The notes under the pieces: generated by a model
The model's input: the letters and a program-made list of their open reading frames with translations, nothing else
Databases searched by the model: none
Told to the model about the DNA's origin: nothing
In this document: in pieces, positions 1 to 64,000 of the stretch
Numbering within the stretch: position 1 is the first letter of the stretch
How the letters are laid out: each line of letters begins with the position of its first letter
Assembly (NCBI RefSeq): GCF_008274215.1
Contig: NZ_VTPS01000005.1
Coordinates: 1-64,000, forward strand
Length of the DNA stretch: 64,000 nt
Direction: 5' to 3'
Origin: Calorimonas adulescens
GTDB lineage: Bacteria; Bacillota; Thermoanaerobacteria; Thermoanaerobacterales; UBA4877
Translations under genes and position numbers: made by a program

Positions 1-58
1 ATCAAATATTTTTTGTGATACAAGAAGGAATTTCTTAAGGACAAGTAGAATTAATTTC

Positions 59-120
59 ATAAGACCTCACCTTCCTTGAGTTTTATACTCATCCGGATTA
101 TAGGATGGTGAGGTCTTATT
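59..120. repeat. 13-bp inverted repeat with branched interior
   Basis: The arms ATAAGACCTCACC (59-71) and GGTGAGGTCTTAT (108-120) are perfectly complementary. The interval can form two further small hairpins, GAGT/ACTC and ATCC/GGAT, giving a three-way-junction shape. It lies just downstream of the last gene of the minus-strand cofactor operon, so it may be a 3' RNA structure. No clear U-tract follows it on the minus strand. A structured RNA or a small mobile-element remnant is equally possible. Confidence 0.6.
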
Positions 121-177
121 TCTACATCAAGACTGATTTTTCCTGCTAAGTGACCTAATAAAATTTTACACTATCAA

Positions 178-612
178 TCATTCCAGGACCTCTATCTCAT
201 CTCCCGGTCTTATATATCCTCCCTTTAATACCCTGGCAAATACACCCTCAAGGGGCATGGCACATACACCCACCTGTTCAAAAATAGCACACTTCTTATG
301 GCATTTTTTCCCTATCTGGCTAATCTCCATAATGGTTTCGCCTATCCTGAGCTTTGTCCCAACGGGATATCTGTATAGGTCTATACCCTCGGTCGTAAGA
401 TTTTCTGCAAATTTTCCGGTACAAAGCCCCTTAATCCCCAAGGCAGTAATCTTGTCTATGCTCTCCTGGCCTAACAGGCTCACCTGTCTATGCCATTCTC
501 CTGCATGGGCATCTCCCATGAGTCCATGATTTTCCTTAAAATACCCCAATGGTATAGGTTCTTTTACCACACCCTTTTCCTGGCTGATATTTACAGCGGT
601 AACCCTTGCCAT
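178..612 (-). CDS. MOSC domain protein
   Basis: This 144-residue protein is a stand-alone MOSC domain, the fold of the C-terminal domain of molybdenum cofactor sulfurase, which handles sulfur for pterin cofactors. Visible family features are an N-terminal Gly-Asp-Ala-His-Ala-Gly segment near residue 33 and a cysteine pair in Gly-Lys-Lys-Cys-His-Lys-Lys-Cys near residues 102-108. It starts 2 nt after the moaC stop, so it is the last gene of a moaA-moaC-MOSC transcript. I infer a role in sulfur transfer to, or storage of, molybdopterin; the exact substrate cannot be read from the sequence. Confidence 0.85.
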   Translation of the reverse strand: MARVTAVNISQEKGVVKEPIPLGYFKENHGLMGDAHAGEWHRQVSLLGQESIDKITALGIKGLCTGKFAENLTTEGIDLYRYPVGTKLRIGETIMEISQIGKKCHKKCAIFEQVGVCAMPLEGVFARVLKGGYIRPGDEIEVLE

Positions 613-614
613 AT

Positions 615-1088
615 CTATTCCCCCCTATATTCTCCAGATTTCCCACCAGACTTGTACGTAAGCCTTATATCTCCTATCCTCATTCCCCGATCTACTGCTT
701 TGCACATATCATAAATTGTCAAGCAGGCAACAGATACAGCAGTGAGGGCTTCCATCTCCACGCCTGTCCTTTCTACTGTCTTTACCCTAGCCCTCACATC
801 TATACTGTTTTCCTGTACTGTAAAATCTATATCAATGCCTGTAGTCATAACAGGGTGACACATGGGTATTAAATCCGATGTCCTCTTGGCGGCCATTATG
901 CCGGCTACCTGTGCTACAGCCAGCACATCTCCCTTTTCAATTTTCATTGACCGTATGAGGTCTATGGTATCTGGCTTCATTACTATAGTGCCTCTCGCTT
1001 CAGCAACCCTGGCCGTTATGTCCTTATCGCTCACATCTACCATCCTGGCCCGGCCTTCCTCATTGAAATGGGTAAATTCCATATTCAC
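615..1088 (-). CDS. moaC: Cyclic pyranopterin monophosphate synthase MoaC
   Basis: MoaC converts the MoaA product, 3',8-cyclo-GTP, into cyclic pyranopterin monophosphate in the second half of the first step of molybdenum cofactor synthesis. The 157 residues match the family length. The family segments are present: Ile-Pro-Met-Cys-His-Pro near residue 76, and [10 protein letters not shown] near residue 110 followed by Tyr-Asp-Met-Cys-Lys-Ala. The start ATG overlaps the moaA stop by four bases (ATGA), which indicates translational coupling. Confidence 0.96.
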
Positions 1089-2032
1089 CCTCCTATCTCA
1101 TACATATCCCCGTTCTTTAAATACTCACCTGCATCTGCCTCATGTTCCTTTGGCTTTATGTCTAAGGCCTTTTTGATTACGGGTACAATATCCTCACCCC
1201 TGCGCAGAGGCCCTTTCAAATCCACCTCCATATCCTTTAAGAGACATGGCTTTAACCGGCCATCGGAGGTAAGCCTCAACCTGTTGCATCTTGAGCAGAA
1301 TTTGCAGCTCATTGGTCTTATAAGTCCAACCCTGCCTATGGCGTTTTCCAGCCTGTAGTAGCTTGCCACACCATCCTCACCCAGGGGTATCAATTTTCCG
1401 CCATCCAATACCCGATCACACGGGATGTAGTCCATATTCATTGCCTCGCCTATGGGCATCAGCTCTATAAACCTGACATCAACAGGATAAATGCTGGTAA
1501 GGTTAACCAGGTCATCTATCTCATCGTCATTAAACCCTTTTATCAGGACTGTATTTATTTTTACAGGGTAAAGCCCGGCATAAAAGGCCTTTCTTATCCC
1601 ATCCAGCACCCTTTTTACATCACCGCCCCTGGTTATATAGCGGTATTTTTCTGGGTTTAAGGTGTCCAAGCTTACATTTATTCTCTTTAATCCAGCCATT
1701 TTAAGCTCATCTGCCATATCTCCCAGGAGTATGCCGTTGGTCGTCATGGCTATATCATCTATTCCATCTATCTTTGATATCTTTTCTATGAAGCCAATTA
1801 TACCAAGCCTTACAAGGGGCTCCCCGCCGGTAAGACGAAACTTTTTGAATCCCAGCTTTGACGCTGCCCTGCATACCTCCAGTATCTCTTCAAAAGACAG
1901 TATCTCCGATTTTGGTATCCATTTCACTCCATCCTCAGGCATACAGTAGCGGCATCTCAAATTGCATCGGTCGGTAATCGAAATTCTGAGGTAATCAATC
2001 TCTCTCCCAAATTCATCCCTCAATCCCCTCAC
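1085..2032 (-). CDS. moaA: GTP 3',8-cyclase MoaA (radical SAM)
   Basis: MoaA is the radical SAM enzyme that cyclises GTP as the first step of molybdopterin synthesis. The SAM cluster motif CNLRCRYC is at residues 23-30, GGEPLVR near residue 69, and the second cluster is formed by the C-terminal [13 protein letters not shown] segment with a further cysteine in LKPCL. The protein ends in Gly-Gly, the conserved C-terminal dipeptide required in this family. Length (315) is normal. It overlaps moaC by 4 nt. No moaD, moaE or modABC is in the window. Confidence 0.97.
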
Positions 2033-2287
2033 CCTGTTCTATGATATAATTCTGATATAGGGCCCTCATTGTCAATTGAACTGACTCCGTGAGCAGAATT
2101 GCTCTGTTTACAATACTAAGAATCATTTGAGCATAACATACAATATCAGATAGGTCCTTAAAGAAAGTCCATGATACTATTGAATTTTCAGCACCTGCAA
2201 AATAAAGCAAATATTAGAGTATGAGGACAAATGGTCAGGCAAACGGATGCTGTTGGCATGCTGTTATACCTACTTTTCAAGCTGGAT

Positions 2288-4192
2288 TTATGTTATATGT
2301 AATATAGTTCCAATATTAGAAGTATCGTATCCGCCCAGTCTATCGACTTCTCTTTTAAACTCATCCGATCTCATTATGTCCAGGAGTTTTTTTACATTAT
2401 CCATTTCCAGAAACTCTGTTGGTATGGCCAGATCATATTCCTCCTCACCTACAGGGATAAAATCCAGATTAAAGGCCTGAGCCGCCGACTTTACACCCAG
2501 CCCCGTATCCACAGCGCCGCTTGCCACCTGTGCTGCCACCTGCAGATGTGTGTACTCCTCGTGCTCGTATCCCTTTATACTTGCAGGGTTTATCCCCAGT
2601 TTCTGAAGGTTATAGTCAAGAAGAAGCCTTGTACCAGCTCCCCTCTGCCTGTTTACAAAGGTGACATCGTCTCTTACCAGGTCTGTAAAATTCCTAATAT
2701 CCTTGGGATTACCCTTTGGTACAATAAACCCCTGCACTCTTTTAACAAACTTTATGAGCGAAATCCTTTTGTCCTTGAGGTATTTCTTTATATATGACAC
2801 ATTATACTCCCCTGTATCAAAATCTAAAAGATGCATCGGTGCCAAATGGCATTCTCCTCTTGTCAGGGCCATTATACCACCCATGCTCCCCACATTGGCT
2901 GATGATAAGCTGTAGAACGGAAACCTGGCATGGAGAAAATCAGACAGGACATCTATGAGCAGGTCATGACTTCCGATTACCACTAATGTCCCCTCTATCT
3001 CCCTTATGTCCTTTAGCAGCTCCACCCTCACCTGCTCTCCTGCCTCATATCCTTCGCTTTCCTTGGGTATTATCAGTATGCCATCTGCTCTGACCAGCGA
3101 CATTATGACCCCAGCGCCCCTGTTTAAGGATGTGGCAATGAGCTTATCCCCTACCTTGCCAAGCTTTATCCTTACAAACTCCTTTTCTTTTAACGATGAT
3201 ACAAGCTTGTGGGAGACTATGGCATCTATCTGCGACCTGGCCGGTAAAATCTGCCTGTTCACCTTGTAAAGCAAGGGCTTTAAATAGTTATCCAGAGTAA
3301 AATAACATGACACCGGATAACCGGGCACACCTATAAATGGTTTGTTCTGAATAAGACCAAGAATAACAGGCTTGGCCGGCTTTGTGGCCACGCCATGGAC
3401 AAGCATCCTGCCCATCTCCTCAATAATGGATGAGGTGTAGTCCTCTCTCCCTGCAGAGGAACCGGCTATGGTCATGACAATATCACATTCATCACATGCC
3501 CTCTCCAGTGCCTTTTTAAGAAGTTCCCTGTCATCGGGTACAATCTCATACACTGCAGGCTCTCCGCCCCATTCCCTCACATAACCTGAAATTATGCTGG
3601 AATTAAACTCCACAATATCTCCGGGTTTTAACTCAGAGCCAGGTTTTACTATCTCTGTGCCTGTGGGTATGATGCCTACCCTCGGCACCCTGTATACCTC
3701 CACCTCCAGTACACCGCCTGCCAGCATAGCCCCTATATCCACCGGTGTAATCCTGTGGTTGGTGGGGATGATGAGCTCATTGGCTGCCATGTCCTCTCCT
3801 ATAGGCCTTACATGTTGCCAAGGCACTGCCGGCTCTGTTATCTCAACCTCATCGTCGCTTATTCTAATAAGATTTTCCACCATGATAACTGCGTCAAAAC
3901 CTTCGGGTAGAGGATCACCCGTGTCCACAACCATATAGTTGATACCCTTCTTTAACCTTTTGTGGTTGAGGCGCGTAGCTCCAAATGTCTCATAGGACCT
4001 TACAGCTATACCATCCATGGCCGCTGCATTGAAATGGGGTGAGGAGTTTATGGAGTAAACCGGCCTGGCCGTAATCCTGCCCTGTGCCTCCTTTGTCTTT
4101 ATCCTTTCAACCTCCATCTTTACATTGCAGCTACCGAGGAAAATTTCCACTGCCTCTTCCATGTCCATATTTTGAAGGTAAACCTCATTCAT
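2288..4192 (-). CDS. moeA: MoeA fused to a substrate-binding-protein domain
   Basis: Residues 1 to about 400 are a MoeA molybdopterin molybdenumtransferase, which inserts Mo or W into adenylylated molybdopterin; the domain carries AMDGIAV, the TGDPLP segment, PTGTEI and GVPGYPVS. Residues from about 405 to 634 form a PBP-like ligand-binding domain like those attached to molybdate sensors and transporters (RGAGTRLLLDYNL, then VASGAVDTGLG). The fusion is common in Clostridia and suggests metal or ligand sensing coupled to insertion. I place the start at the ATG at 4192 because GGGAGGAC lies 5 nt upstream; an in-frame extension to 4237 has no ribosome site. The palindrome copy at 4062 encodes Ala-Arg-Pro here. 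It is the first of two moeA genes. Confidence 0.92.
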   Translation of the reverse strand: MNEVYLQNMDMEEAVEIFLGSCNVKMEVERIKTKEAQGRITARPVYSINSSPHFNAAAMDGIAVRSYETFGATRLNHKRLKKGINYMVVDTGDPLPEGFDAVIMVENLIRISDDEVEITEPAVPWQHVRPIGEDMAANELIIPTNHRITPVDIGAMLAGGVLEVEVYRVPRVGIIPTGTEIVKPGSELKPGDIVEFNSSIISGYVREWGGEPAVYEIVPDDRELLKKALERACDECDIVMTIAGSSAGREDYTSSIIEEMGRMLVHGVATKPAKPVILGLIQNKPFIGVPGYPVSCYFTLDNYLKPLLYKVNRQILPARSQIDAIVSHKLVSSLKEKEFVRIKLGKVGDKLIATSLNRGAGVIMSLVRADGILIIPKESEGYEAGEQVRVELLKDIREIEGTLVVIGSHDLLIDVLSDFLHARFPFYSLSSANVGSMGGIMALTRGECHLAPMHLLDFDTGEYNVSYIKKYLKDKRISLIKFVKRVQGFIVPKGNPKDIRNFTDLVRDDVTFVNRQRGAGTRLLLDYNLQKLGINPASIKGYEHEEYTHLQVAAQVASGAVDTGLGVKSAAQAFNLDFIPVGEEEYDLAIPTEFLEMDNVKKLLDIMRSDEFKREVDRLGGYDTSNIGTILHIT

Positions 4193-4538
4193 TAAAAGTC
4201 CTCCCAAGTTAATCTCTCGATATATATTATAGCACATAACGATATGGCATAATGATTCTATTGCAAAAATGGCGCTACCATCCCGGCATCTCGGCGCTCA
4301 TCCTGGTACAACAAGGTCAAGGGATATTCCCCTACCTCGATGATAGGCAATCCAACTGAGAAATATCTATAATTCTATTAATACCTGCATTTTGCATGAG
4401 ACACCTCCATTCGGCGTCCATACCTGATGCCCCTGCTACATTTGTCACTCATTAAGAGTATCACATACCCGCTTCAAGGATGCCTTTGAACGTTATTATG
4501 TCACCTATAGCAAGCGACTACAACGTCATTCCAATAAT
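4193..4538. other. Intergenic, with a short coding remnant
   Basis: The 346 bases between the two moeA genes hold no intact gene. On the minus strand, 4258-4374 is an open frame of 38 codons between two stops and without a start. It reads like a protein tail (segments VGLPIIEVGEYPLT and YQDERRDAGMVAPF). I do not recognise the family. It is probably the end of a gene lost by deletion. Confidence 0.4.
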
Positions 4539-5744
4539 TTAATATAGCCTAACCTTAACCACCTGCCCCCTGTTTAAACCCTCTCTGCCAGCTTCTATTC
4601 GTACAACCCCATGGGCTCTGGTAAGCGATGTGATTAGACCAGATTCTCCATAGACTGGATAGGCAAGGTACTCATTTCCATCCTCTTCAAGCCTGACCGG
4701 CAGATATTCCTCTCTCCCATGGTTGGATGAGTAATTCTCTGCCATGCGTGCTGTTACATATACATCGGAATCCAGTTCCCCATGGGATATAATAGGCCTT
4801 ACAAAAAGCCCGTAGATAGTCAAAGCAGATACAGGGTGGCCAGGCAGGCCAAACACAGCTTTGCCGTCTATACAGGCCAGCAGAGTGGGTTTACCAGGCT
4901 TAACGGAGACACCGTGTACCAACATACGGGACCCATCAAATGATCCCATCACCCTTTCTGTCATGTCCCTCACCCCTACAGAGCTTCCGCCAGATATCAG
5001 GACTATGTCATTATCCAGCAGCATGTCTGAAAGAACTTTCCTCAATGATTTGAAGTCGTCCTTCACTATACCATACACCTCTGGTGTCCCTCCATCCTTC
5101 ACTACAGATGCTGCCAGAGAATACAAGTTTATGTCTCTCACTTCCCCCGGACCTGGATTCTCTCCTGGGCTTACTAATTCGTCCCCCGTGGATAATATAC
5201 CTACCCTCAACTTTTTAAATACAGGCACCTTTATTATCCCAAGAGCAGCTAACACTCCCACGTCCTGCGGCCTTATCCTGTGGCCTTTTGTAAAAAGCAG
5301 GTCACCTCTTTTCACATCGTCTCCTCTTGAAATGATATTCTCTCCCGGCGCTACCGGCCTGGCCACTGTCACCTCTTTGCCCAGCCTCTCCGTGTACTCT
5401 ATCATAACCACCGAATCAGCACCCTCTGGCAACATACCGCCTGTAGGCACATATACGGTGTGGTATCTTTCCAGCTTAATATCGGTCGCCTCTCCCATCC
5501 TCACCTCGCCCTGGATGGTAAGGTATGACGGCAAGGCCTCACTGGACCCAAATGTATCTGCTGCAAAAACCGCATACCCATCCACCGTACTCCGGCTGAA
5601 AGGAGGCAGGTCTTCCGGAGAAATTATTTCCCGGGAAACTATCCTCCCCAGTGACTCCAGAAGGCCCACCTCCTCAGCCTCATCATACCTGAACTCATTG
5701 TTTATAATATCAATAACCTCAGATGTTCTCAAAACCTCCAGCAT
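4539..5744 (-). CDS. moeA: Molybdopterin molybdenumtransferase MoeA (second copy)
   Basis: This 401-residue protein is a standard-length MoeA: N-terminal domain with SRSTVDGYAV near residue 50, GGMLPEGADSVVMIE near 103, the MogA-like domain with STGDELV near 187 and ISGGSSVGVRDMT near 249, and GLPGHPVSA near 298. It lies 12 nt downstream of the ThiF-like gene and transcribes with it. Two MoeA proteins in organisms with AOR-type enzymes may serve Mo and W separately; that split is inference. The palindrome copy at 5356 gives Ala-Arg-Pro. Confidence 0.94.
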   Translation of the reverse strand: MLEVLRTSEVIDIINNEFRYDEAEEVGLLESLGRIVSREIISPEDLPPFSRSTVDGYAVFAADTFGSSEALPSYLTIQGEVRMGEATDIKLERYHTVYVPTGGMLPEGADSVVMIEYTERLGKEVTVARPVAPGENIISRGDDVKRGDLLFTKGHRIRPQDVGVLAALGIIKVPVFKKLRVGILSTGDELVSPGENPGPGEVRDINLYSLAASVVKDGGTPEVYGIVKDDFKSLRKVLSDMLLDNDIVLISGGSSVGVRDMTERVMGSFDGSRMLVHGVSVKPGKPTLLACIDGKAVFGLPGHPVSALTIYGLFVRPIISHGELDSDVYVTARMAENYSSNHGREEYLPVRLEEDGNEYLAYPVYGESGLITSLTRAHGVVRIEAGREGLNRGQVVKVRLY

Positions 5745-5756
5745 ATTATTCCTCCG

Positions 5757-7022
5757 TTAAAATCCAATATATCTTGCATATATCTCCTTGGCTTCACCTT
5801 TGTTTTTAGCCCCTTTAATTATAGCCCTCCCGTCTCTAAACAGGGTTAACCTTTTTCCTTCTGTTTCAAAGCTCAAAAGATAAGGACTTATACTGACATC
5901 AATCCCAACCTCTTTTAATCTATCATAAATACTCTTAAGGTTGATAGAATCCATTACATAGGGAAATACCTCAAAGCTGTCTGATGAACACAGGGACACA
6001 GTATCCGGGTTGTTAAGATTTAAGAATTGAAAATCTTCCTGTATGCAGCAGGGACACTCATCATTCCTTTTTATGTTCACAATATTATAGGAGTTAAACC
6101 AGGCATCTATAAACAGCAGTCCTTTTATCATTGTCTCCTGATTCCCCGAGAGATATTTTATGGCCTCCAGAGCCTCTATGCTTCCTATAATATTGGGAAG
6201 CGGAGATAGTATCCCGCCGGTCTCACAGGTATCAAAGGTTCCCGGTGCCGGCATATCCCTGATATAGCATCTCAGACACGGAGTTTCTCCGGGTATTATA
6301 TCCATTATACTGCCATATCCACCTATGGTGGCCCCATATATCCAGGGTATGCCAAACCTTACCGCAAGGTCATTCATCAAAAACCTTACCTGAAAATTGT
6401 CTGTACCATCCACCATCAGGTCTATCCCGTCAATAAGACGAAGGGCCGTTGCACCATTAAAGTCCGTGTCATAGGCATCTATCTCAACCTCACTGTTTAT
6501 CTTCTTGAGTTTCTCCGAGGCAGCTATCGCCTTAGGCTTATATATATCCGACTCGTCATATAATATCTGCCTATGTATATTGTGCATCTCCACATAGTCC
6601 CTGTCCACCAGACGTATATAACCAACACCACTCCTTACAAGAATCTCTGCTATGGTAGAGCCCAGGCCTCCACACCCTACCACCAGCACCCTCGACTTTA
6701 AAAGTCTTTCCTGTCCATCTACCCCAAACGGTTTAAACGTCATCTGTCTTATATATCTGGAAACAGCGTCTTTAGAATTCCAGTCAAGGTTTATTTCGTT
6801 TGTATCGATATCAATCCCTCCCTTGTACCGATCTCCTTTATTATATAACAAATTATATAACAACACTATATCCCTGAAATGTACATTAGCTATCTCCTCA
6901 GCAACGGCATCCCTCTTGCAGCGTTCACATAATACCTCCACAGCAGAATCTGACCTGCTCTTCACATATTTAAAATACTCCTCTGCAGTAAAATAGCTGC
7001 CACATTTTGAGTATTTTAGCAT
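5757..7022 (-). CDS. ThiF/MoeB/HesA-family adenylyltransferase, N-terminus possibly damaged
   Basis: The protein (421 residues) adenylates the C-terminal glycine of a ubiquitin-like sulfur carrier. Visible features are the nucleotide loop GCGGLGS near residue 117, the metal/ATP acidic segment RLVDRDYVEMHNIHRQ, the zinc cysteine pair CLRC near 250 and a second pair CPCC near 324, and the Thr-Cys-Glu-Thr-Gly segment that supplies the family cysteine. The first 40 residues carry Cys-rich sequence (C7 and CERC at 33-36). The reading frame stays open for 13 codons before this ATG and encodes Cys-Ile-Gly-Cys-Ala-Ser-Cys, a ferredoxin-like motif without a start codon; the ATG has a poor ribosome site. 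The N-terminus may therefore have been cut by the deletion that destroyed the neighbouring oxidoreductase gene. Partner choice between MoaD and another sulfur carrier is open. Confidence 0.85.
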   Translation of the reverse strand: MLKYSKCGSYFTAEEYFKYVKSRSDSAVEVLCERCKRDAVAEEIANVHFRDIVLLYNLLYNKGDRYKGGIDIDTNEINLDWNSKDAVSRYIRQMTFKPFGVDGQERLLKSRVLVVGCGGLGSTIAEILVRSGVGYIRLVDRDYVEMHNIHRQILYDESDIYKPKAIAASEKLKKINSEVEIDAYDTDFNGATALRLIDGIDLMVDGTDNFQVRFLMNDLAVRFGIPWIYGATIGGYGSIMDIIPGETPCLRCYIRDMPAPGTFDTCETGGILSPLPNIIGSIEALEAIKYLSGNQETMIKGLLFIDAWFNSYNIVNIKRNDECPCCIQEDFQFLNLNNPDTVSLCSSDSFEVFPYVMDSINLKSIYDRLKEVGIDVSISPYLLSFETEGKRLTLFRDGRAIIKGAKNKGEAKEIYARYIGF

Positions 7023-7042
7023 CCTGGCACATGACGCACAGC

Positions 7043-7276
7043 CTATGCATGTGTCTGATCATTCCTTTTAACAGCTACCCCAATAGTTTTACCATTCTAT
7101 ATAATTACCTCAATTACCTTATGTCCTGCACGTACTTCTCCACCATGGGATTTCATTGCTTCCGCAATTAGCTTTACTATTCCATCAGTCGGACTTGGAT
7201 AAACGACAGTAGTTACTCCCTCGCCTGCCAGCCAGCCTTTTATCATAGTAAACATCTTAGCTGCGGAAGAAGCTTC
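7043..7276 (-). pseudogene. Relic of a phytoene-desaturase-like FAD oxidoreductase
   Basis: Reading the minus strand gives EASSAAKMFTMIKGWLAGEG, then a Gly-Ile-Val-Lys-Leu-Ile-Ala-Glu-Ala-Met stretch and HGGEVRAGHKVIEVI, an in-frame TAG (7097-7099), then NGKTIGVAVKRNDQ. This is the central helix-Gly-Gly-Glu segment typical of NAD(P)/FAD-dependent oxidoreductases of the phytoene dehydrogenase group, which often accompany AOR genes in Clostridia. Both ends are missing and stops precede it, so it is the remnant of a deleted gene between AOR and the ThiF-like gene. Confidence 0.72.
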
Positions 7277-7304
7277 CTATCATAGCTCTGGATCTCTCAT
7301 TTAA

Positions 7305-9290
7305 CTAACCTATCTTCCCAATCTTCTCTAATTCGGGGATTAGATCTTCAAGACCTACATCTCTTAAATGCTCCCTTGTTGGGTAGCCGGTCTCTCTATT
7401 CCAACCCAGTGCCTCATACCAGTTTGCTACTGTAACTTCAAACTTTTCTGGGTCAACCTGATCATAAAGCACCCTGATAATTTCGTCCCATTCCATTTTG
7501 GCGGTCCTATCGTGATTACGAAGCAGTATCGCCCTTGTTAATGTATTAATCCTCTCCCCTGCCCTATAGTATTCCTCTTCGGAAGTTTCTACGCCGGTAA
7601 CTGAGGAGAAAAGTGCAGCTTCCAATCCTGTAGATTTATGACCTTCCCCAATAATCTCATCTTCATTTTCCCAACGCCAACCCATATACTTGCGCAGTGG
7701 GAATTGGAAGCAAACAGGCAGGCAATCGATGAGTATTCCACGTATTGTAGAATCCTTTGCCCATTTTACCGGGAAGTCACTTCCATATTTGTCCGGATCC
7801 TTCGCCAAGTAAGCAAGGAAATCATCGTGGATCCAATCAGGCCACTTATTATGATGAGGATCACGTGTGTCAATCATCCAATTCAATGCGCCAGGCAGCC
7901 ACATAGGAAATTTCAACTCAGACAATATGCCTCTTGAAGCATAACCCCAGCCCCCAATAGGAGCCACAGGACCTTTCCTTTTATGCTTTGTACCAAATGC
8001 AGGATCATAGCCTTCATGTTGAGGATACCAGTATTTTTCCGGTCCCAGCTTCTCAACCGTTCTTCTCAGACCCTCTGCCAATGTATCGCCAAAGCCTTTT
8101 CTGTAAGCTATCATGTAGAGAAGGTCTATCCACCACTGATTGTTTAGTATATCTGTCGGCATACCCATTAGTGATTCAGTATCAATTCCCATCTCTTTTG
8201 TGTACTGAAGCCATGGAACTATGCCATAAACAATCTCATGATGTCCTATACCTAATTGCTGTGCAAGCACATGGATTTCAAAACCTCGTTCAAAGTTTCT
8301 GTCAGTATCAGCATGGCTAAGAATCTGTTCATATCTGGTGTGTACACAGCCGGTCATTCCGGTTACAAGGCCTATACGGGAAACTGTAGGTACATTTCTA
8401 AATTCAAAGAATCCACAGCCACCGAGACAGCCTGTAGCACATGACTTGGCAAAAATTGGATAAGGCATATTTTGAATTTCGCCCATCCAGTCGTATGCAT
8501 GTGTGTCAAACATTGGCTTATCGCCTGACCAATCTGTCCACCAAGGATTTTCCTCTTTCTTACCAAGATTACCATATATTAAAGGGCGTTTTCTCCTAAT
8601 AGGGTAGAATTCCTTTACTTTTTCAATTGTTGCTTCAACATCTGCAACCCTGCACTGATGTTTTCCTCCAACAAGGGAGATAGCCTTCAGATTCTTGGAG
8701 CCTAATACTGCACCCACTCCGCCCTGTCCAGTGGCGTTATGTGCGCCACATCCCATTATGGCAAAACGAACAAGATTCTCGCCTGCAGGACCGATGCCAT
8801 AGGACTCGGTGTCTTTACCATGACGTTCACGAAGTAATTGTTGTGCATCTATAAGGCCCAGGCCCCAAAGATCTTTCGCTGGTTTTAACTGAGGTACACC
8901 ATCTTGGATTAATAAATAACACGGTTCTGGCGATTTCCCCTCCAATATGATTCCATCATAGCCATTCCACTTTAACTTTGCCGGGAAATGTCCACCTATT
9001 GAAGTATTTGTTAGCTGTTCTGGATAGCTGTGTGGTGATATACTAATAACATTACACCTTCCTGAACAAGGGGATAGAGTTCCAGAGGCAGGTCCGTTCA
9101 CAATTATAACTTTGTTCTCCGGGTCGAAAGCCTTTATCCCAGGTCCAACTTCCTCCCACCATATTCTAAGCGCTACACCGTAACCGCCCACATACTTTGG
9201 GACATATTTCATCGTATCAACTGTTGAGAAGGTTCCTGTTGTGAGGTCAACTCTCAGTATTTTCCCCGCCCATCCATATTCGCTACTCAT
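7305..9290 (-). CDS. Aldehyde ferredoxin oxidoreductase family protein (tungsten-type)
   Basis: This 661-residue enzyme has the AOR domain order: N-terminal pterin-binding domain (GWAGKILRVDLTTG at residues 6-19, GPASGT near 67, NTSIGGHFPAKLKWNGYDG near 94-112), then the cluster-binding middle. AORs use a bis-pterin tungsten centre and a 4Fe-4S cluster to interconvert aldehydes or related carbonyls and acids with ferredoxin. The cluster cysteines here appear as Cys-x3-Cys-x3-Cys near residues 283-291, not the usual Cys-x2-Cys-x3-Cys, with later cysteines near 520 (DCLPVC). A polyferredoxin gene lies 21 nt upstream, as in two-subunit AORs and BamBC-like enzymes. AAAGGAGATG precedes the ATG. 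Substrate unknown; FdhD and MoeA nearby supply its cofactor. Confidence 0.9.
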   Translation of the reverse strand: MSSEYGWAGKILRVDLTTGTFSTVDTMKYVPKYVGGYGVALRIWWEEVGPGIKAFDPENKVIIVNGPASGTLSPCSGRCNVISISPHSYPEQLTNTSIGGHFPAKLKWNGYDGIILEGKSPEPCYLLIQDGVPQLKPAKDLWGLGLIDAQQLLRERHGKDTESYGIGPAGENLVRFAIMGCGAHNATGQGGVGAVLGSKNLKAISLVGGKHQCRVADVEATIEKVKEFYPIRRKRPLIYGNLGKKEENPWWTDWSGDKPMFDTHAYDWMGEIQNMPYPIFAKSCATGCLGGCGFFEFRNVPTVSRIGLVTGMTGCVHTRYEQILSHADTDRNFERGFEIHVLAQQLGIGHHEIVYGIVPWLQYTKEMGIDTESLMGMPTDILNNQWWIDLLYMIAYRKGFGDTLAEGLRRTVEKLGPEKYWYPQHEGYDPAFGTKHKRKGPVAPIGGWGYASRGILSELKFPMWLPGALNWMIDTRDPHHNKWPDWIHDDFLAYLAKDPDKYGSDFPVKWAKDSTIRGILIDCLPVCFQFPLRKYMGWRWENEDEIIGEGHKSTGLEAALFSSVTGVETSEEEYYRAGERINTLTRAILLRNHDRTAKMEWDEIIRVLYDQVDPEKFEVTVANWYEALGWNRETGYPTREHLRDVGLEDLIPELEKIGKIG

Positions 9291-9311
9291 CTCTAATCAT
9301 CTCCTTTATCA

Positions 9312-9800
9312 TTAATATTTCTTTAATTCCAAACACATAGTTGGACACATTTCCACACAGACAGGTCCATTTGGTCTATCTTTGCAGAGGTCGCACTTTA
9401 CAGCCTTTTTCTTTACACTGTTAAAGTTGATTCTCGGGGGATCAAGCGGACAAGCTTTAATGCATAATTTACACCCTATGCACTTTTCCTCATCTATGCA
9501 CCTTGCACCTGTCCTTTCATCAATATATATTGCATGTGTAGGGCAGGCGGCCATACATGATGGGGATATGCATTGCTTACAAGAATAAGCAAAGTACTCA
9601 CCGCGGAATGGATCCCTTGACTCCCATATTCTATTCAGTTCTAGTCCACAAGCTCCATCGTGTACCGCTGCGCAATACATCTCACAGATTCTGCAGTCCT
9701 GGCAAAGTGATTCACTTGGGTCTACCATGGATATATAACCTATTGCTTTTTTCCAGGGACCACCCTTTTTTTCATGATTTACACTTTCTGTATTTTTCAT
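9312..9800 (-). CDS. Four-cluster polyferredoxin subunit of the AOR enzyme
   Basis: The 162 residues carry four cysteine sets: CQDCRICEMYC near 33, CKQCISPSCMAACP near 75, CIGCKLCIKACP near 107 and CDLCKDRPNGPVCVEMCP near 135. This is the layout of the DmsB/HycB electron-transfer family. It carries electrons between the AOR active site and ferredoxin or another partner in the cytoplasm (no signal peptide). AAAGGAGGG lies just before the ATG. It is translated immediately before the AOR gene, so the two probably form one heteromeric enzyme. Confidence 0.92.
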   Translation of the reverse strand: MKNTESVNHEKKGGPWKKAIGYISMVDPSESLCQDCRICEMYCAAVHDGACGLELNRIWESRDPFRGEYFAYSCKQCISPSCMAACPTHAIYIDERTGARCIDEEKCIGCKLCIKACPLDPPRINFNSVKKKAVKCDLCKDRPNGPVCVEMCPTMCLELKKY

Positions 9801-9891
9801 AGATAACCCTCCTTTTGAGATTATAGACTTTATAAATCACTTAAAAGCATATACCTAATTTCTGGGGATCTATCTATATAGCGAAACAAGA

Positions 9892-10704
9892 CTAACACTT
9901 TGCCACGACACCCAGTCGTTCAGGTTTTGAATATACCGTAAGATGGCTACCTCGAGCATACCCAACAAGTGTTATATTAAGCTCTTGTGCCAGTAAAATT
10001 GCCCGTTCTGTAGGTGAAGTGAGCGAAACTATTATAGGAGTTTGCATTTTTGCAGCTTTACGTAACATCTCTGAAGATATTCTTCCACTGGTTATTAATA
10101 TCTTGTCCTTGGTAGAAATCTTTCGCATCATACATTCACCAATGATTTTATCAATAGTATTATGCCTCCCTATGTCTTCTTCCAATGCAATAATGCTCTG
10201 GCTATCACAGATAGCAGAAGTATGAATACCACCACTCGTGCGATAATGCACAGCGCTTTGCTGCATTTGCTGCATCAAAAAAAGTAGTTTTTCAGGTGTT
10301 GTATATATTTTAGAATTTAATTTGGGGCCAATATCACTATCAATTAGGTTCATGCCACCACCACAACCGGAGGTAAGAACTCTTTTTACAGGCAAAACGA
10401 AATCCTCTTTCTTTAATTTTACATCTGCAATGGCATCATCCACGCAAACCCGACGGAAAAACACGTAAGTTATATCATCGATATCATTAATAATTCCTTC
10501 AGCGAGCATGTATCCTATCACCAGGAATTTCAATTTTAAAGGAGTGCAGAGGATGGTCACCAACTCCTGACTGTTTATATATATGGTGAGAGACATCTCC
10601 TTTGGTACGGAAAGATCAATTTCTTCCCATTTTCCATTAGCATATCTTTGACTCTTAATACCCGGGGCAACACCTTGTGGTATCTCTATTAAATTTTCTT
10701 CCAA
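9892..10704 (-). CDS. fdhD: FdhD-family sulfurtransferase
   Basis: FdhD transfers sulfur from a cysteine desulfurase to the molybdenum or tungsten pterin, classically for formate dehydrogenase. The segment TSGCGGG near residue 120 carries one catalytic cysteine rather than the CxxC of E. coli, and DIGRHNTIDKIIGE near 180 and TSGRISSEM near 209 are family motifs. I place the start at TTG 10704, with GGAG 9 nt upstream; an earlier TTG at 10713 abuts the ribosome site. No formate dehydrogenase is in the window, so service to the adjacent AOR is plausible inference. Confidence 0.93.
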   Translation of the reverse strand: MEENLIEIPQGVAPGIKSQRYANGKWEEIDLSVPKEMSLTIYINSQELVTILCTPLKLKFLVIGYMLAEGIINDIDDITYVFFRRVCVDDAIADVKLKKEDFVLPVKRVLTSGCGGGMNLIDSDIGPKLNSKIYTTPEKLLFLMQQMQQSAVHYRTSGGIHTSAICDSQSIIALEEDIGRHNTIDKIIGECMMRKISTKDKILITSGRISSEMLRKAAKMQTPIIVSLTSPTERAILLAQELNITLVGYARGSHLTVYSKPERLGVVAKC

Positions 10705-10879
10705 ATCTCCCAACTCCTTTGACTCCTTTAATACTTAGCACTCTTTAACATAAATACGATGACGCATTATCTATTGTAAAATTTAATATGGTTGTGGTAT
10801 GATGCTCATAGGAAGGTGAGCATTATGCCTACGTTTCTGCAATATCCCACCAACTTTGCTTATTACAAACATATTAATT

Positions 10880-11059
10880 CTAAAGATTTGGCAGAAGTGT
10901 AAGAAGTCCTACAAGGGCTATTTCCCTTTGGTCTTCAGGCAGAAATTCCAGTGAATCCACAACTTCCTTGAAACCTTCCGGAGTAAATGAAACTTTTTTA
11001 TTCAAATCCATAGTTTTGAAACCTTCTGGAGTAAATGAAACTTTTTTATTCAAATCCAT
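10880..11059 (-). CDS. 59-residue small protein with an exact internal 16-residue duplication
   Basis: The ATG at 11059 follows AGGAGG by 7 nt, and that ribosome site overlaps the stop codon of the UroD-type methyltransferase gene, so the two are translationally coupled. Residues 1-15 (MDLNKKVSFTPEGFK) are repeated exactly at 17-31, followed by an acidic-to-hydrophobic tail, VVDSLEFLPEDQREIALVGL and a short end. There is no signal peptide or membrane segment. I do not recognise the family. The conserved context suggests an accessory protein of the methyltransferase, possibly about 43 residues long before the duplication. It is too short for most gene callers. Confidence 0.7.
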   Translation of the reverse strand: MDLNKKVSFTPEGFKTMDLNKKVSFTPEGFKEVVDSLEFLPEDQREIALVGLLTLLPNL

Positions 11060-11063
11060 AGTT
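10968..11063. repeat. Tandem 48-bp direct repeat, two units
   Basis: Units begin at 10968 and 11016, with one mismatch (CCTTCCGG against CCTTCTGG). The period of 48 bp is 16 codons, so the duplication stays in frame inside the small minus-strand gene that covers it and repeats its N-terminus including the initiator methionine. Near identity indicates a recent duplication. Confidence 0.95.
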
Positions 11064-11070
11064 TTGCCTC

Positions 11071-12213
11071 CTATCCACTGTAATTTCTAACAAATTCATT
11101 GACAGCCAGCATATTTTCACGAGTGGCATCATTTTTATAGGACATCATTTTGTTCTGGCTGAATACAAAACCTTCACCCATTTCATCAATAAGCATTTTA
11201 GCATAATCTACGCATTTTTGTGGTGTTGATTTTCCCAATAGGTCAACAGGCATTCCTCCTGCAAGACAAATATTTGGGACTTTCTTTCTGACTTCAAATA
11301 TATTATCATTTTCAACGTGCAGTATTATTGTACCTTTGGGTACATCCTGGAAGAAATCGGCAATTCGCAGGAATTCGGCTTCACAGAAAAGATATGTGGT
11401 TTTTCCCTGTGCTGTCAATCTGTCAATCACTTTTTTGTATGTAGGCCAGTAGAGCTCTTCAAACTGTTTTACGCTCATTATACTGTGGGCCAAAAATGCT
11501 GAATACAAGTCACAAACATAATGTGTATTTGGAAGTTCCAAAAGCTTATCAACATAAGCTAAAAAGCCAGGCTCTGATGCCTGTACAAAATCTTTTATCT
11601 TGTTGGGGCGCTTTCTCATGTCGATGGAAAACTCCTTTATCCCTCTATATCCGGTGAATAAAGTTTCAATTGGAAGCTGGCAGTAATTCTTGTAAACTTC
11701 AGGAATACCATATTTGTTTTGGAATATGCCTTTTATCTTTGCATCATATGCTCTGAATTTGCCCAGTTCTATAATTGCTTCCTGTATCTGCCCAATTGTA
11801 AGTTCCCCGAATTTTCTTGGTGCTACTTTTGTCCAGAGGAACATGGTAGGATTAGCCAAATATTCATCATATTCGTCCCCCTCCATAAGTACATGATCTA
11901 CCGCATTAATAGCACCAGTTTCGTCATTGATCTGATGTTGAAGTCCGCCAAGTATATTGTTCAATTTATTAACATTTCTTGTTCCATAATCAAGATAAGC
12001 ATCAAACTGGTAGCGCTCGTGATGCTCACACATAACTTTCTCCATAATGTCCCAATCGCTTGTTGCCTCACTGAGCTTGACATTCAAATCAGAATCAAAT
12101 ATCTTCCATGTGAAAGTATTGGCTATCATCGGAGTTCTTTTAGGTTTTCTGAAGTTCATTGCATCATTAAACAACTTCATTCTTTCTTGAAGCATCTCCT
12201 GTGCACTTGTCAT
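11071..12213 (-). CDS. Uroporphyrinogen decarboxylase-fold methyltransferase (MtaA/CmuA-like)
   Basis: The 380 residues have the UroD barrel used by methylcobamide:CoM and related corrinoid-dependent methyltransferases. Features include NFRKPKRTPMI near residue 20 and the late AGGMPVDLLG near 320. The His-x-Cys zinc motif of MtaA is not evident (LHVEND instead), so it may be a substrate-methyltransferase variant. It begins one base after the stop of a gene whose C-terminal half is a corrinoid protein, which supports a role moving methyl groups on or off a corrinoid. The start has GGGTGGGTG upstream. Confidence 0.8.
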   Translation of the reverse strand: MTSAQEMLQERMKLFNDAMNFRKPKRTPMIANTFTWKIFDSDLNVKLSEATSDWDIMEKVMCEHHERYQFDAYLDYGTRNVNKLNNILGGLQHQINDETGAINAVDHVLMEGDEYDEYLANPTMFLWTKVAPRKFGELTIGQIQEAIIELGKFRAYDAKIKGIFQNKYGIPEVYKNYCQLPIETLFTGYRGIKEFSIDMRKRPNKIKDFVQASEPGFLAYVDKLLELPNTHYVCDLYSAFLAHSIMSVKQFEELYWPTYKKVIDRLTAQGKTTYLFCEAEFLRIADFFQDVPKGTIILHVENDNIFEVRKKVPNICLAGGMPVDLLGKSTPQKCVDYAKMLIDEMGEGFVFSQNKMMSYKNDATRENMLAVNEFVRNYSG

Positions 12214-12214
12214 A

Positions 12215-12829
12215 TTATTTCACCCACCCCTTACATATTTTTACACCTTCAGCGGCGTTTGTGGTAAATGCATCTGCCTCAACATACTCATATGATTCCC
12301 TGGTTACAGGATTTTCGCTTATTATTATCTTTACCCCGTCCCTGAGTCCTGCTTCCTTTAATCCGTCAATTGTATCCTTCATGGAGTCTATTGCAAGCGT
12401 CAATACCCCGCTTAAGCCCACTATGTCTGGCTTTACTTCCTTTACCTTTTCCACAAAATTTTCAACTGATTGGTCTATCCTAAGGTCATACACTTCAAAT
12501 CCGCCTGCTTCAACCATGCTCTTGAATATGTTCTTACCACGGGCTCGATTTTCTATGCTGCCGCCATATTTATCTGTACGGTGGTTAAACAACGGTGAAA
12601 AGAAGTTGCTGATAAGTATGCCATGCCCTCCATGAAGCAAGACCATGTCCATTCCAGCTTTAAGAGCGCGTTCTGCTGCATCGGCAAATAACTTGATCCA
12701 ATTATTTATATCTTCTTGAGACATCATATCGATAGGCGACTTGCCTTCAGGCATTTCATGTCCAAATGCAAATCCAGCGAGTTCGATCGATGCCTTGGCT
12801 CCATACCGATGTACGGCATCCGCCAACAC
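12215..12829 (-). pseudogene. Chimeric relic: ene-reductase N-part joined to corrinoid-protein C-part
   Basis: The 204-codon frame joins two unrelated proteins. Residues 1 to about 97 are the middle of an Old-Yellow-Enzyme/2,4-dienoyl reductase barrel (GMDMVLLHGGHGILISNFFS, then NHRTDKYGGSIENRAR) lacking its first ~120 residues. From GKNIFKSMVEAGGFEVYDL onward it is the B12-binding domain of a methyltransferase corrinoid protein (VKPDIVGLSGVLTLAIDSMK, then KICKGWVK). The junction is exactly where a corrinoid protein has Asp-x-His-x-x-Gly; the cobalt-ligating His is lost. Neither half can work as usual, so I call it a deletion-fusion pseudogene. Its end is intact and coupled to the UroD-type gene. 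Confidence 0.8.
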
Positions 12830-12837
12830 AGCAAGGC

Positions 12838-12935
12838 CCGGTATAAGGAAAAAGCTATATGAAATTGATTTAACAGATCATGAAAAGAAAGTACTTGAAT
12901 CAGCAGCAAAAAAAGTATGCGTCACCGTATCGTGA
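12838..12935 (+). pseudogene. C-terminal tail of a lactate/malate dehydrogenase
   Basis: The plus strand reads Gly-Ile-Arg-Lys-Lys-Leu-Tyr-Glu-Ile-Asp-Leu-Thr-Asp, then HEKKVLESAAKKV and a stop. This matches the extreme C-terminus of L-lactate/malate dehydrogenases. Nothing of the rest of the gene remains; it abuts the truncated ene-reductase relic, so a rearrangement breakpoint lies near 12838. Confidence 0.55.
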
Positions 12936-12959
12936 TGTGGTTTGGACTAAATAACCTTG

Positions 12960-13112
12960 CTAGCTGCGCAGAATTACGATAATGATGAAATTTCTTCACG
13001 ATTAGATGCCCCGCGTTAGATTGTAAGCAAGTGGTGCAAACGTTTTTATTATGATCGCGTCATAGACCTGCAAGATCAGCCCGTGGCGGACATCCCGGTT
13101 CTTTTCCCCTAG
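12960..13112 (+). mobile_element. IS630-type transposase fragment (decayed)
   Basis: The plus strand reads NYDNDEISSRLDAPR, a TAG stop, then IVSKWCKRFYYDRVIDLQDQ. This is the helix-turn-helix region of IS630-family transposases (pattern: x-IA-RL-x-P-x-TVSKWR-x-RF). The catalytic part is absent and the frame is broken, so only a scar remains. Confidence 0.6.
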
Positions 13113-13669
13113 CAGTAGTCATTGAAGTTAATGCTCTCGCCTGTCAGCCACCCATGGCCTGGGGATATCGTTATCATGTGTATCCATTACAGAGCTGTAT
13201 AGGGAAGTATACATCCAGGGTATTGTGGCCCTGGTTAACAGCATGACTCTATGGCGCTGTTAGTTCAATCAGCCAGGTTTTAATGGCTTCATCTTTAATC
13301 AGTGTGCCTTTTAGATTTAGGCTGTATCCCGGTATTTTACAACCCTTTCTAGTTTTAAAACTCGAGTTAGAATTCTTATTGCTTTGGCTATGGGTATAGT
13401 AGGTGGAACTGGCTAAGCCGACAAAGTTCAGGACGGTTTGTTTGGGATAACTATTCCTGATCCACCTGTTGGCAATAGCGACTTTGTCGGCTACCGATGG
13501 TTTTTAAGGTCTCTAATTTCACGCAATATAGCAAGTTCCAATTTTTTTCAGCGAGCAGTTGTTTCAGTTGGTCGTTTTGTATGCTTACTTCTTTTAACTA
13601 TTGCTATATTTATTATGTTACCCATGATACAAAGATTTCTTCCAAGTTCGTTAGGGGGCTATATAGATA
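13113..13669. other. Gene-free interval with a nested inverted repeat
   Basis: No intact gene is visible. The most structured part is 13416-13492, where AGCCGACAAAG (13416-13426) is the exact complement of CTTTGTCGGCT (13482-13492), with a second TCAGGA/TCCTGA pair inside. The element could be the ends of a small non-autonomous mobile element or a long hairpin RNA. The rest (13497-13669) is AT-rich with only accidental open frames. Confidence 0.5.
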
Positions 13670-14077
13670 TCAACGGTTCTTTTCTTTGATAAGCGCTTTA
13701 TAGGCATCAGCATTGAGTAAGTTGTTAAGCTCTTCCTCTAGTTTCGTTGGCTCAATCACCACTAGCCACCCTGCATCATATGGGTCCCGATTTATAATGC
13801 TTGGCTCGTCGATCACATTAGCGTTTACCTCCTTTACTTTGCCACTTATGGGAGAGTAGATGTCTGAAACTGATTTTATAGACTCCGCCGATGCGAAAGG
13901 CTGCATCTGCTTGACCTCACTCCCAACTTCAGGTAATTCGACGAATACTATTTCTTTCAACATCTTTTGAGCGAAGTCAGTTATACCGACCCTCACCGTG
14001 CCGTCAGTCATAACCCTAGCCCACGTGTCCTCCTTTGTATAATAAAGAGTTATTCTAACTTCATATTCCTCAGCCAT
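13670..14077 (-). CDS. gcvH: Lipoyl H-protein, GcvH family
   Basis: The 135 residues are a full H-protein: TKEDTWARV near residue 14, RVGITDFAQKMLKEIVFVEL, and the lipoyl-lysine segment ESIKSVSDIYSPISG near residues 65-79. H-proteins carry lipoamide-bound aminomethyl groups and electrons in glycine cleavage. No gcvT, gcvP or lipoyl ligase is in the window. The gene follows an FAD dehydrogenase and an HdrD-like protein on the same strand (93-nt gap), so it may shuttle electrons or carbon for that pair instead; related lipoate-binding proteins work with Hdr-like complexes in sulfur oxidation. GAGGAG lies upstream of the ATG. Confidence 0.92.
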   Translation of the reverse strand: MAEEYEVRITLYYTKEDTWARVMTDGTVRVGITDFAQKMLKEIVFVELPEVGSEVKQMQPFASAESIKSVSDIYSPISGKVKEVNANVIDEPSIINRDPYDAGWLVVIEPTKLEEELNNLLNADAYKALIKEKNR

Positions 14078-14170
14078 TTAATAACACTCCTCTCGCACAT
14101 TCGCTAATTCTGAATTAAGTCAATAACCACCTGCAAAGCAATTGTTATCTTTATTCAATAAAAGGCATGG

Positions 14171-15337
14171 TCAAATCTGTATCCCCATGGCCTCAGCCAC
14201 AATCACCGACAGATCATATACTTCCATTTTGTCTTTCCTCGCTGCTTGAGTCAAACTGTTCTCACACAAAGGACAAGCCGACACAAGGGCCTCTGCTGCC
14301 GTGCCTTTGGCCTCTTGTATTCTATCATACGCTATGTCCTTTGATAGATCTGGAAACGCTACAGCAACCACGGCACCACCGCCACAACACCAAGCGTTAC
14401 CTCTGTTTCTAGGCATTTCAACAAACTTTGCTCCTTTGATTGCCTTCAAGGCATTCCTTGGCGGCTCGTAAATATTTTCGTGTCTTCCAAGGTGGCATGG
14501 ATCATGGTAAGTGAGGGTCTTTACAATTTCTGTGTCAAGGTTAATCTTACCATTCTCAATCAAATCAGCAATTACTTCGCTGCTATGCACAACTTCAAAG
14601 GGAAGTTTGCCAATGATTTCAGGGTAATCTGTTTTAAGGGAATGAAAACAACCTGCACAAGATGTTATAACTCTTTTAACACCCGCCACTTTTAACGCAT
14701 TAACATTGTGCTGGATCAATTCTTCTGCAAGAGACGCATTACCATCCCATAATTCTGGAACGCCGCAGCACCACTCATCCTCCCCTAGGTATGCCACATC
14801 GATACCACCTTTTTTGAGAATGGCTACTGTAGCCTTAGCTATTTTAGGGTTTCGATAAGATGCATAGCAACCAGCAAAGTAGACTGTATCACCCGTCTTA
14901 GGAAGGTCTAGTCCTGCAGCCCACGCAGATCGTTTTTCTACAGGTTCACCAAATGGGTTATGTGACTTCTGAACATTGGAATCTACTGCTTTGAGAGCTG
15001 GCAGAGGGCCTTTACCTTCTCTGACAATATCTACTCTCATAGCCCGGGTAATCTTCGTTTCATCAATTGCCGGTTGTCCTGTGTGATGATCCAGCAGTCC
15101 GCATTGTTCATAGCAACTTTTGCATCCAAGACAGGTATAGACGACATCAATGAGCTCAGGAGTGTATTCAAGTTTACCATCAAGGATTGCTCTTGCTATC
15201 TGGTTTCTTCCTCTAGCGACATAATGGTCAAAGCCACCTGTATGTTGTTGGACAGGACATATGTAACCGGCCTCTCCAACGATGCATTTCCCACATCTTC
15301 CACAGCTTTCAACTGCAACTCTATATTTTTCCAACAT
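14171..15337 (-). CDS. HdrD/GlpC/GlcF-like iron-sulfur oxidoreductase subunit
   Basis: The 388 residues begin with two 4Fe-4S motifs, CGRCGKC...CP near residues 12-28 and CLGCKSCYEQC near 69-79. Two CCG domains follow: Cys near 157 with WCCGVPE near 189 and SCAGC near 227, then CHLGRH near 284 with WCCGGG near 318 and CPLC near 360. CCG domains bind non-cubane clusters in heterodisulfide reductase and act as electron subunits of D-lactate and glycolate dehydrogenases. It lies 15 nt after the FAD-dehydrogenase stop, with AAGGAGG before the ATG, so the two are most likely one enzyme. Confidence 0.92.
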   Translation of the reverse strand: MLEKYRVAVESCGRCGKCIVGEAGYICPVQQHTGGFDHYVARGRNQIARAILDGKLEYTPELIDVVYTCLGCKSCYEQCGLLDHHTGQPAIDETKITRAMRVDIVREGKGPLPALKAVDSNVQKSHNPFGEPVEKRSAWAAGLDLPKTGDTVYFAGCYASYRNPKIAKATVAILKKGGIDVAYLGEDEWCCGVPELWDGNASLAEELIQHNVNALKVAGVKRVITSCAGCFHSLKTDYPEIIGKLPFEVVHSSEVIADLIENGKINLDTEIVKTLTYHDPCHLGRHENIYEPPRNALKAIKGAKFVEMPRNRGNAWCCGGGAVVAVAFPDLSKDIAYDRIQEAKGTAAEALVSACPLCENSLTQAARKDKMEVYDLSVIVAEAMGIQI

Positions 15338-15352
15338 GTTTATTCTTCCTCC

Positions 15353-16777
15353 TTATAGGTTCCAAAGTCCTGGACATAGAATATTATTCGGGTCAAGCGT
15401 TTTCTTGATACCGCCAATGAATTTGGAGAATGCAGGTGACCAAACCGAACTTACAAGGTTTGAGTTGCTGCCTTGGGCGTAGCATACACTCGTTCCTTCT
15501 TTCAGAATAAAATCGACACCCTCTTTCCATACCTTTCTTACATAATCTCCTGCTCCGGGAACAGCATCATTCCAATGCAGAGTTACTCCAATTAACATCG
15601 CGTTTGCGATTGGGAACGAATAAAATACCCTTGAGGCTCCATATTTTGCATTTTCTTCTTCATGCTTATCAAATACGTAAAGAAGTTTTTTGCAAAATTC
15701 CAGAGAACCCTTCCTGGGATATGCTAGTTCCCATGTCATAAACGGACAGGAGTTGGAACAAGCTTCATGCACTATTTCCGCCGTCCCGGTGCAACCATGA
15801 GCACCATAAAAAACCATCTCAGGAGTTCCCGGTTGACCCTTTCCGTCTAAACAGATTTTTTCGATACCTTTGAGCCTGAGGTCTACATCTTCCTGGTTAT
15901 TGCCTTGCACCGAGAAGAACAGACCGTATCCTTCCACGCCGCGTACACCGAACTTTGCCATGGTGGGCATATCATGCATTATTATGCCGCTGTATAATGG
16001 CGGGGTGGTCTTACTCAGTTCCAACTGAACGTTCCACACGTCTTCCATTGTGCTAAAAAGGAAACTACCGGACTTACTAATCTTGGGGATAGGATACATC
16101 AATTGAGTTACTTCTGTAATGATGCCGAATGCACCTCCACTGCTTAAGAATAAATTAGTCAAATCCGGCGCTGTTGCTTCCCTATAGTCAATACCCGTTC
16201 GATTTACATTTGTGTCAGGCCCTGCTCCCGTGGTGATAATTTCGCCAGTAGGCAAGACTACTTTCAAGCCCAATATATGACGCCAGTTATATCCTCCTGA
16301 AACGTTAACGCCGCCACCATTTACCCCGCTTAGTATTCCGCCCATCGAAGCAGTAAAGTAAGGCCCTATAACTGAGTGAACAAAATATCCATAATCTCTC
16401 AACGCATCGTCAAGCATACTGGGACGGATACCTGCGCCATAAGTTACCTTCTGGTTTTCTACGTCAATATCGAATACTTTATCCAAACGGCCTAGATCAA
16501 GAACAATGTTTCTTGCCGGTTCACCTTTTGTTATACCGCCGGCGGATTGCCCGCCTCCTTTTAGCGTCACCGGGAAACCCGTTCGATTTGCAAGCTTTAC
16601 AATTTCCGACACCTCTTCAGTACTTCCAGGTCGAACAACTATCCCAGGTTTTACCGGTGCAAATGCACTTACATCACGTGAGTAAGGTATAAGGGCGAAG
16701 TCTTCATCCGTAACATATTTTGATCCAACAATCGCACCTATGGCCTCATACAATGGATGATGTTTTCTTGTCTCCAT
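15353..16777 (-). CDS. FAD-linked dehydrogenase, GlcD/D-lactate dehydrogenase family
   Basis: The 474 residues are a vanillyl-alcohol-oxidase-type FAD protein: the PCMH FAD domain spans about 35-225 (VVRPGSTEEVSEIVKLAN, GGGQSAGG, then GGGVNVSGGYNWRHILGLKV and SSGGAFGIIT), with a C-terminal substrate cap ending LDPNNILCPG. Family members oxidise 2-hydroxy acids such as lactate and glycolate, or related substrates such as aryl alcohols. The partner is the HdrD-like gene directly downstream. AAAGGAG precedes the ATG. Substrate is not determined; the divergent PucR-type gene is the likely regulator. Confidence 0.88.
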   Translation of the reverse strand: METRKHHPLYEAIGAIVGSKYVTDEDFALIPYSRDVSAFAPVKPGIVVRPGSTEEVSEIVKLANRTGFPVTLKGGGQSAGGITKGEPARNIVLDLGRLDKVFDIDVENQKVTYGAGIRPSMLDDALRDYGYFVHSVIGPYFTASMGGILSGVNGGGVNVSGGYNWRHILGLKVVLPTGEIITTGAGPDTNVNRTGIDYREATAPDLTNLFLSSGGAFGIITEVTQLMYPIPKISKSGSFLFSTMEDVWNVQLELSKTTPPLYSGIIMHDMPTMAKFGVRGVEGYGLFFSVQGNNQEDVDLRLKGIEKICLDGKGQPGTPEMVFYGAHGCTGTAEIVHEACSNSCPFMTWELAYPRKGSLEFCKKLLYVFDKHEEENAKYGASRVFYSFPIANAMLIGVTLHWNDAVPGAGDYVRKVWKEGVDFILKEGTSVCYAQGSNSNLVSSVWSPAFSKFIGGIKKTLDPNNILCPGLWNL

Positions 16778-17090
16778 TTTTACAATCTCCTTTCTTTAAT
16801 TCTTCTTTCACACGCTGGTATTTTTCCAGCGTGCGCACTTGACTCTTTTTAAATAATTATATTCCTCTCTGCAAACATATTATAAATTCCTCTTTTTAAT
16901 AATTAATCTGCTAATTTTTAATGACATTTGTAAAGGTTACATTTGATAAGCTTTTTCTTAATTATTTTATTGATTTTATTATAGAAAATTATATTGCCAT
17001 TTAGTATGTGCACACAGACTGAAATATCTCTACCGAACTGGTTGTTTTTTCGGTCACTTTGCATTATACTGAAAATGGGTGATATATTTT
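16778..17090. promoter_or_regulatory. Divergent control region between FAD dehydrogenase and PucR-type gene
   Basis: A perfect 8-bp hairpin CACGCTGG/CCAGCGTG lies near 16813-16835, just upstream of the FAD dehydrogenase, and could be an operator or terminator. A self-complementary TGTGCACA sits at about 17007-17014. A good plus-strand promoter is TTGTTT (17042-17047), a 17-bp spacer, then TATACT (17065-17070), driving the regulator. The rest is AT-rich without genes. Autoregulation and control of the divergent operon by the PucR protein are inferred. Confidence 0.6.
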
Positions 17091-18608
17091 ATGAAGTTGA
17101 GCATGTGGATTCTCGCGGATTGGTTAGCCAAATACAAACCATCTGTTAACATTTGCGAAGGACATGCTGTGCTTTCGGGTGTTCGGCTGTTTTCTGCTGA
17201 AGATCCCAACATGAGCAACTCCATAGTTTATATCGGTCGTGCTTCCGATTTTTTCCCTGATAAGTTTTCTGAAGAAAAAGTTTTATGCGTAAATAATAAA
17301 GATTGGATAATGTTCGACCATAAGAATTTGAGAGATGTATTGAATGATATTCTCAAAGCCTTTGAATTTTATAATGAATGGGAAACCTCGCTTAAGGAAG
17401 CTGCTTATTCAGGTGAATCATTCCAGGCACTTCTTGATTTAAGCCAATCTGTATTTAATAATCCTATGTTTATCGCAGACTGGCGCGGAAAGGTACTTGC
17501 CCAGACGAGTCAATATGAGCCGGGCCCGGATGAGGAAATGTGGGAATATATGATTTTACACGGATATGTTCCAGCTTACGCATATGGCAGACTGAAACAA
17601 TTCCCTGAACAGTGTCTTGAAATCGAATACAAAAAGGAAATCGCAATTATGTTTTTTCCGCCGTATAACTATCGATGTATTCACTGCAGTATAAACTATG
17701 GCAAGGGAAATTTTATATATTTTCACATAATTCAAAAGAATACAGTGCTGACTAATGGTATGATACAGCTGGCAGAAACTCTAAAGCAAGCAATTTTGAT
17801 TCTACTGCGATTTATCAATTTACCCACTGATGTACATCCTGCTTCAGTGCTGTTTTCAGAAATGCTATCCGGTAAGCTTCCAGATGACGATGCGTTAAAA
17901 TGGGTAATGTTCACAATGGGCTGGGAAGATACAAAAAACTGGTATTTAATTTCATTTCACAACCTATACCCTGACCAGTTGTCAAGAACAGCCCTGTTGG
18001 GACTACTTGAACACCATATTCCGCAAGGTTTTACCTTCATTTGGAAAACTTATTTAATTATGCTTATTGATTGTCAGGATTGGCCTATAGCCCTACCCAG
18101 GATACAACAACTGTTAAAAGATGGGCTATTTTGCTGTGGTGTTTCAATGCCATTTAGTGATTGGAGCAACTTGTCTGTCTACCTCAAGCAAGCAGAGGTT
18201 GCAATAGAATATTCACAGGATAAGGACATTGTAAACATGTGCGCTGACCATGCTTGGAGTTATCTTTTAAATGAGTTTGCACAATACAGCAAAAATACAA
18301 TGATGCTCCATCCTGCTATTAATCAACTTGAGGAATATGACCGTAAAAAGGGGACTGAACTTACTCGAACGTTGTATGAATACCTGCGTAATGAACGCAA
18401 CTGCACTATAACTGCCAATGCCTTATTTATCCACCGTAATTCCCTGCAGTACCGACTTGGGCGAATATATGAATTAATTGATGCAGATTTGGATAACCCT
18501 GATGTTAGAATGCATATTATGCTTTCATACCAGATAAAGGAACACATGAAAAGTACTATCCCGAAAATAAATCCCAGCAAAAAAGGCAAAAAAACAACAA
18601 CCACCTAA
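17091..18608 (+). CDS. PucR/CdaR-type transcriptional regulator
   Basis: The C-terminal 70 residues are the PucR helix-turn-helix: TLYEYLRNERNCTITANALF, then IHRNSLQYRLGRIYELI. The N-terminal part (about residues 1-250) has a sensory region with a possible GAF-like core, followed by a GGDEF-like linker domain typical of the family. I choose the ATG at 17091, eight bases after GGGTGA; the GTG at 17079 lies too close to the promoter -10 box at 17065. Such proteins activate neighbouring catabolic genes in response to a metabolite, so its target is probably the divergent FAD-dehydrogenase operon. Confidence 0.88.
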   Translation: MKLSMWILADWLAKYKPSVNICEGHAVLSGVRLFSAEDPNMSNSIVYIGRASDFFPDKFSEEKVLCVNNKDWIMFDHKNLRDVLNDILKAFEFYNEWETSLKEAAYSGESFQALLDLSQSVFNNPMFIADWRGKVLAQTSQYEPGPDEEMWEYMILHGYVPAYAYGRLKQFPEQCLEIEYKKEIAIMFFPPYNYRCIHCSINYGKGNFIYFHIIQKNTVLTNGMIQLAETLKQAILILLRFINLPTDVHPASVLFSEMLSGKLPDDDALKWVMFTMGWEDTKNWYLISFHNLYPDQLSRTALLGLLEHHIPQGFTFIWKTYLIMLIDCQDWPIALPRIQQLLKDGLFCCGVSMPFSDWSNLSVYLKQAEVAIEYSQDKDIVNMCADHAWSYLLNEFAQYSKNTMMLHPAINQLEEYDRKKGTELTRTLYEYLRNERNCTITANALFIHRNSLQYRLGRIYELIDADLDNPDVRMHIMLSYQIKEHMKSTIPKINPSKKGKKTTTT

Positions 18609-18757
18609 ACCCAGAAAAAGTCGTTTTTTAAAACTCTCTCTATGTTTATGTTAAAAAATATTTAATGTTTTTGTTACGCTACGTTTTCCACGGTAACCTT
18701 TAACCCCAGTGCTTCTAACTTTTTCCTGCTTTGTCTAAAGATTAATTTAATCAACAA

Positions 18758-18792
18758 AAATACCCCTGTCCTTTTATAAGAACAGGGGTACT
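18758..18792 (-). terminator. Rho-independent terminator of the ene-reductase gene
   Basis: TACCCCTGT and ACAGGGGTA pair across a short loop with one mismatch further in. On the minus strand the stem is followed by a T-rich tract, and it lies about 17 bases after the ene-reductase stop. Confidence 0.85.
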
Positions 18793-18808
18793 CCATTATC
18801 AACATTAA

Positions 18809-20815
18809 CTATATACTTCTTGCCACTTCGTAAGCATCCCAGATGGCGTACATGATATTGCGCGCCTTATTGGCATCGCCTATAATATAAACATTAGGCA
18901 TCTTATCCGCAATCTCATGATACAGCTTTTGATCAGCTCTAAGGCCTATAGAAATTACAACAGTATCAGCCGGTATTGTACTTCTCTTGAAATCTCTGTC
19001 TATAACCTCAACGGCACCGTCCTTTACCTCCAGCAGGCTGTTATTGGTTACAGCTTTGACATTATAAAACTTAAGCATATCAAGAACCATAGTCCTGTTC
19101 ATATGCGGTACCGGAAGTCCGGAGGATATAAGCTCAGGCAACATCTCTACAACAGTAACATCCTTGCCGTCCATAGCTAAACTGATAGCAGTCTCACAGC
19201 CAACCAGTCCGCCGCCGATTACAACCACCTTCTGTCCCACGGGTTTTTTCTTTAGCAATACATCCGTGGCAGTAGCAACATTGTCCCTGTCTATACCTGG
19301 AACATTGGGCATAATAGGTTTAGAACCTGTAGCAACCAAAATCACATCTGGTTTTCTCCCCTCAATAAGCTGTGGTGTCACCTCGGTATTCAATTTCACA
19401 TCGATATTTAACTTTTTCATCTGCGTCTTATACCAGTCAAGAAGTCTCGCATTGTCCTTCTTGAACTCGTCCACTGAACCCTCTACCACATGGCCACCAA
19501 GCTCTCCTGTCTTTTCGTAGAGTGTAACCTTGTGTCCCCTCAAGGCAGCTACTCTGGCGGCCTCCATGCCTGACACACCGCCGCCGATTACCAGAACGTC
19601 CTTAACCTTCTCTGCAGGACTTATGCCATACTCTATCTCTCGGCCGCAGGCAGGATTCACTGCACATGATAGGGGTTTGCCAACAAAGCCACGCCCCAGG
19701 CATCCGTCATGGCATCCTATGCACGGACGTATATCCTCGATCCTTCCCTGCATGACCTTGTTTACCCACTCAGGATCTGCCAGAAGCCCTCTTCCAAGGT
19801 TTATCATATCTGCTGCCTTGCCTTCCTCCAGGGTCTTTTCTGCAAGCTCCGGTATCTCCATTCTCCCGGCTACTATCAGCGGCGCATTGACAACCTTTTT
19901 TAGCTGCTCGGTAAGCGGCAGGTACAGGCCATGTTTTTGATAAATGGGCGGATGTGCCCAGTACCATGCGTCATATGAACCGGCATCGGCATCAAAGGCA
20001 TCGTAGCCTGCCTTTTCAAGTATGGGCGCTATTGTGAGGCCCTCCTGAGTGTCGCGCCCTTTTTCTACAAAATCCTCACCGTCAAGTCCACCCTGATTCC
20101 AGTCCTTTATATAGCTCTTTATGCTAAACCTTAAAGCCACCGGGAAGTTCTCACCATTTACCTTCTTAATAGCCTTAACTACCTCTATAGGTAGTCTTAA
20201 TCTTCCCATCAAATCTCCACCGTATTTGTCTGTCCTCCTGTTAAACATCGCAATAGTAAACTGGTCTAAAAGATAGCCCTCATGCACAGCATGTATCTCG
20301 ACACCGTCAAACCCGGCCACCTTTGCTATAGCCGCCGATTCGGCAGCCATCTTTACAAGTCTTTCCACCTCATCTGTAGTAAGCTCGCGACATGTAATCG
20401 ATGGGTCCCAATAGTTAGGTATTGCGGATGGGGCTACAGGCTGACAGGCAAGCATCTGAGGTGAAGCCACACGGCCTAAGCCTATCCCCAGCTGCAAAAA
20501 TATTTTTGACCCATAGGCATGAATCCTCTCCACCATTTCGGAGGATGTCCTTATGAAGTGTGACGGGTCAATAGTGGGACACGGGATAGTCCCCTCATGA
20601 ACCTTTTCTATCTCGTTTTCTATCTTTACTATACCGGTTATGATAAGGCCGGTGCCACCCTTTGCCCTTGCTACATAGTAGTCCTCAGCCCTCTTGGAAA
20701 AACCTCCTCTCTCGGTAGATAGCCCAAGTATACCCATAGGAGCCATTGCAATCCTGTTTTTTATCTCCACGCTGCCTATCTTGATGGGTTCAAAAAGCTT
20801 TTCAAAGCCTGCCAT
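18809..20815 (-). CDS. Enoate reductase / 2,4-dienoyl-CoA reductase-like flavoenzyme
   Basis: The 668 residues have the three-part layout of this family. An FMN barrel occupies about 1-355 (KNRIAMAPMG, then GFDGVEIHAVHEGYLLDQF and FNRRTDKYGGDL). A 4Fe-4S motif CIGCHDGCLGR with a further cysteine is near 365-390. An FAD/NAD(H) Rossmann part follows, with GGGVSGMEAARVA near 412 and GGGLVGCETA near 541. The enzyme moves hydride from NADH through FAD, Fe-S and FMN to an activated C=C bond. Length and motifs are close to 2-enoate and cinnamate reductases. It is transcribed alone, with GAGGAG before the start and its own terminator. A truncated paralogue lies near 12.5 kb. Confidence 0.9.
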   Translation of the reverse strand: MAGFEKLFEPIKIGSVEIKNRIAMAPMGILGLSTERGGFSKRAEDYYVARAKGGTGLIITGIVKIENEIEKVHEGTIPCPTIDPSHFIRTSSEMVERIHAYGSKIFLQLGIGLGRVASPQMLACQPVAPSAIPNYWDPSITCRELTTDEVERLVKMAAESAAIAKVAGFDGVEIHAVHEGYLLDQFTIAMFNRRTDKYGGDLMGRLRLPIEVVKAIKKVNGENFPVALRFSIKSYIKDWNQGGLDGEDFVEKGRDTQEGLTIAPILEKAGYDAFDADAGSYDAWYWAHPPIYQKHGLYLPLTEQLKKVVNAPLIVAGRMEIPELAEKTLEEGKAADMINLGRGLLADPEWVNKVMQGRIEDIRPCIGCHDGCLGRGFVGKPLSCAVNPACGREIEYGISPAEKVKDVLVIGGGVSGMEAARVAALRGHKVTLYEKTGELGGHVVEGSVDEFKKDNARLLDWYKTQMKKLNIDVKLNTEVTPQLIEGRKPDVILVATGSKPIMPNVPGIDRDNVATATDVLLKKKPVGQKVVVIGGGLVGCETAISLAMDGKDVTVVEMLPELISSGLPVPHMNRTMVLDMLKFYNVKAVTNNSLLEVKDGAVEVIDRDFKRSTIPADTVVISIGLRADQKLYHEIADKMPNVYIIGDANKARNIMYAIWDAYEVARSI

Positions 20816-20976
20816 TTATACTCACTCCTCTCAATATTTTATATTGTAATATATTTGACACTTGACTGACAAAATCCTTCCTCGTTAATAAAAATTTAAC
20901 AAATATATTTACAACATAACTCTCTCTCAGTTATGATATATATAATGTATGAATGCTTGGAAGGGAGATTTTTTTG

Positions 20977-21756
20977 ATGAAGCGTAAATTATTAACCGGG
21001 GTATTCTCATGGTTCGGTTATATTATGCCCTTTAAAAAAAGGATTGAACTAATAAAAAAGGCAGGTTTTGATGCAGTGTCATTATGGTGGGAAGATGAAG
21101 ATGAGAGTAATAGAAAGGACATGCCCAAATTGGCACGGGAAATGGGACTTATCATAGATAATGTCCACTTTCCTTATAATGATTGTAACCTTTTATGGAT
21201 TAGCGAAAAAGATGTTGAGACTGACATTATTCGAAAATATTTTTTGTGGCTCGAGGAATGTGCTGAAAATAATATTAATCTGGTCGTGATGCATGTAGAA
21301 AATAATGCTCCTTTTTCTCCAAATGAAAAAGGAATTGAAAATATGCTAAAACTTGTCGATAAGGCAAAGGAGTTAAAACTAAAAATTGCTTTAGAAAATA
21401 CAAGGAAAAATGAGTATTTGGATTACATATTCAAAAACATAAATGATGAAAATTTAGGATTTTGTCATGATACTTCCCACGACTGGCTTTCCAGCAAAGG
21501 AAAATTTGACAGTTTGAAAAGCTGGGGTGATAAACTTTTATGCACTCACATATCTGATAACGATGGGAAAGAAGATAGACATTTTTTACCAGCCAAAGGT
21601 GTAATAAATTGGGATGAATATGTCAAGATTTTCCCAAAAAACTATAATGGCATTTTATCTTTAGAAATATGTGCAACAAAGGACGAAGTCAATTCCATAA
21701 AACCTGAAGATTTTTTGAAAATTGCAAGAGAAAGAATACATACAATATTCTTTTAA
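20977..21756 (+). CDS. Sugar phosphate isomerase/epimerase family protein (AP-endonuclease-2 fold)
   Basis: The 259 residues form a xylose-isomerase-like barrel. Metal-ligand segments are visible: HFPYND near residue 63, VVMHVEN near 104, ALENT near 139, CHDTSHDWLS near 169, THISDNDG near 195 and LSLEICA near 232. Such proteins isomerise or epimerise small sugars or inositol derivatives; the substrate here is open. I take the ATG at 20977, eight bases after AAGGGAG, over an upstream ATG at 20953 with no ribosome site. TATAAT at 20941 is a likely -10 box. It is monocistronic. Confidence 0.82.
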   Translation: MKRKLLTGVFSWFGYIMPFKKRIELIKKAGFDAVSLWWEDEDESNRKDMPKLAREMGLIIDNVHFPYNDCNLLWISEKDVETDIIRKYFLWLEECAENNINLVVMHVENNAPFSPNEKGIENMLKLVDKAKELKLKIALENTRKNEYLDYIFKNINDENLGFCHDTSHDWLSSKGKFDSLKSWGDKLLCTHISDNDGKEDRHFLPAKGVINWDEYVKIFPKNYNGILSLEICATKDEVNSIKPEDFLKIARERIHTIFF

Positions 21757-21850
21757 CACCTTTTTCCTCATATTCGTCAAAATCCTTTTGGAAGAATGCT
21801 ATGATATCGGCAAGTTCATCCAAGGTATCATGAGATAGACTCTTTTATAG
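21757..21850 (-). pseudogene. Short decayed coding fragment
   Basis: A minus-strand frame reads SHDTLDELADIIAFFQKDF and DEYEEKGVK without a start and runs into the antisense of the isomerase end. Codon content looks protein-like, but I do not recognise a family. It is probably the tail of a gene truncated by rearrangement. Confidence 0.3.
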
Positions 21851-21922
21851 CTTTTTCCAATCCGAATATCCCTCTCCTGTCAATCAGACAGCTTTAGGTA
21901 GTTTAAAACTGCAAACAAAAAT

Positions 21923-21942
21923 AACTCCTGATATCAGGAGTT
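21923..21942 (-). terminator. Terminator overlapping the rex stop codon
   Basis: AACTCCTGATATCAGGAGTT is a perfect 20-bp palindrome, followed on the minus strand by ATTTTTGTTT. The rex stop TGA lies inside its first arm. Confidence 0.85.
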
Positions 21943-22611
21943 AAATGCTTTCTGTTTATCCTTTTCGATGGTTTTAAACAGTTCATCCTCATTCAATCTA
22001 TAGGATATGGTATAGAGACTGTCGCTCAAATGCACATTTTCAACTATTACATTGTCCGGTACATTGAGATCTGTCACAGAAAAGTTCCAGATTGCCCTTA
22101 CACCATTATGCGTTAATATATCTGCTATCTGCTGGGCACTGGATCTTGGTATACACAATATGCCGATGTCAATTTTGTTTTCATTCAAGAAATCCGCCAG
22201 TATATCAACATCCAGTATCTCTATATCCCTTATACGGAGGCCTATGAGTTTAGGATTTTTGTCAAACAAGGCCTTAAGTGTAAAACCCGATTTTTCAAAG
22301 TTTGTATATCCTGCTATGGCCTGGCCGAGGTTGCCAGCACCAACAATAATCGAATTATATGACTTATCAAGTCCCAAGATCTTGGTTATAGCGCTGTATA
22401 GCTCCTCCACGTTATAGCCATAACCCTGTTGTCCAAATCCTCCAAAACAGTTAAGATCCTGCCTTATCTGTGACGCCGTAACACCCATGCGTTCACTGAG
22501 TTCTCTCGACGATATCCTTCTCACATCATTTTTCAGAAGTTCTCCTAAATACCTGTGATACCTTGGGAGCCGCCTTACTACGGCCATGGATACCCTCGTA
22601 GCTTTTCCCAT
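21934..22611 (-). CDS. rex: Redox-sensing transcriptional repressor Rex
   Basis: Rex senses the NADH/NAD+ ratio and represses fermentation and respiratory genes when NADH is low. The 225 residues comprise the winged helix (RRISSRELSERMGVTASQIR near 31, then QDLNCFGGFGQQGYGY) and the Rossmann domain (VGAGNLGQAIAGY near 91), with the C-terminal domain-swap helix. The palindrome copy at 22318 encodes Gly-Gln-Ala. GGGTGGAG precedes the ATG. It is monocistronic with its own promoter and terminator. Confidence 0.97.
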   Translation of the reverse strand: MGKATRVSMAVVRRLPRYHRYLGELLKNDVRRISSRELSERMGVTASQIRQDLNCFGGFGQQGYGYNVEELYSAITKILGLDKSYNSIIVGAGNLGQAIAGYTNFEKSGFTLKALFDKNPKLIGLRIRDIEILDVDILADFLNENKIDIGILCIPRSSAQQIADILTHNGVRAIWNFSVTDLNVPDNVIVENVHLSDSLYTISYRLNEDELFKTIEKDKQKAFNS

Positions 22612-22639
22612 TCACTCCACCCCGCTATTTAATTTGTCT

Positions 22640-22677
22640 ATGAAACGATTATATCATTTTTCGTTTCATTAAAGCAA
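22640..22677 (-). promoter_or_regulatory. rex promoter overlapped by an 8-bp inverted repeat
   Basis: On the minus strand, TTGCTT (22672-22677), an 18-bp spacer and TATAAT (22648-22653) form a promoter. ATGAAACG (22640-22647) and CGTTTCAT (22662-22669) are exact inverted copies bracketing the -10 box, which suggests an operator. It does not match the usual Rex site TTGTTAANNNNTTAACAA. A partial Rex-like TTGTTAA...TTAATA lies further upstream at 22693-22710. Confidence 0.6.
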
Positions 22678-22704
22678 TACAGCTAACAATGTTTGTTAAA
22701 AAAA

Positions 22705-23655
22705 TTAATATCCCAGGTCAGGGTCAACCACATTAATCAAATCTTCCCCTTTCAGATATCTTTCAAGGTTGTCATTAAAAAGCCCCATGGCCCGCTCCAT
22801 ATATCTATCCGTAAGGCCGGCTGCATGAGGAGTAATTATCACATTTGGCATATCCCACAGCGGACTGTCTAAAGGCAGGGGTTCCTCTTCAAAGACATCG
22901 AGGCCGGCTCCTTCTATCCAACCCTCTTTAAGTGCCTTTATCAGGGCCTTCTCATCCACTACGCCGCCCCTTGATATATTAATGAAATAGGCCGTGGGTT
23001 TCATTGCCCTGAACTCCTCTTCACCAAGCAGGTGATGGGTCTCACCCGTGAGAGGAATGCAGGAAATCACAAAATCAGACTGTGCAAGCAATTCTTTAAG
23101 GCCATTGCTGGTATACATAACATCATAATATTCCTCTGGTTTGCCAGATTTCCTCAAGCCCAGCACCTTCATACCAAATGCCTTGCCCAGCCTTGCAATC
23201 TCCGAACCTATGCTCCCTGCCCCAATAATACCCATTGTCTTTTCGTACAGTTCAGTCGTCCTGGGGCTATTATCCCACTTCTTTCCCCTTTGGAACTCAT
23301 AAAACCTGTTAAGGCCCCTTACAAACATCAGCATATATCCAAGCACATTCTCTGATATCTGAATCTTATGAATGCCGCTGGCATTGGTAACCACTATCCC
23401 TTTCTCCTTTATGAGGTCCATAGGCAGCCTATCAACCCCGGCGCTCAGGGACTGTATCCATTTTACCTGGTCCGCTCTCTCAATAATCTCCCTGTAAAAA
23501 TTATAGGCCCAGTCCACATAAATTTCGGCCCCTCCTATCTTATCCCTTGTCCCCTCTGGACCCCCTGTCGTCACAATCTCCCAGTCGGGAGCAATCTCCC
23601 TCGTCCTTACCAGATGCTTTTCAGAAACCCTTGTGCCAAAGACAATCCTCTTCAT
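22705..23655 (-). CDS. D-2-hydroxyacid dehydrogenase family protein
   Basis: The 316 residues are an NAD(P)-dependent D-isomer 2-hydroxyacid dehydrogenase. The nucleotide-binding GAGSIGSEIARLGKAFGM is near residue 145. Catalytic residues are the Arg in INISRGGVVDE near 228, the Glu in VFEEEPLPLDSPLW near 258 and the His in ITPHAAG near 276. It interconverts a 2-keto acid and a D-2-hydroxy acid; the substrate cannot be told. Its start overlaps the stop of the upstream DUF1405 gene by 4 nt, forming a three-gene operon with the acetyltransferase. Confidence 0.92.
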   Translation of the reverse strand: MKRIVFGTRVSEKHLVRTREIAPDWEIVTTGGPEGTRDKIGGAEIYVDWAYNFYREIIERADQVKWIQSLSAGVDRLPMDLIKEKGIVVTNASGIHKIQISENVLGYMLMFVRGLNRFYEFQRGKKWDNSPRTTELYEKTMGIIGAGSIGSEIARLGKAFGMKVLGLRKSGKPEEYYDVMYTSNGLKELLAQSDFVISCIPLTGETHHLLGEEEFRAMKPTAYFINISRGGVVDEKALIKALKEGWIEGAGLDVFEEEPLPLDSPLWDMPNVIITPHAAGLTDRYMERAMGLFNDNLERYLKGEDLINVVDPDLGY

Positions 23656-24242
23656 TCCTTGAAGACCCCTTTCCTTTTATTCCCCATGTATATTAAAAAT
23701 ATAAATATTGCCAATGTACTTATTACCGCATATGCCCTTACTAAAGGCAGGTGCGCCTGATACGGCAGATATGGATACACACCCACCACATAGTCCATGT
23801 AGTCTGACAATAAAAACCATGCCAGAGAAACAAATATATTTATATAGTTAAACCTAAGGTATTTAAAAAAGAGGCTGCCCTCCATCACCATACCCACATG
23901 GGATATAAGGAGCATCCATTCATCAAAATTTGTAACATCTCCCGAGGCTATAAAGTAGAGGGTTATGGTAAACACAGTCCATGTCCCGTACTTTATAAGG
24001 CCAAAAAAGGTCAACACCTCAAAGTCATACAATCTCCTGTCTAACAGGTAGAAAATCAATACAATGGAAAAAAACATGGCAAACTCCGGACAATCAGGTG
24101 TAAACGGCCAATATATCAAGGGAGTGGCAGCAAGCTGTCCCTCATACCAGAAGTATCCATATACTGTGCCTGCCAGATTTAGTATCATTATTATAATGAC
24201 CCAGCGCCTGTCCTCAAATATTCTACTGAGAAATTCCTTCAT
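23652..24242 (-). CDS. DUF1405 (YpjA-like) integral membrane protein
   Basis: The 196 residues form about six hydrophobic segments with family landmarks WYEGQL, PLIYWPFTPDCPEFAMFF and DRRLYDFEVLTF in the first half. The function of DUF1405 proteins is not established. I choose the ATG at 24242 because GGGG lies 6-9 nt upstream; the ATG at 24254 has none. It overlaps the acetyltransferase by about 20 nt and the dehydrogenase by 4 nt. Confidence 0.85.
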   Translation of the reverse strand: MKEFLSRIFEDRRWVIIIMILNLAGTVYGYFWYEGQLAATPLIYWPFTPDCPEFAMFFSIVLIFYLLDRRLYDFEVLTFFGLIKYGTWTVFTITLYFIASGDVTNFDEWMLLISHVGMVMEGSLFFKYLRFNYINIFVSLAWFLLSDYMDYVVGVYPYLPYQAHLPLVRAYAVISTLAIFIFLIYMGNKRKGVFKE

Positions 24243-24729
24243 GATTATCCCCATTCTTTAAAATTTTCACAGGTACTCCACCTGCAAAAGCACCCGGAGG
24301 TATATCCTTATTGACCAGAGAACATGCGGATACTACAGCGCCGTCACCTATCTCAACGCCGGGCATAATGGTGCAGTTTGCCCCAATCATCACATTCCTG
24401 CCTATCTTTACCTTACCCAGCCTGTATTCGTTTGTGAGGTACTCATGGCACAGTATGGTGGTGTTATACCCTATTATCGTATTTTCACCAATCTCTATAA
24501 GCTCAGGAAAGAGAAAATCCGGCATCACCAGCACAGCTATGGAAGCAAATTTACCTATCTTCATGCCTATGGAGCGGTACATTGCACTTTTAAGGTTAAA
24601 CCATGGGGTACGCCTGCCCAAAGATATGACTATATAATTGCGGATAACCTTCCAGAAACCCACCGTCTCATAAAGATGCTGAAGAGAGTTTTTATCGCCC
24701 TCTATCCTGTATATCTCTACCCGTCTCAA
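24223..24729 (-). CDS. Hexapeptide-repeat acyltransferase
   Basis: The 168 residues form a left-handed beta-helix: hexapeptide turns run from IGMKIGKFASIAVLV through IEIGENTIIGYNTTI and VKIGRNVMIGANCTIMPGVE to the end loop AGGVPVKIL. The candidate catalytic His is in LCHEYL near residue 95. Such enzymes acetylate sugars or other small molecules using acetyl-CoA; the acceptor is unknown. It is first in an operon with the DUF1405 and dehydrogenase genes. Confidence 0.85.
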   Translation of the reverse strand: MRRVEIYRIEGDKNSLQHLYETVGFWKVIRNYIVISLGRRTPWFNLKSAMYRSIGMKIGKFASIAVLVMPDFLFPELIEIGENTIIGYNTTILCHEYLTNEYRLGKVKIGRNVMIGANCTIMPGVEIGDGAVVSACSLVNKDIPPGAFAGGVPVKILKNGDNHEGISQ

Positions 24730-24872
24730 CCTACCCCTCCTACCCTCAGTTGGTATATTCTAATGTTAAGGTCAGTAAGCGACAATGTCAACATCCACTT
24801 GATTATATTTTACCACATATTACTTATTTCTGAATAGAACCCACCCCTCCACTTCTGGTTATACTAAAAACC

Positions 24873-25015
24873 TCAACCGTCCGGCCTGGCCATCCATTTC
24901 ATAACCTTCTTCACTATATCGTACAGGTAATCCACTGCTCTTTCACCATTTTAAAAGAACACATCTTTTGAACCATATGGCACCTTGACACCATACCGCT
25001 TGTCTGTTAAATTGT
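24873..25015 (-). pseudogene. Decayed C-terminal gene fragment
   Basis: The minus strand reads LYNNLTDKRYGVKVPYGSK, DVFF, an in-frame TAA, then NGERAVDYLYDIVKKVMKW and MARPDG before a stop. One nonsense mutation and the missing front indicate a dead gene. I do not recognise the family. It still carries a GGCCTGGCC copy (24883), read as Ala-Arg-Pro. Confidence 0.5.
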
Positions 25016-25074
25016 TATAAAGTTAAGCAGCTAAAGAATAGCCTGGAGAGACAGTTTGTTTGAGGGTGGTATCA

Positions 25075-25242
25075 ATGGGGGACAAGACTATGAAAGTCAT
25101 TCCAATCAGTGAGATTGACAAAAATATGGTAACTGAATTTTTTACTTCACATTGGGGAAGTCCGCAGATGATTACATCAAGCGGGGTTTTCCAATGTGAC
25201 GAATTAGAGGGATATGCTGCAGTAGACGAAAAAGACCTATAA
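25075..25242 (+). pseudogene. Truncated GNAT acetyltransferase (N-terminal part only)
   Basis: The 55-codon frame starts at ATG 25075, just after GAGGGTGG. It reads like the first strand-helix of a GNAT enzyme: VIPISEIDKNMVTEFFTSHW, GSPQMITSSG, then CDELEGYAAVDEK. It stops where the acetyl-CoA-binding core should begin and collides with the end of the convergent ATP-grasp gene. A deletion has removed the rest. Confidence 0.6.
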
Positions 25243-26211
25243 CCTTTTTAATGCACTTTCTACAATCTTCATTATAAGTCCCTCATATCCGAGGCCGGAA
25301 GATTCAGCCATCTTTGGAAGGTCGCTGTATCCCTTCCATAGTCCTGGCAGCGAGTTTATCTCCAATACATAAGGCACACCATCTTTCACCCTCATGTCGA
25401 TCCGTGCATAGTCCCTGATGGATAACGTCCTGTATGCCAATATGGCGGTTTGTTCTATCCTCTCTTTTAACACGTTGTCTATATCAGCCGGGCATGTATA
25501 TGTAGTCTTTTCACCATAGTACGTCTTTACCTCAAAACTGTAAAATCTGGCCATATCCTGTGGCAGGTTGTCAAAGCCAATCTCCATGATAGGCAGTACC
25601 TCCACCTCGTCCCCGTTTCCAATTACACCCACTGTAAACTCTCTGCCATCAATAAAGTCCGTAACCATTACAGGTGGATTGTAGGTATTAAGTTCTCTGT
25701 CCACCTTTTTAATGAGGCTGTCCATATCACAGACAAGGCTGTCCTGATGAATCCCTCTGCCTGAGCCCTCATCGGACGGCTTCACGAGCACAGGGAATTG
25801 TATGTTTTTTGTCTTGAGTTCATCTACACTGTAAACTGATATAAAATTGGGGGTAGGTATCCCCATGCTCTGAAACACCCTGCATGCATATCCCTTATTC
25901 AGCGACAGTGCATGACCCATTACGCTGGAGCCCGTGTACGGTATTCCAGCAAACTCAAGCATGGCAGGTAATTGGGCCAGTTTGCAGTCACCTTTTATAC
26001 CGTTGCAAAGGTTAAAGACCATGTCTACCCTTTCTTCCCTTAGCCTTGCTATTATATTGTCATCGGCAATGAGGTCTATGCATTCAAACCTCTTTGATAA
26101 AACCTCCTTGATGTTTAAGACTGTTTCTCTCTTCTGTCTGTCCTCATGCCTTCCCTCTTCACCGGTAAGCAGGCCACTTCTCTGTTTATCTGTCACTATT
26201 GCTATCTTCAT
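25237..26211 (-). CDS. D-alanine-D-alanine ligase family ATP-grasp protein
   Basis: The 324 residues contain the ATP-grasp fold: VFNLCNGIKGDCKLAQLPAM near 69, LNKGYACRVFQSMGIPTP near 103, VLVKPSDEGSGRGI near 145, the loop DYARIDMRVKDG near 273 and the Mg-binding VLEINSLPGL near 289. It could be a true Ddl for peptidoglycan or a related carboxylate-amine ligase; no mur genes are beside it. The first methionine gives the expected KIAIVTDK first strand. Confidence 0.87.
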   Translation of the reverse strand: MKIAIVTDKQRSGLLTGEEGRHEDRQKRETVLNIKEVLSKRFECIDLIADDNIIARLREERVDMVFNLCNGIKGDCKLAQLPAMLEFAGIPYTGSSVMGHALSLNKGYACRVFQSMGIPTPNFISVYSVDELKTKNIQFPVLVKPSDEGSGRGIHQDSLVCDMDSLIKKVDRELNTYNPPVMVTDFIDGREFTVGVIGNGDEVEVLPIMEIGFDNLPQDMARFYSFEVKTYYGEKTTYTCPADIDNVLKERIEQTAILAYRTLSIRDYARIDMRVKDGVPYVLEINSLPGLWKGYSDLPKMAESSGLGYEGLIMKIVESALKRL

Positions 26212-26258
26212 ATTCCCTTCCCCCTTTACATTTTTTTAGCCATATATTAAAATTGCTA

Positions 26259-26290
26259 TTGTAAACTAATTTATATATGGAGGTTGACAA
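26259..26290 (+). promoter_or_regulatory. BirA operator upstream of bioY
   Basis: TTGTAAAC (26259-26266), 16 bases, GTTGACAA (26283-26290) fits the BirA consensus TTGTNAAC-N14..16-GTTNACAA. It covers the bioY ribosome site, so biotin-loaded BirA would block biotin-transporter expression. The match is read directly; regulation is inferred from the family. Confidence 0.85.
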
Positions 26291-26292
26291 TA

Positions 26293-26823
26293 ATGAAGAC
26301 TCAAAAACTTGTTTTTATTGCTCTCATGGCTGCAATAGTCTCGGTGCTTGCACAGATTGCAATCCCCCTGCCGTTTACTCCTGTACCTTTTACACTGCAG
26401 GTTTTTGGCGTAGTACTGGCAGGATTGCTTTTGAGCCCAGCAGACGCCTTCCTTTCCATGCTGGTTTACATATTATTAGGGGCTGTTGGGATACCTGTCT
26501 TTGCTCAGTTTGAGGCAGGCCTGGCCGTCCTCACGGGCCCCAAGGGCGGCTTTTTAATCTCGTTCCCCCTGGCTGCTTATATCATAAGCGCAACATCCTA
26601 TAAGAGGACAGGATGGTTATTCCCGGGCCTGGGCTGTTTAGCCGGCCTGGCCATAATCTATACCATTGGCACATTACAGCTTTCCACAGTAACCGGCATG
26701 GGCATGGTAAAGGCACTCTATGCGGGCACTATACCCTTTATCCCCTTTGACATAGCCAAGGCTGCCCTTGCCATTATCGTTGCAAGACCTGTCAAAAAAG
26801 CTCTTCTCAGCCTATCCTCTTGA
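26293..26823 (+). CDS. bioY: Biotin transporter substrate-binding subunit BioY
   Basis: BioY is the membrane biotin-capturing component of an energy-coupling-factor transporter. The 176 residues have about six membrane segments and the family pattern [20 protein letters not shown] near residue 20, and [16 protein letters not shown] near 77. The ATG at 26293 has GGAGG nine bases upstream. It carries two palindrome copies (26518, 26644), both Gly-Leu-Ala. Its end overlaps convergent tsaD by 17 bp. Confidence 0.96.
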
Positions 26824-27826
26824 GCCCTATATGAGGGTAGGCATTTAATGTCATATCAGAGATATTCCCTCTTAAATACTCATAATATGCATTGCATGCA
26901 ATCATTGCAGCGTTGTCAGTGCAGTAGACCGGAGCAGGGTAATAGAATTTCAGCCCTGCTTTTTCAGCCTCCTCCTTAAGTTTCTGTCGGAGTGCCTTAT
27001 TGCTGGAGACACCCCCAGCTATAGCCACCTTATCATAATTAAAGTCTATGGCCGCATTTATAAGTTTATCTATCAGCACCTCCACCACATTCTTCTGAAA
27101 GCTGGCTGCTATATCCTCGCCAGGCACCGGCTCCTGTCTCATTTTCAAGGAATTCACAAGGTTCAGCACCGCCGTCTTCACACCGCTGAAAGAAAAGTTA
27201 TAGTCCCTCCTTGATGGATACGATTTCGGAAATTCGTAGGCACAGGGGTCGCCTCCCGCAGCCAGTTTCTCCAGGTTTGGCCCACCAGGATAAGGGAGCC
27301 CCAGTATTCTGGCAACCTTGTCAAATGCCTCTCCTGCTGCATCGTCTGTAGTCTTTCCTATAATTTCAAACTCAGTATAGTCCCTCACACCGACAATGTG
27401 GCTGTGGCCTCCTGATGCCACAAGGCACAGAAGTGGAGGCTCTAAATCCCTGTGCTCGATGAAGTTAGCCGAGATATGCCCTGCTATGTGGTTTACACCT
27501 ACCAGGGGTTTGCCTAAGGCAAAGGCCAGGCCCTTCGCATAAGACACACCCACAAGCAGAGAGCCTATAAGGCCAGGCCCGGCTGTAACCCCTACCACAT
27601 CTATATCTTCAAGACTGATGCCAGCCTCCTCTAAGGCCTCGTCCAATAAATAGTCTATGACTTCGATATGCCTTCTTGAAGCAATTTCAGGCACCACCCC
27701 ACCATATATCTTATGGACCTCAACCTGCGATGAGATTATATTTGAAAGCACCTCTCTGCCGTTCTTTACAACTGCGACTGATGTCTCGTCGCAGGATGAC
27801 TCTATCCCAATGGTTAATATATCCAT
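26807..27826 (-). CDS. tsaD: tRNA N6-adenosine threonylcarbamoyltransferase TsaD
   Basis: TsaD transfers the threonylcarbamoyl group onto A37 of ANN-decoding tRNAs, with TsaB and TsaE. The 339 residues include [14 protein letters not shown] at the start, [13 protein letters not shown] near 44, the metal-binding NHIAGHI near 111, SGGHSH near 138 and [14 protein letters not shown] near 264. It is last in the tsaE-tsaB-rimI-tsaD operon. Copies at 27524 (Gly-Leu-Ala) and 27571 (Gly-Pro-Gly) lie in different codon phases 47 bp apart. Confidence 0.98.
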
Positions 27827-27835
27827 CTTTCCACC

Positions 27836-28291
27836 TCATAAGTCATATTTCCACATGATAATGGCATCTTCGCCATTGTCCTGATAATACCCTTTACGCC
27901 TTCCATAAGCCTTAAAACCGTATTTGCGATAAAGGTTTTGGGCTATCTCGTTGGACGCCCTAACCTCAAGGGTCATGGATGTTGCCCCCCGTTTCCTTGC
28001 AGCCTCAATGAGCCCTTCCAGTAAGGCATTGCCTACCCCTATCCCCCTGTAATCCGGATGGACAGCAATATTTGTTATATGCGCCTCATCCAAAATGGCC
28101 CAGAAGCCCCCGTAACCGGCCACTACATCATCTATCATGGCTACAATATATGTAGCGCATTTATTCATGGTGACCTCCATCTCGAATGCCTCTTTGGCCC
28201 ATGGTATGCTGAAGGACAGCTCTTCAATCTCAATTACACTGTCTACATGCTCTTTTGTCATAGGCACAATCCTTATGTTTTCCTTCATCAT
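27836..28291 (-). CDS. rimI: Ribosomal protein bS18 alanine N-acetyltransferase RimI
   Basis: This 151-residue GNAT enzyme acetylates a ribosomal protein N-terminus in E. coli; clostridial members may have other targets. It shows ITNIAVHPDYRGIGVGNALL near residue 77 (acetyl-CoA loop) and LEVRASNEIAQNLYRKYGF near 109. It lies between tsaB and tsaD, the usual place. Confidence 0.93.
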   Translation of the reverse strand: MMKENIRIVPMTKEHVDSVIEIEELSFSIPWAKEAFEMEVTMNKCATYIVAMIDDVVAGYGGFWAILDEAHITNIAVHPDYRGIGVGNALLEGLIEAARKRGATSMTLEVRASNEIAQNLYRKYGFKAYGRRKGYYQDNGEDAIIMWKYDL

Positions 28292-28302
28292 AAGACCCCT
28301 TA

Positions 28303-28980
28303 CTATTTTCTAAGTTCCCTGAGGCGCTCTGCCTGAGGTTTTCTCATGTAAAACGGGGCAATCTTGTAAAGATTGTCCTCTTCCCCCGCCTTTAACTTTT
28401 CTATACCAAGCATGGCAATCGACGATGCTCTCGGCATCATGAGATAAGCTGGAGCCAATATAACGCCAGGTAGATTATCCCTAAACACTTCCGCATACCT
28501 CCTTGCCCCGTCTCCTGATATCATAACATCCCTTCCCCTGAGCTCGTGTATGAGGTCATGTATGCTTATCCCCATGTATTCGCTTACCCTCTTGCCGTCC
28601 TCATAGATAGCCGTATACACCTGTTCATTCCTCGCATCAAGCATTGGACAAACGGTGCGCCGCATATTAAACATATTGTATGCCAGGGCATCCAGTGTAT
28701 TTATGCCAACTATAGGTTTGTCCAGTGCATGGCATATGGCCTTGGCATGGGCAAGGCCAATCCTGAGGCCGGTAAACGATCCCGGTCCAATCGTAACAGC
28801 AACCGCATCCACATCCTCTATCTTCATTTCAAGGGTCTTTAAAAGCCCTGCCATCATAGGCATAAACTTGACCGAATGGGTCATGTTGCTCTCTATATAA
28901 AACTCACCAAGTATCCTGTCATCCTCCACCACTGCTGCACTGCCCACACTGGTGGACGTATCTATACCCAGTATCCTCAT
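28303..28980 (-). CDS. tsaB: tRNA threonylcarbamoyladenosine biosynthesis protein TsaB
   Basis: TsaB is the inactive TsaD paralogue that scaffolds the t6A complex. The 225 residues start ILGIDTSTSVGSAAVVEDD, with IGPGSFTGLRIGLAHAKAI near 65 and LDARNEQVYTA near 112. Its start overlaps the tsaE stop by 4 nt. Confidence 0.96.
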   Translation of the reverse strand: MRILGIDTSTSVGSAAVVEDDRILGEFYIESNMTHSVKFMPMMAGLLKTLEMKIEDVDAVAVTIGPGSFTGLRIGLAHAKAICHALDKPIVGINTLDALAYNMFNMRRTVCPMLDARNEQVYTAIYEDGKRVSEYMGISIHDLIHELRGRDVMISGDGARRYAEVFRDNLPGVILAPAYLMMPRASSIAMLGIEKLKAGEEDNLYKIAPFYMRKPQAERLRELRK

Positions 28981-29426
28981 ACCTGCACCTCGTTTATAAA
29001 GTCATATATCGGATTATCCCATTTAAATAAAAGCTCCCTTGAGCTCTCATCTATGAACCTGATATATACCCAAATGGCATCCTTTATTTCTCCATCCAGC
29101 CTGTCAGCCCACTCTATCACGGACACCCCATTTTCATACAGATATTCATCCAGTCCGATATCCAGAAACTCGTCCTCATCAATCCGGTATACATCAAAAT
29201 GATATAAAGGGATTTTCCCATCATATTCATTCATAATGGTAAACGTTGGACTGGAGATAACATCCTCTACCCCAAGTCCTGTAGCTATACCTTTGGTAAA
29301 GTGTGTCTTGCCGGTACCAAGGTCACCCACGAGGCAGAGTATACTGCCGGGTTTTAGCCTTTTCCCTATCTCATTGCCCAACCGTAATGTATCTTCTTCT
29401 GATTGCGTTATAAAAATTCTTTCCAT
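28977..29426 (-). CDS. tsaE: tRNA threonylcarbamoyladenosine biosynthesis ATPase TsaE
   Basis: TsaE drives turnover of the t6A complex. The 149 residues carry the P-loop GDLGTGKTHFTKG near 34, SSPTFTIMNEY near 57 and HFDVYR near 75, followed by IEWADRL. It is the first gene of the operon. Confidence 0.96.
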   Translation of the reverse strand: MERIFITQSEEDTLRLGNEIGKRLKPGSILCLVGDLGTGKTHFTKGIATGLGVEDVISSPTFTIMNEYDGKIPLYHFDVYRIDEDEFLDIGLDEYLYENGVSVIEWADRLDGEIKDAIWVYIRFIDESSRELLFKWDNPIYDFINEVQV

Positions 29427-29615
29427 GGATTCACCTCATAAAATCTTCATATGTAATAATATTAACATATTTTATGGAAATGTTGTATAATTTCCACCCA
29501 TAAATTTATATGATATAATAAATAAAGATTTATGAGGCACAGAGTTCTTCTACACAGAGAAAAGGGAAGGTTTTGACGACTGGGTTGACCTTGGACAAGA
29601 GGAGAAGTGATTTTT

Positions 29616-30788
29616 TTGGAAACAATCGAAGAGACAAAATCAAAATTTAATTGGACAGGAGTAATGGCTGTGTCAGCCGGCCATTTCTGGATCGACTACT
29701 ATGCAGCCATACTCCAGTCTATAGTACCCTACCTGGTAATCAACATGGATCTCACACCGTCACGGGTGGGGTTTGCAATAATGATGACCAATGTTGCCAC
29801 ATCTATTTTTCAGCCATTGTTTGGCCACTATGCCGATACCAGGGGCAACATACTATGGATCCCCGTATCCATATTCTGGAGTGCTGCAGCAATCAGTTCT
29901 GTAGGACTGACAAACAATTTTATGGTTATAATACTGCTCTCTGCCCTCTCCGGCTTTGGAATAACTCTTTTCCACCCCCTTGGGGTTATTGAGGCAAACA
30001 GACATGCGGCCTCCAATGAGGGACTGGGCCTATCTATATATTCACTCATGGGCAACCTTGGATTTGCAGTGACACCGATGATAATAGTGCCGCTATTAAA
30101 CTCCTTTAACAGGGCTGGCTTTTTAATATCCTTTATTCCAGGCCTCATAATAAGCATTATACTGCTTATGTATTACCGAAATAAAAGGCCTGCCATTACC
30201 ATAAACACCGTGCATGAGGAGGTATCTTCGTCCAGCAAGAAAAAGGTGCTGCTTCTCACGCTAATAGAGATATTCAGGGCATGCGGATACAGCACCCTTT
30301 CAACCTATATAGCCCTTTACTTTGTGAGTAAAGGAATGAGCCAGCTTAATGCCGGCTACATACAGTCGTTCTTTGGCATAATGTCAGTGGCAGGATTATT
30401 CTTAGGCGGATTCTTTGTAAACCGATTTGATATAAAGAAACTTATGCTTTATACCATGGGACTTACAATTATATTTTTCCTTGGATTTTCTTTTACCAGC
30501 GGAGCAGTTTCCATACTATTTATCCTTATCACGGCCTTCCTCTACAGGTTTTGCTTTAATGTTTCAATCTTAGCAGGCCAGGCCCTCCTCCCCAACGGAA
30601 AAGGTATGGTTACCGGGCTTATCATGGGCATAGCACCTGCTGTAGGGAGCATAGTGACGTTTATCAGCGGTATAGTGGCCGATGCATCCGGTGTGGATAT
30701 TGCAGTAAAATATACCGTTATATTTGCAGTCCTTTCGTTTATAATGACGCTGTTCTTCAAGCCGGAAAAAGGAGCCGTGAAAAATTGA
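29616..30788 (+). CDS. MFS transporter, fosmidomycin-resistance (Fsr)-like
   Basis: The 390 residues give about twelve membrane segments. The front GHFWIDYYAAILQSIVPYL, the loop FGHYADTRG and the mid segment FGITLFHPLGVIEA match Fsr-type efflux proteins. I prefer TTG 29616 (AGGAG 11 nt upstream) over GTG 29607, which is only 2 nt from it. GTG 29607 overlaps the TGA of a short upstream frame (29536-29610; FFYTEKREGFDDWVDLGQ) that may be a gene remnant or leader. It overlaps sfsA by 4 nt. The palindrome copy at 30576 gives Gly-Gln-Ala. Confidence 0.9.
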   Translation: METIEETKSKFNWTGVMAVSAGHFWIDYYAAILQSIVPYLVINMDLTPSRVGFAIMMTNVATSIFQPLFGHYADTRGNILWIPVSIFWSAAAISSVGLTNNFMVIILLSALSGFGITLFHPLGVIEANRHAASNEGLGLSIYSLMGNLGFAVTPMIIVPLLNSFNRAGFLISFIPGLIISIILLMYYRNKRPAITINTVHEEVSSSSKKKVLLLTLIEIFRACGYSTLSTYIALYFVSKGMSQLNAGYIQSFFGIMSVAGLFLGGFFVNRFDIKKLMLYTMGLTIIFFLGFSFTSGAVSILFILITAFLYRFCFNVSILAGQALLPNGKGMVTGLIMGIAPAVGSIVTFISGIVADASGVDIAVKYTVIFAVLSFIMTLFFKPEKGAVKN

Positions 30789-31474
30789 GGATAGAAAACC
30801 CTGTTATCGAGGCATCATTTATTAAGAGATTAAATCGATTTGAGGCGTTAGTGGATCTAAATGGAAGGGAAACCCTGGTCCATGTACCCAATTCCGGGCG
30901 TTTAAAGGAACTGCTTTTGCCCGGTGCAAGGGTTCTATTAGAGATAAGGGAGAGGCCAGGCCGCAAGACACCTTACGAACTTGAAATGGTATACAAGGGA
31001 GACAGGCTGATATCCATAGACTCACAGGTGCCAAACCGATTAATTTTACAGTCATTGAGAGATAAAATAATACCCTGCTTTGCAGGATATACAGTTATAG
31101 AAAAGGAAAAGACCTTTGGAAACAGCAGATTTGACATTAAGATGTCAAATGAATCAGAGGTATGCTATATGGAAATAAAAGGCGTTACCCTTGAGGTAAA
31201 TAATATCGCCATGTTCCCCGATGCCCCTACCGTAAGGGGTTCAAAGCATGTAAAGGAACTTATAGAGGTCGTCAAAAACGGGATGCGTGCCGTCCTGATG
31301 TTTGTCATACAGATGGATGGAATTAACCGTTTCACACCCAATGACATGATGGACCCGGAATTTGGCAGCAATGTAAGAAAGGCCGTAAAATCAGGTGTAG
31401 AGGTAAACGCATATACCTGCAGTATCAGTAGGAATGATATTGCCCTGAAGGCAAAGGTTGATGTCAAACTTTAG
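30785..31474 (+). CDS. sfsA: SfsA family protein
   Basis: The 229 residues match SfsA: LVHVPNSGRLKELLLPGARV near residue 31, a nuclease-like core with SRFDI near 114 and VCYMEIKGVTL near 126, and FPDAPTVRG near 143. The fold suggests a nucleic-acid enzyme, though the physiological role is debated. It starts at TTG (AAAGGAG upstream) overlapping the transporter stop. The palindrome copy at 30954 reads Arg-Pro-Gly. Confidence 0.94.
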   Translation: MRIENPVIEASFIKRLNRFEALVDLNGRETLVHVPNSGRLKELLLPGARVLLEIRERPGRKTPYELEMVYKGDRLISIDSQVPNRLILQSLRDKIIPCFAGYTVIEKEKTFGNSRFDIKMSNESEVCYMEIKGVTLEVNNIAMFPDAPTVRGSKHVKELIEVVKNGMRAVLMFVIQMDGINRFTPNDMMDPEFGSNVRKAVKSGVEVNAYTCSISRNDIALKAKVDVKL

Positions 31475-31494
31475 AGGCAGGCTAGGCCTGCCTC
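31474..31494. terminator. Bidirectional hairpin between sfsA and pepT
   Basis: GAGGCAGGC and GCCTGCCTC form a perfect 9-bp stem with a 3-base loop. It sits between the two convergent genes and starts at the last base of the sfsA stop. The flanks are AT-rich but have no long T-run. Confidence 0.7.
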
Positions 31495-31497
31495 ATA

Positions 31498-32718
31498 TTA
31501 TTTGCATACAATCTTGACGATATTGACTATTACATCCACAGCCTTCTCCATGGACTCTACTGGTATATATTCAAACCTGCCATGGTAGTTGTGCCCTCCG
31601 CTGAAGATGTTTGGGGTAGGGAGGCCCATGTATGAAAGCCTGGCACCATCAGTGCCACCCCTCACCGGTCTTATTTTTACCTCTATACCTGCTTCCTCCA
31701 TGGCTCTCTTTGCTATATCTACTATATACATCTTATCCTTAAGCTTTTCTTTCATATTATAATACTGGTCTTTGAGCTTTATCTCCACAGTGCCATTTCC
31801 ATACTTTTTGTTGAGTTTATCAGCTATAGACTCCATCGTCTCTTTGCGTTTTTCAAAATTGGCCTTATCAAAGTCCCTTATGATATAACTGAGCTCTGCC
31901 TTTTCGACAGTACCATTAAATGCAATAATATGATAGAAGCCATCATATCCATCTGTGCAGGCAGGAGTCTCATTGGGCGGAAGCATCCCTGCAAACTCAG
32001 AGGCTATAAGGATGGCATTTTTCATTTTCCCCTTGGCATCGCCCGGATGTATGTTCTTGCCGTGGATCAGGACATCACATGAAGCGGCATTGAAGGTTTC
32101 AAAGCTCAGCTCTCCTATCTCCCCACCATCCATGGTATAGGCAAAATCAGCGTGAAATCTTTCTACGTCAAACCTGTCCACTCCCCTACCTATCTCCTCA
32201 TCAGGTGTGAAGGCGAACTTTACGGTTCCGTGTTCTATTTCCGGATGCTTTATAAGGTAACCCACAGCAGTCACTATCTCAGCAACGCCAGCCTTGTCAT
32301 CAGCCCCAAGGAGAGTCGTGCCGTCCGTGGTGATGAGGGTTTTGCCTGTGTAGTTTCTAAGATGTGGAAACTCTTTGGGCGACAGTATCGTATCACTGTT
32401 CAGTACAATATCGCCACCGTCATAATTTTCTATTATCCTGGGGTTTATACCGGCACCGCTTACCTCCGGACTTGTATCCATGTGGGCAATAAAACCAACT
32501 GTTGGTACATCCCTATCCATATTAGCTGGAAGCGTACCCGTCACATACCCGTTTTCGTCCACTGCGGCATCTTTTATGCCCATTTCCTTTAATTCCCTTG
32601 CCAGTGCCTCAGCCAGCACCCTCTGTCCTTCTGTACTTGGGCAGGTATCAGACCTGCCGTCTGACCTGGTATCATACCCTACATACCTTAAAAATCTTTC
32701 TGCAACATCAGATATCAA
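31498..32718 (-). CDS. pepT: Peptidase T (tripeptide aminopeptidase)
   Basis: This M20-family dizinc enzyme removes the N-terminal residue of tripeptides. Zinc and catalytic residues are seen in GFIAHMDTSPE, LLGADDKAGVAEI, FTPDEEIGRG and TMDGGEIGELSFETF; the final zinc His is in SGGHNYHGRFE. I place the start at TTG 32718, with GGGAGG about 8 nt upstream; this gives 406 residues and the normal front, AERFLRYV. The ATG at 32748 lies before that ribosome site. Confidence 0.94.
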   Translation of the reverse strand: MISDVAERFLRYVGYDTRSDGRSDTCPSTEGQRVLAEALARELKEMGIKDAAVDENGYVTGTLPANMDRDVPTVGFIAHMDTSPEVSGAGINPRIIENYDGGDIVLNSDTILSPKEFPHLRNYTGKTLITTDGTTLLGADDKAGVAEIVTAVGYLIKHPEIEHGTVKFAFTPDEEIGRGVDRFDVERFHADFAYTMDGGEIGELSFETFNAASCDVLIHGKNIHPGDAKGKMKNAILIASEFAGMLPPNETPACTDGYDGFYHIIAFNGTVEKAELSYIIRDFDKANFEKRKETMESIADKLNKKYGNGTVEIKLKDQYYNMKEKLKDKMYIVDIAKRAMEEAGIEVKIRPVRGGTDGARLSYMGLPTPNIFSGGHNYHGRFEYIPVESMEKAVDVIVNIVKIVCK

Positions 32719-33107
32719 TACAATCTCCTCCCGAATTTTAAGCTGCATTTTTAGTATAATTCATTATTAGTAAAACAGCAATATACAGATTAATCCTCAC
32801 TATTATTTTTTAGGGGATGTAGATATTATTCAGTATTTAGGAAACGCGTGAATTTGGATTCGCTACCGTTCATTCTAATTGTTGAAATCAAATAATCGCT
32901 TATGTAAAATAAACCAATGAGAGTACTGCATAGGAAAACAACGGTACTCTCTGCTTTTCCTCAAACTACAACCAATTATACGACTCTATGCCCTGCAGAA
33001 CTTTTTCGTCAATATATTTATACTCCGAATGGCATAAGCAACTTTATTGAGACACAGGATTCGTTGTGGTAAAATATAAATTGAAAAGTTGTTTGTTGGA
33101 GGTAATA
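32719..33107. other. Intergenic region with an inverted repeat
   Basis: No gene is seen. GAGAGTAC and GTACTCTC (32921-32953 region) are exact inverted 8-mers separated by about 17 bases and may form a terminator-like hairpin. A single LytTR-like half box lies near 32873. The end holds GTTGGAGG, the ribosome site of the next gene. Confidence 0.5.
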
Positions 33108-33410
33108 ATGTTGATGAGAACATTAAAACAATTTATTAAAAGAATAATCCTTGCTTATTTCGTAACTGGGATGGTCTATAGTCTGACAGGTTATATTCAT
33201 AGAAGCATCACAGGAAAGCAGGAGGTTTTTTCGCCATTGATAGGTATACCTATGGATGTAATCGGTTGGCCCTGGATGGTTTATGCTGACTTGAAGCATA
33301 TAGATACTATAGGTGTAAAGCCCTCAACCTTTTTAGCTTTAATTTCAATAGTTATGTTCATTGCCATATTTGTCAGGAAAGAGTTGCTTTTGAGGAGAAG
33401 CATGAAGTGA
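33108..33410 (+). CDS. Small two-span membrane protein
   Basis: The 100 residues contain two hydrophobic segments, IILAYFVTGMVYSLTGY near 13 and FLALISIVMFIAIFV near 76. Between them lies PMDVIGWPWMVYADL. GGAGG precedes ATG 33108 by 5 nt; the in-frame GTG upstream has no site. It overlaps the next lipoprotein gene by 4 nt (GTGA). I do not recognise a function. It is part of an AT-rich accessory cassette of membrane-associated proteins. Confidence 0.65.
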   Translation: MLMRTLKQFIKRIILAYFVTGMVYSLTGYIHRSITGKQEVFSPLIGIPMDVIGWPWMVYADLKHIDTIGVKPSTFLALISIVMFIAIFVRKELLLRRSMK

Positions 33411-33601
33411 GGAAAGTAACTATACTTATCATGTCAGGATTACTACTGATTATACTCGCTGGCTGTGGAGAAGTGGAAATACGGGAGGAAATATTACCGG
33501 ACGGTAGTAAATCTCAAGCGTTTGAAGGATACATCTATGATGAACAGACGGGATTGTACAAATTTATCATGAAAGGAGTATGTTATGATTGGTTTGCTTA
33601 A
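33407..33601 (+). CDS. Short lipoprotein, probably truncated
   Basis: The 64 residues start with a lipoprotein signal peptide ending in the lipobox LAGC (Cys near residue 20), followed by EVEIREEILPDGSKSQ and FEGYIYDEQTG. The same EGYIYDEQTG and preceding VLPD pattern occur in the longer broken copy at 33915-34637. This copy stops soon after, where the next gene begins, so it looks like the front of a duplicated gene. GTG start overlapping the upstream stop. Confidence 0.6.
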   Translation: MRKVTILIMSGLLLIILAGCGEVEIREEILPDGSKSQAFEGYIYDEQTGLYKFIMKGVCYDWFA

Positions 33602-33899
33602 TCTTGGCAGCCTCGTGCTTGGTCTAATTGCTTGGATACTTCCTGTTGTTAATCTCATGCGATATAAAAAGCATGACTATAGGAATTGGGTCACTCTTTC
33701 CATTATGAGCATCAGTGCTTGTGCTATTTCGCTATGTTTTCAGATTTTCTATAACTATCATCTGGTTAAGATTGCGGATTGGTCTGCTCTTATGGACATA
33801 ACGGATAATATGGCGTTCGTCGCAGCAGTTCTTCTCATCGTTACCATCATTTTAAATGCAATTACTCTGCTTGTATATCATGGCAGAACAGCAAAGTAA
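33585..33899 (+). CDS. Three-span membrane protein of unknown function
   Basis: The 104 residues have hydrophobic segments near 5-24, 38-58 and 75-98 and a charged loop RYKKHDYRNW between the first two. AAGGAG precedes the ATG by about 6 nt. It overlaps the end of the short lipoprotein gene. No recognised family. Confidence 0.65.
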   Translation: MIGLLNLGSLVLGLIAWILPVVNLMRYKKHDYRNWVTLSIMSISACAISLCFQIFYNYHLVKIADWSALMDITDNMAFVAAVLLIVTIILNAITLLVYHGRTAK

Positions 33900-33914
33900 G
33901 ATGTCAAAATTTAA

Positions 33915-34637
33915 GTAGAAACTCGGGAAAGAGTATTACCAGATAGTAGTACAGCAATAGTTGATTCTACTGGAAAAATCGTATCAAAGAATAAAGTTGA
34001 ACCACTTGAAGGATATATTTATGATGAACAAACAGGAAGGTATATTAACAAAACTACTGGTGTTTGGTATGTCGTTAAGGACGGATACAAAGAAAGAACA
34101 TTTACTGTTTTGGTAGACCGGGTTCTAAAAGGTGAGTATTCCGAACCAGAAATAGTGTTTACTGGGAAGAAAAATCCTGTTTACGGTTGGATGGGTAGTG
34201 TTCATACTCTACCGGAAACCAACACAGAATTGCTTCTGTTTTTAAGAAATGATGATAATGACAATCCACATGTCACATTTGACCTTAACTGTATTGCAGT
34301 CATTGAAGGACAACGGGTAACAAGTTTATTAGGTGGCAGTAACATTGGTATCAATGACGAGCATTGGGAGATTAAGGATTACATTGAAACATACAATGAA
34401 TTTCTCAATACTGCTGACCCGATTGTTACACAAACAGAAAAAACGACTAATGGGGAGAATGAAACAAATAAAGATTTATCTTCCCGTTCTATTGCAGTTA
34501 CCGCATCTGTATTCTGGCCAGGAATAATCACTTTTCTGATTTTATTAGGTTTATCGCTGGTAGGTCTTTGGTATTATGCACGTTCCAAACAAAATCATTC
34601 ACTCTTGCCGCCCTGCGGAACGAAGCGCGAAAAGTGA
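33915..34637 (+). pseudogene. 5'-truncated lipoprotein-like gene with C-terminal membrane anchor
   Basis: The frame opens right after a stop with VETRERVLPDSSTAIVDS, and EPLEGYIYDEQTGRYINKT follows, clearly related to the short lipoprotein at 33407. It continues through a globular part (GYKERTFTVLVDRVLKGEY, then NPVYGWMGSV) to a C-terminal membrane span near 34510-34580. There is no signal peptide and no standard start with a ribosome site before TTG 34110. The last codons run into the recombinase relic. I read it as the body of a gene whose head was separated by duplication. Confidence 0.6.
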
Positions 34638-35459
34638 GGCGGTGCGGTTTTAAAGGTGACGGCTTTATTTTCGTGCAGGGTTCCAACGATGACACTCCCG
34701 AAGGCAAGCTCCAGTCAAACATTCTTGCCACCTTTGCAGAATACGAGAGAGAAGCTATCAAGTTAAGGACGGTGACCGGCAAGAAAAAGCTGGCAAAAGC
34801 AGGTAAGTATTCCGGCGGCTCTCAACCCTTCGGCCACAGGTGGGGCGACGAAAAAGAAGAATGGGTAGTTCGAGAAGATGAGGCTAAGATAGTTAAGCTC
34901 ATTTTCCAATGGTACGTCTATGGAGACGAGTCCGAAAAGCCTTTGGGCATGGTGCGGATTGCCGAAAAGCTTACAGAACTTGGGAATACCCACACCTAAC
35001 CAATTTCGCAAAACTCGAAAGGGACGCGCTGGTAAGATGCAGGCTCATTGGGGCGACGCTACCATCCAGCGTATTCTTACTCACACTGTTTACGCTGGGA
35101 CAAATTATCTCTGGAGGGGTGACAAAGTGCAGTTGAGTCCTGAACACGTTGAAAAAATGAAAAAAGAAAAAACCGACGGCTGGTATGAGGAACTGTTTGA
35201 TGTCCGCTACCAGCCGGATGAAAAAACTGTTACGGAGAATATTGCTTTTGTGAAGGTTCACGATGAAAAACATTTAACGGTCGGATTCCCTCAGAGAATA
35301 GTAACCTGGGAAGAACTGCTTGACAGGTTACAAGTTAAATTGTGGGTGTATCCAGACCGTTTAGAGGTTCGGGGAATTGTCCCGATTGAAGATATAGCGA
35401 ATCCTAAATGCTGTTGCTTAAAAAGGTGTTTTCGTTTATTAAAAGGGCGATTTCTTTGA
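34600..35459 (+). pseudogene. Large serine recombinase, N-truncated and frameshifted
   Basis: The first frame reads FIFVQGSNDDTPEGKLQ, NILATFAEYEREAIKLRT and KYSGGSQPFGHRWGDE, the region after the catalytic domain of large serine recombinases. Near 34980 the frame shifts: ...AEKLTELG continues in the next frame as IPTPNQFRK, then HWGDATIQRILTHTVYAGTN, the recombinase domain. The catalytic serine domain is missing. It is the scar of an integrated mobile element and marks this zone as acquired. Confidence 0.85.
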
Positions 35460-35482
35460 TCGAAACGTCTTATTAATGTGGT

Positions 35483-35713
35483 TTATACACAATATTTTTT
35501 GGTATAGGCCATCTTCACGAGAAAGGTTTTCTTTCCCCAGGGGACAATCTCATTAACAAAGTCCGCATTTATTATGTAGCCCTTGTGGCAACGAAACAGT
35601 TTATCATTGTTGATGTTTACCAAGACGCTTTTTTCATCGGACTTAATTATGATTTTTTGGACCTGGCAGTTGTCTTTCTGTGGCTGAACCTCTTTAACAA
35701 TATTATGATTCAT
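35483..35713 (-). pseudogene. LytTR-type DNA-binding regulator with internal deletion
   Basis: From ATG 35713 (GGAGG upstream) the frame gives VQKIIIKSDEKSVLVNIN, then jumps to FRCHKGYIINADFVNEIVPW and GKKTFLVKMAY. These are the first and last parts of a LytTR domain, the DNA-binding domain of AgrA/VirR-like regulators. About 35 middle residues are missing and the end is cut, so 76 residues remain. It lies downstream of the AgrD-like gene on the same strand. It was probably the response regulator of that system and is likely inactive. Confidence 0.7.
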
Positions 35714-35893
35714 GTTTACCAACCCTCCTCGGCAATGAATTTGGATAAAAAACCGTGCACAGGGTGCGGTTGATAAACTATTGCAGATATCTAACGGCAA
35801 CCAGGCTGTCATAGTGAATGCAATCACCTTAGACCCTGTGGCTTTGCGCCCTTATCTTTCGATAAGTTTGCCTTTCTCTCTACTGTTTGGTTT

Positions 35894-36040
35894 TTACCTC
35901 GTGGAAAGTTTCTTCAGTGCGTCCGGCATGTCGGGTTCGTACAGTATCCATATGCTGGCGGGACTCACGCCTGTAAATGCGACTAAAGTTATTACTGAGG
36001 CCAGAGATGCAAGAAGGCTTTTTCCGATTTTTTTGAACAT
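35894..36040 (-). CDS. agrD: AgrD-like cyclic lactone autoinducer peptide precursor
   Basis: The 48 residues have the AgrD layout: an amphipathic front (MFKKIGKSLLASLASVITL), the exported core SPASIWILYEP, and an acidic tail DMPDALKKLSTR. The ring nucleophile at residue 29 is Ser, followed by four residues and Tyr34, so the pheromone would be a serine lactone (five-residue ring) rather than a thiolactone. Family precursors are cut by AgrB; no agrB or agrC is in the window. GAAAGGAG lies 10 nt before the ATG. The promoter carries three LytTR boxes. It is too short for standard gene calling. Confidence 0.8.
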   Translation of the reverse strand: MFKKIGKSLLASLASVITLVAFTGVSPASIWILYEPDMPDALKKLSTR

Positions 36041-36077
36041 AGTTTTTCGCCTCCTTTCTGATTTTTCTTATGATTTC

Positions 36078-36162
36078 TTCTACATTTGTTTGAAATTTCC
36101 TGCCGGGTTGGAACAACTGGCGGATTTTCCGGTACAACTGGCGGTTTTTTGGGTATGAACGG
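36078..36162 (-). promoter_or_regulatory. LytTR-box promoter of the AgrD-like gene
   Basis: Three direct repeats lie exactly 21 bp apart: TATGAACGG (36154-36162), TACAACTGG (36133-36141) and AACAACTGG (36112-36120). On the minus strand they read CCGTTCATA, CCAGTTGTA and CCAGTTGTT, which fits LytTR sites such as the VirR box CCAGTTNTNCAC. A -10-like ATGTAGAA follows (36078-36085), 26 bases after the last box. The same arrangement recurs at 60314-60377. Confidence 0.82.
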
Positions 36163-36220
36163 CGGAAGGGGAGTGATATAATGAAGCTATAAACATCAAA
36201 ACCAAAAGAGGTGTTCAAAC

Positions 36221-36286
36221 ATGAAATCTTGTTTAAAACTATTATCGATCTATTTCCTTTCTATTTTTTTGTTTATTTTTTTCTAA
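36221..36286 (+). CDS. Possible 21-residue hydrophobic peptide
   Basis: AGAGGTG precedes an ATG encoding MKSCLKLLSIYFLSIFLF plus three residues, a single hydrophobic helix. It is divergent from the AgrD-like promoter. It could be a tiny membrane peptide, or the signal-peptide remnant of a lost gene. I see no family. Confidence 0.25.
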   Translation: MKSCLKLLSIYFLSIFLFIFF

Positions 36287-36427
36287 ATTAGCATTGGAGA
36301 AAGACCAAATAGTTCCTTGATCATTTATTGAAATCATATCCCTGACAGAATTATATGAACAACTATTGCTGGCACATTGTTGTGGGGCTCAAGGTATTAG
36401 CTCATAACTTCAAGCGGATTGTAATTT

Positions 36428-36943
36428 TTAAAACGCATCGGTTTCTATTACGAAGGCATATACATATTCAATTTCACCAAAATATGCTATTATTTTATAA
36501 CCTCTGAATTCCGTCTTCTTTTTTACTGAACTTAAAAAAGAGGCGGGGTTTTTTTCAACTATAAAAACATATTTGTTATTTTCTCTTTTAAATGGAACTT
36601 CTACAATCGTTTCGTCGCCATATAAATTTTCTCCATTTGAGTTCAAGAGGATTTCTTTTATAATCATTTTATCCGGATGGTTATTTCCAAAATCCAAAGC
36701 AATTTTTTCGCCAATTTTAATGTATTTAATATCTGATGAAGCTTCTTGTTCGAATGCGAACTTAAACATATTCTTATTATCCGATAAATTATTTCTATTA
36801 TTTTTTAATGCGATACTTTTAATATTTTCTTGTCCGATGGTCACAGTTATATCTGCCATTTTATCAGCTTTCATACATCCACTGACTCCTATACACGTCA
36901 TTATTAACGATATAATAATTAAAATCCTTTTCATAATATTCAA
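36428..36943 (-). CDS. Secreted lipoprotein of unknown function
   Basis: The 171 residues start at TTG with AAGGAG 6-7 nt upstream. The signal peptide ends in the lipobox GVSGC (Cys near 23), so the protein is anchored on the outer face of the membrane. The rest is a soluble domain rich in Lys/Asn (FAFEQEASSDIKYIKIGEK in the middle). No family is recognised. It lies between the two AgrD-like genes on the same strand. Confidence 0.65.
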   Translation of the reverse strand: MNIMKRILIIISLIMTCIGVSGCMKADKMADITVTIGQENIKSIALKNNRNNLSDNKNMFKFAFEQEASSDIKYIKIGEKIALDFGNNHPDKMIIKEILLNSNGENLYGDETIVEVPFKRENNKYVFIVEKNPASFLSSVKKKTEFRGYKIIAYFGEIEYVYAFVIETDAF

Positions 36944-37077
36944 GTTTCACTCCTTTCAATTGACCCCAATTAAAAAGTGAAAGGGCATAACCCATATGTT
37001 GTTAAAATATGACAGATTTTTTACTATGTCAATACATAAAATAAAAATAAAATGTAAGAGCTTCGTGCTTAATAATG

Positions 37078-37106
37078 GGGACGGTCTGCTTTCTTAAAAC
37101 CGTCCC
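37078..37106. repeat. REP-like inverted repeat GGGACGGT/ACCGTCCC
   Basis: GGGACGGT (37078-37085) and ACCGTCCC (37099-37106) are exact complements with a 13-base loop. The word resembles the GGGGACGGTTCT-type REP elements common in Clostridia. A 12-base piece, GGGACGGTTTTA on the minus strand, also occurs inside the second AgrD-like gene near 38300-38311. Confidence 0.6.
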
Positions 37107-37164
37107 GGTTTCATGAGAATATTTTGTTTTTTAACATTTACTCAAATAACATGTAAATGTAATT

Positions 37165-38267
37165 TTACCTATAATAATATCGCAAAGCACTATCACTTAC
37201 ATAATATGGGCAAGAAGTGTAATAATGTTCTACAAGCCCGCATGATCCCCATTTTGATCTCACATAATATCCAGTTATCCTCCCTAGTTCATATATTATT
37301 CCTGAATGTTCTTTACCTGATGTACTGTAATATACTTTGTCGTTTTTGGCTGGATCGCCTGTTCTTCTAGTATAACTTCCATCTGTCCAATAAGCATTCG
37401 GATAATTCATCCACCACGTATTACTAGTAGTAGATTGACTATACCATGCATAAGAATGACAATTATAATTTTTAGTTGCAGAAGTTATACGGACGACAGT
37501 TGGATATGTCGTATCCACCCAATCATCGAGGGCAGCTTTTTCTGCTGCAGTTAACTCTGGGGTATTATGGAACACCTCAACTGCTGTACCGTTAGGTGTA
37601 TATACATAGTAAATTGTCTGCGCACTTACACTGGAATCCTGTTTTTGTGCTAGTACAGAATAAGCACTTGCTGCCGTTAGGCTATAAATATCAGGATGGG
37701 CTTTCTTTTGTAAATATTTATTCTCTATTTCTTTTTCTAATTCCCTCATTTCTGTATCATTCAGTTGGCTTAATATGGCATCTTGGCTTAATATTATTTC
37801 TATAAAGGACAAATCAAAAATTTGTTTCGAAGTAACTTTCTTAACATCCTTAGCTACATCAATTTTTTTGTATTTGTTAAATAATTTACTGGCTGCATCC
37901 TTTCTTTGCAATAATTCCGCAAGTCCGTTAAAATTTGTTGATACTGCATCAAAACCTTTTTGAAAGTATCATATGTATATATTTCCATCAATAATGGATA
38001 ATTCAGTACTGTTTCTATTAGTTCATCAGTTGTCATGTTGTGCAATAGACCTTCTGGTACCTGACATGCCTCCACCATTTGAGTATGGTCTATTAATTCA
38101 TTCCATTCGCTTGTTCCAGGCTTAACAGGAAAAGTATAGCCCACTGCGATTGATTTTTCTTGACTACTTATATCGTCTGCATTTGCAGAAACAACTGTAC
38201 TCTTTAAAAACACACATATCATCAATAATGATAATGCGAATGATAATAATTTTTTCTTACTTTTCAT
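37165..38267 (-). pseudogene. Secreted Cys/His (papain-like) exoprotein, single frameshift
   Basis: The first frame (38267 down to about 37965) has a signal peptide (MKSKKKLLSFALSLLMICVF) and runs to TYDTFKK, where a run AAAAAGG is one base short. Adding one base gives continuous sequence GFDAVSTNFNGLAELLQRKD into the second frame, which ends at 37165 with about 367 residues in total. The C-terminal part has YNCHSYAWYS, a tryptophan-rich stretch and HSGIIYELG, a Cys...His layout like papain/NlpC-type folds or DUF7689-like proteins. It starts 15 nt after the second AgrD-like gene. The frameshift may be real or a sequencing error in the homopolymer. Confidence 0.7.
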
Positions 38268-38282
38268 TTTTTTAATCTCCTC

Positions 38283-38402
38283 TCAATGATAATTTTTGCG
38301 GTAAAACCGTCCCATGCACACAGGTTTGACAGCAGCGACCGTACCTATGAGTGTGAATAAAGATGCAGCACTTATTATCATTTTGCTTTTTAAACCCGTC
38401 AT
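38283..38402 (-). CDS. Second AgrD-like peptide precursor, tail degenerate
   Basis: The 39 residues align in register with the first AgrD-like peptide: amphipathic front (LKSKMIISAASLFTLIGTV), Pro27, nucleophile Cys29, four residues, Tyr34. The ring would be Cys-Met-Gly-Arg-Phe. The acidic x-Pro-x-x-Pro tail is replaced by RKNYH, so AgrB processing is doubtful. The DNA from the ring onward (GGGACGGTTTTA) matches the REP-like element at 37099, so the tail may have been overwritten. AAGAGGCG precedes the ATG. It is directly upstream of a secreted-protein gene. Confidence 0.6.
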   Translation of the reverse strand: MTGLKSKMIISAASLFTLIGTVAAVKPVCMGRFYRKNYH

Positions 38403-38513
38403 GGCATTTTCGCCTCTTTTCCATTCTGATATTTGTGAGGGTTTTTAACTAAATAAATTTTACACGATTTCCGATTTAACTTAAATAATGTTGATTACTA
38501 AATAGCTCTCCTT

Positions 38514-38693
38514 TTGTTAGATGGAAAATTAAGATTTGATTCTTTACAAATAGATTGCGAGGGTGAGATAGGCGTCTGGCTTATTTCAGGAAAGGGTGAT
38601 GAGGACGAGGATTATGTGAAACTCCCTAAGGACGAACTGGAAAATATAGTAAGTTCATTAAATAATTATCTGGAGGCTAGCCGTAAAAAATAG
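38514..38693 (+). pseudogene. Acidic protein fragment, 59 codons
   Basis: From a TTG without ribosome site the frame reads LDGKLRFDSLQIDCEGEIGV, WLISGKGDEDEDYVKLPKDE, then LENIVSSLNNYLEASRKK and stop. Composition looks like a real C-terminal domain. The front is missing. Unknown family. Confidence 0.4.
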
Positions 38694-38709
38694 CCCGCTA
38701 TATCGGGCT
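38692..38709 (-). terminator. Terminator of the purine operon
   Basis: AGCCCG and CGGGCT form a stem followed on the minus strand by ATTTTTTA, 2 bases after the purD stop. Confidence 0.85.
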
Positions 38710-38711
38710 TA

Positions 38712-39968
38712 TTACGTGAGTATGCCTATATCTTTTCTAAAGTACATATCTTTAAAATTTACCTTCTTTATTTCACTATATACTGTTTCCCTGGCTTCAT
38801 CCAGTGTTTCACCTGTAGTGGTGACATTTAATACCCTGCCGCCCGCAGTGAAATACTTGCCATCACGATATATAGTCCCTGCATGAAAGGCAGGCAGGGT
38901 GACCTTATCCAGCCCTACTATCTCATATCCTGTCTTATAGTTTCCAGGATAACCTCCTGAGGTAAGGACAACGGTTATGCAGTGTCCATTCTGCCACTCC
39001 ACATTTATTTCATCCAGTCTTTCACCCATTATGGCAGAGATTATGTCTATCAATGGCGTCTTCAAAAGCGGCAGTATCACCTGCGTCTCCGGGTCACCAA
39101 ACCTTACATTGTATTCTAACACCCTGGGGCCCTTTTCTGTGAGCATAAGCCCTGCGTACAGCACCCCCCTGTATTTTATTCCATCTTCATTAAAACCATC
39201 TATGGTGGGCTTTAATATATTTTCCACAGCGTATCTATAGCTTTCTTCATCCATATACGGGTTTGGAGCTATGTTGCCCATACCTCCTGTATTGGGTCCG
39301 GCATCTCCATCGTACGCTCTTTTATAGTCCATGGTTGGTAACATAGGCACCACGGTTTTGCCGTCGGTAAAGGCAAGCAGGGAAACCTCGTGGCCCTCCA
39401 GGTATTCTTCAATGACTATCCTCTTCCCCGCCTCACCAAAGCGCCTTTCCACCATAATCTCTTTTATGGCCTCTCCGGCCTGGCCAAAGTCTTCCGCAAT
39501 GAGGACCCCTTTTCCTGCTGCCAGACCATCAGCTTTTATGACAACTGGATAACTGGCTTTTTTAAGATATGCTGTTGCGTCAGAGGCATTGTCAAAGACC
39601 TCATATCCCGCCGTGGGGATTCTATGCCTCTTCATAAAGTCCTTGGCGTATATCTTGCTTCCCTCCAGCATGGCAGCTTTCCTGCATGGTCCGAATATCT
39701 TAAGCCCCTTAGCCTCAAAATAGTCAACTATGCCGCCTACCAGCGGCACCTCAGGACCTACAATTGTAATGTCCGCCCTGTTCTCGGCAAATTGAGACAG
39801 TGCTTCAAAGTCGTTCACATTGATATTCACATTTTCAGCTATTCCGGCTGTACCCCCATTCCCCGGTACAGCGTATATCTTATCTATCCTGTCATCCTGT
39901 CTGAGCTTCCATGCTATGGCATGTTCCCTTCCACCGCTTCCTATCACCAGTACATTCATATAACCCAC
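38712..39968 (-). CDS. purD: Phosphoribosylamine-glycine ligase PurD
   Basis: PurD joins glycine to phosphoribosylamine using ATP (step 2). The 418 residues show the ATP-grasp layout: VIGSGGREHAIAWKL at the front, VIKADGLAAGKGV near 142, NTGGMGNIAPNP near 233 and VLEYNVRFGDPETQVILP near 283. Last gene of the operon; it starts 1 nt after purH ends. The palindrome copy at 39477 is Gly-Gln-Ala. Confidence 0.98.
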   Translation of the reverse strand: MGYMNVLVIGSGGREHAIAWKLRQDDRIDKIYAVPGNGGTAGIAENVNINVNDFEALSQFAENRADITIVGPEVPLVGGIVDYFEAKGLKIFGPCRKAAMLEGSKIYAKDFMKRHRIPTAGYEVFDNASDATAYLKKASYPVVIKADGLAAGKGVLIAEDFGQAGEAIKEIMVERRFGEAGKRIVIEEYLEGHEVSLLAFTDGKTVVPMLPTMDYKRAYDGDAGPNTGGMGNIAPNPYMDEESYRYAVENILKPTIDGFNEDGIKYRGVLYAGLMLTEKGPRVLEYNVRFGDPETQVILPLLKTPLIDIISAIMGERLDEINVEWQNGHCITVVLTSGGYPGNYKTGYEIVGLDKVTLPAFHAGTIYRDGKYFTAGGRVLNVTTTGETLDEARETVYSEIKKVNFKDMYFRKDIGILT

Positions 39969-39969
39969 C

Positions 39970-41490
39970 TCAATGTTTAAAGTGCCTCATGCCTGTAAAG
40001 ACCATGGATATACCATACCTATCGCATGCATCTATAGAGCTTTCATCCCTTATAGACCCTCCCGGCTGTATGATGGCTTTTATGCCGGCCTTTGCAGCCT
40101 CTTCCACGACATCAGAAAACGGAAAGAATGCATCGGATGCCATTACTGAACCCTTTGCCCTGTCACCTGCCTGTCTTATGGCATTTTCCGCAGCCCATAT
40201 TCGGCTAACCTGGCCAGGCCCTATCCCCGTGGTCTGTCCACCCTTTGCCAGAACTATGCCGTTGGATTTTATATGTTTTACCACCTTCCATGCAAAGAGA
40301 AGGTCTTTTAACTCCTCATCGGTAGGCGAAGCCTTTGTGACCACCTGTATATTACTGTAAAGCCCGTTATCCTCATCCTGTATTAAAAGTCCATCCCTGA
40401 CACTTTTGAACTCTATGCTGTCACCCCTGTCAACCATTGTTTCTGTCTTTATTATCCTGAGGTTCTTTTTCTCTTTTAACTTTTTCAAGGCTTCATCCTC
40501 ATAGTCTGGTGCTATTACCACCTCGAGGAAAAGCTCTCCCAGCTTCTCAGCCACATCCAGAGTAACAGTCCTGTTAAAGGCCACAATGCCGCCAAATATG
40601 GAGACTGGGTCTGCCTCATAGGCCTTCGTGTACGCCTCCATAAGGTCAACTCCTATCCCTGCTCCGCATGGGTTCTGGTGCTTTAAGGCAACACAGGCAG
40701 GCTCATCAAACTCCATGACAGCCTTCATGGCCGCTTCTGCATCACCGATATTGTTATATGATAGTTCCTTGCCCCAGAGAATTTCCGACGATGTTATGCT
40801 TGCCCCTGTCTTGATTGGTTTCTCATAGAAAGCCGCAGTCTGATGCGGGTTTTCGCCGTATCTTAAATTCTGTTTCAGGTCGTAGGCTAAAGTTAGCCTT
40901 TCCGTATACTTTTCACCGGTCAGACCTCTAAAATAGTCAGCAATCAGGCTGTCATAATAGGCTGTAAGGGCAAAGGCCTTTCTGGCAAGGTACATCCTTT
41001 TTTCCAGAGAGATGCCCCCTTTTTTTATATCATCAGTTACCCAATTATAATCCGTCGGGTCTGTAAGGACTATGACGTCCTTGAAGTTCTTGGCAGCAGC
41101 CCTGATCATAGACGGGCCACCTATATCTATATTTTCTACGGCCTCCTCGATGGCAACATTCCCCTTTGAAACAGTCTCTTTAAATGGATACAGGTTTACA
41201 ACAACCATATCTACAGGCTTGATGGACAGGTTCTCCAATGTCCTCATGTCGTCCTCATTTTCCCGCCTGGCCAGTATACCCCCATGGACCTTCGGGTGCA
41301 GCGTCTTTACCCTGCCATCCATAATCTCTGGAAAACCTGTGACCTCAGATACATCCATCACGCCTATGCCATTTTCAGCTAAATACCTGGCCGTGCCACC
41401 GGTAGAAACTATTACAAATCCAAGGTCCACCAGTTCTTTAGCCAGTTTCTCAATTCCTGTCTTGTCATACACACTTATTAATGCCCTCAA
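39970..41490 (-). CDS. purH: Bifunctional AICAR formyltransferase / IMP cyclohydrolase PurH
   Basis: PurH performs the last two steps to IMP. The 506 residues have the cyclohydrolase domain ([15 protein letters not shown] near 28, [14 protein letters not shown] near 60) and the formyltransferase domain ([13 protein letters not shown] near 209, [13 protein letters not shown] near 263, and near the end [13 protein letters not shown]). It overlaps purN by 4 nt. The palindrome copy at 40212 reads Gly-Pro-Gly-Gln. Confidence 0.98.
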
Positions 41491-42113
41491 TGTGTTTCCT
41501 CCTTTTCTATTATCACATGGCTGTCGTCCAGATGAATCCTGTTTTTAGAAAACAGCCTTACCACATAAGGCAGGAGTTTATGTTCCTCCTCAAGGACCCT
41601 TGCCTTAAGTGTCTCTACAGTGTCACCGTCCTTCACCTCCACCACCCTCTGCTCTATTATCGGGCCAGCATCTACGCCTCTTGTCACAAAGTGGACCGTG
41701 CACCCGGTGTATCTGGCACCTGACTTTAATACCGCCTCATGGACCCTGTCCCCATACAACCCTTTGCCGCAGAATGCAGGTATTAACGATGGATGGATAT
41801 TTATAATCCTGCCGTGGAATTCATCCACTATCCATCCAGGAAGTATTGTCAAAAATCCGGCAAGTACAACCAGGTCTGGATGAAGAGAGGCAATCTCACT
41901 CTTGAGTACCGGAAAGAACCTCTCGTTTAATTCTTTTTTGTCAAGAAGTATGCCCCTTATTGCGTTTTTTCTCGCTCTCTCCAGGGCGCCGCATTCCCTG
42001 TCTACTATCAATGCAACTACCTCTCCATCTATATAGCCGGACTTTACCCCGTCTATAATGGATTGAAAGTCGGTACCGTTGCCTGATGCCAATACCGCTA
42101 TCCTGAAACTCAT
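41487..42113 (-). CDS. purN: Phosphoribosylglycinamide formyltransferase PurN
   Basis: PurN formylates GAR with 10-formyl-THF (step 3). The 208 residues show [11 protein letters not shown] near 9, the catalytic Asn-Ile-His segment [11 protein letters not shown] near 105 and [15 protein letters not shown] near 137. Overlaps purM by 4 nt. Confidence 0.97.
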
Positions 42114-43123
42114 ACTATCTCAACTCCCTCTCTTCTTACAATATTTCCTATAATATACGCCTTTTTCCTCATGTTATCAAGCACTGTCAGGACCTTGTCA
42201 GCACTTTCTGGAGAGGTAATAAGTATGAGTCCTATACCCATATTAAATGTCCTGAACATCTCTCTTTCCTCAATCTCACCAGCATCACCTATGAAATAGA
42301 AGATGGGTTGGACAGGCCATGTACCCTTCCTTATTATTGCGCCAAGCCCATCGGGCAATATCCTTGGTATGTTGTCATAAAACCCTCCACCTGTGATATG
42401 TGCAACCCCCTTTATCTCAACCTCTTCAATGAGCTCCAGCACATCCCTTACGTATATCCTGGTTGGCTTTAAGAGTTCTTCGCCCAGCGTGGTACCCAGG
42501 CTGCCTATATACGAGTCCACATGGCATCCCATCTTTTCAAACAACACCTTACGGGCAAGGGAAAATCCGTTGCTGTGAAGCCCCGATGATGGAAGTCCTA
42601 TAATTATATCCCCCTCCTTAATCCCTCTCCCTGTGATAATCCTGTTCTTCTCTACCACCCCCACAGCAAAACCGGCCAGATCGAACTCGTCGCCGGAGTA
42701 AAAGTCGGGAAGTTCTGCTGTCTCACCACCCAGAAGGGCACATCCTGCCATCTTGCATCCATCTGCTATACCTCTTATTACCGCAGCAGCCTTTGCTGCG
42801 TCCAATTTTGATGTGGCAAAATAGTCTAAAAAGAAAACCGGCCTGGCCCCAGAGCACACCACGTCATTTACACACATGGCCACCAGGTCTATGCCTATGG
42901 TGTCATACCTGTCTGCCATAAAGGCTACCTTCAGCTTTGTCCCTACCCCATCTGTGCCTGATACAAGCACAGGCTCCTTCATATTTGAGAGTTCAAAGAG
43001 GCCTGCAAATCCTCCCACGCCTGCCATGACGCCAGGTATATACGTCTCTTTAGCCACAGGCTTTATCATTTCAACAAGCCTGTTGCCCTCATCTATATTT
43101 ACTCCCGCTTTTCTGTAGTCCAA
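42110..43123 (-). CDS. purM: Phosphoribosylformylglycinamidine cyclo-ligase PurM
   Basis: PurM closes the imidazole ring to give AIR. The 337 residues begin YRKAGVNIDEGNRLV, with VSGTDGVGTKLKVAF near 54, GGETAELPDFY near 134 and HITGGGFYDNIPRILP near 240. It follows purF by 69 nt. The palindrome copy at 42840 is read Ala-Arg-Pro. Confidence 0.98.
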   Translation of the reverse strand: MDYRKAGVNIDEGNRLVEMIKPVAKETYIPGVMAGVGGFAGLFELSNMKEPVLVSGTDGVGTKLKVAFMADRYDTIGIDLVAMCVNDVVCSGARPVFFLDYFATSKLDAAKAAAVIRGIADGCKMAGCALLGGETAELPDFYSGDEFDLAGFAVGVVEKNRIITGRGIKEGDIIIGLPSSGLHSNGFSLARKVLFEKMGCHVDSYIGSLGTTLGEELLKPTRIYVRDVLELIEEVEIKGVAHITGGGFYDNIPRILPDGLGAIIRKGTWPVQPIFYFIGDAGEIEEREMFRTFNMGIGLILITSPESADKVLTVLDNMRKKAYIIGNIVRREGVEIV

Positions 43124-43192
43124 TTCTTTACCTCCTCATATATGATTTCACTGCACAAAGTAGGTAGAGTAAAACGCCCTCTTGCACCCAAA

Positions 43193-44596
43193 TCATACAT
43201 GTAAACCATTCATCCTAAGCGGCGGCCTCTTAATGTAGGTAGGCCTGGCCACCTCCGGGATCTCCATAGGGTATTTACCTGTGAAGCATCCTGTACAGTA
43301 ACCATGACCCTTCAATGACCTTATCATGCCGTTCACAGAAAGATAGCCAAGGCTGTCCACACCTATCGTCTGTTTTATCTCATCCACTGTGCTGTAAGAG
43401 GCCACAAGCTCCTCCTTCGTAGGTATATCTATACCAAAATAGCATGGAGAAATCACAGGCGGCGCCGCCACCCTCATATGCACCTCTTTTGCGCCGGCGT
43501 CTCTGATCATTTTAACAAGTCTCCTGCTGGTATTTCCCCTGACTATGGAGTCATCCACTACCACAAGCCTCTTGCCCCTTATCCTTTCTTTTAAGACGTT
43601 GAGTTTCAGCCTTACACCAATCTCACGGAGCTTTTGCTCCGGCTCAATGAATGTCCTCCCAGCATATCTGCTCTTTATAAGGCCCTCGCCCAATGGTATG
43701 CCGCTCACCTCTGCAAAACCGATAGCAGCAAAGGTCCCGGAATCGGGCACACCTATCACCATATCAGCATCGGCAGGACACTCTTTGGCCAGTGTCCTGC
43801 CAAGTTCTTTCCTGGCCTCATAAACATTGAGGCCTCCAAGCACTGAGTCAGGCCTGGCAAAGTATATATATTCAAAGATGCAGAGATTATTGCTTGACTC
43901 CATATACCTGTAGCTCTTTATATCCCCGTTTTCTATTACCACTATCTCTCCGGGTTCTATATCCCTTATATACTCTGCCCCGATGATGTCAAAGGCCACA
44001 GTTTCCGACACAATACAAAGACTATCCCCAAGCCTACCCAGAGACAGCGGCCTTAAGCCCCACGGGTCCCTGAAACCTATGAGCCTGTCCTGAGTTAAAA
44101 GGGTTATGGAATATGAGCCCTTTACCTCACCCATGCACCTCATTATAGCGCCTACCAAACCGTCATCATGATACCTCGCCAGCAAATGCAGGAAAAGCTC
44201 ACTGTCCGTTGTTGTCTGGAGTATACTCCCGTTGTCTTCCAGATAATCCTTTATCTCTTCACTGTTTACCAGATTGCCATTATGGGCCAGGCCCATATAA
44301 CCCTCCCTGTACCTTACCACCAAAGGCTGGGCATTTATCACACCGCTTCCTCCTGCGGTGGAATACCTGACATGTCCTATGGCCATGGTACCTTTCAGTG
44401 TATCAATAACACCGCCCTTAAACACCTCTGAGGCCAGGCCTTCATCCTTATAAAACCCTATTGTCTCACCATCAGACACAGCAATACCGGCACTCTCCTG
44501 TCCCCTGTGCTGGAGGGCATTTAATGCATAATAGGTAAGCCTTGACGCATCCGGTGTCCCTGCTATACCAAAAACCCCACAGGCCTCTTTCAGCAT
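43193..44596 (-). CDS. purF: Amidophosphoribosyltransferase PurF
   Basis: PurF makes phosphoribosylamine from PRPP and glutamine, the committed step. The 467 residues begin with a five-residue propeptide before the nucleophile Cys6 (KEACGVFGI). QHRGQESAG is near 31 and the PRPP loop VVDDSIVRGNT near 346. Cysteines in PCYFGIDIP and YCTGCFTG fit the 4Fe-4S type found in Bacillus. Three palindrome copies (43242, 44285, 44432) use two codon phases. Start overlaps purL. Confidence 0.98.
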   Translation of the reverse strand: MLKEACGVFGIAGTPDASRLTYYALNALQHRGQESAGIAVSDGETIGFYKDEGLASEVFKGGVIDTLKGTMAIGHVRYSTAGGSGVINAQPLVVRYREGYMGLAHNGNLVNSEEIKDYLEDNGSILQTTTDSELFLHLLARYHDDGLVGAIMRCMGEVKGSYSITLLTQDRLIGFRDPWGLRPLSLGRLGDSLCIVSETVAFDIIGAEYIRDIEPGEIVVIENGDIKSYRYMESSNNLCIFEYIYFARPDSVLGGLNVYEARKELGRTLAKECPADADMVIGVPDSGTFAAIGFAEVSGIPLGEGLIKSRYAGRTFIEPEQKLREIGVRLKLNVLKERIRGKRLVVVDDSIVRGNTSRRLVKMIRDAGAKEVHMRVAAPPVISPCYFGIDIPTKEELVASYSTVDEIKQTIGVDSLGYLSVNGMIRSLKGHGYCTGCFTGKYPMEIPEVARPTYIKRPPLRMNGLHV

Positions 44597-46743
44597 GGTG
44601 GATTACCCCTCTTTAAGTTTCTCAGTCTCTCCAATGAAAAAGCCAGGTCAATGCCGGTAAACCTCAGTGCACAGCCTCCTACCCTTCCCAGTACGGCCGT
44701 CTCAATCTCTCTGTCTTCAGCCATGGTAATGAGCGTACACAGCATGTTTTCTTTAACAGTTACTACAATCCTTCCCGGATACTCTGAGAAGAGCTGTACC
44801 ACCCTGTCACCTTCAGGCAAGACAATATCGGCACCACGATTGCCCAAAAGAGCCATCTCCACCAGTGTCACAAAAAGTCCACCGTCAGATACATCGTGGG
44901 CTGCATTTATGATGCCGCATGCTATAAGGTCCCTCAGGAACTTCTGAGTCCTTTTTTCCAGTCTAAGGTCTATAGGATAGAGGGCACCACCATCTATGCC
45001 CATAACACTATGCATAAATTCACTGCCACCCAGCTCGGGCTCGTTTCTACCAAGAAGAACCACAATGTCTCCCTCATCCTTAAATGCTGCATCCATTCGC
45101 TTATTAATGTCCTCTATAAGGCCGGCCATACCAATAAGAGGAGTGGGATACACTGATACGCCTTCAGTCTCATTATAAAAGCTTACATTACCGCTTATCA
45201 CAGGTATGCCGAGGATGTTGCAGGCCTCAACTATTCCTCCTACGGCCTCTTTAAACTGCCAGTATGCCTCGTCCTTCTCCGGGTTGCCAAAATTGAGTCC
45301 ATCCGTTATCCCTATCGGTGTTGCGCCAACGCAGGAGATGTTCCTGGCAGCCTCAGCCACAGCCCTTTTAGCCCCTTCCCTGGGGTCAATGTAACACATA
45401 AGGGAGTTGCAGTCTATACTCAAGGCTATCCCCTTTCTGCTGCCCTTTACCCTGAGCAGGGCAGCATCGCATCCTGGAGGTATTACCGTATCAGTCCTCA
45501 CCATGTGGTCATACTGTTCGTACACCCAGTTCTTGTCTGAAATGTTAAGGTTAGAGAGGACCTTTTCACAGACCTCTCTTATGTTTTCTGTATGCGCAAC
45601 CTCTACATTTTGAACTTCATCTACATAGGCAGGCCTTTTTACCTCTCTGTAATACACGGGGGCTCCGTCGGCCAGGCTTTTTACAGGTAGACTTACCACT
45701 GTCTCTCCCTTGTACATCACTGTATACATCCCATCGTCCGTTACCTCACCTATGACGCTGGACACAAGTCCCCACTTTGCAAATATCCCCTCTACAATAT
45801 CTCTCTTTTCAGGCTCTACTATTATGAGCATCCTCTCCTGGGACTCGGAGATAAGTATCTCTGCAGCCGACATCCCATCCTCTCTCAGAGGCACCCTGTC
45901 CAAATTCAGTATCATGCCGCAGTTGCCGCGCGCTGCCATTTCAGATGAAGAGGATACTATACCTGCCGCTCCCATGTCCTGCATTCCTACTATGGCGTCA
46001 TGCTTCAAAAGCTCGAGACATGCCTCCAAAAGCAGCTTTTCCATAAATGGGTCTGGCACCTGTACTGCTGACCTCTTTTCCTCATTTTCCCTTTCCAGTT
46101 CCTCCGAGGCAAAACTTGCACCACCTATACCATCCCTGCCGGTAGTTGAACCAACCAGCATTACCAGGTTGCCCCTGCCTTTTGCCGCACCTTTTTTGAT
46201 ATCCTTCTGGTCTATTATGCCTACGCACATGGCATTTACCAAAGGATTACCTTTAAATGAATTATTAAAAGAAGTCTCTCCACCCACTGTCGGTATACCC
46301 ACACAGTTGCCGTAATCACCAATACCTTTGATAATATTGGAGATGAGGCGCACTGTGTGCTCGTCATCTGGGTATCCAAACCTCAAAGAGTCTAAGACAG
46401 CTATCGGCCTGGCCCCCATAGCAAATATATCCCTCAATATTCCACCCACACCTGTAGCTGCCCCCTCATAAGGCATAACAGCAGACGGGTGGTTATGGCT
46501 TTCCACCTTCATGACAATGGCCTGGCCATCTCCAATATCCAGTATCCCGGCATTCTCCCCGGGCCCCTGTATCACCCTTTCCCCTTTTGTCGGGAGCAAC
46601 TTTAGCATCTTTTTTGAATATTTATATGCGCAGTGTTCTGACCACATAACCGAGTACAGGGCAAGCTCCGTCTCATTGGGCTCTCTTCCTATCTGCTCAA
46701 CTATGAGATCATACTCTTTCCGAGTAAGGCCCATCAGGTTCAT
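44590..46743 (-). CDS. purL: Phosphoribosylformylglycinamidine synthase subunit PurL (small type)
   Basis: PurL is the synthetase subunit of the PurLQS complex (FGAR to FGAM). Its 717 residues match the small type that needs separate PurQ and PurS. Motifs: [17 protein letters not shown] near 28, [19 protein letters not shown] near 80, and [19 protein letters not shown] near 155. It overlaps purQ by 4 nt and purF by 7. Copies at 46406 (Ala-Arg-Pro) and 46519 (Gly-Gln-Ala). Confidence 0.98.
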
Positions 46744-47405
46744 ATCCTCACCCCCAGCGAATTTAAGGCTGACATAAATATATAAAGTCCATCGGTTGCA
46801 CCCAGTATCTCCTCAGAGCATCTCTCAGGATGAGGCATCATACCAAGGACATTACCTTTCCTGTTTATTATGCCGGCTATACGGTCCATAGAACCATTGA
46901 CATCCTCTGTATACTTAAATACGATTTGATTATTCTCATAAAGGCTCTTAAGGGTATCACTATCTGCATAATAATTGCCCTCTGCGTGGGCTATGGGCAT
47001 CCGTAACACTTTCCCCTTGAGCCCCCTTGTAAATACGGTTTCCTGCTCCACCGTCACATCAACCCATCGGCATATAAACTTCATACTGGTATTTCTTAAA
47101 AGCACACCAGGCAAAAGCCCAGCCTCACAGAGAACCTGAAACCCATTGCATATTCCTACAAGTAACCCACCATCGTCTGCAAACCTCCTGACATCCTTCA
47201 TTATGGGTGACAGAGCAGCCATAGCCCCAGGCCTCAGATAGTCCCCGTACGAAAAGCCCCCTGGAAGGACCAGGAGATCTACATCAGGCAGTCTCTCTTC
47301 CTTGTGCCATATATAGACCGTGTCAATACCTGCAACGTCATTTAGTACATGAAAGCAGTCGCTGTCGCAGTTAGACCCGGGGAAGACCACCACTCCAGCT
47401 TTCAT
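46740..47405 (-). CDS. purQ: FGAM synthase glutaminase subunit PurQ
   Basis: PurQ supplies ammonia from glutamine to PurL. The 221 residues are a class I glutaminase with [18 protein letters not shown] near 47, the nucleophile Cys in GICNGFQVL near 83 and the His/Glu pair in [11 protein letters not shown] near 191. Overlaps purS by 4 nt. Confidence 0.98.
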
Positions 47406-47650
47406 CTTGACACCTCCATGTCGTAGGAGTACTCTTCTATGACAGGATTTACCAGGAGCTTTTCACATATTGCCCTCACCGTATCGTTGGCCCTGTCAAT
47501 GTCATCACCGCCTATACTGACCTCGATATGTTTTCCTATCCTTACATCCTCCACATCATAGCCAAGACCTTTAAGTGAATTCTTAACGGCCTGGCCCTGG
47601 GGGTCCAAGACCCCCTTCTTCAGACTTATCCTTATATTAGCCTTTATCAT
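47402..47650 (-). CDS. purS: FGAM synthase subunit PurS
   Basis: PurS is the small bridging subunit between PurL and PurQ. The 82 residues include [16 protein letters not shown] near 11 and the typical Gly-Tyr-Asp-Val segment. The palindrome copy at 47588 lies in the most conserved stretch (Gly-Gln-Ala). Overlaps purC and purQ by 4 nt each. Confidence 0.96.
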
Positions 47651-48354
47651 AGCACACTCTCCCCTGTAAGCCTCTTTAATATCTCATTGTAAGCCTCTTC
47701 AACACCGCCCAGATCCCTTCTGAACCTGTCCTTGTCAAGTTTTTCCATGGTGTTCTTATCCCAGAACCTGCATGTATCGGGAGAAATCTCATCAGCCAGA
47801 ATTACTTCCCCATGATACCTTCCAAACTCCAGCTTGAAGTCGGCCAGTATGATATCCTTATGCAGAAGGTAGTTTGAGAGCACCTCGTTCACTTTTAAAG
47901 CCATACCTCTTATTGCAGCCATTTCCGCATCAGTGGCCAGGCCCAGAGCCCTTATGTGGTCGTCATTTATCATGGGATCACCAAGCTCATCGCTCTTGTA
48001 TGAATACTCTATAACGGGAAATGGAAACTTTATCCCTTCATCAAGCCCCAGCCTCTTTGCTATACTTCCTGCGGAATAGTTCCTCACTATTACCTCTACC
48101 GGTACTATCTCCACTCTTTTTACAAGCATTTCCCTCCCCGAGAGCAGCCTTATAAAGTGTGTAGCCACTCCATTTTCCTCTAACAACTTAAAAAAGTGGG
48201 CCGATACCTTGTTGTTCACTATGCCCTTGGACACTATAGTGCCCCTCTTCACACCATTAAAGGCAGTGGCATCATCCTTATACTCCACCATAAGCTCATC
48301 AGGATTGTCGGTTGAATAGACCTTTTTGGCCTTTCCTTCATATAACAGCTCCAT
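47647..48354 (-). CDS. purC: SAICAR synthetase PurC
   Basis: PurC adds aspartate to CAIR. The 235 residues show [13 protein letters not shown] near 3, [13 protein letters not shown] near 88, DFKLEFGR near 177 and [12 protein letters not shown] near 192. The palindrome copy at 47935 gives Gly-Leu-Ala. It is 105 nt downstream of purE. Confidence 0.98.
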
Positions 48355-48459
48355 TTTTCCTCCTCCTTATCAGATATTTGCGCCTTTTTATCTCCACAGT
48401 CAAATCAAACCCATCCAATACCGCTTTCTTTGACATCAGAATAGAGTCCAAAATCACAA

Positions 48460-48927
48460 CTATGACAGCACCTTTTTCCTCATCTCTTCCCTGTACCTCT
48501 TCAGTGCTTCTCCCACCTCGCTGTTACCCAGTGCAATAATCTCAGCCGCCAGCAAGGCTGCATTCTCCGCATTGTCTATACCTACCGTAGCAACAGGCAC
48601 CCCCTTCGGCATCTCCACTATAGATAATAAAGAAACCATACCGTCTAAGGGTACAGACTTTATAGGTACACCTATAACTGGTATGGTCGTATGGGATGCT
48701 ATTACACCGGCTAAATGAGCAGCCTTGCCCGCTGCCGCAATAATACAGTCATATTCCCCTTCGGAAGCTATTGCAAAATCCCTTACCTCTTCCGGAGTCC
48801 TGTGGGCAGATAATACCTTTACATCGCAGGAAATACCCATTTTCTCCAAAATCTTAAGGCCTCCATCTATTTTCGGCAGGTCTGACCTGCTCCCAACAAT
48901 AAAGGCAATCTTCTTAAACACGAACAT
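48460..48927 (-). CDS. purE: N5-carboxyaminoimidazole ribonucleotide mutase PurE
   Basis: PurE makes CAIR. The 155 residues carry the family motifs GSRSDLPKI near 12, LSAHRTPEEV near 39 and AAAGKAAHLAGV near 64. It is the first gene of the operon and follows the riboswitch terminator; GGAGGAGGA abuts the ATG, and the GTG two codons later is an alternative start with better spacing. No purK is in the window. Confidence 0.97.
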   Translation of the reverse strand: MFVFKKIAFIVGSRSDLPKIDGGLKILEKMGISCDVKVLSAHRTPEEVRDFAIASEGEYDCIIAAAGKAAHLAGVIASHTTIPVIGVPIKSVPLDGMVSLLSIVEMPKGVPVATVGIDNAENAALLAAEIIALGNSEVGEALKRYREEMRKKVLS

Positions 48928-48940
48928 TCCTCCTCCAACA

Positions 48941-48982
48941 AAAATAGCCCTTAAGGGCGTATAACACCCCCAAGGGCCTATA
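48941..48982 (-). terminator. Riboswitch-controlled terminator before purE
   Basis: On the minus strand ATAGGCCCTT pairs with AAGGGCTAT (one bulge) around an inner GC-rich loop, followed by TTTTTG and then the purE ribosome site. It is the expression platform of the guanine riboswitch. Confidence 0.8.
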
Positions 48983-49005
48983 TTCTCACAGGCTCTTTAA
49001 AGTGT

Positions 49006-49082
49006 TACACCCATAGCCAGGGAAGTTTACGGCTTCCCGGTAGAGACCCCTGAACCATATTATCAGGGTTATATGAGTGCAT
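49006..49082 (-). ncRNA. Guanine-sensing purine riboswitch aptamer
   Basis: The minus strand contains the purine aptamer landmarks: P1 strand with CTCATATAA, the stem CCCTGATAATATGGTTCAGGG, GTCTCTACCGGG, and the closing CTATGGGTG. The discriminating base in GGCTATGG is C, which marks guanine rather than adenine. Guanine binding would favour the downstream terminator and switch off the purE operon. Confidence 0.93.
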
Positions 49083-49257
49083 TGAATTGAGATATCTATA
49101 TATTAACAGATGAATATCTCACTGTCAAGAGATTATACGAATAATTTTATTCATGCATCATATAACGTTCGTATTTTATGCAAATATTATGCTTTACTAT
49201 AGATGTGTTCAGAAATATATTAAGGTGTTAAGTTAGTATTTTATATGCTAATATTTA

Positions 49258-52200
49258 TTAATATATATCAGCAACCTCCATCAATCTCTTTAACATAGTA
49301 ACCGCCTGTGCTCTGGTAGCAATTTGATCTGGACCAAACATATTCTGCGGTAGACCATTGACTATACCTAAATTATAGACATTATTTACTGCCTCCAAAG
49401 CCCATGCACTGATCTTATCCTTATCATTAAACTCTGCCAAAGCCTTTTCAAGTTGCTTGCCTGTTGCATATTTATATGCCCTAAATATCATTAACGCCAT
49501 TTCTTCTCTAGTGATGTTTTTGTTCGGCATAAAGTGTTTATCGTCTATACCTGTTATTATACCCGCTTTATATGCTGCGCTTATATCACTGTAATACCAT
49601 GCGTTACTGGATACATCCTCAAAACGTGCTTGTGTAGAATCGTCGTCCAATTTTAAAGTCCTGACCAATAATGATGCAAACTGAGCTCGTGTGATACTCC
49701 GGTCTGGAGCAAAATTAGCCTCATCTATGCCCATAGCTATGTGTCTAGCTGCCATTATTTTTATATCATTTTGTGCCCAATGATTTACAGTATCGGCAAA
49801 TGTTTTATCGTATTCCATAACCACGTATTTGCTAAAGTGGGTTGTTTTGAAAATAATACTGTCCTCATCAACCACTTTACCACCAATATACACGAACTTA
49901 CCCGCATCATCTATATAATATACTCCAAGTAGATCCCTGTTTGCACCACTGCCATTATATCTTATTTTCACCGTAACCGGATGATTATTAAAATTGACTT
50001 TGCTGCTCTCATTATTATTTACGACCTCCAGGTTGATATCATATACATCCGAAGCAGCTTTATAACCTTTAAGGTCTTCCTTAATTTCAGCTTCTTTAAG
50101 CGGTTGAGAGCTTACTTTTACATGGAGAATTGCAAATTCATCCATGTTCTTAAGTTCATCTAAAGGAAGTTCAATATCAACATTTTCTCCTTTTATTGAT
50201 AGTGTGTCATTATTAATATTCATTATATCTCTCAGGTTTATATTTACTTCATTACCTGTAGAAATACTAACGCTAGAATCAACAATATCTGCGATTGGTG
50301 TATTATGATCATTGTCATTGCCTCTGTCCCTATTTTTCCCACCACCACTTGATGTATGTGTGATTGTAACTATGCAACTATCTGTCTTATCACCATCTAC
50401 AGTGGTAACAGTTATTGTTGCTGTGCCTTCTGATACTGCTGTTACTGTACCGTCCTCACCAACTGTTGCTACAGCTCCATTGCTTGATGACCAGGTCACT
50501 CTCTTATCTGTTGCATTCTCAGGCTCTACTGTGGCTATAAGCTTATATGTCTCTCCAACCTTCAGATCTAAGGTCTCTTTGTCTAAGGTTACACCTGTTA
50601 CCGGTACTGTAGTTGGTGCAGATATTGTAATTTCTCTTGTATCTCTGACCCTAATTCTCTGACCACCACTGAATCCACTAGGGAATCCAACAGCTGTTAA
50701 ATAGTCACCCACCTTTAATTCCGGTAATGGTCCACTTTGATTTATGATATATCCGTCCACAAAGACCAGAGCCTGGCCACTGCCATCATCAATATAGAAT
50801 GATGTATCGTTGTACCATTGTTTCAAATATCCTGAGGTCTTTATAAGTTTACCCTGGTTTTCAGGTTTAGATGCGTCTCCCGTCTTAATCTCTTTCGGCA
50901 GTAGAGGATCTGTATGGCCAACCTTAATAACATCAACATTATATTTATCAAATGTCAGTTCGTCATTGTTTTCAAATACTGTCCTTCTACCGTATACCCT
51001 TACAATATCCCCTGGTTCAAGTTCAGCATTTTCAGGCACTTCATTAAATGCCATTATTCCACCTGTCTCATCCTGTAGATAAAAGGCATCAAAGAATACT
51101 CCAGCACCACTTGTAACAACTCCTCTGACCACACCATAAGTTCCTTCAGGCTTATTACGAAAATCGCCAATAGGTGTAAGTGTAATATCATTCTTAGCCA
51201 GCCAGTTAAGCAGGTTTAGTGTAAGCAGCTCATTGTCACTGCCAGAACCATATTCATAATTTGAGAAGAAACCTCTACCCGTAACTGCAATGCGGCCATT
51301 TCCTATTTCCTGCACGGCCAATATTGGCATTTTTGAAGGATCGCTATATTTGTATGTGGTATCACTGGTATATCCTACCTGGTCAGTCTGATAGCTTGTC
51401 GGGTTTGCATAAGCCAAGATTGTAACGCCATCATCGTTTGTTAACTCTTGATTGTTTCTATCCACCAGAGAAGCTCCACTGAAATACCTTAGATTCTGGA
51501 CACGGTCAACGCACATATTTATCTCATTATCCTCTCTCGGGAAGTTCTGTATCAGAACCGCCCATGGAGATTTGTCTCCTTGATATTGCCTTGATGAATC
51601 ATTTTCGTATATGTCGTCGAAGTTAATATGAATATTTGCACCTATATTATCAAGTAAAGGATTGCTTACTGTAGGATCATTGTTGTTACTCCCTTTACCA
51701 GTGTAAAATAAACCTCCACCATTTTTAACAAAGTCAGAAACATATTGCATTTCTTCATTGGTAAGGTAATTAACAGAACCAATTGGCTGAGTCATAATAA
51801 GAACATCTATATTATTCAAAGAATCAACAGTGAATTTGGAAGTATTCTGTACCACTGTAAAACCTGCTTGCCTTAGTTGATCCTGAAGCTCTGTCAGGTT
51901 GCCATTAGCATAATCATTGTTATGACCCATGTCTATCATAACTGTTATTCCAAGAGGTTCGTTTACTTTTAAAACAACACTGGCCTGATTATCCGAATCA
52001 TTATCACCTGAAGGAGCATTTAGTATTTTAGCTATTATAGTTATAGAACCGGCTACATCAGGTGTATATTTTAAAGTTGCAGTAGCATTACCTTTAGGTG
52101 ATATTGAAGGTACAGTTACAGTACCTATTAAATTTTCATCAGATACAGAGTTTTTGTAAAAAGCAACCTCAATATTGTTTATGGTTTCTACACCCAGGTT

Positions 52201-55200
52201 TGAAAGTCCTGCAGATAATGTTACCTCTGTATCTACAATACACTGTTCAGGTGAAGTCCCTAATCCCACCATCTTTAAGTCAACCGGCACTTCTGGTGTC
52301 CAGAATGGGGCGGAATATGCCCTCTGCCCGTCTTCTTGGGTTACCTTTATAACATACCAGTTATGTCCTGTAGAATCTATAGTGAACTCTCCTTCATAGC
52401 TTGTACCAGCGGGGTCAATACTTTCGATAGTCTTACCGGTATTGGTAATCAACTCTATGTTCTTAATTTCATCATTTGTCTTAAAATTAGTCTTCTTAAC
52501 CCAGTCGTAGGAATCATCTTCCTGAACATCATCCCAGACCTTTACTTTAAAATTTATTTTCCCATCGGACGGAAGTTCACTGCCCATTGGATAACCATTG
52601 GCTGTCACTTCTAACCTGAGGTTGGGGTCTTCAACCATGTATACCCTCATATTCTTCATGGCATCAAGAAGTGAATCTGGGGTCAATCTGTCTGCCAGCA
52701 CAACAGTCCTTCTTGGGGTCTGACCCCACGTAGCATCGTGATTGTCCTCGCCAAATGTCGGCGCCACATGCCAGCCTATGTCCAGTGCTTTATAGTAAAT
52801 ATAATCTGTGTTGACATAAGAATACTCTCCGGAGCCGTTGCCTACCTCCATTATGGAAAAAAGCTTGTCTACATCCGGCTGATAAGGTACAAATCCCCCA
52901 AAAGAACCTTCAGGCATTCCGGGGTGGTTAAATTGTGCCACGGCTTCCGGATGAGTCAAAACCCAGGCATAAAACTTTTGAAGGTCCTGGTAAGCCCCAC
53001 CCTCCTGAATTCTATCTATAAAATTCTCTGTCCCCAGCACGTTTGAATGTCCCCATGTAGTTGACGTCATTTCAAATGACGGGAATACAACAAAGTTTCC
53101 ACTTTTTATTTCAGGATTATTGGTGTACTCACTTGACAGCTGCTTTTCCAATTGCCAGTCGTTTCCACCCTTTCTTTCAAAAAGAGTGCTGCTGCCAGGT
53201 GCATTGACACTGTCATTGGGTCTTAATGAAGGATCTATATCATGGGAATGTTCTGAAAAAGTAAACCAATCGTAGTTGTGGGCTATTGCAGCCTTAAGCG
53301 CATCTTCCGGGTTACCTCTTGCATCATGGGAAATTTCAGTATGGTTGTGGGTTGTGCCGACAAAATGCTGGAGAGCTCCCTCCTCCATAATAGTGAATTC
53401 CCATGTAATGCTGCTCTCGTTGCCTCTCAAATCCTTTACGGATAAACTGACAGTATGTTTTCCCATATTAAGGTCGCTTTCAGGCTCATATTTTAGATTG
53501 CCATTTTTAAAAGTTGCGTCCGGCTTAATATCATTTTCGTCAAGAGTGAACACTATGCTACTTTCATCAATACCCGAAGGGTCTGTTACCGTTGCTGATA
53601 TTATAGGACGGGCTGAAAATATCACACTGTCCTCAACAGGTAAAATATTAGATATAGACGGTCCTGTAGTATCCGCTGTTATATTTATACTGTATGCCCC
53701 GGTCTCAGGTTTTCTGGCTGTGTTTTTCCCGTCACTTGCCTCTATATAATACTCAATACCTGATGTAGTTATAACTTCACCTGGTATTATTGCTGTATAA
53801 TTGGTACCGGTTGCTGTCATGTCTATGGATGTGAAATCCTGACTATCTTTTACGCGATAATACAACTTTGCTGTCGGGATATTAAGGTCATCGGTAATCA
53901 CTGCATTTATAGTTATATCAGTTCCCGCCTCTCCCTCTGTAACAGGGGTATGAGTTATTACGGGTGGGGTTGTATCTTCCGGCGGTGCACCAATCGCCAG
54001 GTCTCCAGGAACCCTTATTTTTATTTCATATGTGTCTTTGTATATTGCAGGTATGCCATAGACTGTTACATAATTACCTACTGCTATAAAATCAGGTAAT
54101 GTAAATTTAGGTTGATTGTATATCTGAACCCTGTTTTCTCCCCTGGAATCTGTAACATAAAAATTAGTGCCGGAAATGCTGTCCACCTTTACATTTTGTA
54201 CCTCAACCAATGTACCTTGAATTTTAGTATCCTTGACCTGGTCCAATGTAATAACATGGGGTGTTGGTAGTTGTACACCCTGTTGTAATATTTCAACACC
54301 ATTGCCGGAAAAACTCAACTCTCTTTCTCCATTGTATGTGGTCATTTTACCGGTAACCCTCAGCCTATAACCCAGGTCAAAGCTGCTGTTTGCACCATAA
54401 ATCAATACTCCCGAGGTATCATCTTGAATATATGCGTTACTTGTGCCAAATTTTGCAGTTATAATTCCCTCGACAGTGACATTATCGGTATTGTCCGGTA
54501 ACGATTTAGCTTCAAGTATTGATATGGTGCCTCTGTTTATAGGCACATTTATCAGACTGCTCTCGGTGGTATCCTTACCGTCAGAGGCCACTATTTTGAA
54601 TGATGAGGTGATAGAGCCTACTGTAAAACCGGCTGTATACGTCGTACCATTGTAGACAGCCATGCTTACAGTAGAAAACTCCTGGGCGCTATCGTTTTTA
54701 TAGTATACCCATGCCTCAACCGTATCATCACTATCTATATCAGATATGTCAGCAAAGATAGAAATATTACTGTTGGGCTCTGGTTTCTCCGGTGTAAAAT
54801 TTATATTTTCTATAGATGGTCTATTATTGGAAGGCGGATTTGGACCTTCGGATGGTTCTTTTGGCGATTGGCTGTTTTGCGGTTCAGGTGCTCCGGTAAC
54901 AAAATCTGCTTTATTATCTTCCGTATCCCATCCGTTGCCGTTATTTTTTCCATCAGCAGTTGGATCTGAACCATCATTGGCTCTACGCTGAACACTGGTT
55001 GTATTGGATGGGGAACTGGTTGGACCCGAGCCTTCATAATCATTAGCGCCTCCATAGCCAACAAAATCAACAACATCCTCATCTGATTTACCTGTAATTG
55101 GTTGCGTATTTTTAACCAGAGCGACTTTGCCTTTTGTGCCCGACATATTTATGCTGCCAGCAGCATCTGGAGTTGGCAGTGCATCTCCGGCAGAACCACC

Positions 55201-55539
55201 AGATTCCTGCACCAGATAATAACCGTGTGATGCTATTGTGCCGCTAAGTACTGTTACATTCCACGAAGTTCCAGTTGCAGAAGCATACTGAACAGACCAG
55301 CCATCAAGTGAAACATCCTCTCCAGTTGGATTATAAAGCTCTATAAAGTCATTCCTATAAGGGACTTCAGAGATTCCACCTCCTCCATAAACTTCACTTA
55401 TTACAACATGATCAGCGGCTGCTGCCTGTACATTATTTGAAGCAAAGAGGTTAAAAGGCATCATGCTAAATAACATAGCTAATATTAGAATTAAAGAAGC
55501 ATAGAATCTATTACTCCTATTCAGTCTTATGAACATCAT
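49258..55539 (-). CDS. 2,093-residue SLH-anchored multidomain surface protein with a PHP/CehA-like hydrolase domain
   Basis: Order of parts: signal peptide (about 1-41); lamin-tail-like domain (about 43-190, HVVISEVYGGGG, FIELYNPTGEDVSLDGWSVQ); Pro/Ser linker; an OB-fold domain near 340-500; Ig-like segments to 715; a PHP/CehA-like metallohydrolase domain from about 723 (FVGTTHNHTEISHDARG, FSEHSHDID, FNHPGMPEGSFGG, GEDNHDATWG); a CARDB-like domain near 1085; a GATase-like/DUF4350-type domain near 1198 (VMIDMGHNND); two more OB-fold segments near 1466 and 1560; a BIG2 domain near 1643; three SLH repeats from about 1912 to the end. The SLH repeats hold it on the cell wall. It probably hydrolyses a phosphate or other ester outside the cell. 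It stands alone in a region without the palindrome. Confidence 0.88.
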   Translation of the reverse strand: MMFIRLNRSNRFYASLILILAMLFSMMPFNLFASNNVQAAAADHVVISEVYGGGGISEVPYRNDFIELYNPTGEDVSLDGWSVQYASATGTSWNVTVLSGTIASHGYYLVQESGGSAGDALPTPDAAGSINMSGTKGKVALVKNTQPITGKSDEDVVDFVGYGGANDYEGSGPTSSPSNTTSVQRRANDGSDPTADGKNNGNGWDTEDNKADFVTGAPEPQNSQSPKEPSEGPNPPSNNRPSIENINFTPEKPEPNSNISIFADISDIDSDDTVEAWVYYKNDSAQEFSTVSMAVYNGTTYTAGFTVGSITSSFKIVASDGKDTTESSLINVPINRGTISILEAKSLPDNTDNVTVEGIITAKFGTSNAYIQDDTSGVLIYGANSSFDLGYRLRVTGKMTTYNGERELSFSGNGVEILQQGVQLPTPHVITLDQVKDTKIQGTLVEVQNVKVDSISGTNFYVTDSRGENRVQIYNQPKFTLPDFIAVGNYVTVYGIPAIYKDTYEIKIRVPGDLAIGAPPEDTTPPVITHTPVTEGEAGTDITINAVITDDLNIPTAKLYYRVKDSQDFTSIDMTATGTNYTAIIPGEVITTSGIEYYIEASDGKNTARKPETGAYSINITADTTGPSISNILPVEDSVIFSARPIISATVTDPSGIDESSIVFTLDENDIKPDATFKNGNLKYEPESDLNMGKHTVSLSVKDLRGNESSITWEFTIMEEGALQHFVGTTHNHTEISHDARGNPEDALKAAIAHNYDWFTFSEHSHDIDPSLRPNDSVNAPGSSTLFERKGGNDWQLEKQLSSEYTNNPEIKSGNFVVFPSFEMTSTTWGHSNVLGTENFIDRIQEGGAYQDLQKFYAWVLTHPEAVAQFNHPGMPEGSFGGFVPYQPDVDKLFSIMEVGNGSGEYSYVNTDYIYYKALDIGWHVAPTFGEDNHDATWGQTPRRTVVLADRLTPDSLLDAMKNMRVYMVEDPNLRLEVTANGYPMGSELPSDGKINFKVKVWDDVQEDDSYDWVKKTNFKTNDEIKNIELITNTGKTIESIDPAGTSYEGEFTIDSTGHNWYVIKVTQEDGQRAYSAPFWTPEVPVDLKMVGLGTSPEQCIVDTEVTLSAGLSNLGVETINNIEVAFYKNSVSDENLIGTVTVPSISPKGNATATLKYTPDVAGSITIIAKILNAPSGDNDSDNQASVVLKVNEPLGITVMIDMGHNNDYANGNLTELQDQLRQAGFTVVQNTSKFTVDSLNNIDVLIMTQPIGSVNYLTNEEMQYVSDFVKNGGGLFYTGKGSNNNDPTVSNPLLDNIGANIHINFDDIYENDSSRQYQGDKSPWAVLIQNFPREDNEINMCVDRVQNLRYFSGASLVDRNNQELTNDDGVTILAYANPTSYQTDQVGYTSDTTYKYSDPSKMPILAVQEIGNGRIAVTGRGFFSNYEYGSGSDNELLTLNLLNWLAKNDITLTPIGDFRNKPEGTYGVVRGVVTSGAGVFFDAFYLQDETGGIMAFNEVPENAELEPGDIVRVYGRRTVFENNDELTFDKYNVDVIKVGHTDPLLPKEIKTGDASKPENQGKLIKTSGYLKQWYNDTSFYIDDGSGQALVFVDGYIINQSGPLPELKVGDYLTAVGFPSGFSGGQRIRVRDTREITISAPTTVPVTGVTLDKETLDLKVGETYKLIATVEPENATDKRVTWSSSNGAVATVGEDGTVTAVSEGTATITVTTVDGDKTDSCIVTITHTSSGGGKNRDRGNDNDHNTPIADIVDSSVSISTGNEVNINLRDIMNINNDTLSIKGENVDIELPLDELKNMDEFAILHVKVSSQPLKEAEIKEDLKGYKAASDVYDINLEVVNNNESSKVNFNNHPVTVKIRYNGSGANRDLLGVYYIDDAGKFVYIGGKVVDEDSIIFKTTHFSKYVVMEYDKTFADTVNHWAQNDIKIMAARHIAMGIDEANFAPDRSITRAQFASLLVRTLKLDDDSTQARFEDVSSNAWYYSDISAAYKAGIITGIDDKHFMPNKNITREEMALMIFRAYKYATGKQLEKALAEFNDKDKISAWALEAVNNVYNLGIVNGLPQNMFGPDQIATRAQAVTMLKRLMEVADIY

Positions 55540-56339
55540 TATTCCTCCAATCCCACTGAATCTGATTACCCCCGGTTTTACTATGTTGTCTTGAATAGAT
55601 AGAATTACAAAATTTGTAAAACATTACATAAAACCTGCTTAAAAAGCACTTGCCTGCACTTATCATCTCCCCCTATCTAATATCAGATGTCTTACAATTA
55701 ATATTCTATATAAACCTTGAAAATCCTCCCTCATTATGTAAAAAATAAAAAATATATACTATACTTTATTACCTGATCCATCTGATATTAATAACTATTT
55801 TTCATCAAAATCAATGATTATTATACTCTAATTATTAGACAGTATTAGAACGTTTTATAATCAAATGGGTACTGCTAAAATCCCACAGGTAACCATAGGT
55901 CCCAGGGCATATATTTCATACTTCACATTATCTGCTATAATCTTTCCCCACATCTCTTCATAAAACCTATTATTGCAACTTTTAAAATAATAAATGCTAT
56001 AAACATCACGATAACATACAAGAAACCCAAGGTTGGAGCAAATTTACGAACAAATGAAAAGGCAGCTGCAATATCAGACATTGGTTCCATCGCTTGCCAG
56101 CCTCTTCACATATATCCAATTGTTCCTTTTTTTACCCATCTCCTTTATGCCCATAAAAAGATTATATGCAACCAACAAACCCAATATAATAGTCCAATTC
56201 ATTCATATTCTGGATTGTTTTAAATTATACATCCTATTTGTAAAATTACTGTTATCTTTATATTAAAATAAAGTTAAATCGGCTTGATGCAGAATCAAAT
56301 TCATGGTAAAACTGTCATAAGGAGGTGTAGTCATAAATC
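55540..56339. other. 800-bp AT-rich interval upstream of two divergent genes
   Basis: The left part is the promoter and leader of the surface-protein gene (an AGGAG-like site precedes its start). The middle holds one small open frame on the minus strand, listed separately. The right end has AAGGAGGTG about 12 nt before the rubrerythrin-VIT start. I see no RNA gene. Confidence 0.5.
55935..56090 (-). CDS. Possible 51-residue single-span membrane peptide
   Basis: The frame reads MEPMSDIAAAFSFVRKFAPT, a hydrophobic span (LGFLYVIVMFIAFIILKVAI) and a basic end, FMKRCGERL. Protein-like composition and a clean membrane helix suggest coding, but the ribosome site is weak. It may be the tail of a lost gene. 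Confidence 0.35.
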   Translation of the reverse strand: MEPMSDIAAAFSFVRKFAPTLGFLYVIVMFIAFIILKVAIIGFMKRCGERL

Positions 56340-57422
56340 ATGAATGAAATTGAAATGGCATTAGGGTTTTATAAAGAGGAGTTTAATGCTGCAAAGCTCT
56401 ATTCCTATCTGTCGCAGATTGAAAAAGACGAAGAAAACAAAAAGAAATTCAATGAGCTCTACCAGATAGAAGCAGAACATGTGAAGTTCTGGTATAAATT
56501 TTTGAAGGACAGGGGTTATACCCTTTCCGAGCGTGTCAGTTCATTTAGTCTGATCTGGTCTAAGTTTCTACGCTCTATACTTGGGCCACGTCTTTACACC
56601 TCTTTCTTAGAGATGACGGAGTCCACCAGTACAGAGACATATTACGAATTTTTAACCTCGGTAGAGATGTCCGATACTGAAAGGGAGAACCTGAAAAAGA
56701 TAATAGAGGACGAACTTGACCATGAGAATTTTTTTGAGGGTGTACAGAATGCTCTACCTGTTGGTAACATAAGGGATTTTATAATGGGTATGAACGACGG
56801 TATAGTGGAACTGCTGGGCGCCGTGACAGGGTTGTCCGCTGTATATCCGACAAATCCTCTTTTCGTGGGTATAAACGGGCTTGTGGTCGGCCTGGCCGGA
56901 GCTCTCTCTATGGCCATAGGCACATTTATATCCGTAAGGTCTCAAAGACAGGTAAACGAAGGCATAAAGAAAAAAATGTCCCTTCTCTTCAGTGTATCCA
57001 AGGAGAGGGCCAAACGAGAACTTATCAATAAACTGGCTGAGTCAGGTATGCCCGAAGATATGAGCAACGAGGTTGCCGAAAGGATAGGGGAAAATGAGGA
57101 TTCAATGATTGGGTTACTGGTCGAAGAGTCTGATGAGAATGAACTAAGGTCTGCTATCTTTACCGGCCTGGCCTACATCATCGGCGTTGTATTCCCTGTG
57201 CTGCCCTACTTCTTGATGGGTTCATCCTTCTCTGCCCTGGCTTTATCTGCGCTTTTAGCCGGCCTGGCCCTGGCCATTGTGGCCTCAGTAGTATCTCTGA
57301 CCGCTGGAAACCCCAATATAAAGGGCAAGATTGCAGAGATGGTAATATCTGGCCTTGGTGCCGCAGTAGTATCATACCTCTTCGGTCTTTTGGTACAGGG
57401 TGTATTCGGAATAAGTGCATAG
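56340..57422 (+). CDS. Rubrerythrin-VIT1 fusion (MbfA-like metal transporter)
   Basis: Residues 1-135 form a ferritin-like four-helix domain with metal ligands in EEFNAAKLYSYLSQ near 14, YQIEAEHVKFWY near 41 and EDELDHENFF near 123. Residues about 145-360 are a VIT1/CCC1 transporter domain with IMGMNDGIVELLGAVTGLSA near 148. The diiron domain is thought to sense or oxidise iron or peroxide and gate export of iron or manganese. Three palindrome copies lie in membrane segments, all Gly-Leu-Ala (56889, 57165, 57261). Confidence 0.93.
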   Translation: MNEIEMALGFYKEEFNAAKLYSYLSQIEKDEENKKKFNELYQIEAEHVKFWYKFLKDRGYTLSERVSSFSLIWSKFLRSILGPRLYTSFLEMTESTSTETYYEFLTSVEMSDTERENLKKIIEDELDHENFFEGVQNALPVGNIRDFIMGMNDGIVELLGAVTGLSAVYPTNPLFVGINGLVVGLAGALSMAIGTFISVRSQRQVNEGIKKKMSLLFSVSKERAKRELINKLAESGMPEDMSNEVAERIGENEDSMIGLLVEESDENELRSAIFTGLAYIIGVVFPVLPYFLMGSSFSALALSALLAGLALAIVASVVSLTAGNPNIKGKIAEMVISGLGAAVVSYLFGLLVQGVFGISA

Positions 57423-57436
57423 AATCTGTTACAGTT

Positions 57437-57471
57437 GGCATCAGGAGCACAATAATGTGGCTCCGGATGCC
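57437..57471 (+). terminator. Hairpin downstream of the VIT gene
   Basis: GGCATC-A-GGAGC pairs with GGCTCC-G-GATGCC region across a short loop, ending in CTTCCTTCC. It lies 14 bases after the stop. Confidence 0.6.
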
Positions 57472-57591
57472 AGCTTCCTTCCCTATAGGCTATCTAAAGC
57501 ACATCCCTGATTGCCTTGTACCACTCACGGCTCATCATGGCACATTTATTAGCAGAAATAAATAGGCCTCAAAGCGTCGATAATACAACTA

Positions 57592-58086
57592 TCATATTTC
57601 ATGTTTACTTCTCGATAATAAAAACTTAAATGCTGTTTTAATTAAAGTGATAATAAGAACCACTATCGTAATTTCAGCAACTAAAAAAGTTGGTTCTAGT
57701 AAATAATAAGTAGAAAATATAACATGAAGAATAATACTAACGATTATAATAGACAACAAAGAAATAAAACTTATAATTAAGTATTCATTAACACCTTTAT
57801 ATTTTTTGTTTCTATACTTAATAATGTTTAATACCAAATACATTACATTAATTATAATTAATAGATTGTCCATAAACGAGGTTAGAGTTGTAATATTGTG
57901 CGCTTTCTCAAAATAGAATTTTTGCTGTTCTGGATATGTATTAAACAATATAAACAGCTTATTTTTTGAAACCTCTAAATATAAATAAATTGCATTTAAA
58001 ACATAGAAGATCAATAAATATAATTTAGCTAATTTGTTATCCTTTAAGTATATATAGTTTTTTAATTTAATTGATAAATTAGACAT
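57592..58086 (-). CDS. Four-span membrane protein of unknown function
   Basis: From ATG 58086 (GGGGGG 5 nt upstream) the 164 residues give hydrophobic segments near 22-40, 68-90, 104-130 and 134-155 with lysine-rich loops. A frame extension up to 58326 overlaps the next gene and is not supported. AT-rich, with many Ile codons. No recognised family. Confidence 0.6.
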   Translation of the reverse strand: MSNLSIKLKNYIYLKDNKLAKLYLLIFYVLNAIYLYLEVSKNKLFILFNTYPEQQKFYFEKAHNITTLTSFMDNLLIIINVMYLVLNIIKYRNKKYKGVNEYLIISFISLLSIIIVSIILHVIFSTYYLLEPTFLVAEITIVVLIITLIKTAFKFLLSRSKHEI

Positions 58087-58261
58087 GATAAGCCCCCCAA
58101 GTAAATCTATTGCTAGCTCGTTGCAGAACACTACAACTCGCATAGATGCTACATTTTTATATATTGAAATGGCTGGATTCTCCTCATTTTGGGTATATAT
58201 ATTGTGAATATAACCGAACTCAAATTGAAAGGAGAATTCTATACAAAAAGCGTAGAAAGCT

Positions 58262-58636
58262 TTACTCAGAAAGACTCCCAGGGATTGTCTTCCATATAGT
58301 AAAATATTTAGAATATTGTGTATCACTGATGCTAATAGTAGATGTCATAGAATTGTTTTGCTTTTGAAAAACATAGCCACCATTGTATTGACCTCTATAT
58401 TTAAACCCTTTGCTTTCTATAAATGAAATTATTGAATCGGCACCACCATCTGTTTTTGTTATATACCTTGCTGAATCTATCGGTACTACATTATTATTGG
58501 ATAGCAGGAGATTAATGATACCTCTGAATATAGGTATTGGGTTGCCCTCCCGAAATATGGCGGAGCCGAAGATAAAATATAATGCTGCCAAAATTAAGGC
58601 TATTACAACGCAAAGAATTAATAACTTATTTTTCAT
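58262..58636 (-). CDS. Small membrane-anchored protein
   Basis: The 124 residues have one N-terminal membrane span (KLLILCVVIALILAALYFIF) and an outside domain beginning REGNPIPIFRGI, with YITKTDGGADSIISFIESKG in the middle. Similar short anchored proteins with a Glu-Gly-Asn-Pro segment occur in Bacilli, function unknown. It is upstream of the four-span membrane protein. Confidence 0.6.
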   Translation of the reverse strand: MKNKLLILCVVIALILAALYFIFGSAIFREGNPIPIFRGIINLLLSNNNVVPIDSARYITKTDGGADSIISFIESKGFKYRGQYNGGYVFQKQNNSMTSTISISDTQYSKYFTIWKTIPGSLSE

Positions 58637-59375
58637 TCACTTATTCCCCCCTCCTTTTTAAGGTAGTGTTAAAAGTATTTATATGCTATGATCTATATTA
58701 CATTATATATCTTGCTTATGCGTATGCCTTTACCCCCTATTATTGCGGCAAACCTCTTTCCAAAAAGCGTGACCGTAAGAATTTCTTCGTTTATATCTGT
58801 GTAAATATGCATTGCCCTTTTTATGTCCATAACCTTACTTCTATGTACAAACCCTTCTATGCCTTCTTCTACTGATCTTCCTCATATCAGAAACCCTAAG
58901 TATGTCTTTGATCTTATTTTTACATATTATATCAATTATGGTTTGAGTACCAGGTAGAAAGCTTCTGTCTTGTATTATATATATAATATCGGGTGCCTCA
59001 TCAAGCTGTGGCTAATTATGCTGCTTTTGTTGGCAGGATATTAAAACCCTTCATCGATAACTATCTTTGTGACTAAAACTGCTTATGATAAATACTCACA
59101 AATACGTTAATCGGTGTTTATTATTAAGGTTTTGCATATACTATCATTTACATAGTTATAATTATTTTTTTAAAACAGATTTATCTTATTAGATTAAACT
59201 TTTCTTAATATCAAGGAGAAATGTCAATAATAAATCAAATTATAGTATTCTATATATAATACATTATATATTGTAAATTATCATAAATCATTCTATAATA
59301 TTTAAAATATAACTAAGGGTTATTATATATTGAACTCTGTGCCCATTATGTAATAACCCTTACTGCTAAATACAG
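58637..59375. other. Gene-free interval with IS relic and inverted repeat
   Basis: Besides the transposase relic, the interval is AT-rich. AAGGGTTATTA (59314-59324) and TAATAACCCTT (59350-59360) are exact inverted copies just downstream of the secreted-protein gene and probably form its terminator hairpin, although no long T-run follows. Confidence 0.5.
58715..59105 (+). mobile_element. Transposase relic with zinc-ribbon and DDE front
   Basis: The plus strand reads YYCGKPLSKKRDRKNFFVYI, then NMHCPFYVHNL, the cysteine-rich front of a transposase (pattern CGKPL...C-x-x-x-x-CPYY-x-x-NL). Further on it reads PHQAVANYAAFVGRILKPF and IDNYL, the segment before the catalytic domain. Stops and gaps separate the parts. 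The family could not be fixed. Confidence 0.55.
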
Positions 59376-60095
59376 CTAATATAAATCAGTTAGACCAATA
59401 TTTATTGCATAAGTCTTAGCTTTCGTGGTAAGATAAACCATACCGCTAACTGCGGCGCTAACCTCTACGATGTCAAGTCCTTTGGTAATTCCGAGTGATG
59501 CACTAACAGAATATTTAAGAACAGCGGTTTGACTAATTCTTGCAGAAGTAGAAGTATTTTCGATATTAAATCCACCACCAATTATTTCTGCAACGCTAAA
59601 ACCTGGTATATACATTATGGGTTGTCCAATGCTTTCAATTTGAATTGGTTTGTTATACGCATTGCTCCAAAGATATTTTACTTCGGTTGCAATATTAACT
59701 CTGAAAACTTTTTTATTGCTATTGATATCTCCTGCTTTTTTATCAATCGTTTTATATCTTATTTCTTCATCCTGGACCATCGGGCTATTTTTTAGTAACG
59801 AATATATTTCTTCATCGTTAATTTTTTTTGCTTCTTCAAAAGTAATTCCTTTTTGTTGAGCTATACTTGCAATATATCTTTCTTCTGTATTTGGAGCATA
59901 ATCAAATGGATTAGTTGACTTCGTGTTGCTTTCGTGAGAAACAGTTGGCGTATTGATTATAGTATCTACAGAATATGTTTTATCTAAATCTTTATCTGCT
60001 GCATAAACCTCCATATTAAAATTTGCTGAAATTATGCTTAGAATTAACGCAATTGCAAAAATCACACCATACAGTTTTTTATATTTTTTAAACAT
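59376..60095 (-). CDS. Secreted protein controlled by a LytTR-box promoter
   Basis: The 239 residues start with a signal peptide cut near VYA-ADKD (residue 32). The mature part has a linker (THE Ser/Thr/Asn-rich stretch to residue 65), a helical segment YIASIAQQKGITFEEAKKIN, and a beta-rich C-terminal domain with SARISQTAVLKYSVSASLGI. I do not recognise it; bacteriocin or exoprotein roles are possible. GGGGAAAGAC precedes the ATG. The promoter about 220 nt upstream matches that of the AgrD-like gene. Confidence 0.7.
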   Translation of the reverse strand: MFKKYKKLYGVIFAIALILSIISANFNMEVYAADKDLDKTYSVDTIINTPTVSHESNTKSTNPFDYAPNTEERYIASIAQQKGITFEEAKKINDEEIYSLLKNSPMVQDEEIRYKTIDKKAGDINSNKKVFRVNIATEVKYLWSNAYNKPIQIESIGQPIMYIPGFSVAEIIGGGFNIENTSTSARISQTAVLKYSVSASLGITKGLDIVEVSAAVSGMVYLTTKAKTYAINIGLTDLY

Positions 60096-60313
60096 GTCTT
60101 TCCCCTTTTCATTCTAATAAATTTATATAAACTAGGTCTATCGATTTACGACCATACTTATGCTTAGACAAATTACGTTTTAATGATCAATCCTCAATTT
60201 TCATCCCTCTTTCCTTAAAATATTGTGTTATGTTGTATAATAATACATGTAATTATAGTCAATTATAGATACCCATTGGACCCATCTCCTTTTGACTTTT
60301 CATATTTATATTA

Positions 60314-60377
60314 TTCTACATAACTTTTTATTTTCCTGCATGTTTGGAACAACTGTTCGATTTCGAGGTATGAACGG
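60314..60377 (-). promoter_or_regulatory. LytTR-box promoter of the secreted-protein gene
   Basis: Two direct repeats lie 21 bp apart: TATGAACGG (60369-60377) and AACAACTGT (60348-60356). After 26 bases comes ATGTAGAA (60314-60321), the same box at the same distance as in the AgrD-like promoter; GCAGGAAA in between is also shared. So a regulator with an AgrA/VirR-type LytTR domain should activate both. Confidence 0.82.
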
Positions 60378-60473
60378 TAGATCAAAGGTAAAATTAAATG
60401 AAAAATGTCGTTTATTATCAATGATTTAAAACTTAATTTTAATACAAATCGATATGCTTCTCCTCTATTTTTA

Positions 60474-60545
60474 TCAGAATACTTTTCTTCTATATTTCGG
60501 AGCAAATACTATGTGATATTTACAATTCCATTTGGTATGTGATAA
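60474..60545 (-). mobile_element. IS200/IS605 TnpA fragment
   Basis: The minus strand reads HTKWNCKYHIVFAPKYRRKV and Phe, then stops. This is the N-terminus of IS200-family TnpA transposases. The rest is lost. The relic lies just upstream of the LytTR promoter. Confidence 0.75.
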
Positions 60546-60643
60546 ACTATGAATATCATTATTCATAATGATAATAACCTTCTTGTGATTTTTAATTTGT
60601 AGTTGACAGACCACAAATCTATTTTATCACCTGGAGGTTATTT

Positions 60644-61039
60644 TTGGAGAATCATCGCCAAAGCTTCACTGAACCCCTGGCCGAACCAGGGGTATTCATA
60701 TACAAAAAGAGGCCTGGCCGCCTCCCGCCTTCAGACACCGTGAGAAGGCTCTACTTTGAACTCCTGACCCTGTTAAACGGTACCTGCCTTCCGCTAAAAA
60801 CGTCAATGACGTCGAGGAATATCATGGCAGCGGTGTCTGACAGATGGCCCGATACAGCGGATGACATAGCTGTATTCACAGACTGCTACGAAAAGTTGAG
60901 ATATGAAAAGAAAACCATGGATGCCGAGGAGCTAAAGTATGCCAAGACCCTTTTCGACAACATAAAAAGTTTTATAATATCACCTGACACAAAAGGAGAT
61001 GTAAAATATGCACGTGATGATAGAAAACAGGGATTATGA
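60644..61039 (+). CDS. DUF4129-like small protein
   Basis: The 131 residues contain RLPPSDTVRRLYFELLTLLN near 26 and VFTDCYEKLRYEKKTMDAEE near 77, the pattern of DUF4129, usually the C-terminal tail of transglutaminase-like membrane proteins. It may be a shortened relative. TTG start with GGAGG 7 nt upstream. It overlaps the kinase gene by about 30 nt. The palindrome copy at 60711 reads Arg-Pro-Gly. Confidence 0.6.
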   Translation: MENHRQSFTEPLAEPGVFIYKKRPGRLPPSDTVRRLYFELLTLLNGTCLPLKTSMTSRNIMAAVSDRWPDTADDIAVFTDCYEKLRYEKKTMDAEELKYAKTLFDNIKSFIISPDTKGDVKYARDDRKQGL

Positions 61040-62654
61040 ATTTCCTGCAGGTACAAAAATCATAGATATGGCAAGAGAGGTATTAAAGGACAAATACACA
61101 AAGGTACTCGCAGCCACACTGGACAACAGATTTGTAAATCTCCATCAAAAGGTAGACAGGGACTGCAGCATAGGGTTTATTGACCTCTCAGGTGAAAACG
61201 GCGAAAGGATATACGCCAGGAGCCTTGCCTTTGTACTCTCTAAGGCTGTCAAGGACCTTTATCCTGAGGGTACCCTTACCGTAGAGCACTCCCTTGGTAA
61301 TGGTCTGTACTGTGAAATAAACAATGTCAGGATAACGGAGACAATAGCAAGCAAATTGGAGGCCAGGATGGCTGAAATCGTAAAACAGGATATCCCGTTG
61401 ATTCCAGAGACCGTCCCTGTTGATGAGGCAATAGAACGGTTTTCAAAGGAAGGTTCCCGTGAGAAGGCCGAAATAATAGGATATTCCAGCAAGAAATCTA
61501 TTGATATTTACTCTATAGACGGCTATACTGACTGTCTTTACGGCCCACTCGTACCGTCCACCGGTTATTTGAAGCTATTCAAGCTCAGGTGTTATCTCCC
61601 CGGACTTTTAATCCTCTATCCCCACGGGGATAGCCCGGATACAATACCCCCATTCAGGGACCTGCCGAAGCTGGCAGCAGTATTTAAAGAGAGTGAAAAC
61701 TGGGGAAGGATACTTAATATAAGCTATGCAGCATCTTTGAACAGGGATATTGAAACAGGCCAGGCCAAAGACCTCGTCCTTATTTCCGAGGCACTCCATG
61801 AAAAAAAGATAGCTGAGATAGCAGACATGATATCCAGAAATAGCGAAGGTACAAGGCTGATATGTATAGCAGGGCCCTCATCCTCTGGAAAGACTTCCTT
61901 TTCCAAAAGGCTCAGCATACAGCTCCGTGTTAATGGTCTGCGGCCGCTCCCCATATCCCTTGATAACTTTTACCTCCCAAGGGAATTATGTCCAAGGGAT
62001 GCAAATGGTGAGTATGACTTTGAGTCCATTGAGGCCCTCGACCTTAACCTCTTTAACGAGACCATGAAGTCGCTCATACAGGGGAATGAGGTGAGGCTAC
62101 CGGTCTTTACATTTAAGTCCGGCATAAGAGAGTTTACCGACCCCATAAGAATCGATGAAAACCAGCCAATAATTATAGAGGGAATCCATGGACTAAACGA
62201 AAGACTGACCTCTTCCATACCCAAAAACATGAAATTTAAGATATATATAAGTGCGCTGACTCAGATAAATATTGATGAGACCAACAGGATACCCACTACA
62301 TACAGCAGACTGATACGCAGAATAGTAAGGGATTATAAGTTCAGGGGTGCCTCAGCCCTGGAGACACTTAAGATGTGGGATGAGGTAAGAAAGGGAGAGG
62401 AAAAAAACATATTTCCTTACCAGGAGGAGGCCGACGTAATGTTCAACTCCTCACTGCCATATGAGCTTCCGGTATTAAAAAGATATGCAGAACCACTGCT
62501 CATATCAGTGCCCGACACAGTACCGGAATATTCTATAGCCTCTACGCTCCTTAATATACTGTCCTTTTTCCTTCCCATGGATGATGAGTCTTTCATACCT
62601 CATAACTCTATACTGAGGGAGTTTATTGGCGGGAGTTGCTTCGACGTTTATTAG
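61008..62654 (+). CDS. Nucleoside (uridine-like) kinase with TGS and ThrRS-like N-terminal domains
   Basis: The 548 residues comprise a TGS-like domain (1-60), a threonyl-tRNA-synthetase-like second domain (to about 170), a linker and a C-terminal P-loop kinase with GPSSSGKTSFSKRL near 289, ISLDNFYLPRE near 312 and IIIEGIHGLN near 385. This architecture is known in Firmicutes and phosphorylates uridine or related nucleosides; the role of the front is unclear. It converges with the EamA gene, overlapping 32 bp. Confidence 0.9.
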   Translation: MHVMIENRDYEFPAGTKIIDMAREVLKDKYTKVLAATLDNRFVNLHQKVDRDCSIGFIDLSGENGERIYARSLAFVLSKAVKDLYPEGTLTVEHSLGNGLYCEINNVRITETIASKLEARMAEIVKQDIPLIPETVPVDEAIERFSKEGSREKAEIIGYSSKKSIDIYSIDGYTDCLYGPLVPSTGYLKLFKLRCYLPGLLILYPHGDSPDTIPPFRDLPKLAAVFKESENWGRILNISYAASLNRDIETGQAKDLVLISEALHEKKIAEIADMISRNSEGTRLICIAGPSSSGKTSFSKRLSIQLRVNGLRPLPISLDNFYLPRELCPRDANGEYDFESIEALDLNLFNETMKSLIQGNEVRLPVFTFKSGIREFTDPIRIDENQPIIIEGIHGLNERLTSSIPKNMKFKIYISALTQINIDETNRIPTTYSRLIRRIVRDYKFRGASALETLKMWDEVRKGEEKNIFPYQEEADVMFNSSLPYELPVLKRYAEPLLISVPDTVPEYSIASTLLNILSFFLPMDDESFIPHNSILREFIGGSCFDVY

Positions 62655-63507
62655 GCGGGTCAACAAGGGTCATGGCCAGACCAGCAAACATGATGAGCAT
62701 ACCAACTATTGAATTAGGGCTGGGCACTTCGTTTAAGACCAGTGCCCCAAGTATAACCCCAAACGTCACCTCCTGGGTGGATATAAGGCTGGCATAGGTA
62801 GGATGCACATACCTGACACCTGCGTTGTACAGCGTGTGGCCCATGGCCGTAGGCAAGAGCCCAAGAAGTATTATTGATACTATGTGGACAGCTCTCAATG
62901 GGATCACAAAGCCCACGAGAGAGAATGGGAGCAAGAATATGGCTGCAAAAAGATACACCCAGAACACATATTTCAGGAGTGGATAATTATTTCTCTCTCT
63001 CCTTCCGGCAACTGAATATAGAGCATAGCATATAGCAGAAATCACAGCCATGGAATCTCCCATCAGCATCTTGATGTTTATGGTAGCCTCAAATCCAGCC
63101 AGCACCACCATTCCTATCAGTGTAACAGCTATGCCGGCGTACTTGTATGCCGGCAGCTTTTCTTTAAGTATATAAGCAGTCAAAATTGTCACAAACACTG
63201 GAGACAGATAGACCAGACTCAATGAATGGGCTATAGTGGTATAAAACAATGACTGATTGTAAAAATAAAAATGAAAAGCCGTTATAAGGCCATAGATAAA
63301 GAACTTTGTGTACTCCTCTTTCTTTAGCGACATGTGAATCCCGGTGAACCTTGCTGCAATGTATATGAAAAATGAACCGGCAAAAAGCCTTAAGGACGCA
63401 ATCTCAGCAGCCGGAATCCCAACAGCCAGACGTGTAAAAATGGCACTGGTCCCAAAAAAGAAAGTGCCTATGAGCGTCAGCAGCAAACCCCTTTTTGAAT
63501 CCTCCAT
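62623..63507 (-). CDS. EamA-family (DMT) permease
   Basis: The 294 residues give about ten membrane spans in two EamA halves, with LIGTFFFGTSAIFTRLAVG near 11 and the second half opening with MGDSMAVISAICYALYSVAG near 149. DMT permeases export amino acids or other metabolites; substrate unknown. Convergent with the kinase gene. Confidence 0.9.
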   Translation of the reverse strand: MEDSKRGLLLTLIGTFFFGTSAIFTRLAVGIPAAEIASLRLFAGSFFIYIAARFTGIHMSLKKEEYTKFFIYGLITAFHFYFYNQSLFYTTIAHSLSLVYLSPVFVTILTAYILKEKLPAYKYAGIAVTLIGMVVLAGFEATINIKMLMGDSMAVISAICYALYSVAGRRERNNYPLLKYVFWVYLFAAIFLLPFSLVGFVIPLRAVHIVSIILLGLLPTAMGHTLYNAGVRYVHPTYASLISTQEVTFGVILGALVLNEVPSPNSIVGMLIMFAGLAMTLVDPPNKRRSNSRQ

Positions 63508-63683
63508 AATCTCTACCCCATTATTTTTTATCTATGCGACCATTATATCATAGAATCACAATCAGTATTATAAAACAATTCTTTTATATATGGCAGCGGC
63601 ATACCGGCTTCTAACTAAATGTTGCTCATAGTATAACTTAAAATGGAGATAATATCTACTGTAGAAATCATGGAGGTGAAAAC

Positions 63684-63947
63684 ATGGCAAAGCGAGTAGC
63701 TGTAGAGAGCTCACTGACCGATGTAAAAAATTATCTCTCTCAAAAAGGATATGAGGTCATAGATATATCTGACAACTCACCAGAATCTATATCCAATGTT
63801 CAGTATGACGCTATAGTCGCCACAGGGCTTGACAGCAACACCATGGGCATGGAAGACATAAGGACTCAGGCCCCTGTGATACAGGCAAGAGGTTTGACGG
63901 TAGAGGATGTGTATAAAAGGCTGGAGGATTTAAAGCGCCGGGTATAG
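63684..63947 (+). CDS. YkuS-like UPF0180 family protein
   Basis: The 87 residues match the short UPF0180/YkuS group: VAVESSLTDVKNYLSQKGYE near 5, YDAIVATGLDSNTMGM near 41 and IQARGLTVEDVYKRLE near 66. Function is not established. GGAGGTGA precedes the ATG. It is monocistronic. Confidence 0.85.
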   Translation: MAKRVAVESSLTDVKNYLSQKGYEVIDISDNSPESISNVQYDAIVATGLDSNTMGMEDIRTQAPVIQARGLTVEDVYKRLEDLKRRV

Positions 63948-63976
63948 GCCCGGCTCATGCCCTTATAAATAAAGAT

Positions 63977-63996
63977 AGTCTACCTCATGGTAGACT
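63977..63996 (+). terminator. Hairpin after the YkuS-like gene
   Basis: AGTCTACC and GGTAGACT form a perfect 8-bp stem with a 4-base loop at the window edge; any T-run beyond 64000 cannot be seen. Confidence 0.6.
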
Positions 63997-64000
63997 GACC

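Follow-up and report, generated by a model that had tools for sequence, protein, structure and literature searches.

A candidate FAD/iron-sulfur oxidoreductase with its own lipoyl carrier protein encoded in Calorimonas adulescens

Only a few lipoate-dependent systems have been described so far, as stated in PMC10332631. A precedent for a lipoyl protein working together with an Hdr-like protein is the sHdr-LbpA system, and in this respect the preliminary description of the present locus is borne out by PMC6067878. The same source gives as the hallmark of LbpA two conserved cysteines, located towards the N- and the C-terminus, from which some archaeal LbpAs are excepted. An oxidoreductase that exchanges electrons with a lipoic-acid protein of its own, apart from glycine breakdown, has so far been encountered mainly in sulfur-oxidising microbes. 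In the thiol:fumarate reductase TfrAB of methanogens, thiols exchange electrons with the FAD subunit through CCG clusters.

Here, a three-gene locus of Calorimonas adulescens was analyzed. All coordinates are positions in the window, which is the whole stretch of 64,000 nt that was studied (NZ_VTPS01000005.1, forward strand). The features are as follows.

15353-16777, minus strand: FAD protein with predicted D-lactate dehydrogenase/VAO fold, 474 aa, first gene of the unit
14171-15337, minus strand: CCG (HdrD/TfrB-like) iron-sulfur protein, 388 aa, second gene of the unit
13670-14077, minus strand: GcvH-like lipoyl carrier protein of 135 aa, free of cysteine, third in the unit
13874-13876, minus strand: codon for lipoyl lysine K68 within ESIKSVSD, located in the open reading frame by manual counting
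17079-18608, plus strand: divergent PucR-type (HTH_30) regulator gene, from Pfam match and position
18809-20815, minus strand: BaiCD-like OYE/dienoyl-CoA-reductase-type flavoenzyme, from profile matches

On the minus strand the genes follow each other in the order FAD, CCG, GcvH with intergenic gaps of 15 and 93 bases, and a purine-rich ribosome-binding-type stretch, as judged by eye, precedes each of them. The shared strand, the short gaps, the lack of a terminator-like site between CCG and GcvH (14077-14171) and the recurrence of the trio in other genomes agree with the earlier proposal that the three genes form one unit. As had also been described, the other glycine-cleavage genes are missing nearby: neither gcvT nor gcvP was detected among the ten genes tested (7.3-20.8 kb of the window), and no E3 or lipoate gene was found among the neighbours tested. 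The HTH_30 match confirmed the divergent PucR-type gene, which from its position is likely the regulator of the trio. The BaiCD-like flavoenzyme may be a partner in the pathway; a protein 48.6% identical to it is encoded in a cluster of Desulfobacterota in which window-type FAD-CCG genes occur as well.

The FAD protein matched FAD_binding_4 of Pfam with 91.8 bits, and its structure was predicted with a pLDDT of 85.7 (an earlier model built from four alignment rows reached 56.8). Among the matches listed, the best solved structures for this model were D-lactate dehydrogenases (8jde, Z 38.0, rmsd 2.8, 439 aligned residues), and LctD of Acetobacterium woodii was also close (7qh2, Z 34.2). The motifs GHxGDGNxH and EHGIG were absent from the window protein and from all GcvH-linked FAD proteins examined; of 29 aligned FAD proteins, 5 had them, and all 5 were without a GcvH link. 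Matches to the GlcD and GlcF models both stayed under the cut-off, the glcD equivalog of NCBIfam giving 78.7 bits on the FAD protein versus a required 567.9. The FAD protein is thus a D-2-hydroxyacid dehydrogenase (LDHD/GlcD type) by its predicted fold, but not by its active-site motifs, so that only the fold half of the earlier label of a 2-hydroxyacid-type flavoprotein holds. Along the lines of the earlier description, a plain D-2-hydroxyacid dehydrogenase of the glycolate or D-lactate type could deliver electrons via the lipoyl protein to NAD+. The fold and the GlcD/GlcF matches fit this reading, but the missing motifs and the low glcD score make it improbable, and electrons would have to flow uphill from a 2-hydroxyacid couple (about -0.19 V) to lipoamide (-0.29 V). 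With the FAD protein as sole query against the genome contigs, no relative was found among 13 pattern matches. Searches of 61 and 398 genomes retrieved distant family members alone (best match outside the own genome 125 bits, 36% identity over residues 9-250), and a plasmid search yielded distant FAD proteins alone.

In the CCG protein, Pfam detected CCG (137.8 bits, in two stretches) and Fer4_8. Two [4Fe-4S] motifs (C12-C15-C18-C27 and C69-C72-C75-C79) and two complete CX(28-45)CCX(28-42)CXXC motifs for non-cubane clusters are present, and judged by these motifs the protein is HdrD/TfrB-like. The closest curated family was TfrB, a protein that accepts electrons from thiols, with 182.1 bits lying well below the equivalog cut-off of 385; this kinship speaks for the electron-partner role proposed below. 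The double CCG motif was also seen in CCG proteins without GcvH and is therefore no proof of a lipoyl partner.

The third protein matched GCV_H with 147 bits and scored above the TIGR00527 equivalog cut-off (147.3 versus 115.85 bits), and its K68 was invariant across 13 aligned H-proteins. In a GcvH tree computed without the long-branch ANME TIKAVSQ group and two further rows, it fell within the canonical GcvH clade (99/96). Its motif reads SIKSVSD, versus SAKW or SGKW in the other trio-linked H-proteins, and a single clade of the window, UBA5623 and G494 H-proteins was not rejected (p-AU 0.177). Among the H-proteins nearest in sequence, FAD or CCG genes lay within 1.5 kb in 0 of 29 loci outside the own genome. 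An assignment as LbpA was ruled out by the lack of any cysteine and of sHdr neighbours; the gene context of LbpA (hdr-like genes, LipS1/S2 and sLpl(AB)) was likewise absent around the window gene, LipS1/S2/Lpl being found on contig C17.

The own genome carries two further gcvH genes on other contigs, one as part of a full gcvT-H-P1-P2 operon on C17 together with LipS1/S2/Lpl and one linked to AcsV on C33. The window copy is therefore not the sole gcvH of the genome, and since one of the others sits in a full operon it is to be regarded as spare. As it groups with ordinary GcvH and passes the equivalog cut-off, it could still serve glycine cleavage. The trio gene might then be a spare H-protein downstream of an independent FAD-CCG dehydrogenase, acting in glycine cleavage or on the Wood-Ljungdahl side; the canonical ESIKSVSD motif, the GcvP of the own genome and the absence of GcvH beside most FAD-CCG pairs speak for this. 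We nevertheless consider it unlikely, given the two other copies and the recurrence of the FAD-CCG-GcvH order in UBA5623, in G494, which lacks a GcvP match, and in a second lineage.

In Desulfobacteraceae UBA5623 an orthologous trio was found in the same order (FAD 38.5% identity over 483 columns, CCG 47.8%, GcvH 46.5%), with no lipoate gene next to it. G494, a member of the class of UBA5623, encodes a trio of the same order and an E3. As no GcvP match was detected in G494, the H-protein there cannot serve any detectable glycine decarboxylase. The trio thus recurs in another phylum and is not unique to the own genome. The CCG proteins of the window, of UBA5623 and both of G494 formed one clade (100/99), and a separate clade (100/100) held 12 GcvH-linked rows of 15. 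Since the CCG tree parts these two lineages, a common origin for all FAD-CCG-GcvH sets was rejected, and H-proteins became associated with FAD-CCG pairs on at least two occasions. The second CCG tree comprised 49 rows after removal of truncated, masked and over-long CCG rows and same-genome duplicates; L042/G224, which the first tree had placed closest to the window, was omitted on length. The first tree, with duplicates of trio rows removed, was used for branching alone. In the family of G224, a window-type CCG was found in one of eight genomes, which is G224 itself.

In Bacillota and Syntrophaceae, the second lineage is embedded in lipoate-assembly clusters, amid LipA, LipB, Lpl, LipT-like, LipS1, LipS2 and E1/E2 genes. 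Lipoate ligases, for which the preliminary description suggested a search near the trio, are present there, but no lipoate gene adjoins the trio of the window or of UBA5623. GcvH of Bacillus subtilis relays lipoyl groups to E2 proteins. By analogy, the H-protein could be a lipoyl store or relay to E2 proteins, with the FAD-CCG pair aiding lipoate assembly or reduction instead of catabolism, as the second-lineage surroundings would suggest. We regard this as quite improbable for the window, where such neighbours are missing; moreover, LipB-like and LipA-like genes (named by eye) lie next to the own E2 gene on contig C13.

In a survey based on the CCG protein, GcvH was encoded beside FAD and CCG in 6 of 29 loci outside the own genome (1.5 kb flanks); this is more than chance would yield (about 4e-7 to 3e-10 in a simple binomial estimate), although three of the six are closely related to one another (CCG 70-83% identical). 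Across 297 genomes of the phylum of UBA5623 and G494, with five candidates scored per genome, a window-type FAD protein was found in 11 and the trio in two of these. The majority of FAD-CCG pairs of these families have no adjoining GcvH. In ANME-2 no GcvH lies beside the FAD-CCG pairs, and H-proteins occur near lipoate genes or elsewhere. The own genome has two E3 genes above the cut-off and lipoylation genes away from the trio. At 1e-60, E3 was absent from 3 of 15 GcvH-linked genomes (G078, G185 and G424). Because G078 and G185 carry GcvP, this absence says little, and a lipoyl arm working without E3 was dropped as an explanation. No account of the trio was found in the open-access PMC literature.

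Taken together, the retained cluster motifs of the CCG proteins and the retained lipoyl lysine favour an electron relay that links FAD and the CCG clusters with a lipoyl arm reserved for this enzyme. We propose, with a probability of about 0.5, that the locus encodes an FAD/iron-sulfur oxidoreductase of two subunits whose electron partner is a lipoylated H-protein of its own. The FAD would exchange two electrons with an organic substrate, and the electrons would pass via two [4Fe-4S] clusters before reaching the non-cubane CCG clusters, at which the lipoyl disulfide would be formed or cleaved; dihydrolipoamide dehydrogenase (E3) would tie the arm to NAD(H). The lack of the hydroxyacid active-site motif and the low potential of lipoamide (-0.29 V according to PMC6067878) make us lean slightly towards the reductive direction, in which the dihydrolipoyl arm would reduce an unsaturated or oxidised acceptor by analogy to thiol:fumarate reductase. 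The dedicated catabolic redox module of the preliminary description is possible, but in chemical terms reduction may be the easier course. A transfer of C1 units by the lipoyl arm, which had been considered too, found no support, as none of the trio loci yielded a T-protein-like gene.

More tentatively, FAD-CCG-H sets may represent a further general class of lipoate-dependent enzymes, a flavin oxidoreductase of anaerobes coupled to the lipoyl dithiol/disulfide, with H-protein recruitment on at least two occasions and with an arm that would link NAD(H) via E3 to a substrate couple without ferredoxin or Etf. Such a class would join the 2-oxoacid dehydrogenases, the glycine cleavage system and sHdr and would span acetogen-like Bacillota, Syntrophomonadaceae, Syntrophaceae and Desulfobacterota. 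It would account for orphan gcvH genes and lipoate clusters where glycine cleavage falls short, and would add a new electron carrier to the anaerobic metabolism of syntrophs and acetogen-like anaerobes.

Compared with known systems, the locus resembles sHdr-LbpA of sulfur oxidisers, as presented in PMC6067878 and PMC10332631, in that a gene for a GcvH-like lipoyl protein adjoins genes for CCG-domain proteins and in the electron flow proposed there between non-cubane clusters, lipoyl arm and E3. Unlike that system, it has a GlcD-type FAD protein instead of an HdrA/B/C set, its H-protein lacks the two conserved LbpA cysteines, and no sulfur-trafficking gene was found among the neighbours tested, the own genome having Wood-Ljungdahl-type genes. 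In the acetogen Wood-Ljungdahl gcvH described in PMC5039349, an H-protein gene of an anaerobe likewise lies away from gcvT/P; its counterpart in the own genome is the copy beside AcsV on C33, where, unlike in the window trio, the FAD-CCG pair is absent. LctD of the A. woodii lactate dehydrogenase-Etf complex shares the fold of the FAD protein, and GlcD/GlcF of glycolate oxidase the pairing of an FAD protein with a CCG protein, whereas the window FAD protein lacks the active-site motifs and the unit has no EtfAB gene. To TfrAB the locus is connected by its TfrB-related CCG protein, although the score lies far under the TfrB cut-off and the FAD protein has a predicted VAO/D-lactate dehydrogenase fold that is not TfrA-like; unlike in TfrAB, the carrier would be a protein-bound lipoyl arm.

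The preliminary description had singled out genes for an FAD protein, a CCG (HdrD/TfrB-like) iron-sulfur protein and a GcvH-like H-protein as one unit. This observation was right, and related trios elsewhere give it wider backing than could be known from the window. The genes of the unit and the PucR-type gene are arranged as follows:

Genes of the trio and the PucR-type gene
16777-15353, minus strand: FAD protein, first in transcription order
15337-14171, minus strand: CCG iron-sulfur protein, second in transcription order
14077-13670, minus strand: GcvH-like protein, third in transcription order
17079-18608, opposite direction to the trio: PucR-type gene

The trio genes are separated by 15 and 93 bases, and no terminator-like site was found in the second gap. 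The CCG protein harbors two motifs for [4Fe-4S] clusters and two CCG motifs, both complete. The H-protein, with its lipoyl lysine at K68, contains no cysteine and was an ordinary GcvH by every family test applied.

Elsewhere in the window, a single ORF (12215-12829) reads as a fusion of residues 33-130 of an OYE flavoenzyme, its middle part, with a C-terminal corrinoid-protein half that starts near residue 97. It adjoins a URO-D-type methyltransferase gene (11071-12213) and would be either the scar of a deletion or a join made in assembly. Genes of MoeA type and for an aldehyde ferredoxin oxidoreductase, a ferredoxin-like protein and FdhD lie near one another at 2288-10713, which is predicted to be a tungsten/molybdenum enzyme region, and the 2093-aa protein encoded at 49258-55539, with SLH, Big_2 and lamin-tail domains, is a putative large S-layer-anchored surface protein.

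The key find was a locus of Desulfobacteraceae UBA5623 (L129), where the three genes occur in the same order and on the same strand as in the window. Its FAD protein is 38.5% identical to that of the window over 483 columns (E 6e-101), its CCG protein 47.8%, with all motif cysteines kept, and its GcvH 46.5%. Upstream of the three genes lie two members of the 2-hydroxyacyl-CoA dehydratase D-component family (PF06050). A second orthologous trio, whose FAD gene sequence was read incompletely, was found in genome G494 of the same class, which also carries a further FAD-CCG pair without GcvH. The window-type FAD protein was detected in 4 of 85 genomes of the class of UBA5623 and in 11 of 297 of its phylum (with five candidates per genome scored in the latter). 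Besides the loci of UBA5623 and G494, eight of the other nine in that phylum were read, and at none of these did GcvH stand beside the FAD-CCG pair.

The trio is also not unique to its own genome within its phylum. Searching 398 same-phylum genomes (1e-55, four candidates scored per genome) yielded matches to the window CCG protein in 53, from which 29 non-own loci were read, and FAD, CCG and GcvH genes shared order and strand at six of these (G074, G115, G158, G078, G185 and G105; in the last, a ligase-like gene separates CCG from GcvH). Their clusters contain varying sets of lipoate genes (Lpl, LipB, LipA, LipT-like, LipS2, LipS1; family names determined on L109) and mostly E1 or E2; the LipT-like protein, named after PMC10332631, matches TIGR02032. 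The FAD proteins of the six are only 20-35% identical to that of the window, over partial length, and their H-proteins carry [ST]GKW where the canonical protein has SVKSVSD. A scan of genome contigs with four of these H-proteins gave 171 pattern matches and 34 loci, nine of which (L118-L126; Thermoanaerobacteraceae, Bacillota, Clostridia, Syntrophomonadaceae, Syntrophomonas, Smithella and Syntrophaceae) had FAD-CCG beside GcvH, three from genomes already among the six. One locus, L129, was a true relative of the window trio; the remaining loci were mostly canonical gcv operons, and FAD-CCG was absent from the ANME-2 and other archaeal loci of the scan.

Loci L109, L113-L117 and L118-L126 (Bacillota, Syntrophaceae) are large clusters of E1, E2, Lpl, LipB, LipA, FAD, CCG, LipT-like, LipS2 and LipS1 genes with one or two SGKW-type GcvH, in which both lipoate assembly routes accompany a FAD-CCG pair. 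At L131, L135 and L151 (ANME-2/Methanosarcinales), two differing adjacent GcvH-like proteins (motifs TIKAVSQ and SAKWVGG) lie downstream of LipS1/LipS2, and no gcvT or gcvP match was found within these loci.

In a CCG tree of 49 rows, the window protein, that of UBA5623 and the two from G494 formed a 100/99 clade, and the lipoate-cluster proteins a separate 100/100 clade, GcvH-linked in 12 of 15 rows. The linkage label needs four changes on this tree, at least two of them forced by well-supported branches. The GcvH tree (59 rows) placed the window protein among canonical H-proteins (99/96) and the UBA5623 and G494 proteins elsewhere, but a single clade of the three was not rejected (p-AU 0.177). 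Thus either an ancestral H-protein was kept with a changed motif or it was swapped for an ordinary one; under either history an H-protein stayed at this position.

The own assembly (2.59 Mb, 54 contigs, 98.7% complete) contains three gcvH genes including that of the window, which is therefore not the only copy. The second lies within gcvT-gcvH-gcvP1-gcvP2, with genes for LipS1, LipS2 and a ligase downstream, and the third adjoins AcsV-type corrinoid activators; there (C33:174-9115, L039), on the Wood-Ljungdahl side, gcvH is followed by two such activators, then by the gene for a corrinoid protein and by one more gene. Of 15 GcvH-linked genomes, 13 encode GcvP, which is missing in G494 and G424. 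In G494 (5.4 Mb, completeness not given), the trio and a dihydrolipoamide dehydrogenase (E3) over the cut-off thus occur without a GcvP match, which argues strongly, if not finally, against a glycine-cleavage role of its H-protein.

A model of the FAD protein built from 29 sequences (pLDDT 85.7, pTM 0.88) best matched D-lactate dehydrogenases (8jde: Z 38.0, rmsd 2.8, 439 aligned), followed by D-2-hydroxyglutarate dehydrogenase (34.6), A. woodii LctD (34.2) and vanillyl-alcohol-type oxidases (about 33); D-lactate dehydrogenase was again on top in Foldseek. Neither of the motifs GHxGDGNxH and EHGIG occurs in the window protein or in any GcvH-linked row. Both are present in 5 of the 29 aligned proteins, and GHxGDGNxH in 25 of 66 FAD rows; among these 66 are proteins longer than 1000 aa with FAD as well as CCG matches, which miss GHxGDGNxH. 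The second histidine of GHxGDGNxH is the residue differing between two compared LDHD sequences, one being the H405A entry 8jdb. The fold is thus shared, the usual D-lactate dehydrogenase-type chemistry is doubtful, and the earlier assignment as a 2-hydroxyacid-type flavoprotein lacks support.

A relay between FAD, [4Fe-4S] and CCG clusters and the lipoyl arm is the favoured mechanism, plausible and unproved; transfer of C1 units, also suggested before, found no support. It counts against the relay that GcvH is not needed by most FAD-CCG pairs, that the CCG motifs are non-specific, occurring also in proteins with no GcvH link, and that the window H-protein is of an ordinary kind. No experiment on the trio was found in the open PMC papers searched. 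Since the lipoamide potential of -0.29 V (PMC6067878) is near that of NAD(H), the reductive direction, toward an oxidised or unsaturated substrate, would be the easier one. The closest curated family to the window CCG protein is TfrB. TfrB works in such a reductive direction. Weak hints at a substrate come from the PF06050 genes of UBA5623 and from the gene for a BaiCD-like OYE that neighbours the unit (18809-20815). An OYE 48.6% identical to it is encoded in a cluster of Desulfobacterota (L186:4264-13907), together with two FAD-CCG pairs, a ligase-like gene and genes resembling those for 3-hydroxyacyl-CoA dehydrogenase and hydratase (all but OYE named by eye); as OYE proteins are common, this link is only a lead.

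Two E3 genes over the cut-off are present in the own genome, one grouped with E1, E2, LipB-like and LipA-like genes and the other amid Wood-Ljungdahl-type folate genes (neighbour names by eye). The E3 of the trio would come from elsewhere in the genome, as is proposed in PMC6067878 for the bacterial sHdr system.

Follow-up and report, generated by a model that had tools for sequence, protein, structure and literature searches.

The window (the whole 64,000-nucleotide stretch of Calorimonas adulescens DNA that was analysed) carries a short agrD gene with three direct repeats in front of it, and a c-di-GMP-I riboswitch aptamer and a shortened LytTR ORF behind it (Table 1). The gene starts at 36040, ends at 35894 and codes for MFKKIGKSLLASLASVITLVAFTGVSPASIWILYEPDMPDALKKLSTR (48 aa). 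A frame at this place had been reported in a preliminary description of the DNA. The frame exists and its strand is minus, the plus strand of 35894-36040 being interrupted by stops. The riboswitch, the LytTR-type boxes and a second, truncated AgrD had been overlooked.

Table 1. Features in and around the agrD locus, in coordinates of the window.
Feature	Position	Strand	Basis or remark
agrD, 48-aa AgrD-family precursor	35894..36040	minus	TIGR04223; ring residue Ser29 (SIWIL), tail YEPDMPDALKKLSTR
Ribosome-binding site AAAGGAGG	36050..36057 (read 36057-36050)	minus	read from sequence; ATG at 36040
Three direct repeats, 21-bp period, LytTR-type geometry	36110..36161	minus	upstream of agrD
Box 1 CGTTCATACC	36161-36152	minus	
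Box 2 CAGTTGTACC	36140-36131	minus	
Box 3 CAGTTGTTCC	36119-36110	minus	
Second copy of paired boxes	60346..60376 (60376-60346)	minus	upstream of secreted-protein gene 60095-59376 (-)
c-di-GMP-I riboswitch aptamer	35793..35882	minus	82.7 bits to RF01051 (gathering score 35), model positions 1-87 all covered
Hairpin of terminator type with a T run (AACCGCACCCTGTGCACGGTTTTTT), perhaps the expression platform	35747..35771	minus	sequence and RNA folding, -6.0 kcal/mol
Shortened LytTR ORF, 76 aa	35483..35713	minus	PF04397 30.7 bits, profile 41-82 of 98
5.7-kb insertion between purD-adjacent small gene and pepT	32813..38493		blastn of window against L091
Serine-recombinase remnants, two frames	34568..35459	plus	matches to PF00239 (Resolvase) and, weakly, to PF07508 (Recombinase)
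Second AgrD-like peptide, Cys type, 39 aa, MTGLKSKMIISAASLFTLIGTVAAVKPVCMGRFYRKNYH, without PxxP tail	38283..38402	minus	upstream of frameshifted secreted-protein gene
Secreted-protein gene split by frameshift	37165..38267	minus	ORFs 37854-38267 and 37165-37911 overlap and differ in frame

The AgrD profile search that had been suggested as a check gave a match well above the threshold: TIGR04223 (quorum_AgrD) scored 41.3 bits against the 48-aa protein (cut-off 19, E 1.2e-10). Over the whole genome of the organism agrD was the single match to this profile even with E up to 10, and the match is therefore not a chance one. The leader is amphipathic (moment 0.445, equalled by 66 of 5000 shuffles). 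Residue 29 in the translated minus-strand frame is Ser, as had been stated, and it is followed by Ile-Trp-Ile-Leu and then by Tyr-Glu-Pro, so that a Cys/Ser ring residue five before the tail and a charged PxxP tail are both present (S29-IWIL-YEPDMPDALKK). These are the characters of AgrD/cyclic lactone autoinducer precursors in general, and the AgrD architecture and the strong ribosome site described earlier are thus borne out. On these sequence characters the frame is a genuine AgrD-family precursor with a serine at the ring position. It differs from the TIGR04223 precursors generally in that its genome has no AgrB and a c-di-GMP-I aptamer lies directly downstream.

The serine had been presented as an unusual residue. 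The ring residue was compared in 54 readable AgrDs, a non-random set of close relatives and best-scoring matches of the phylum, and was Cys in 36, Ser in 17 (the one in the window included) and Thr in one; counted by distinct ring sequence (n=42), the values are 25, 16 and one. A serine is likewise listed for C. difficile agr2, NSA[SSWVA], S. pseudintermedius agr, RIPT[STGFF], and the E. faecalis Fsr peptide GBAP, whose ring has nine residues (review table, PMC12312760). A Ser ring residue is thus common among AgrDs of this phylum, the Ser type is ordinary, and the serine was rejected as a remarkable feature. The three published systems are complete operons with their own processing enzyme, unlike the locus in the window.

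Searches for the partners of AgrD were carried out on the organism's own genome (54 contigs totalling 2.59 Mb, completeness 98.67%). AgrB (PF04647) gave no match in it at E 0.001 or 0.01, so that the earlier observation of no AgrB nearby extends to the whole assembly. In a phylum sample of 398 genomes AgrD is present in 156, AgrB in 165 and both in 150, and the present genome is one of the six AgrD-bearing genomes without AgrB. In the 21 other AgrD-bearing genomes of close relatives, AgrB is without exception located within ~1.5 kb of AgrD. The LytTR search of the own genome detected no AgrA-type response regulator; it returned a full-length regulator on contig C19, the shortened ORF beside agrD and one sub-threshold match. 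The C19 regulator adjoins a LytS-type kinase and a CstA-like gene, appears BtsR-like on account of these neighbours, and was rejected as the missing AgrA. The best match to the broad GHKL domain PF14501 reached 26.2 bits, compared with 40.9 and 66.5 for the AgrC proteins of the relatives G005 and G404; HATPase matches were weak, and that domain is too general to exclude an AgrC. A protein-pattern scan of genome contigs with AgrD alone confirmed nothing. The preliminary description had predicted a lactone pheromone and had itself taken a genome without agrB as refuting it; with neither AgrB nor an AgrA-type regulator, that prediction fails for this assembly. In its present setting agrD probably yields no signal.

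Typical LytTR sites are 9-bp repeats, spaced for the most part by 12 bp, that lie immediately ahead of the -35 element (PMC6193735). The three boxes upstream of agrD have this type of geometry, and the same boxes with the 21-bp period precede the complete agr operon of the MAG Thermoanaerobacterales bacterium AS04akNAM_31 (G404), which identifies them as those of an agr promoter. An IS21-like end, suspected at this place from the repeated CCAGTT motifs, was rejected in favour of these boxes. When the whole genome was scanned for the paired pattern with ≤3 mismatches, two sites only were obtained, the one before agrD and the one at 60376-60346, and the reversed-pattern control gave 0 matches. 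The gene behind the second pair (59376-60095, minus strand) codes for a secreted protein of no assigned family; the G+C is low here (0.308).

The aptamer starts 11 nt past the agrD stop and is a full c-di-GMP-I (GEMM) aptamer, which differs from other riboswitches of this class in lying between agrD and a LytTR ORF. The hairpin behind it was seen by eye as kept in the Tepidanaerobacteraceae MAG A05DMB13 (G208). RNA folding is compatible with either direction of the switch; a segment before the hairpin can also pair with the stretch between the ribosome site and the ATG. The LytTR ORF begins with GAGGAGG and an ATG, and its C-terminal part covers less than half of the LytTR profile; relative to its counterparts in contigs G404:C3 and G208:C12, internal and C-terminal segments have been lost. 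Several of the nearest full-length LytTR relatives lie within ~1 kb of agrD or agrB. In 40 loci of ~3 kb around other AgrDs (38 readable AgrDs) the search for a c-di-GMP-I aptamer was negative, and the pairing of agrD with the aptamer is thus specific to this cassette. Stand-alone LytTR systems of the HdrRM/BrsRM type also have direct repeats with a ~21-bp period (PMC6193735) and, likewise, a LytTR protein without receiver domain. The window differs from them in that agrD and the c-di-GMP-I riboswitch precede the LytTR ORF and in that the protein is shortened.

The closest complete counterpart is found in contig G404:C18 of AS04akNAM_31, where the boxes are followed by agrD, a gene for a membrane protein (X), agrC, agrB and agrA. 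The AgrD of this operon, MFKKTRAFFLRSLASLITAVAFIGVSPQSAWIFYEPDIPEDLK, is also of the Ser type (TIGR04223 31.9 bits) and is identical to that of the window at 28 of 43 residues (65%). Its AgrC is a GHKL protein, its AgrB matches PF04647 at 116.6 bits and its AgrA consists of a receiver and a LytTR domain. The operon has the boxes and the Ser-type AgrD in common with the window; unlike the window, it is complete, and no riboswitch was found at it. By this comparison, agrD in the window looks like the opening gene of an operon of this kind whose remaining genes have given way to the aptamer and the LytTR ORF.

The recurrence of the arrangement was followed by protein and DNA. The N-terminal 40 residues of the 76-aa ORF recur among the 398 genomes in G404 and G208 (68-70% identical), each time beside a c-di-GMP-I aptamer. 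An exact scan with the aptamer core over 84,980 species genomes returned four contigs, all from MAGs: two from AS04akNAM_31 and two from Tepidanaerobacteraceae, namely DJKA105 (L151) and A05DMB13. One of the AS04akNAM_31 contigs is G404:C3 (3580 bases), and that of A05DMB13 is G208:C12 (21111 bases). In DJKA105 the boxes are followed by the 3' half of agrD, SIWILYEPDIPDVLKKTS, and then by the aptamer, the agrD leader being deleted. In A05DMB13 one copy has the boxes, a frameshifted 3' remnant of agrD and the aptamer; a second has the boxes, a small membrane ORF, the aptamer and the N-terminal part of a LytTR gene; and a third set of boxes stands before a secreted-protein fragment. Remnants of the agrD 3' end are joined to the aptamer both in L151 and in L154 (G208:C12). 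At the DNA level, the boxes and aptamer regions of L151 are 83-96% identical to the window, and those of G208 mostly 82-93%. In the 3' half shared by L151 and the window, SIWILYEPD is unchanged in spite of five silently different codons, and the three amino-acid changes are all in the tail, which points to selection on the peptide at one time or another. The unit of boxes, (agrD), aptamer and LytTR gene is thus found again, for the most part in damaged form, in MAGs that carry the label Tepidanaerobacteraceae or Thermoanaerobacterales; a complete undamaged unit was present in none of the genomes searched. Carriage on a plasmid or phage was considered and rejected: plasmids gave just two short aptamer-like matches of 53-55 bases, phages gave no match, and viral contigs gave none for the exact core pattern.

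Two of these copies have features of their own. At ~7400-8170 of L154 (minus strand) an apparently membrane-located 60-aa ORF takes the place of agrD before the aptamer and the LytTR-like ORF; this copy might resemble systems of a LytTR regulator and a membrane inhibitor, a likeness that extends to the HdrRM/BrsRM type. In L150 of AS04akNAM_31 (1600-2280) the same aptamer core, with its 3' end cut, stands directly before a sigma-factor-like gene.

In the window, the cassette lies within an insertion. The sister genome G001 is without it; there the small purD-adjacent gene adjoins pepT, with 176 bp between them in the alignment. The insertion has a G+C of 0.369, compared with 0.42 for the window, and contains agrD, the riboswitch, the LytTR ORF, the serine-recombinase remnants, a lipoprotein-like gene, the frameshifted secreted-protein gene and the second AgrD-like peptide, which lies upstream of the secreted-protein gene. 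This peptide had no profile match of its own; it is 69% identical to a relative in G404:C3, MTELKSKMIISAASLFIPVVTTVTTVKPMCMGWFYRPEVPEILKGPIKKKKGVV, which itself clears the TIGR04223 cut-off at 23.7 bits. Judged against this intact relative, it has lost its PxxP tail.

These results suggest that agrD belongs to a dispersed agr-regulon cassette that was probably acquired horizontally and is now decaying, the gene being a relic, or close to one, from which no mature signal is made; we hold this to be the most probable reading, with reasonable though not strong confidence. The cassette would have come from thermophilic clostridia resembling Tepidanaerobacteraceae. As a hypothesis drawn from the layout, in that source lineage agrD would be switched on by an AgrA-like LytTR protein bound to the boxes, and the riboswitch, lying directly behind agrD, would make expression of the LytTR regulator further downstream depend on c-di-GMP. 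Peptide signalling and c-di-GMP would in this way be brought together on a single transcript. In the present genome the cassette is decaying: AgrB and AgrA were not found, the LytTR ORF is shortened, the second AgrD is tailless, and the secreted-protein and recombinase genes are broken, all of which make agrD a likely relic. Counting against a pure relic, agrD, the boxes, the ribosome site and the aptamer are all intact in the window. A bolder version, to which we give a tentative place somewhat short of an even chance, is that thermophilic clostridia possess an undescribed cassette whose agr-type promoter transcribes agrD and, through the c-di-GMP-I riboswitch on that transcript, the LytTR regulator, which would join quorum sensing by peptide to c-di-GMP; it would spread from genome to genome in multiple copies, with intact versions elsewhere. 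As no fully intact unit of boxes, agrD, aptamer and LytTR gene was found, repeated recombination between boxes and aptamers may have produced part of this layout as a side effect.

The intact ORF, ribosome site, boxes and leader would also suit a working orphan pheromone, with agrD expressed and its product matured to a Ser lactone by another membrane peptidase or by an AgrB in the unassembled part; in a draft of 54 contigs at 98.67% completeness AgrB could sit in a gap. With AgrB missing from an assembly of that completeness and adjoining AgrD in the 21 other AgrD-bearing close relatives, and with no AgrA-type regulator, this is unlikely. It is similarly improbable that the cassette works here without AgrB, the shortened, c-di-GMP-gated LytTR protein binding the boxes at agrD and at the secreted-protein gene near 60 kb while agrD is a passenger or acts uncut. 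The boxes do occur at exactly two sites, each near an intact ORF, the aptamer is intact and the LytTR ORF retains its start signals, but that ORF is only part of a domain, with the segments present in G404 lost. Descent from the purD-linked agr locus of the order, with agrB and agrC simply deleted, is disfavoured and appears very doubtful. The relatives G003 and G005 carry purD-agrB-X-agrC-agrD with a Ser-type AgrD, and agrD in the window is also downstream of purD; however, the AgrD of the window is 45-48% identical to theirs and 65% to that of G404, their loci are without such boxes or riboswitch, and in boxes and aptamer the window shares 82-96% DNA identity with the MAG cassettes, a grouping that is itself partly seen. 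In these two relatives (L068 6420-9436, and L069) the purD-linked Ser-type agrD is followed by an HD-GYP-like gene, possibly a further tie to c-di-GMP.

A c-di-GMP riboswitch directly behind agrD and ahead of a LytTR regulator would couple cell-density signalling, physically and directly, to the second messenger of the motile-to-sessile change, and the arrangement recurs in several genomes. In the open-access literature no description of the boxes-agrD-riboswitch-LytTR arrangement was found, which is not proof of novelty, nor any paper with 'orphan agrD' or with both 'c-di-GMP-I riboswitch' and 'LytTR'. The locus is also an example of how copies of agrD can scatter and persist after their processing enzyme has gone, and counts of AgrD genes would for this reason overestimate the number of working signals. 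Elsewhere in the window, a purine riboswitch is present at 48994-49096 on the minus strand (82.5 bits).
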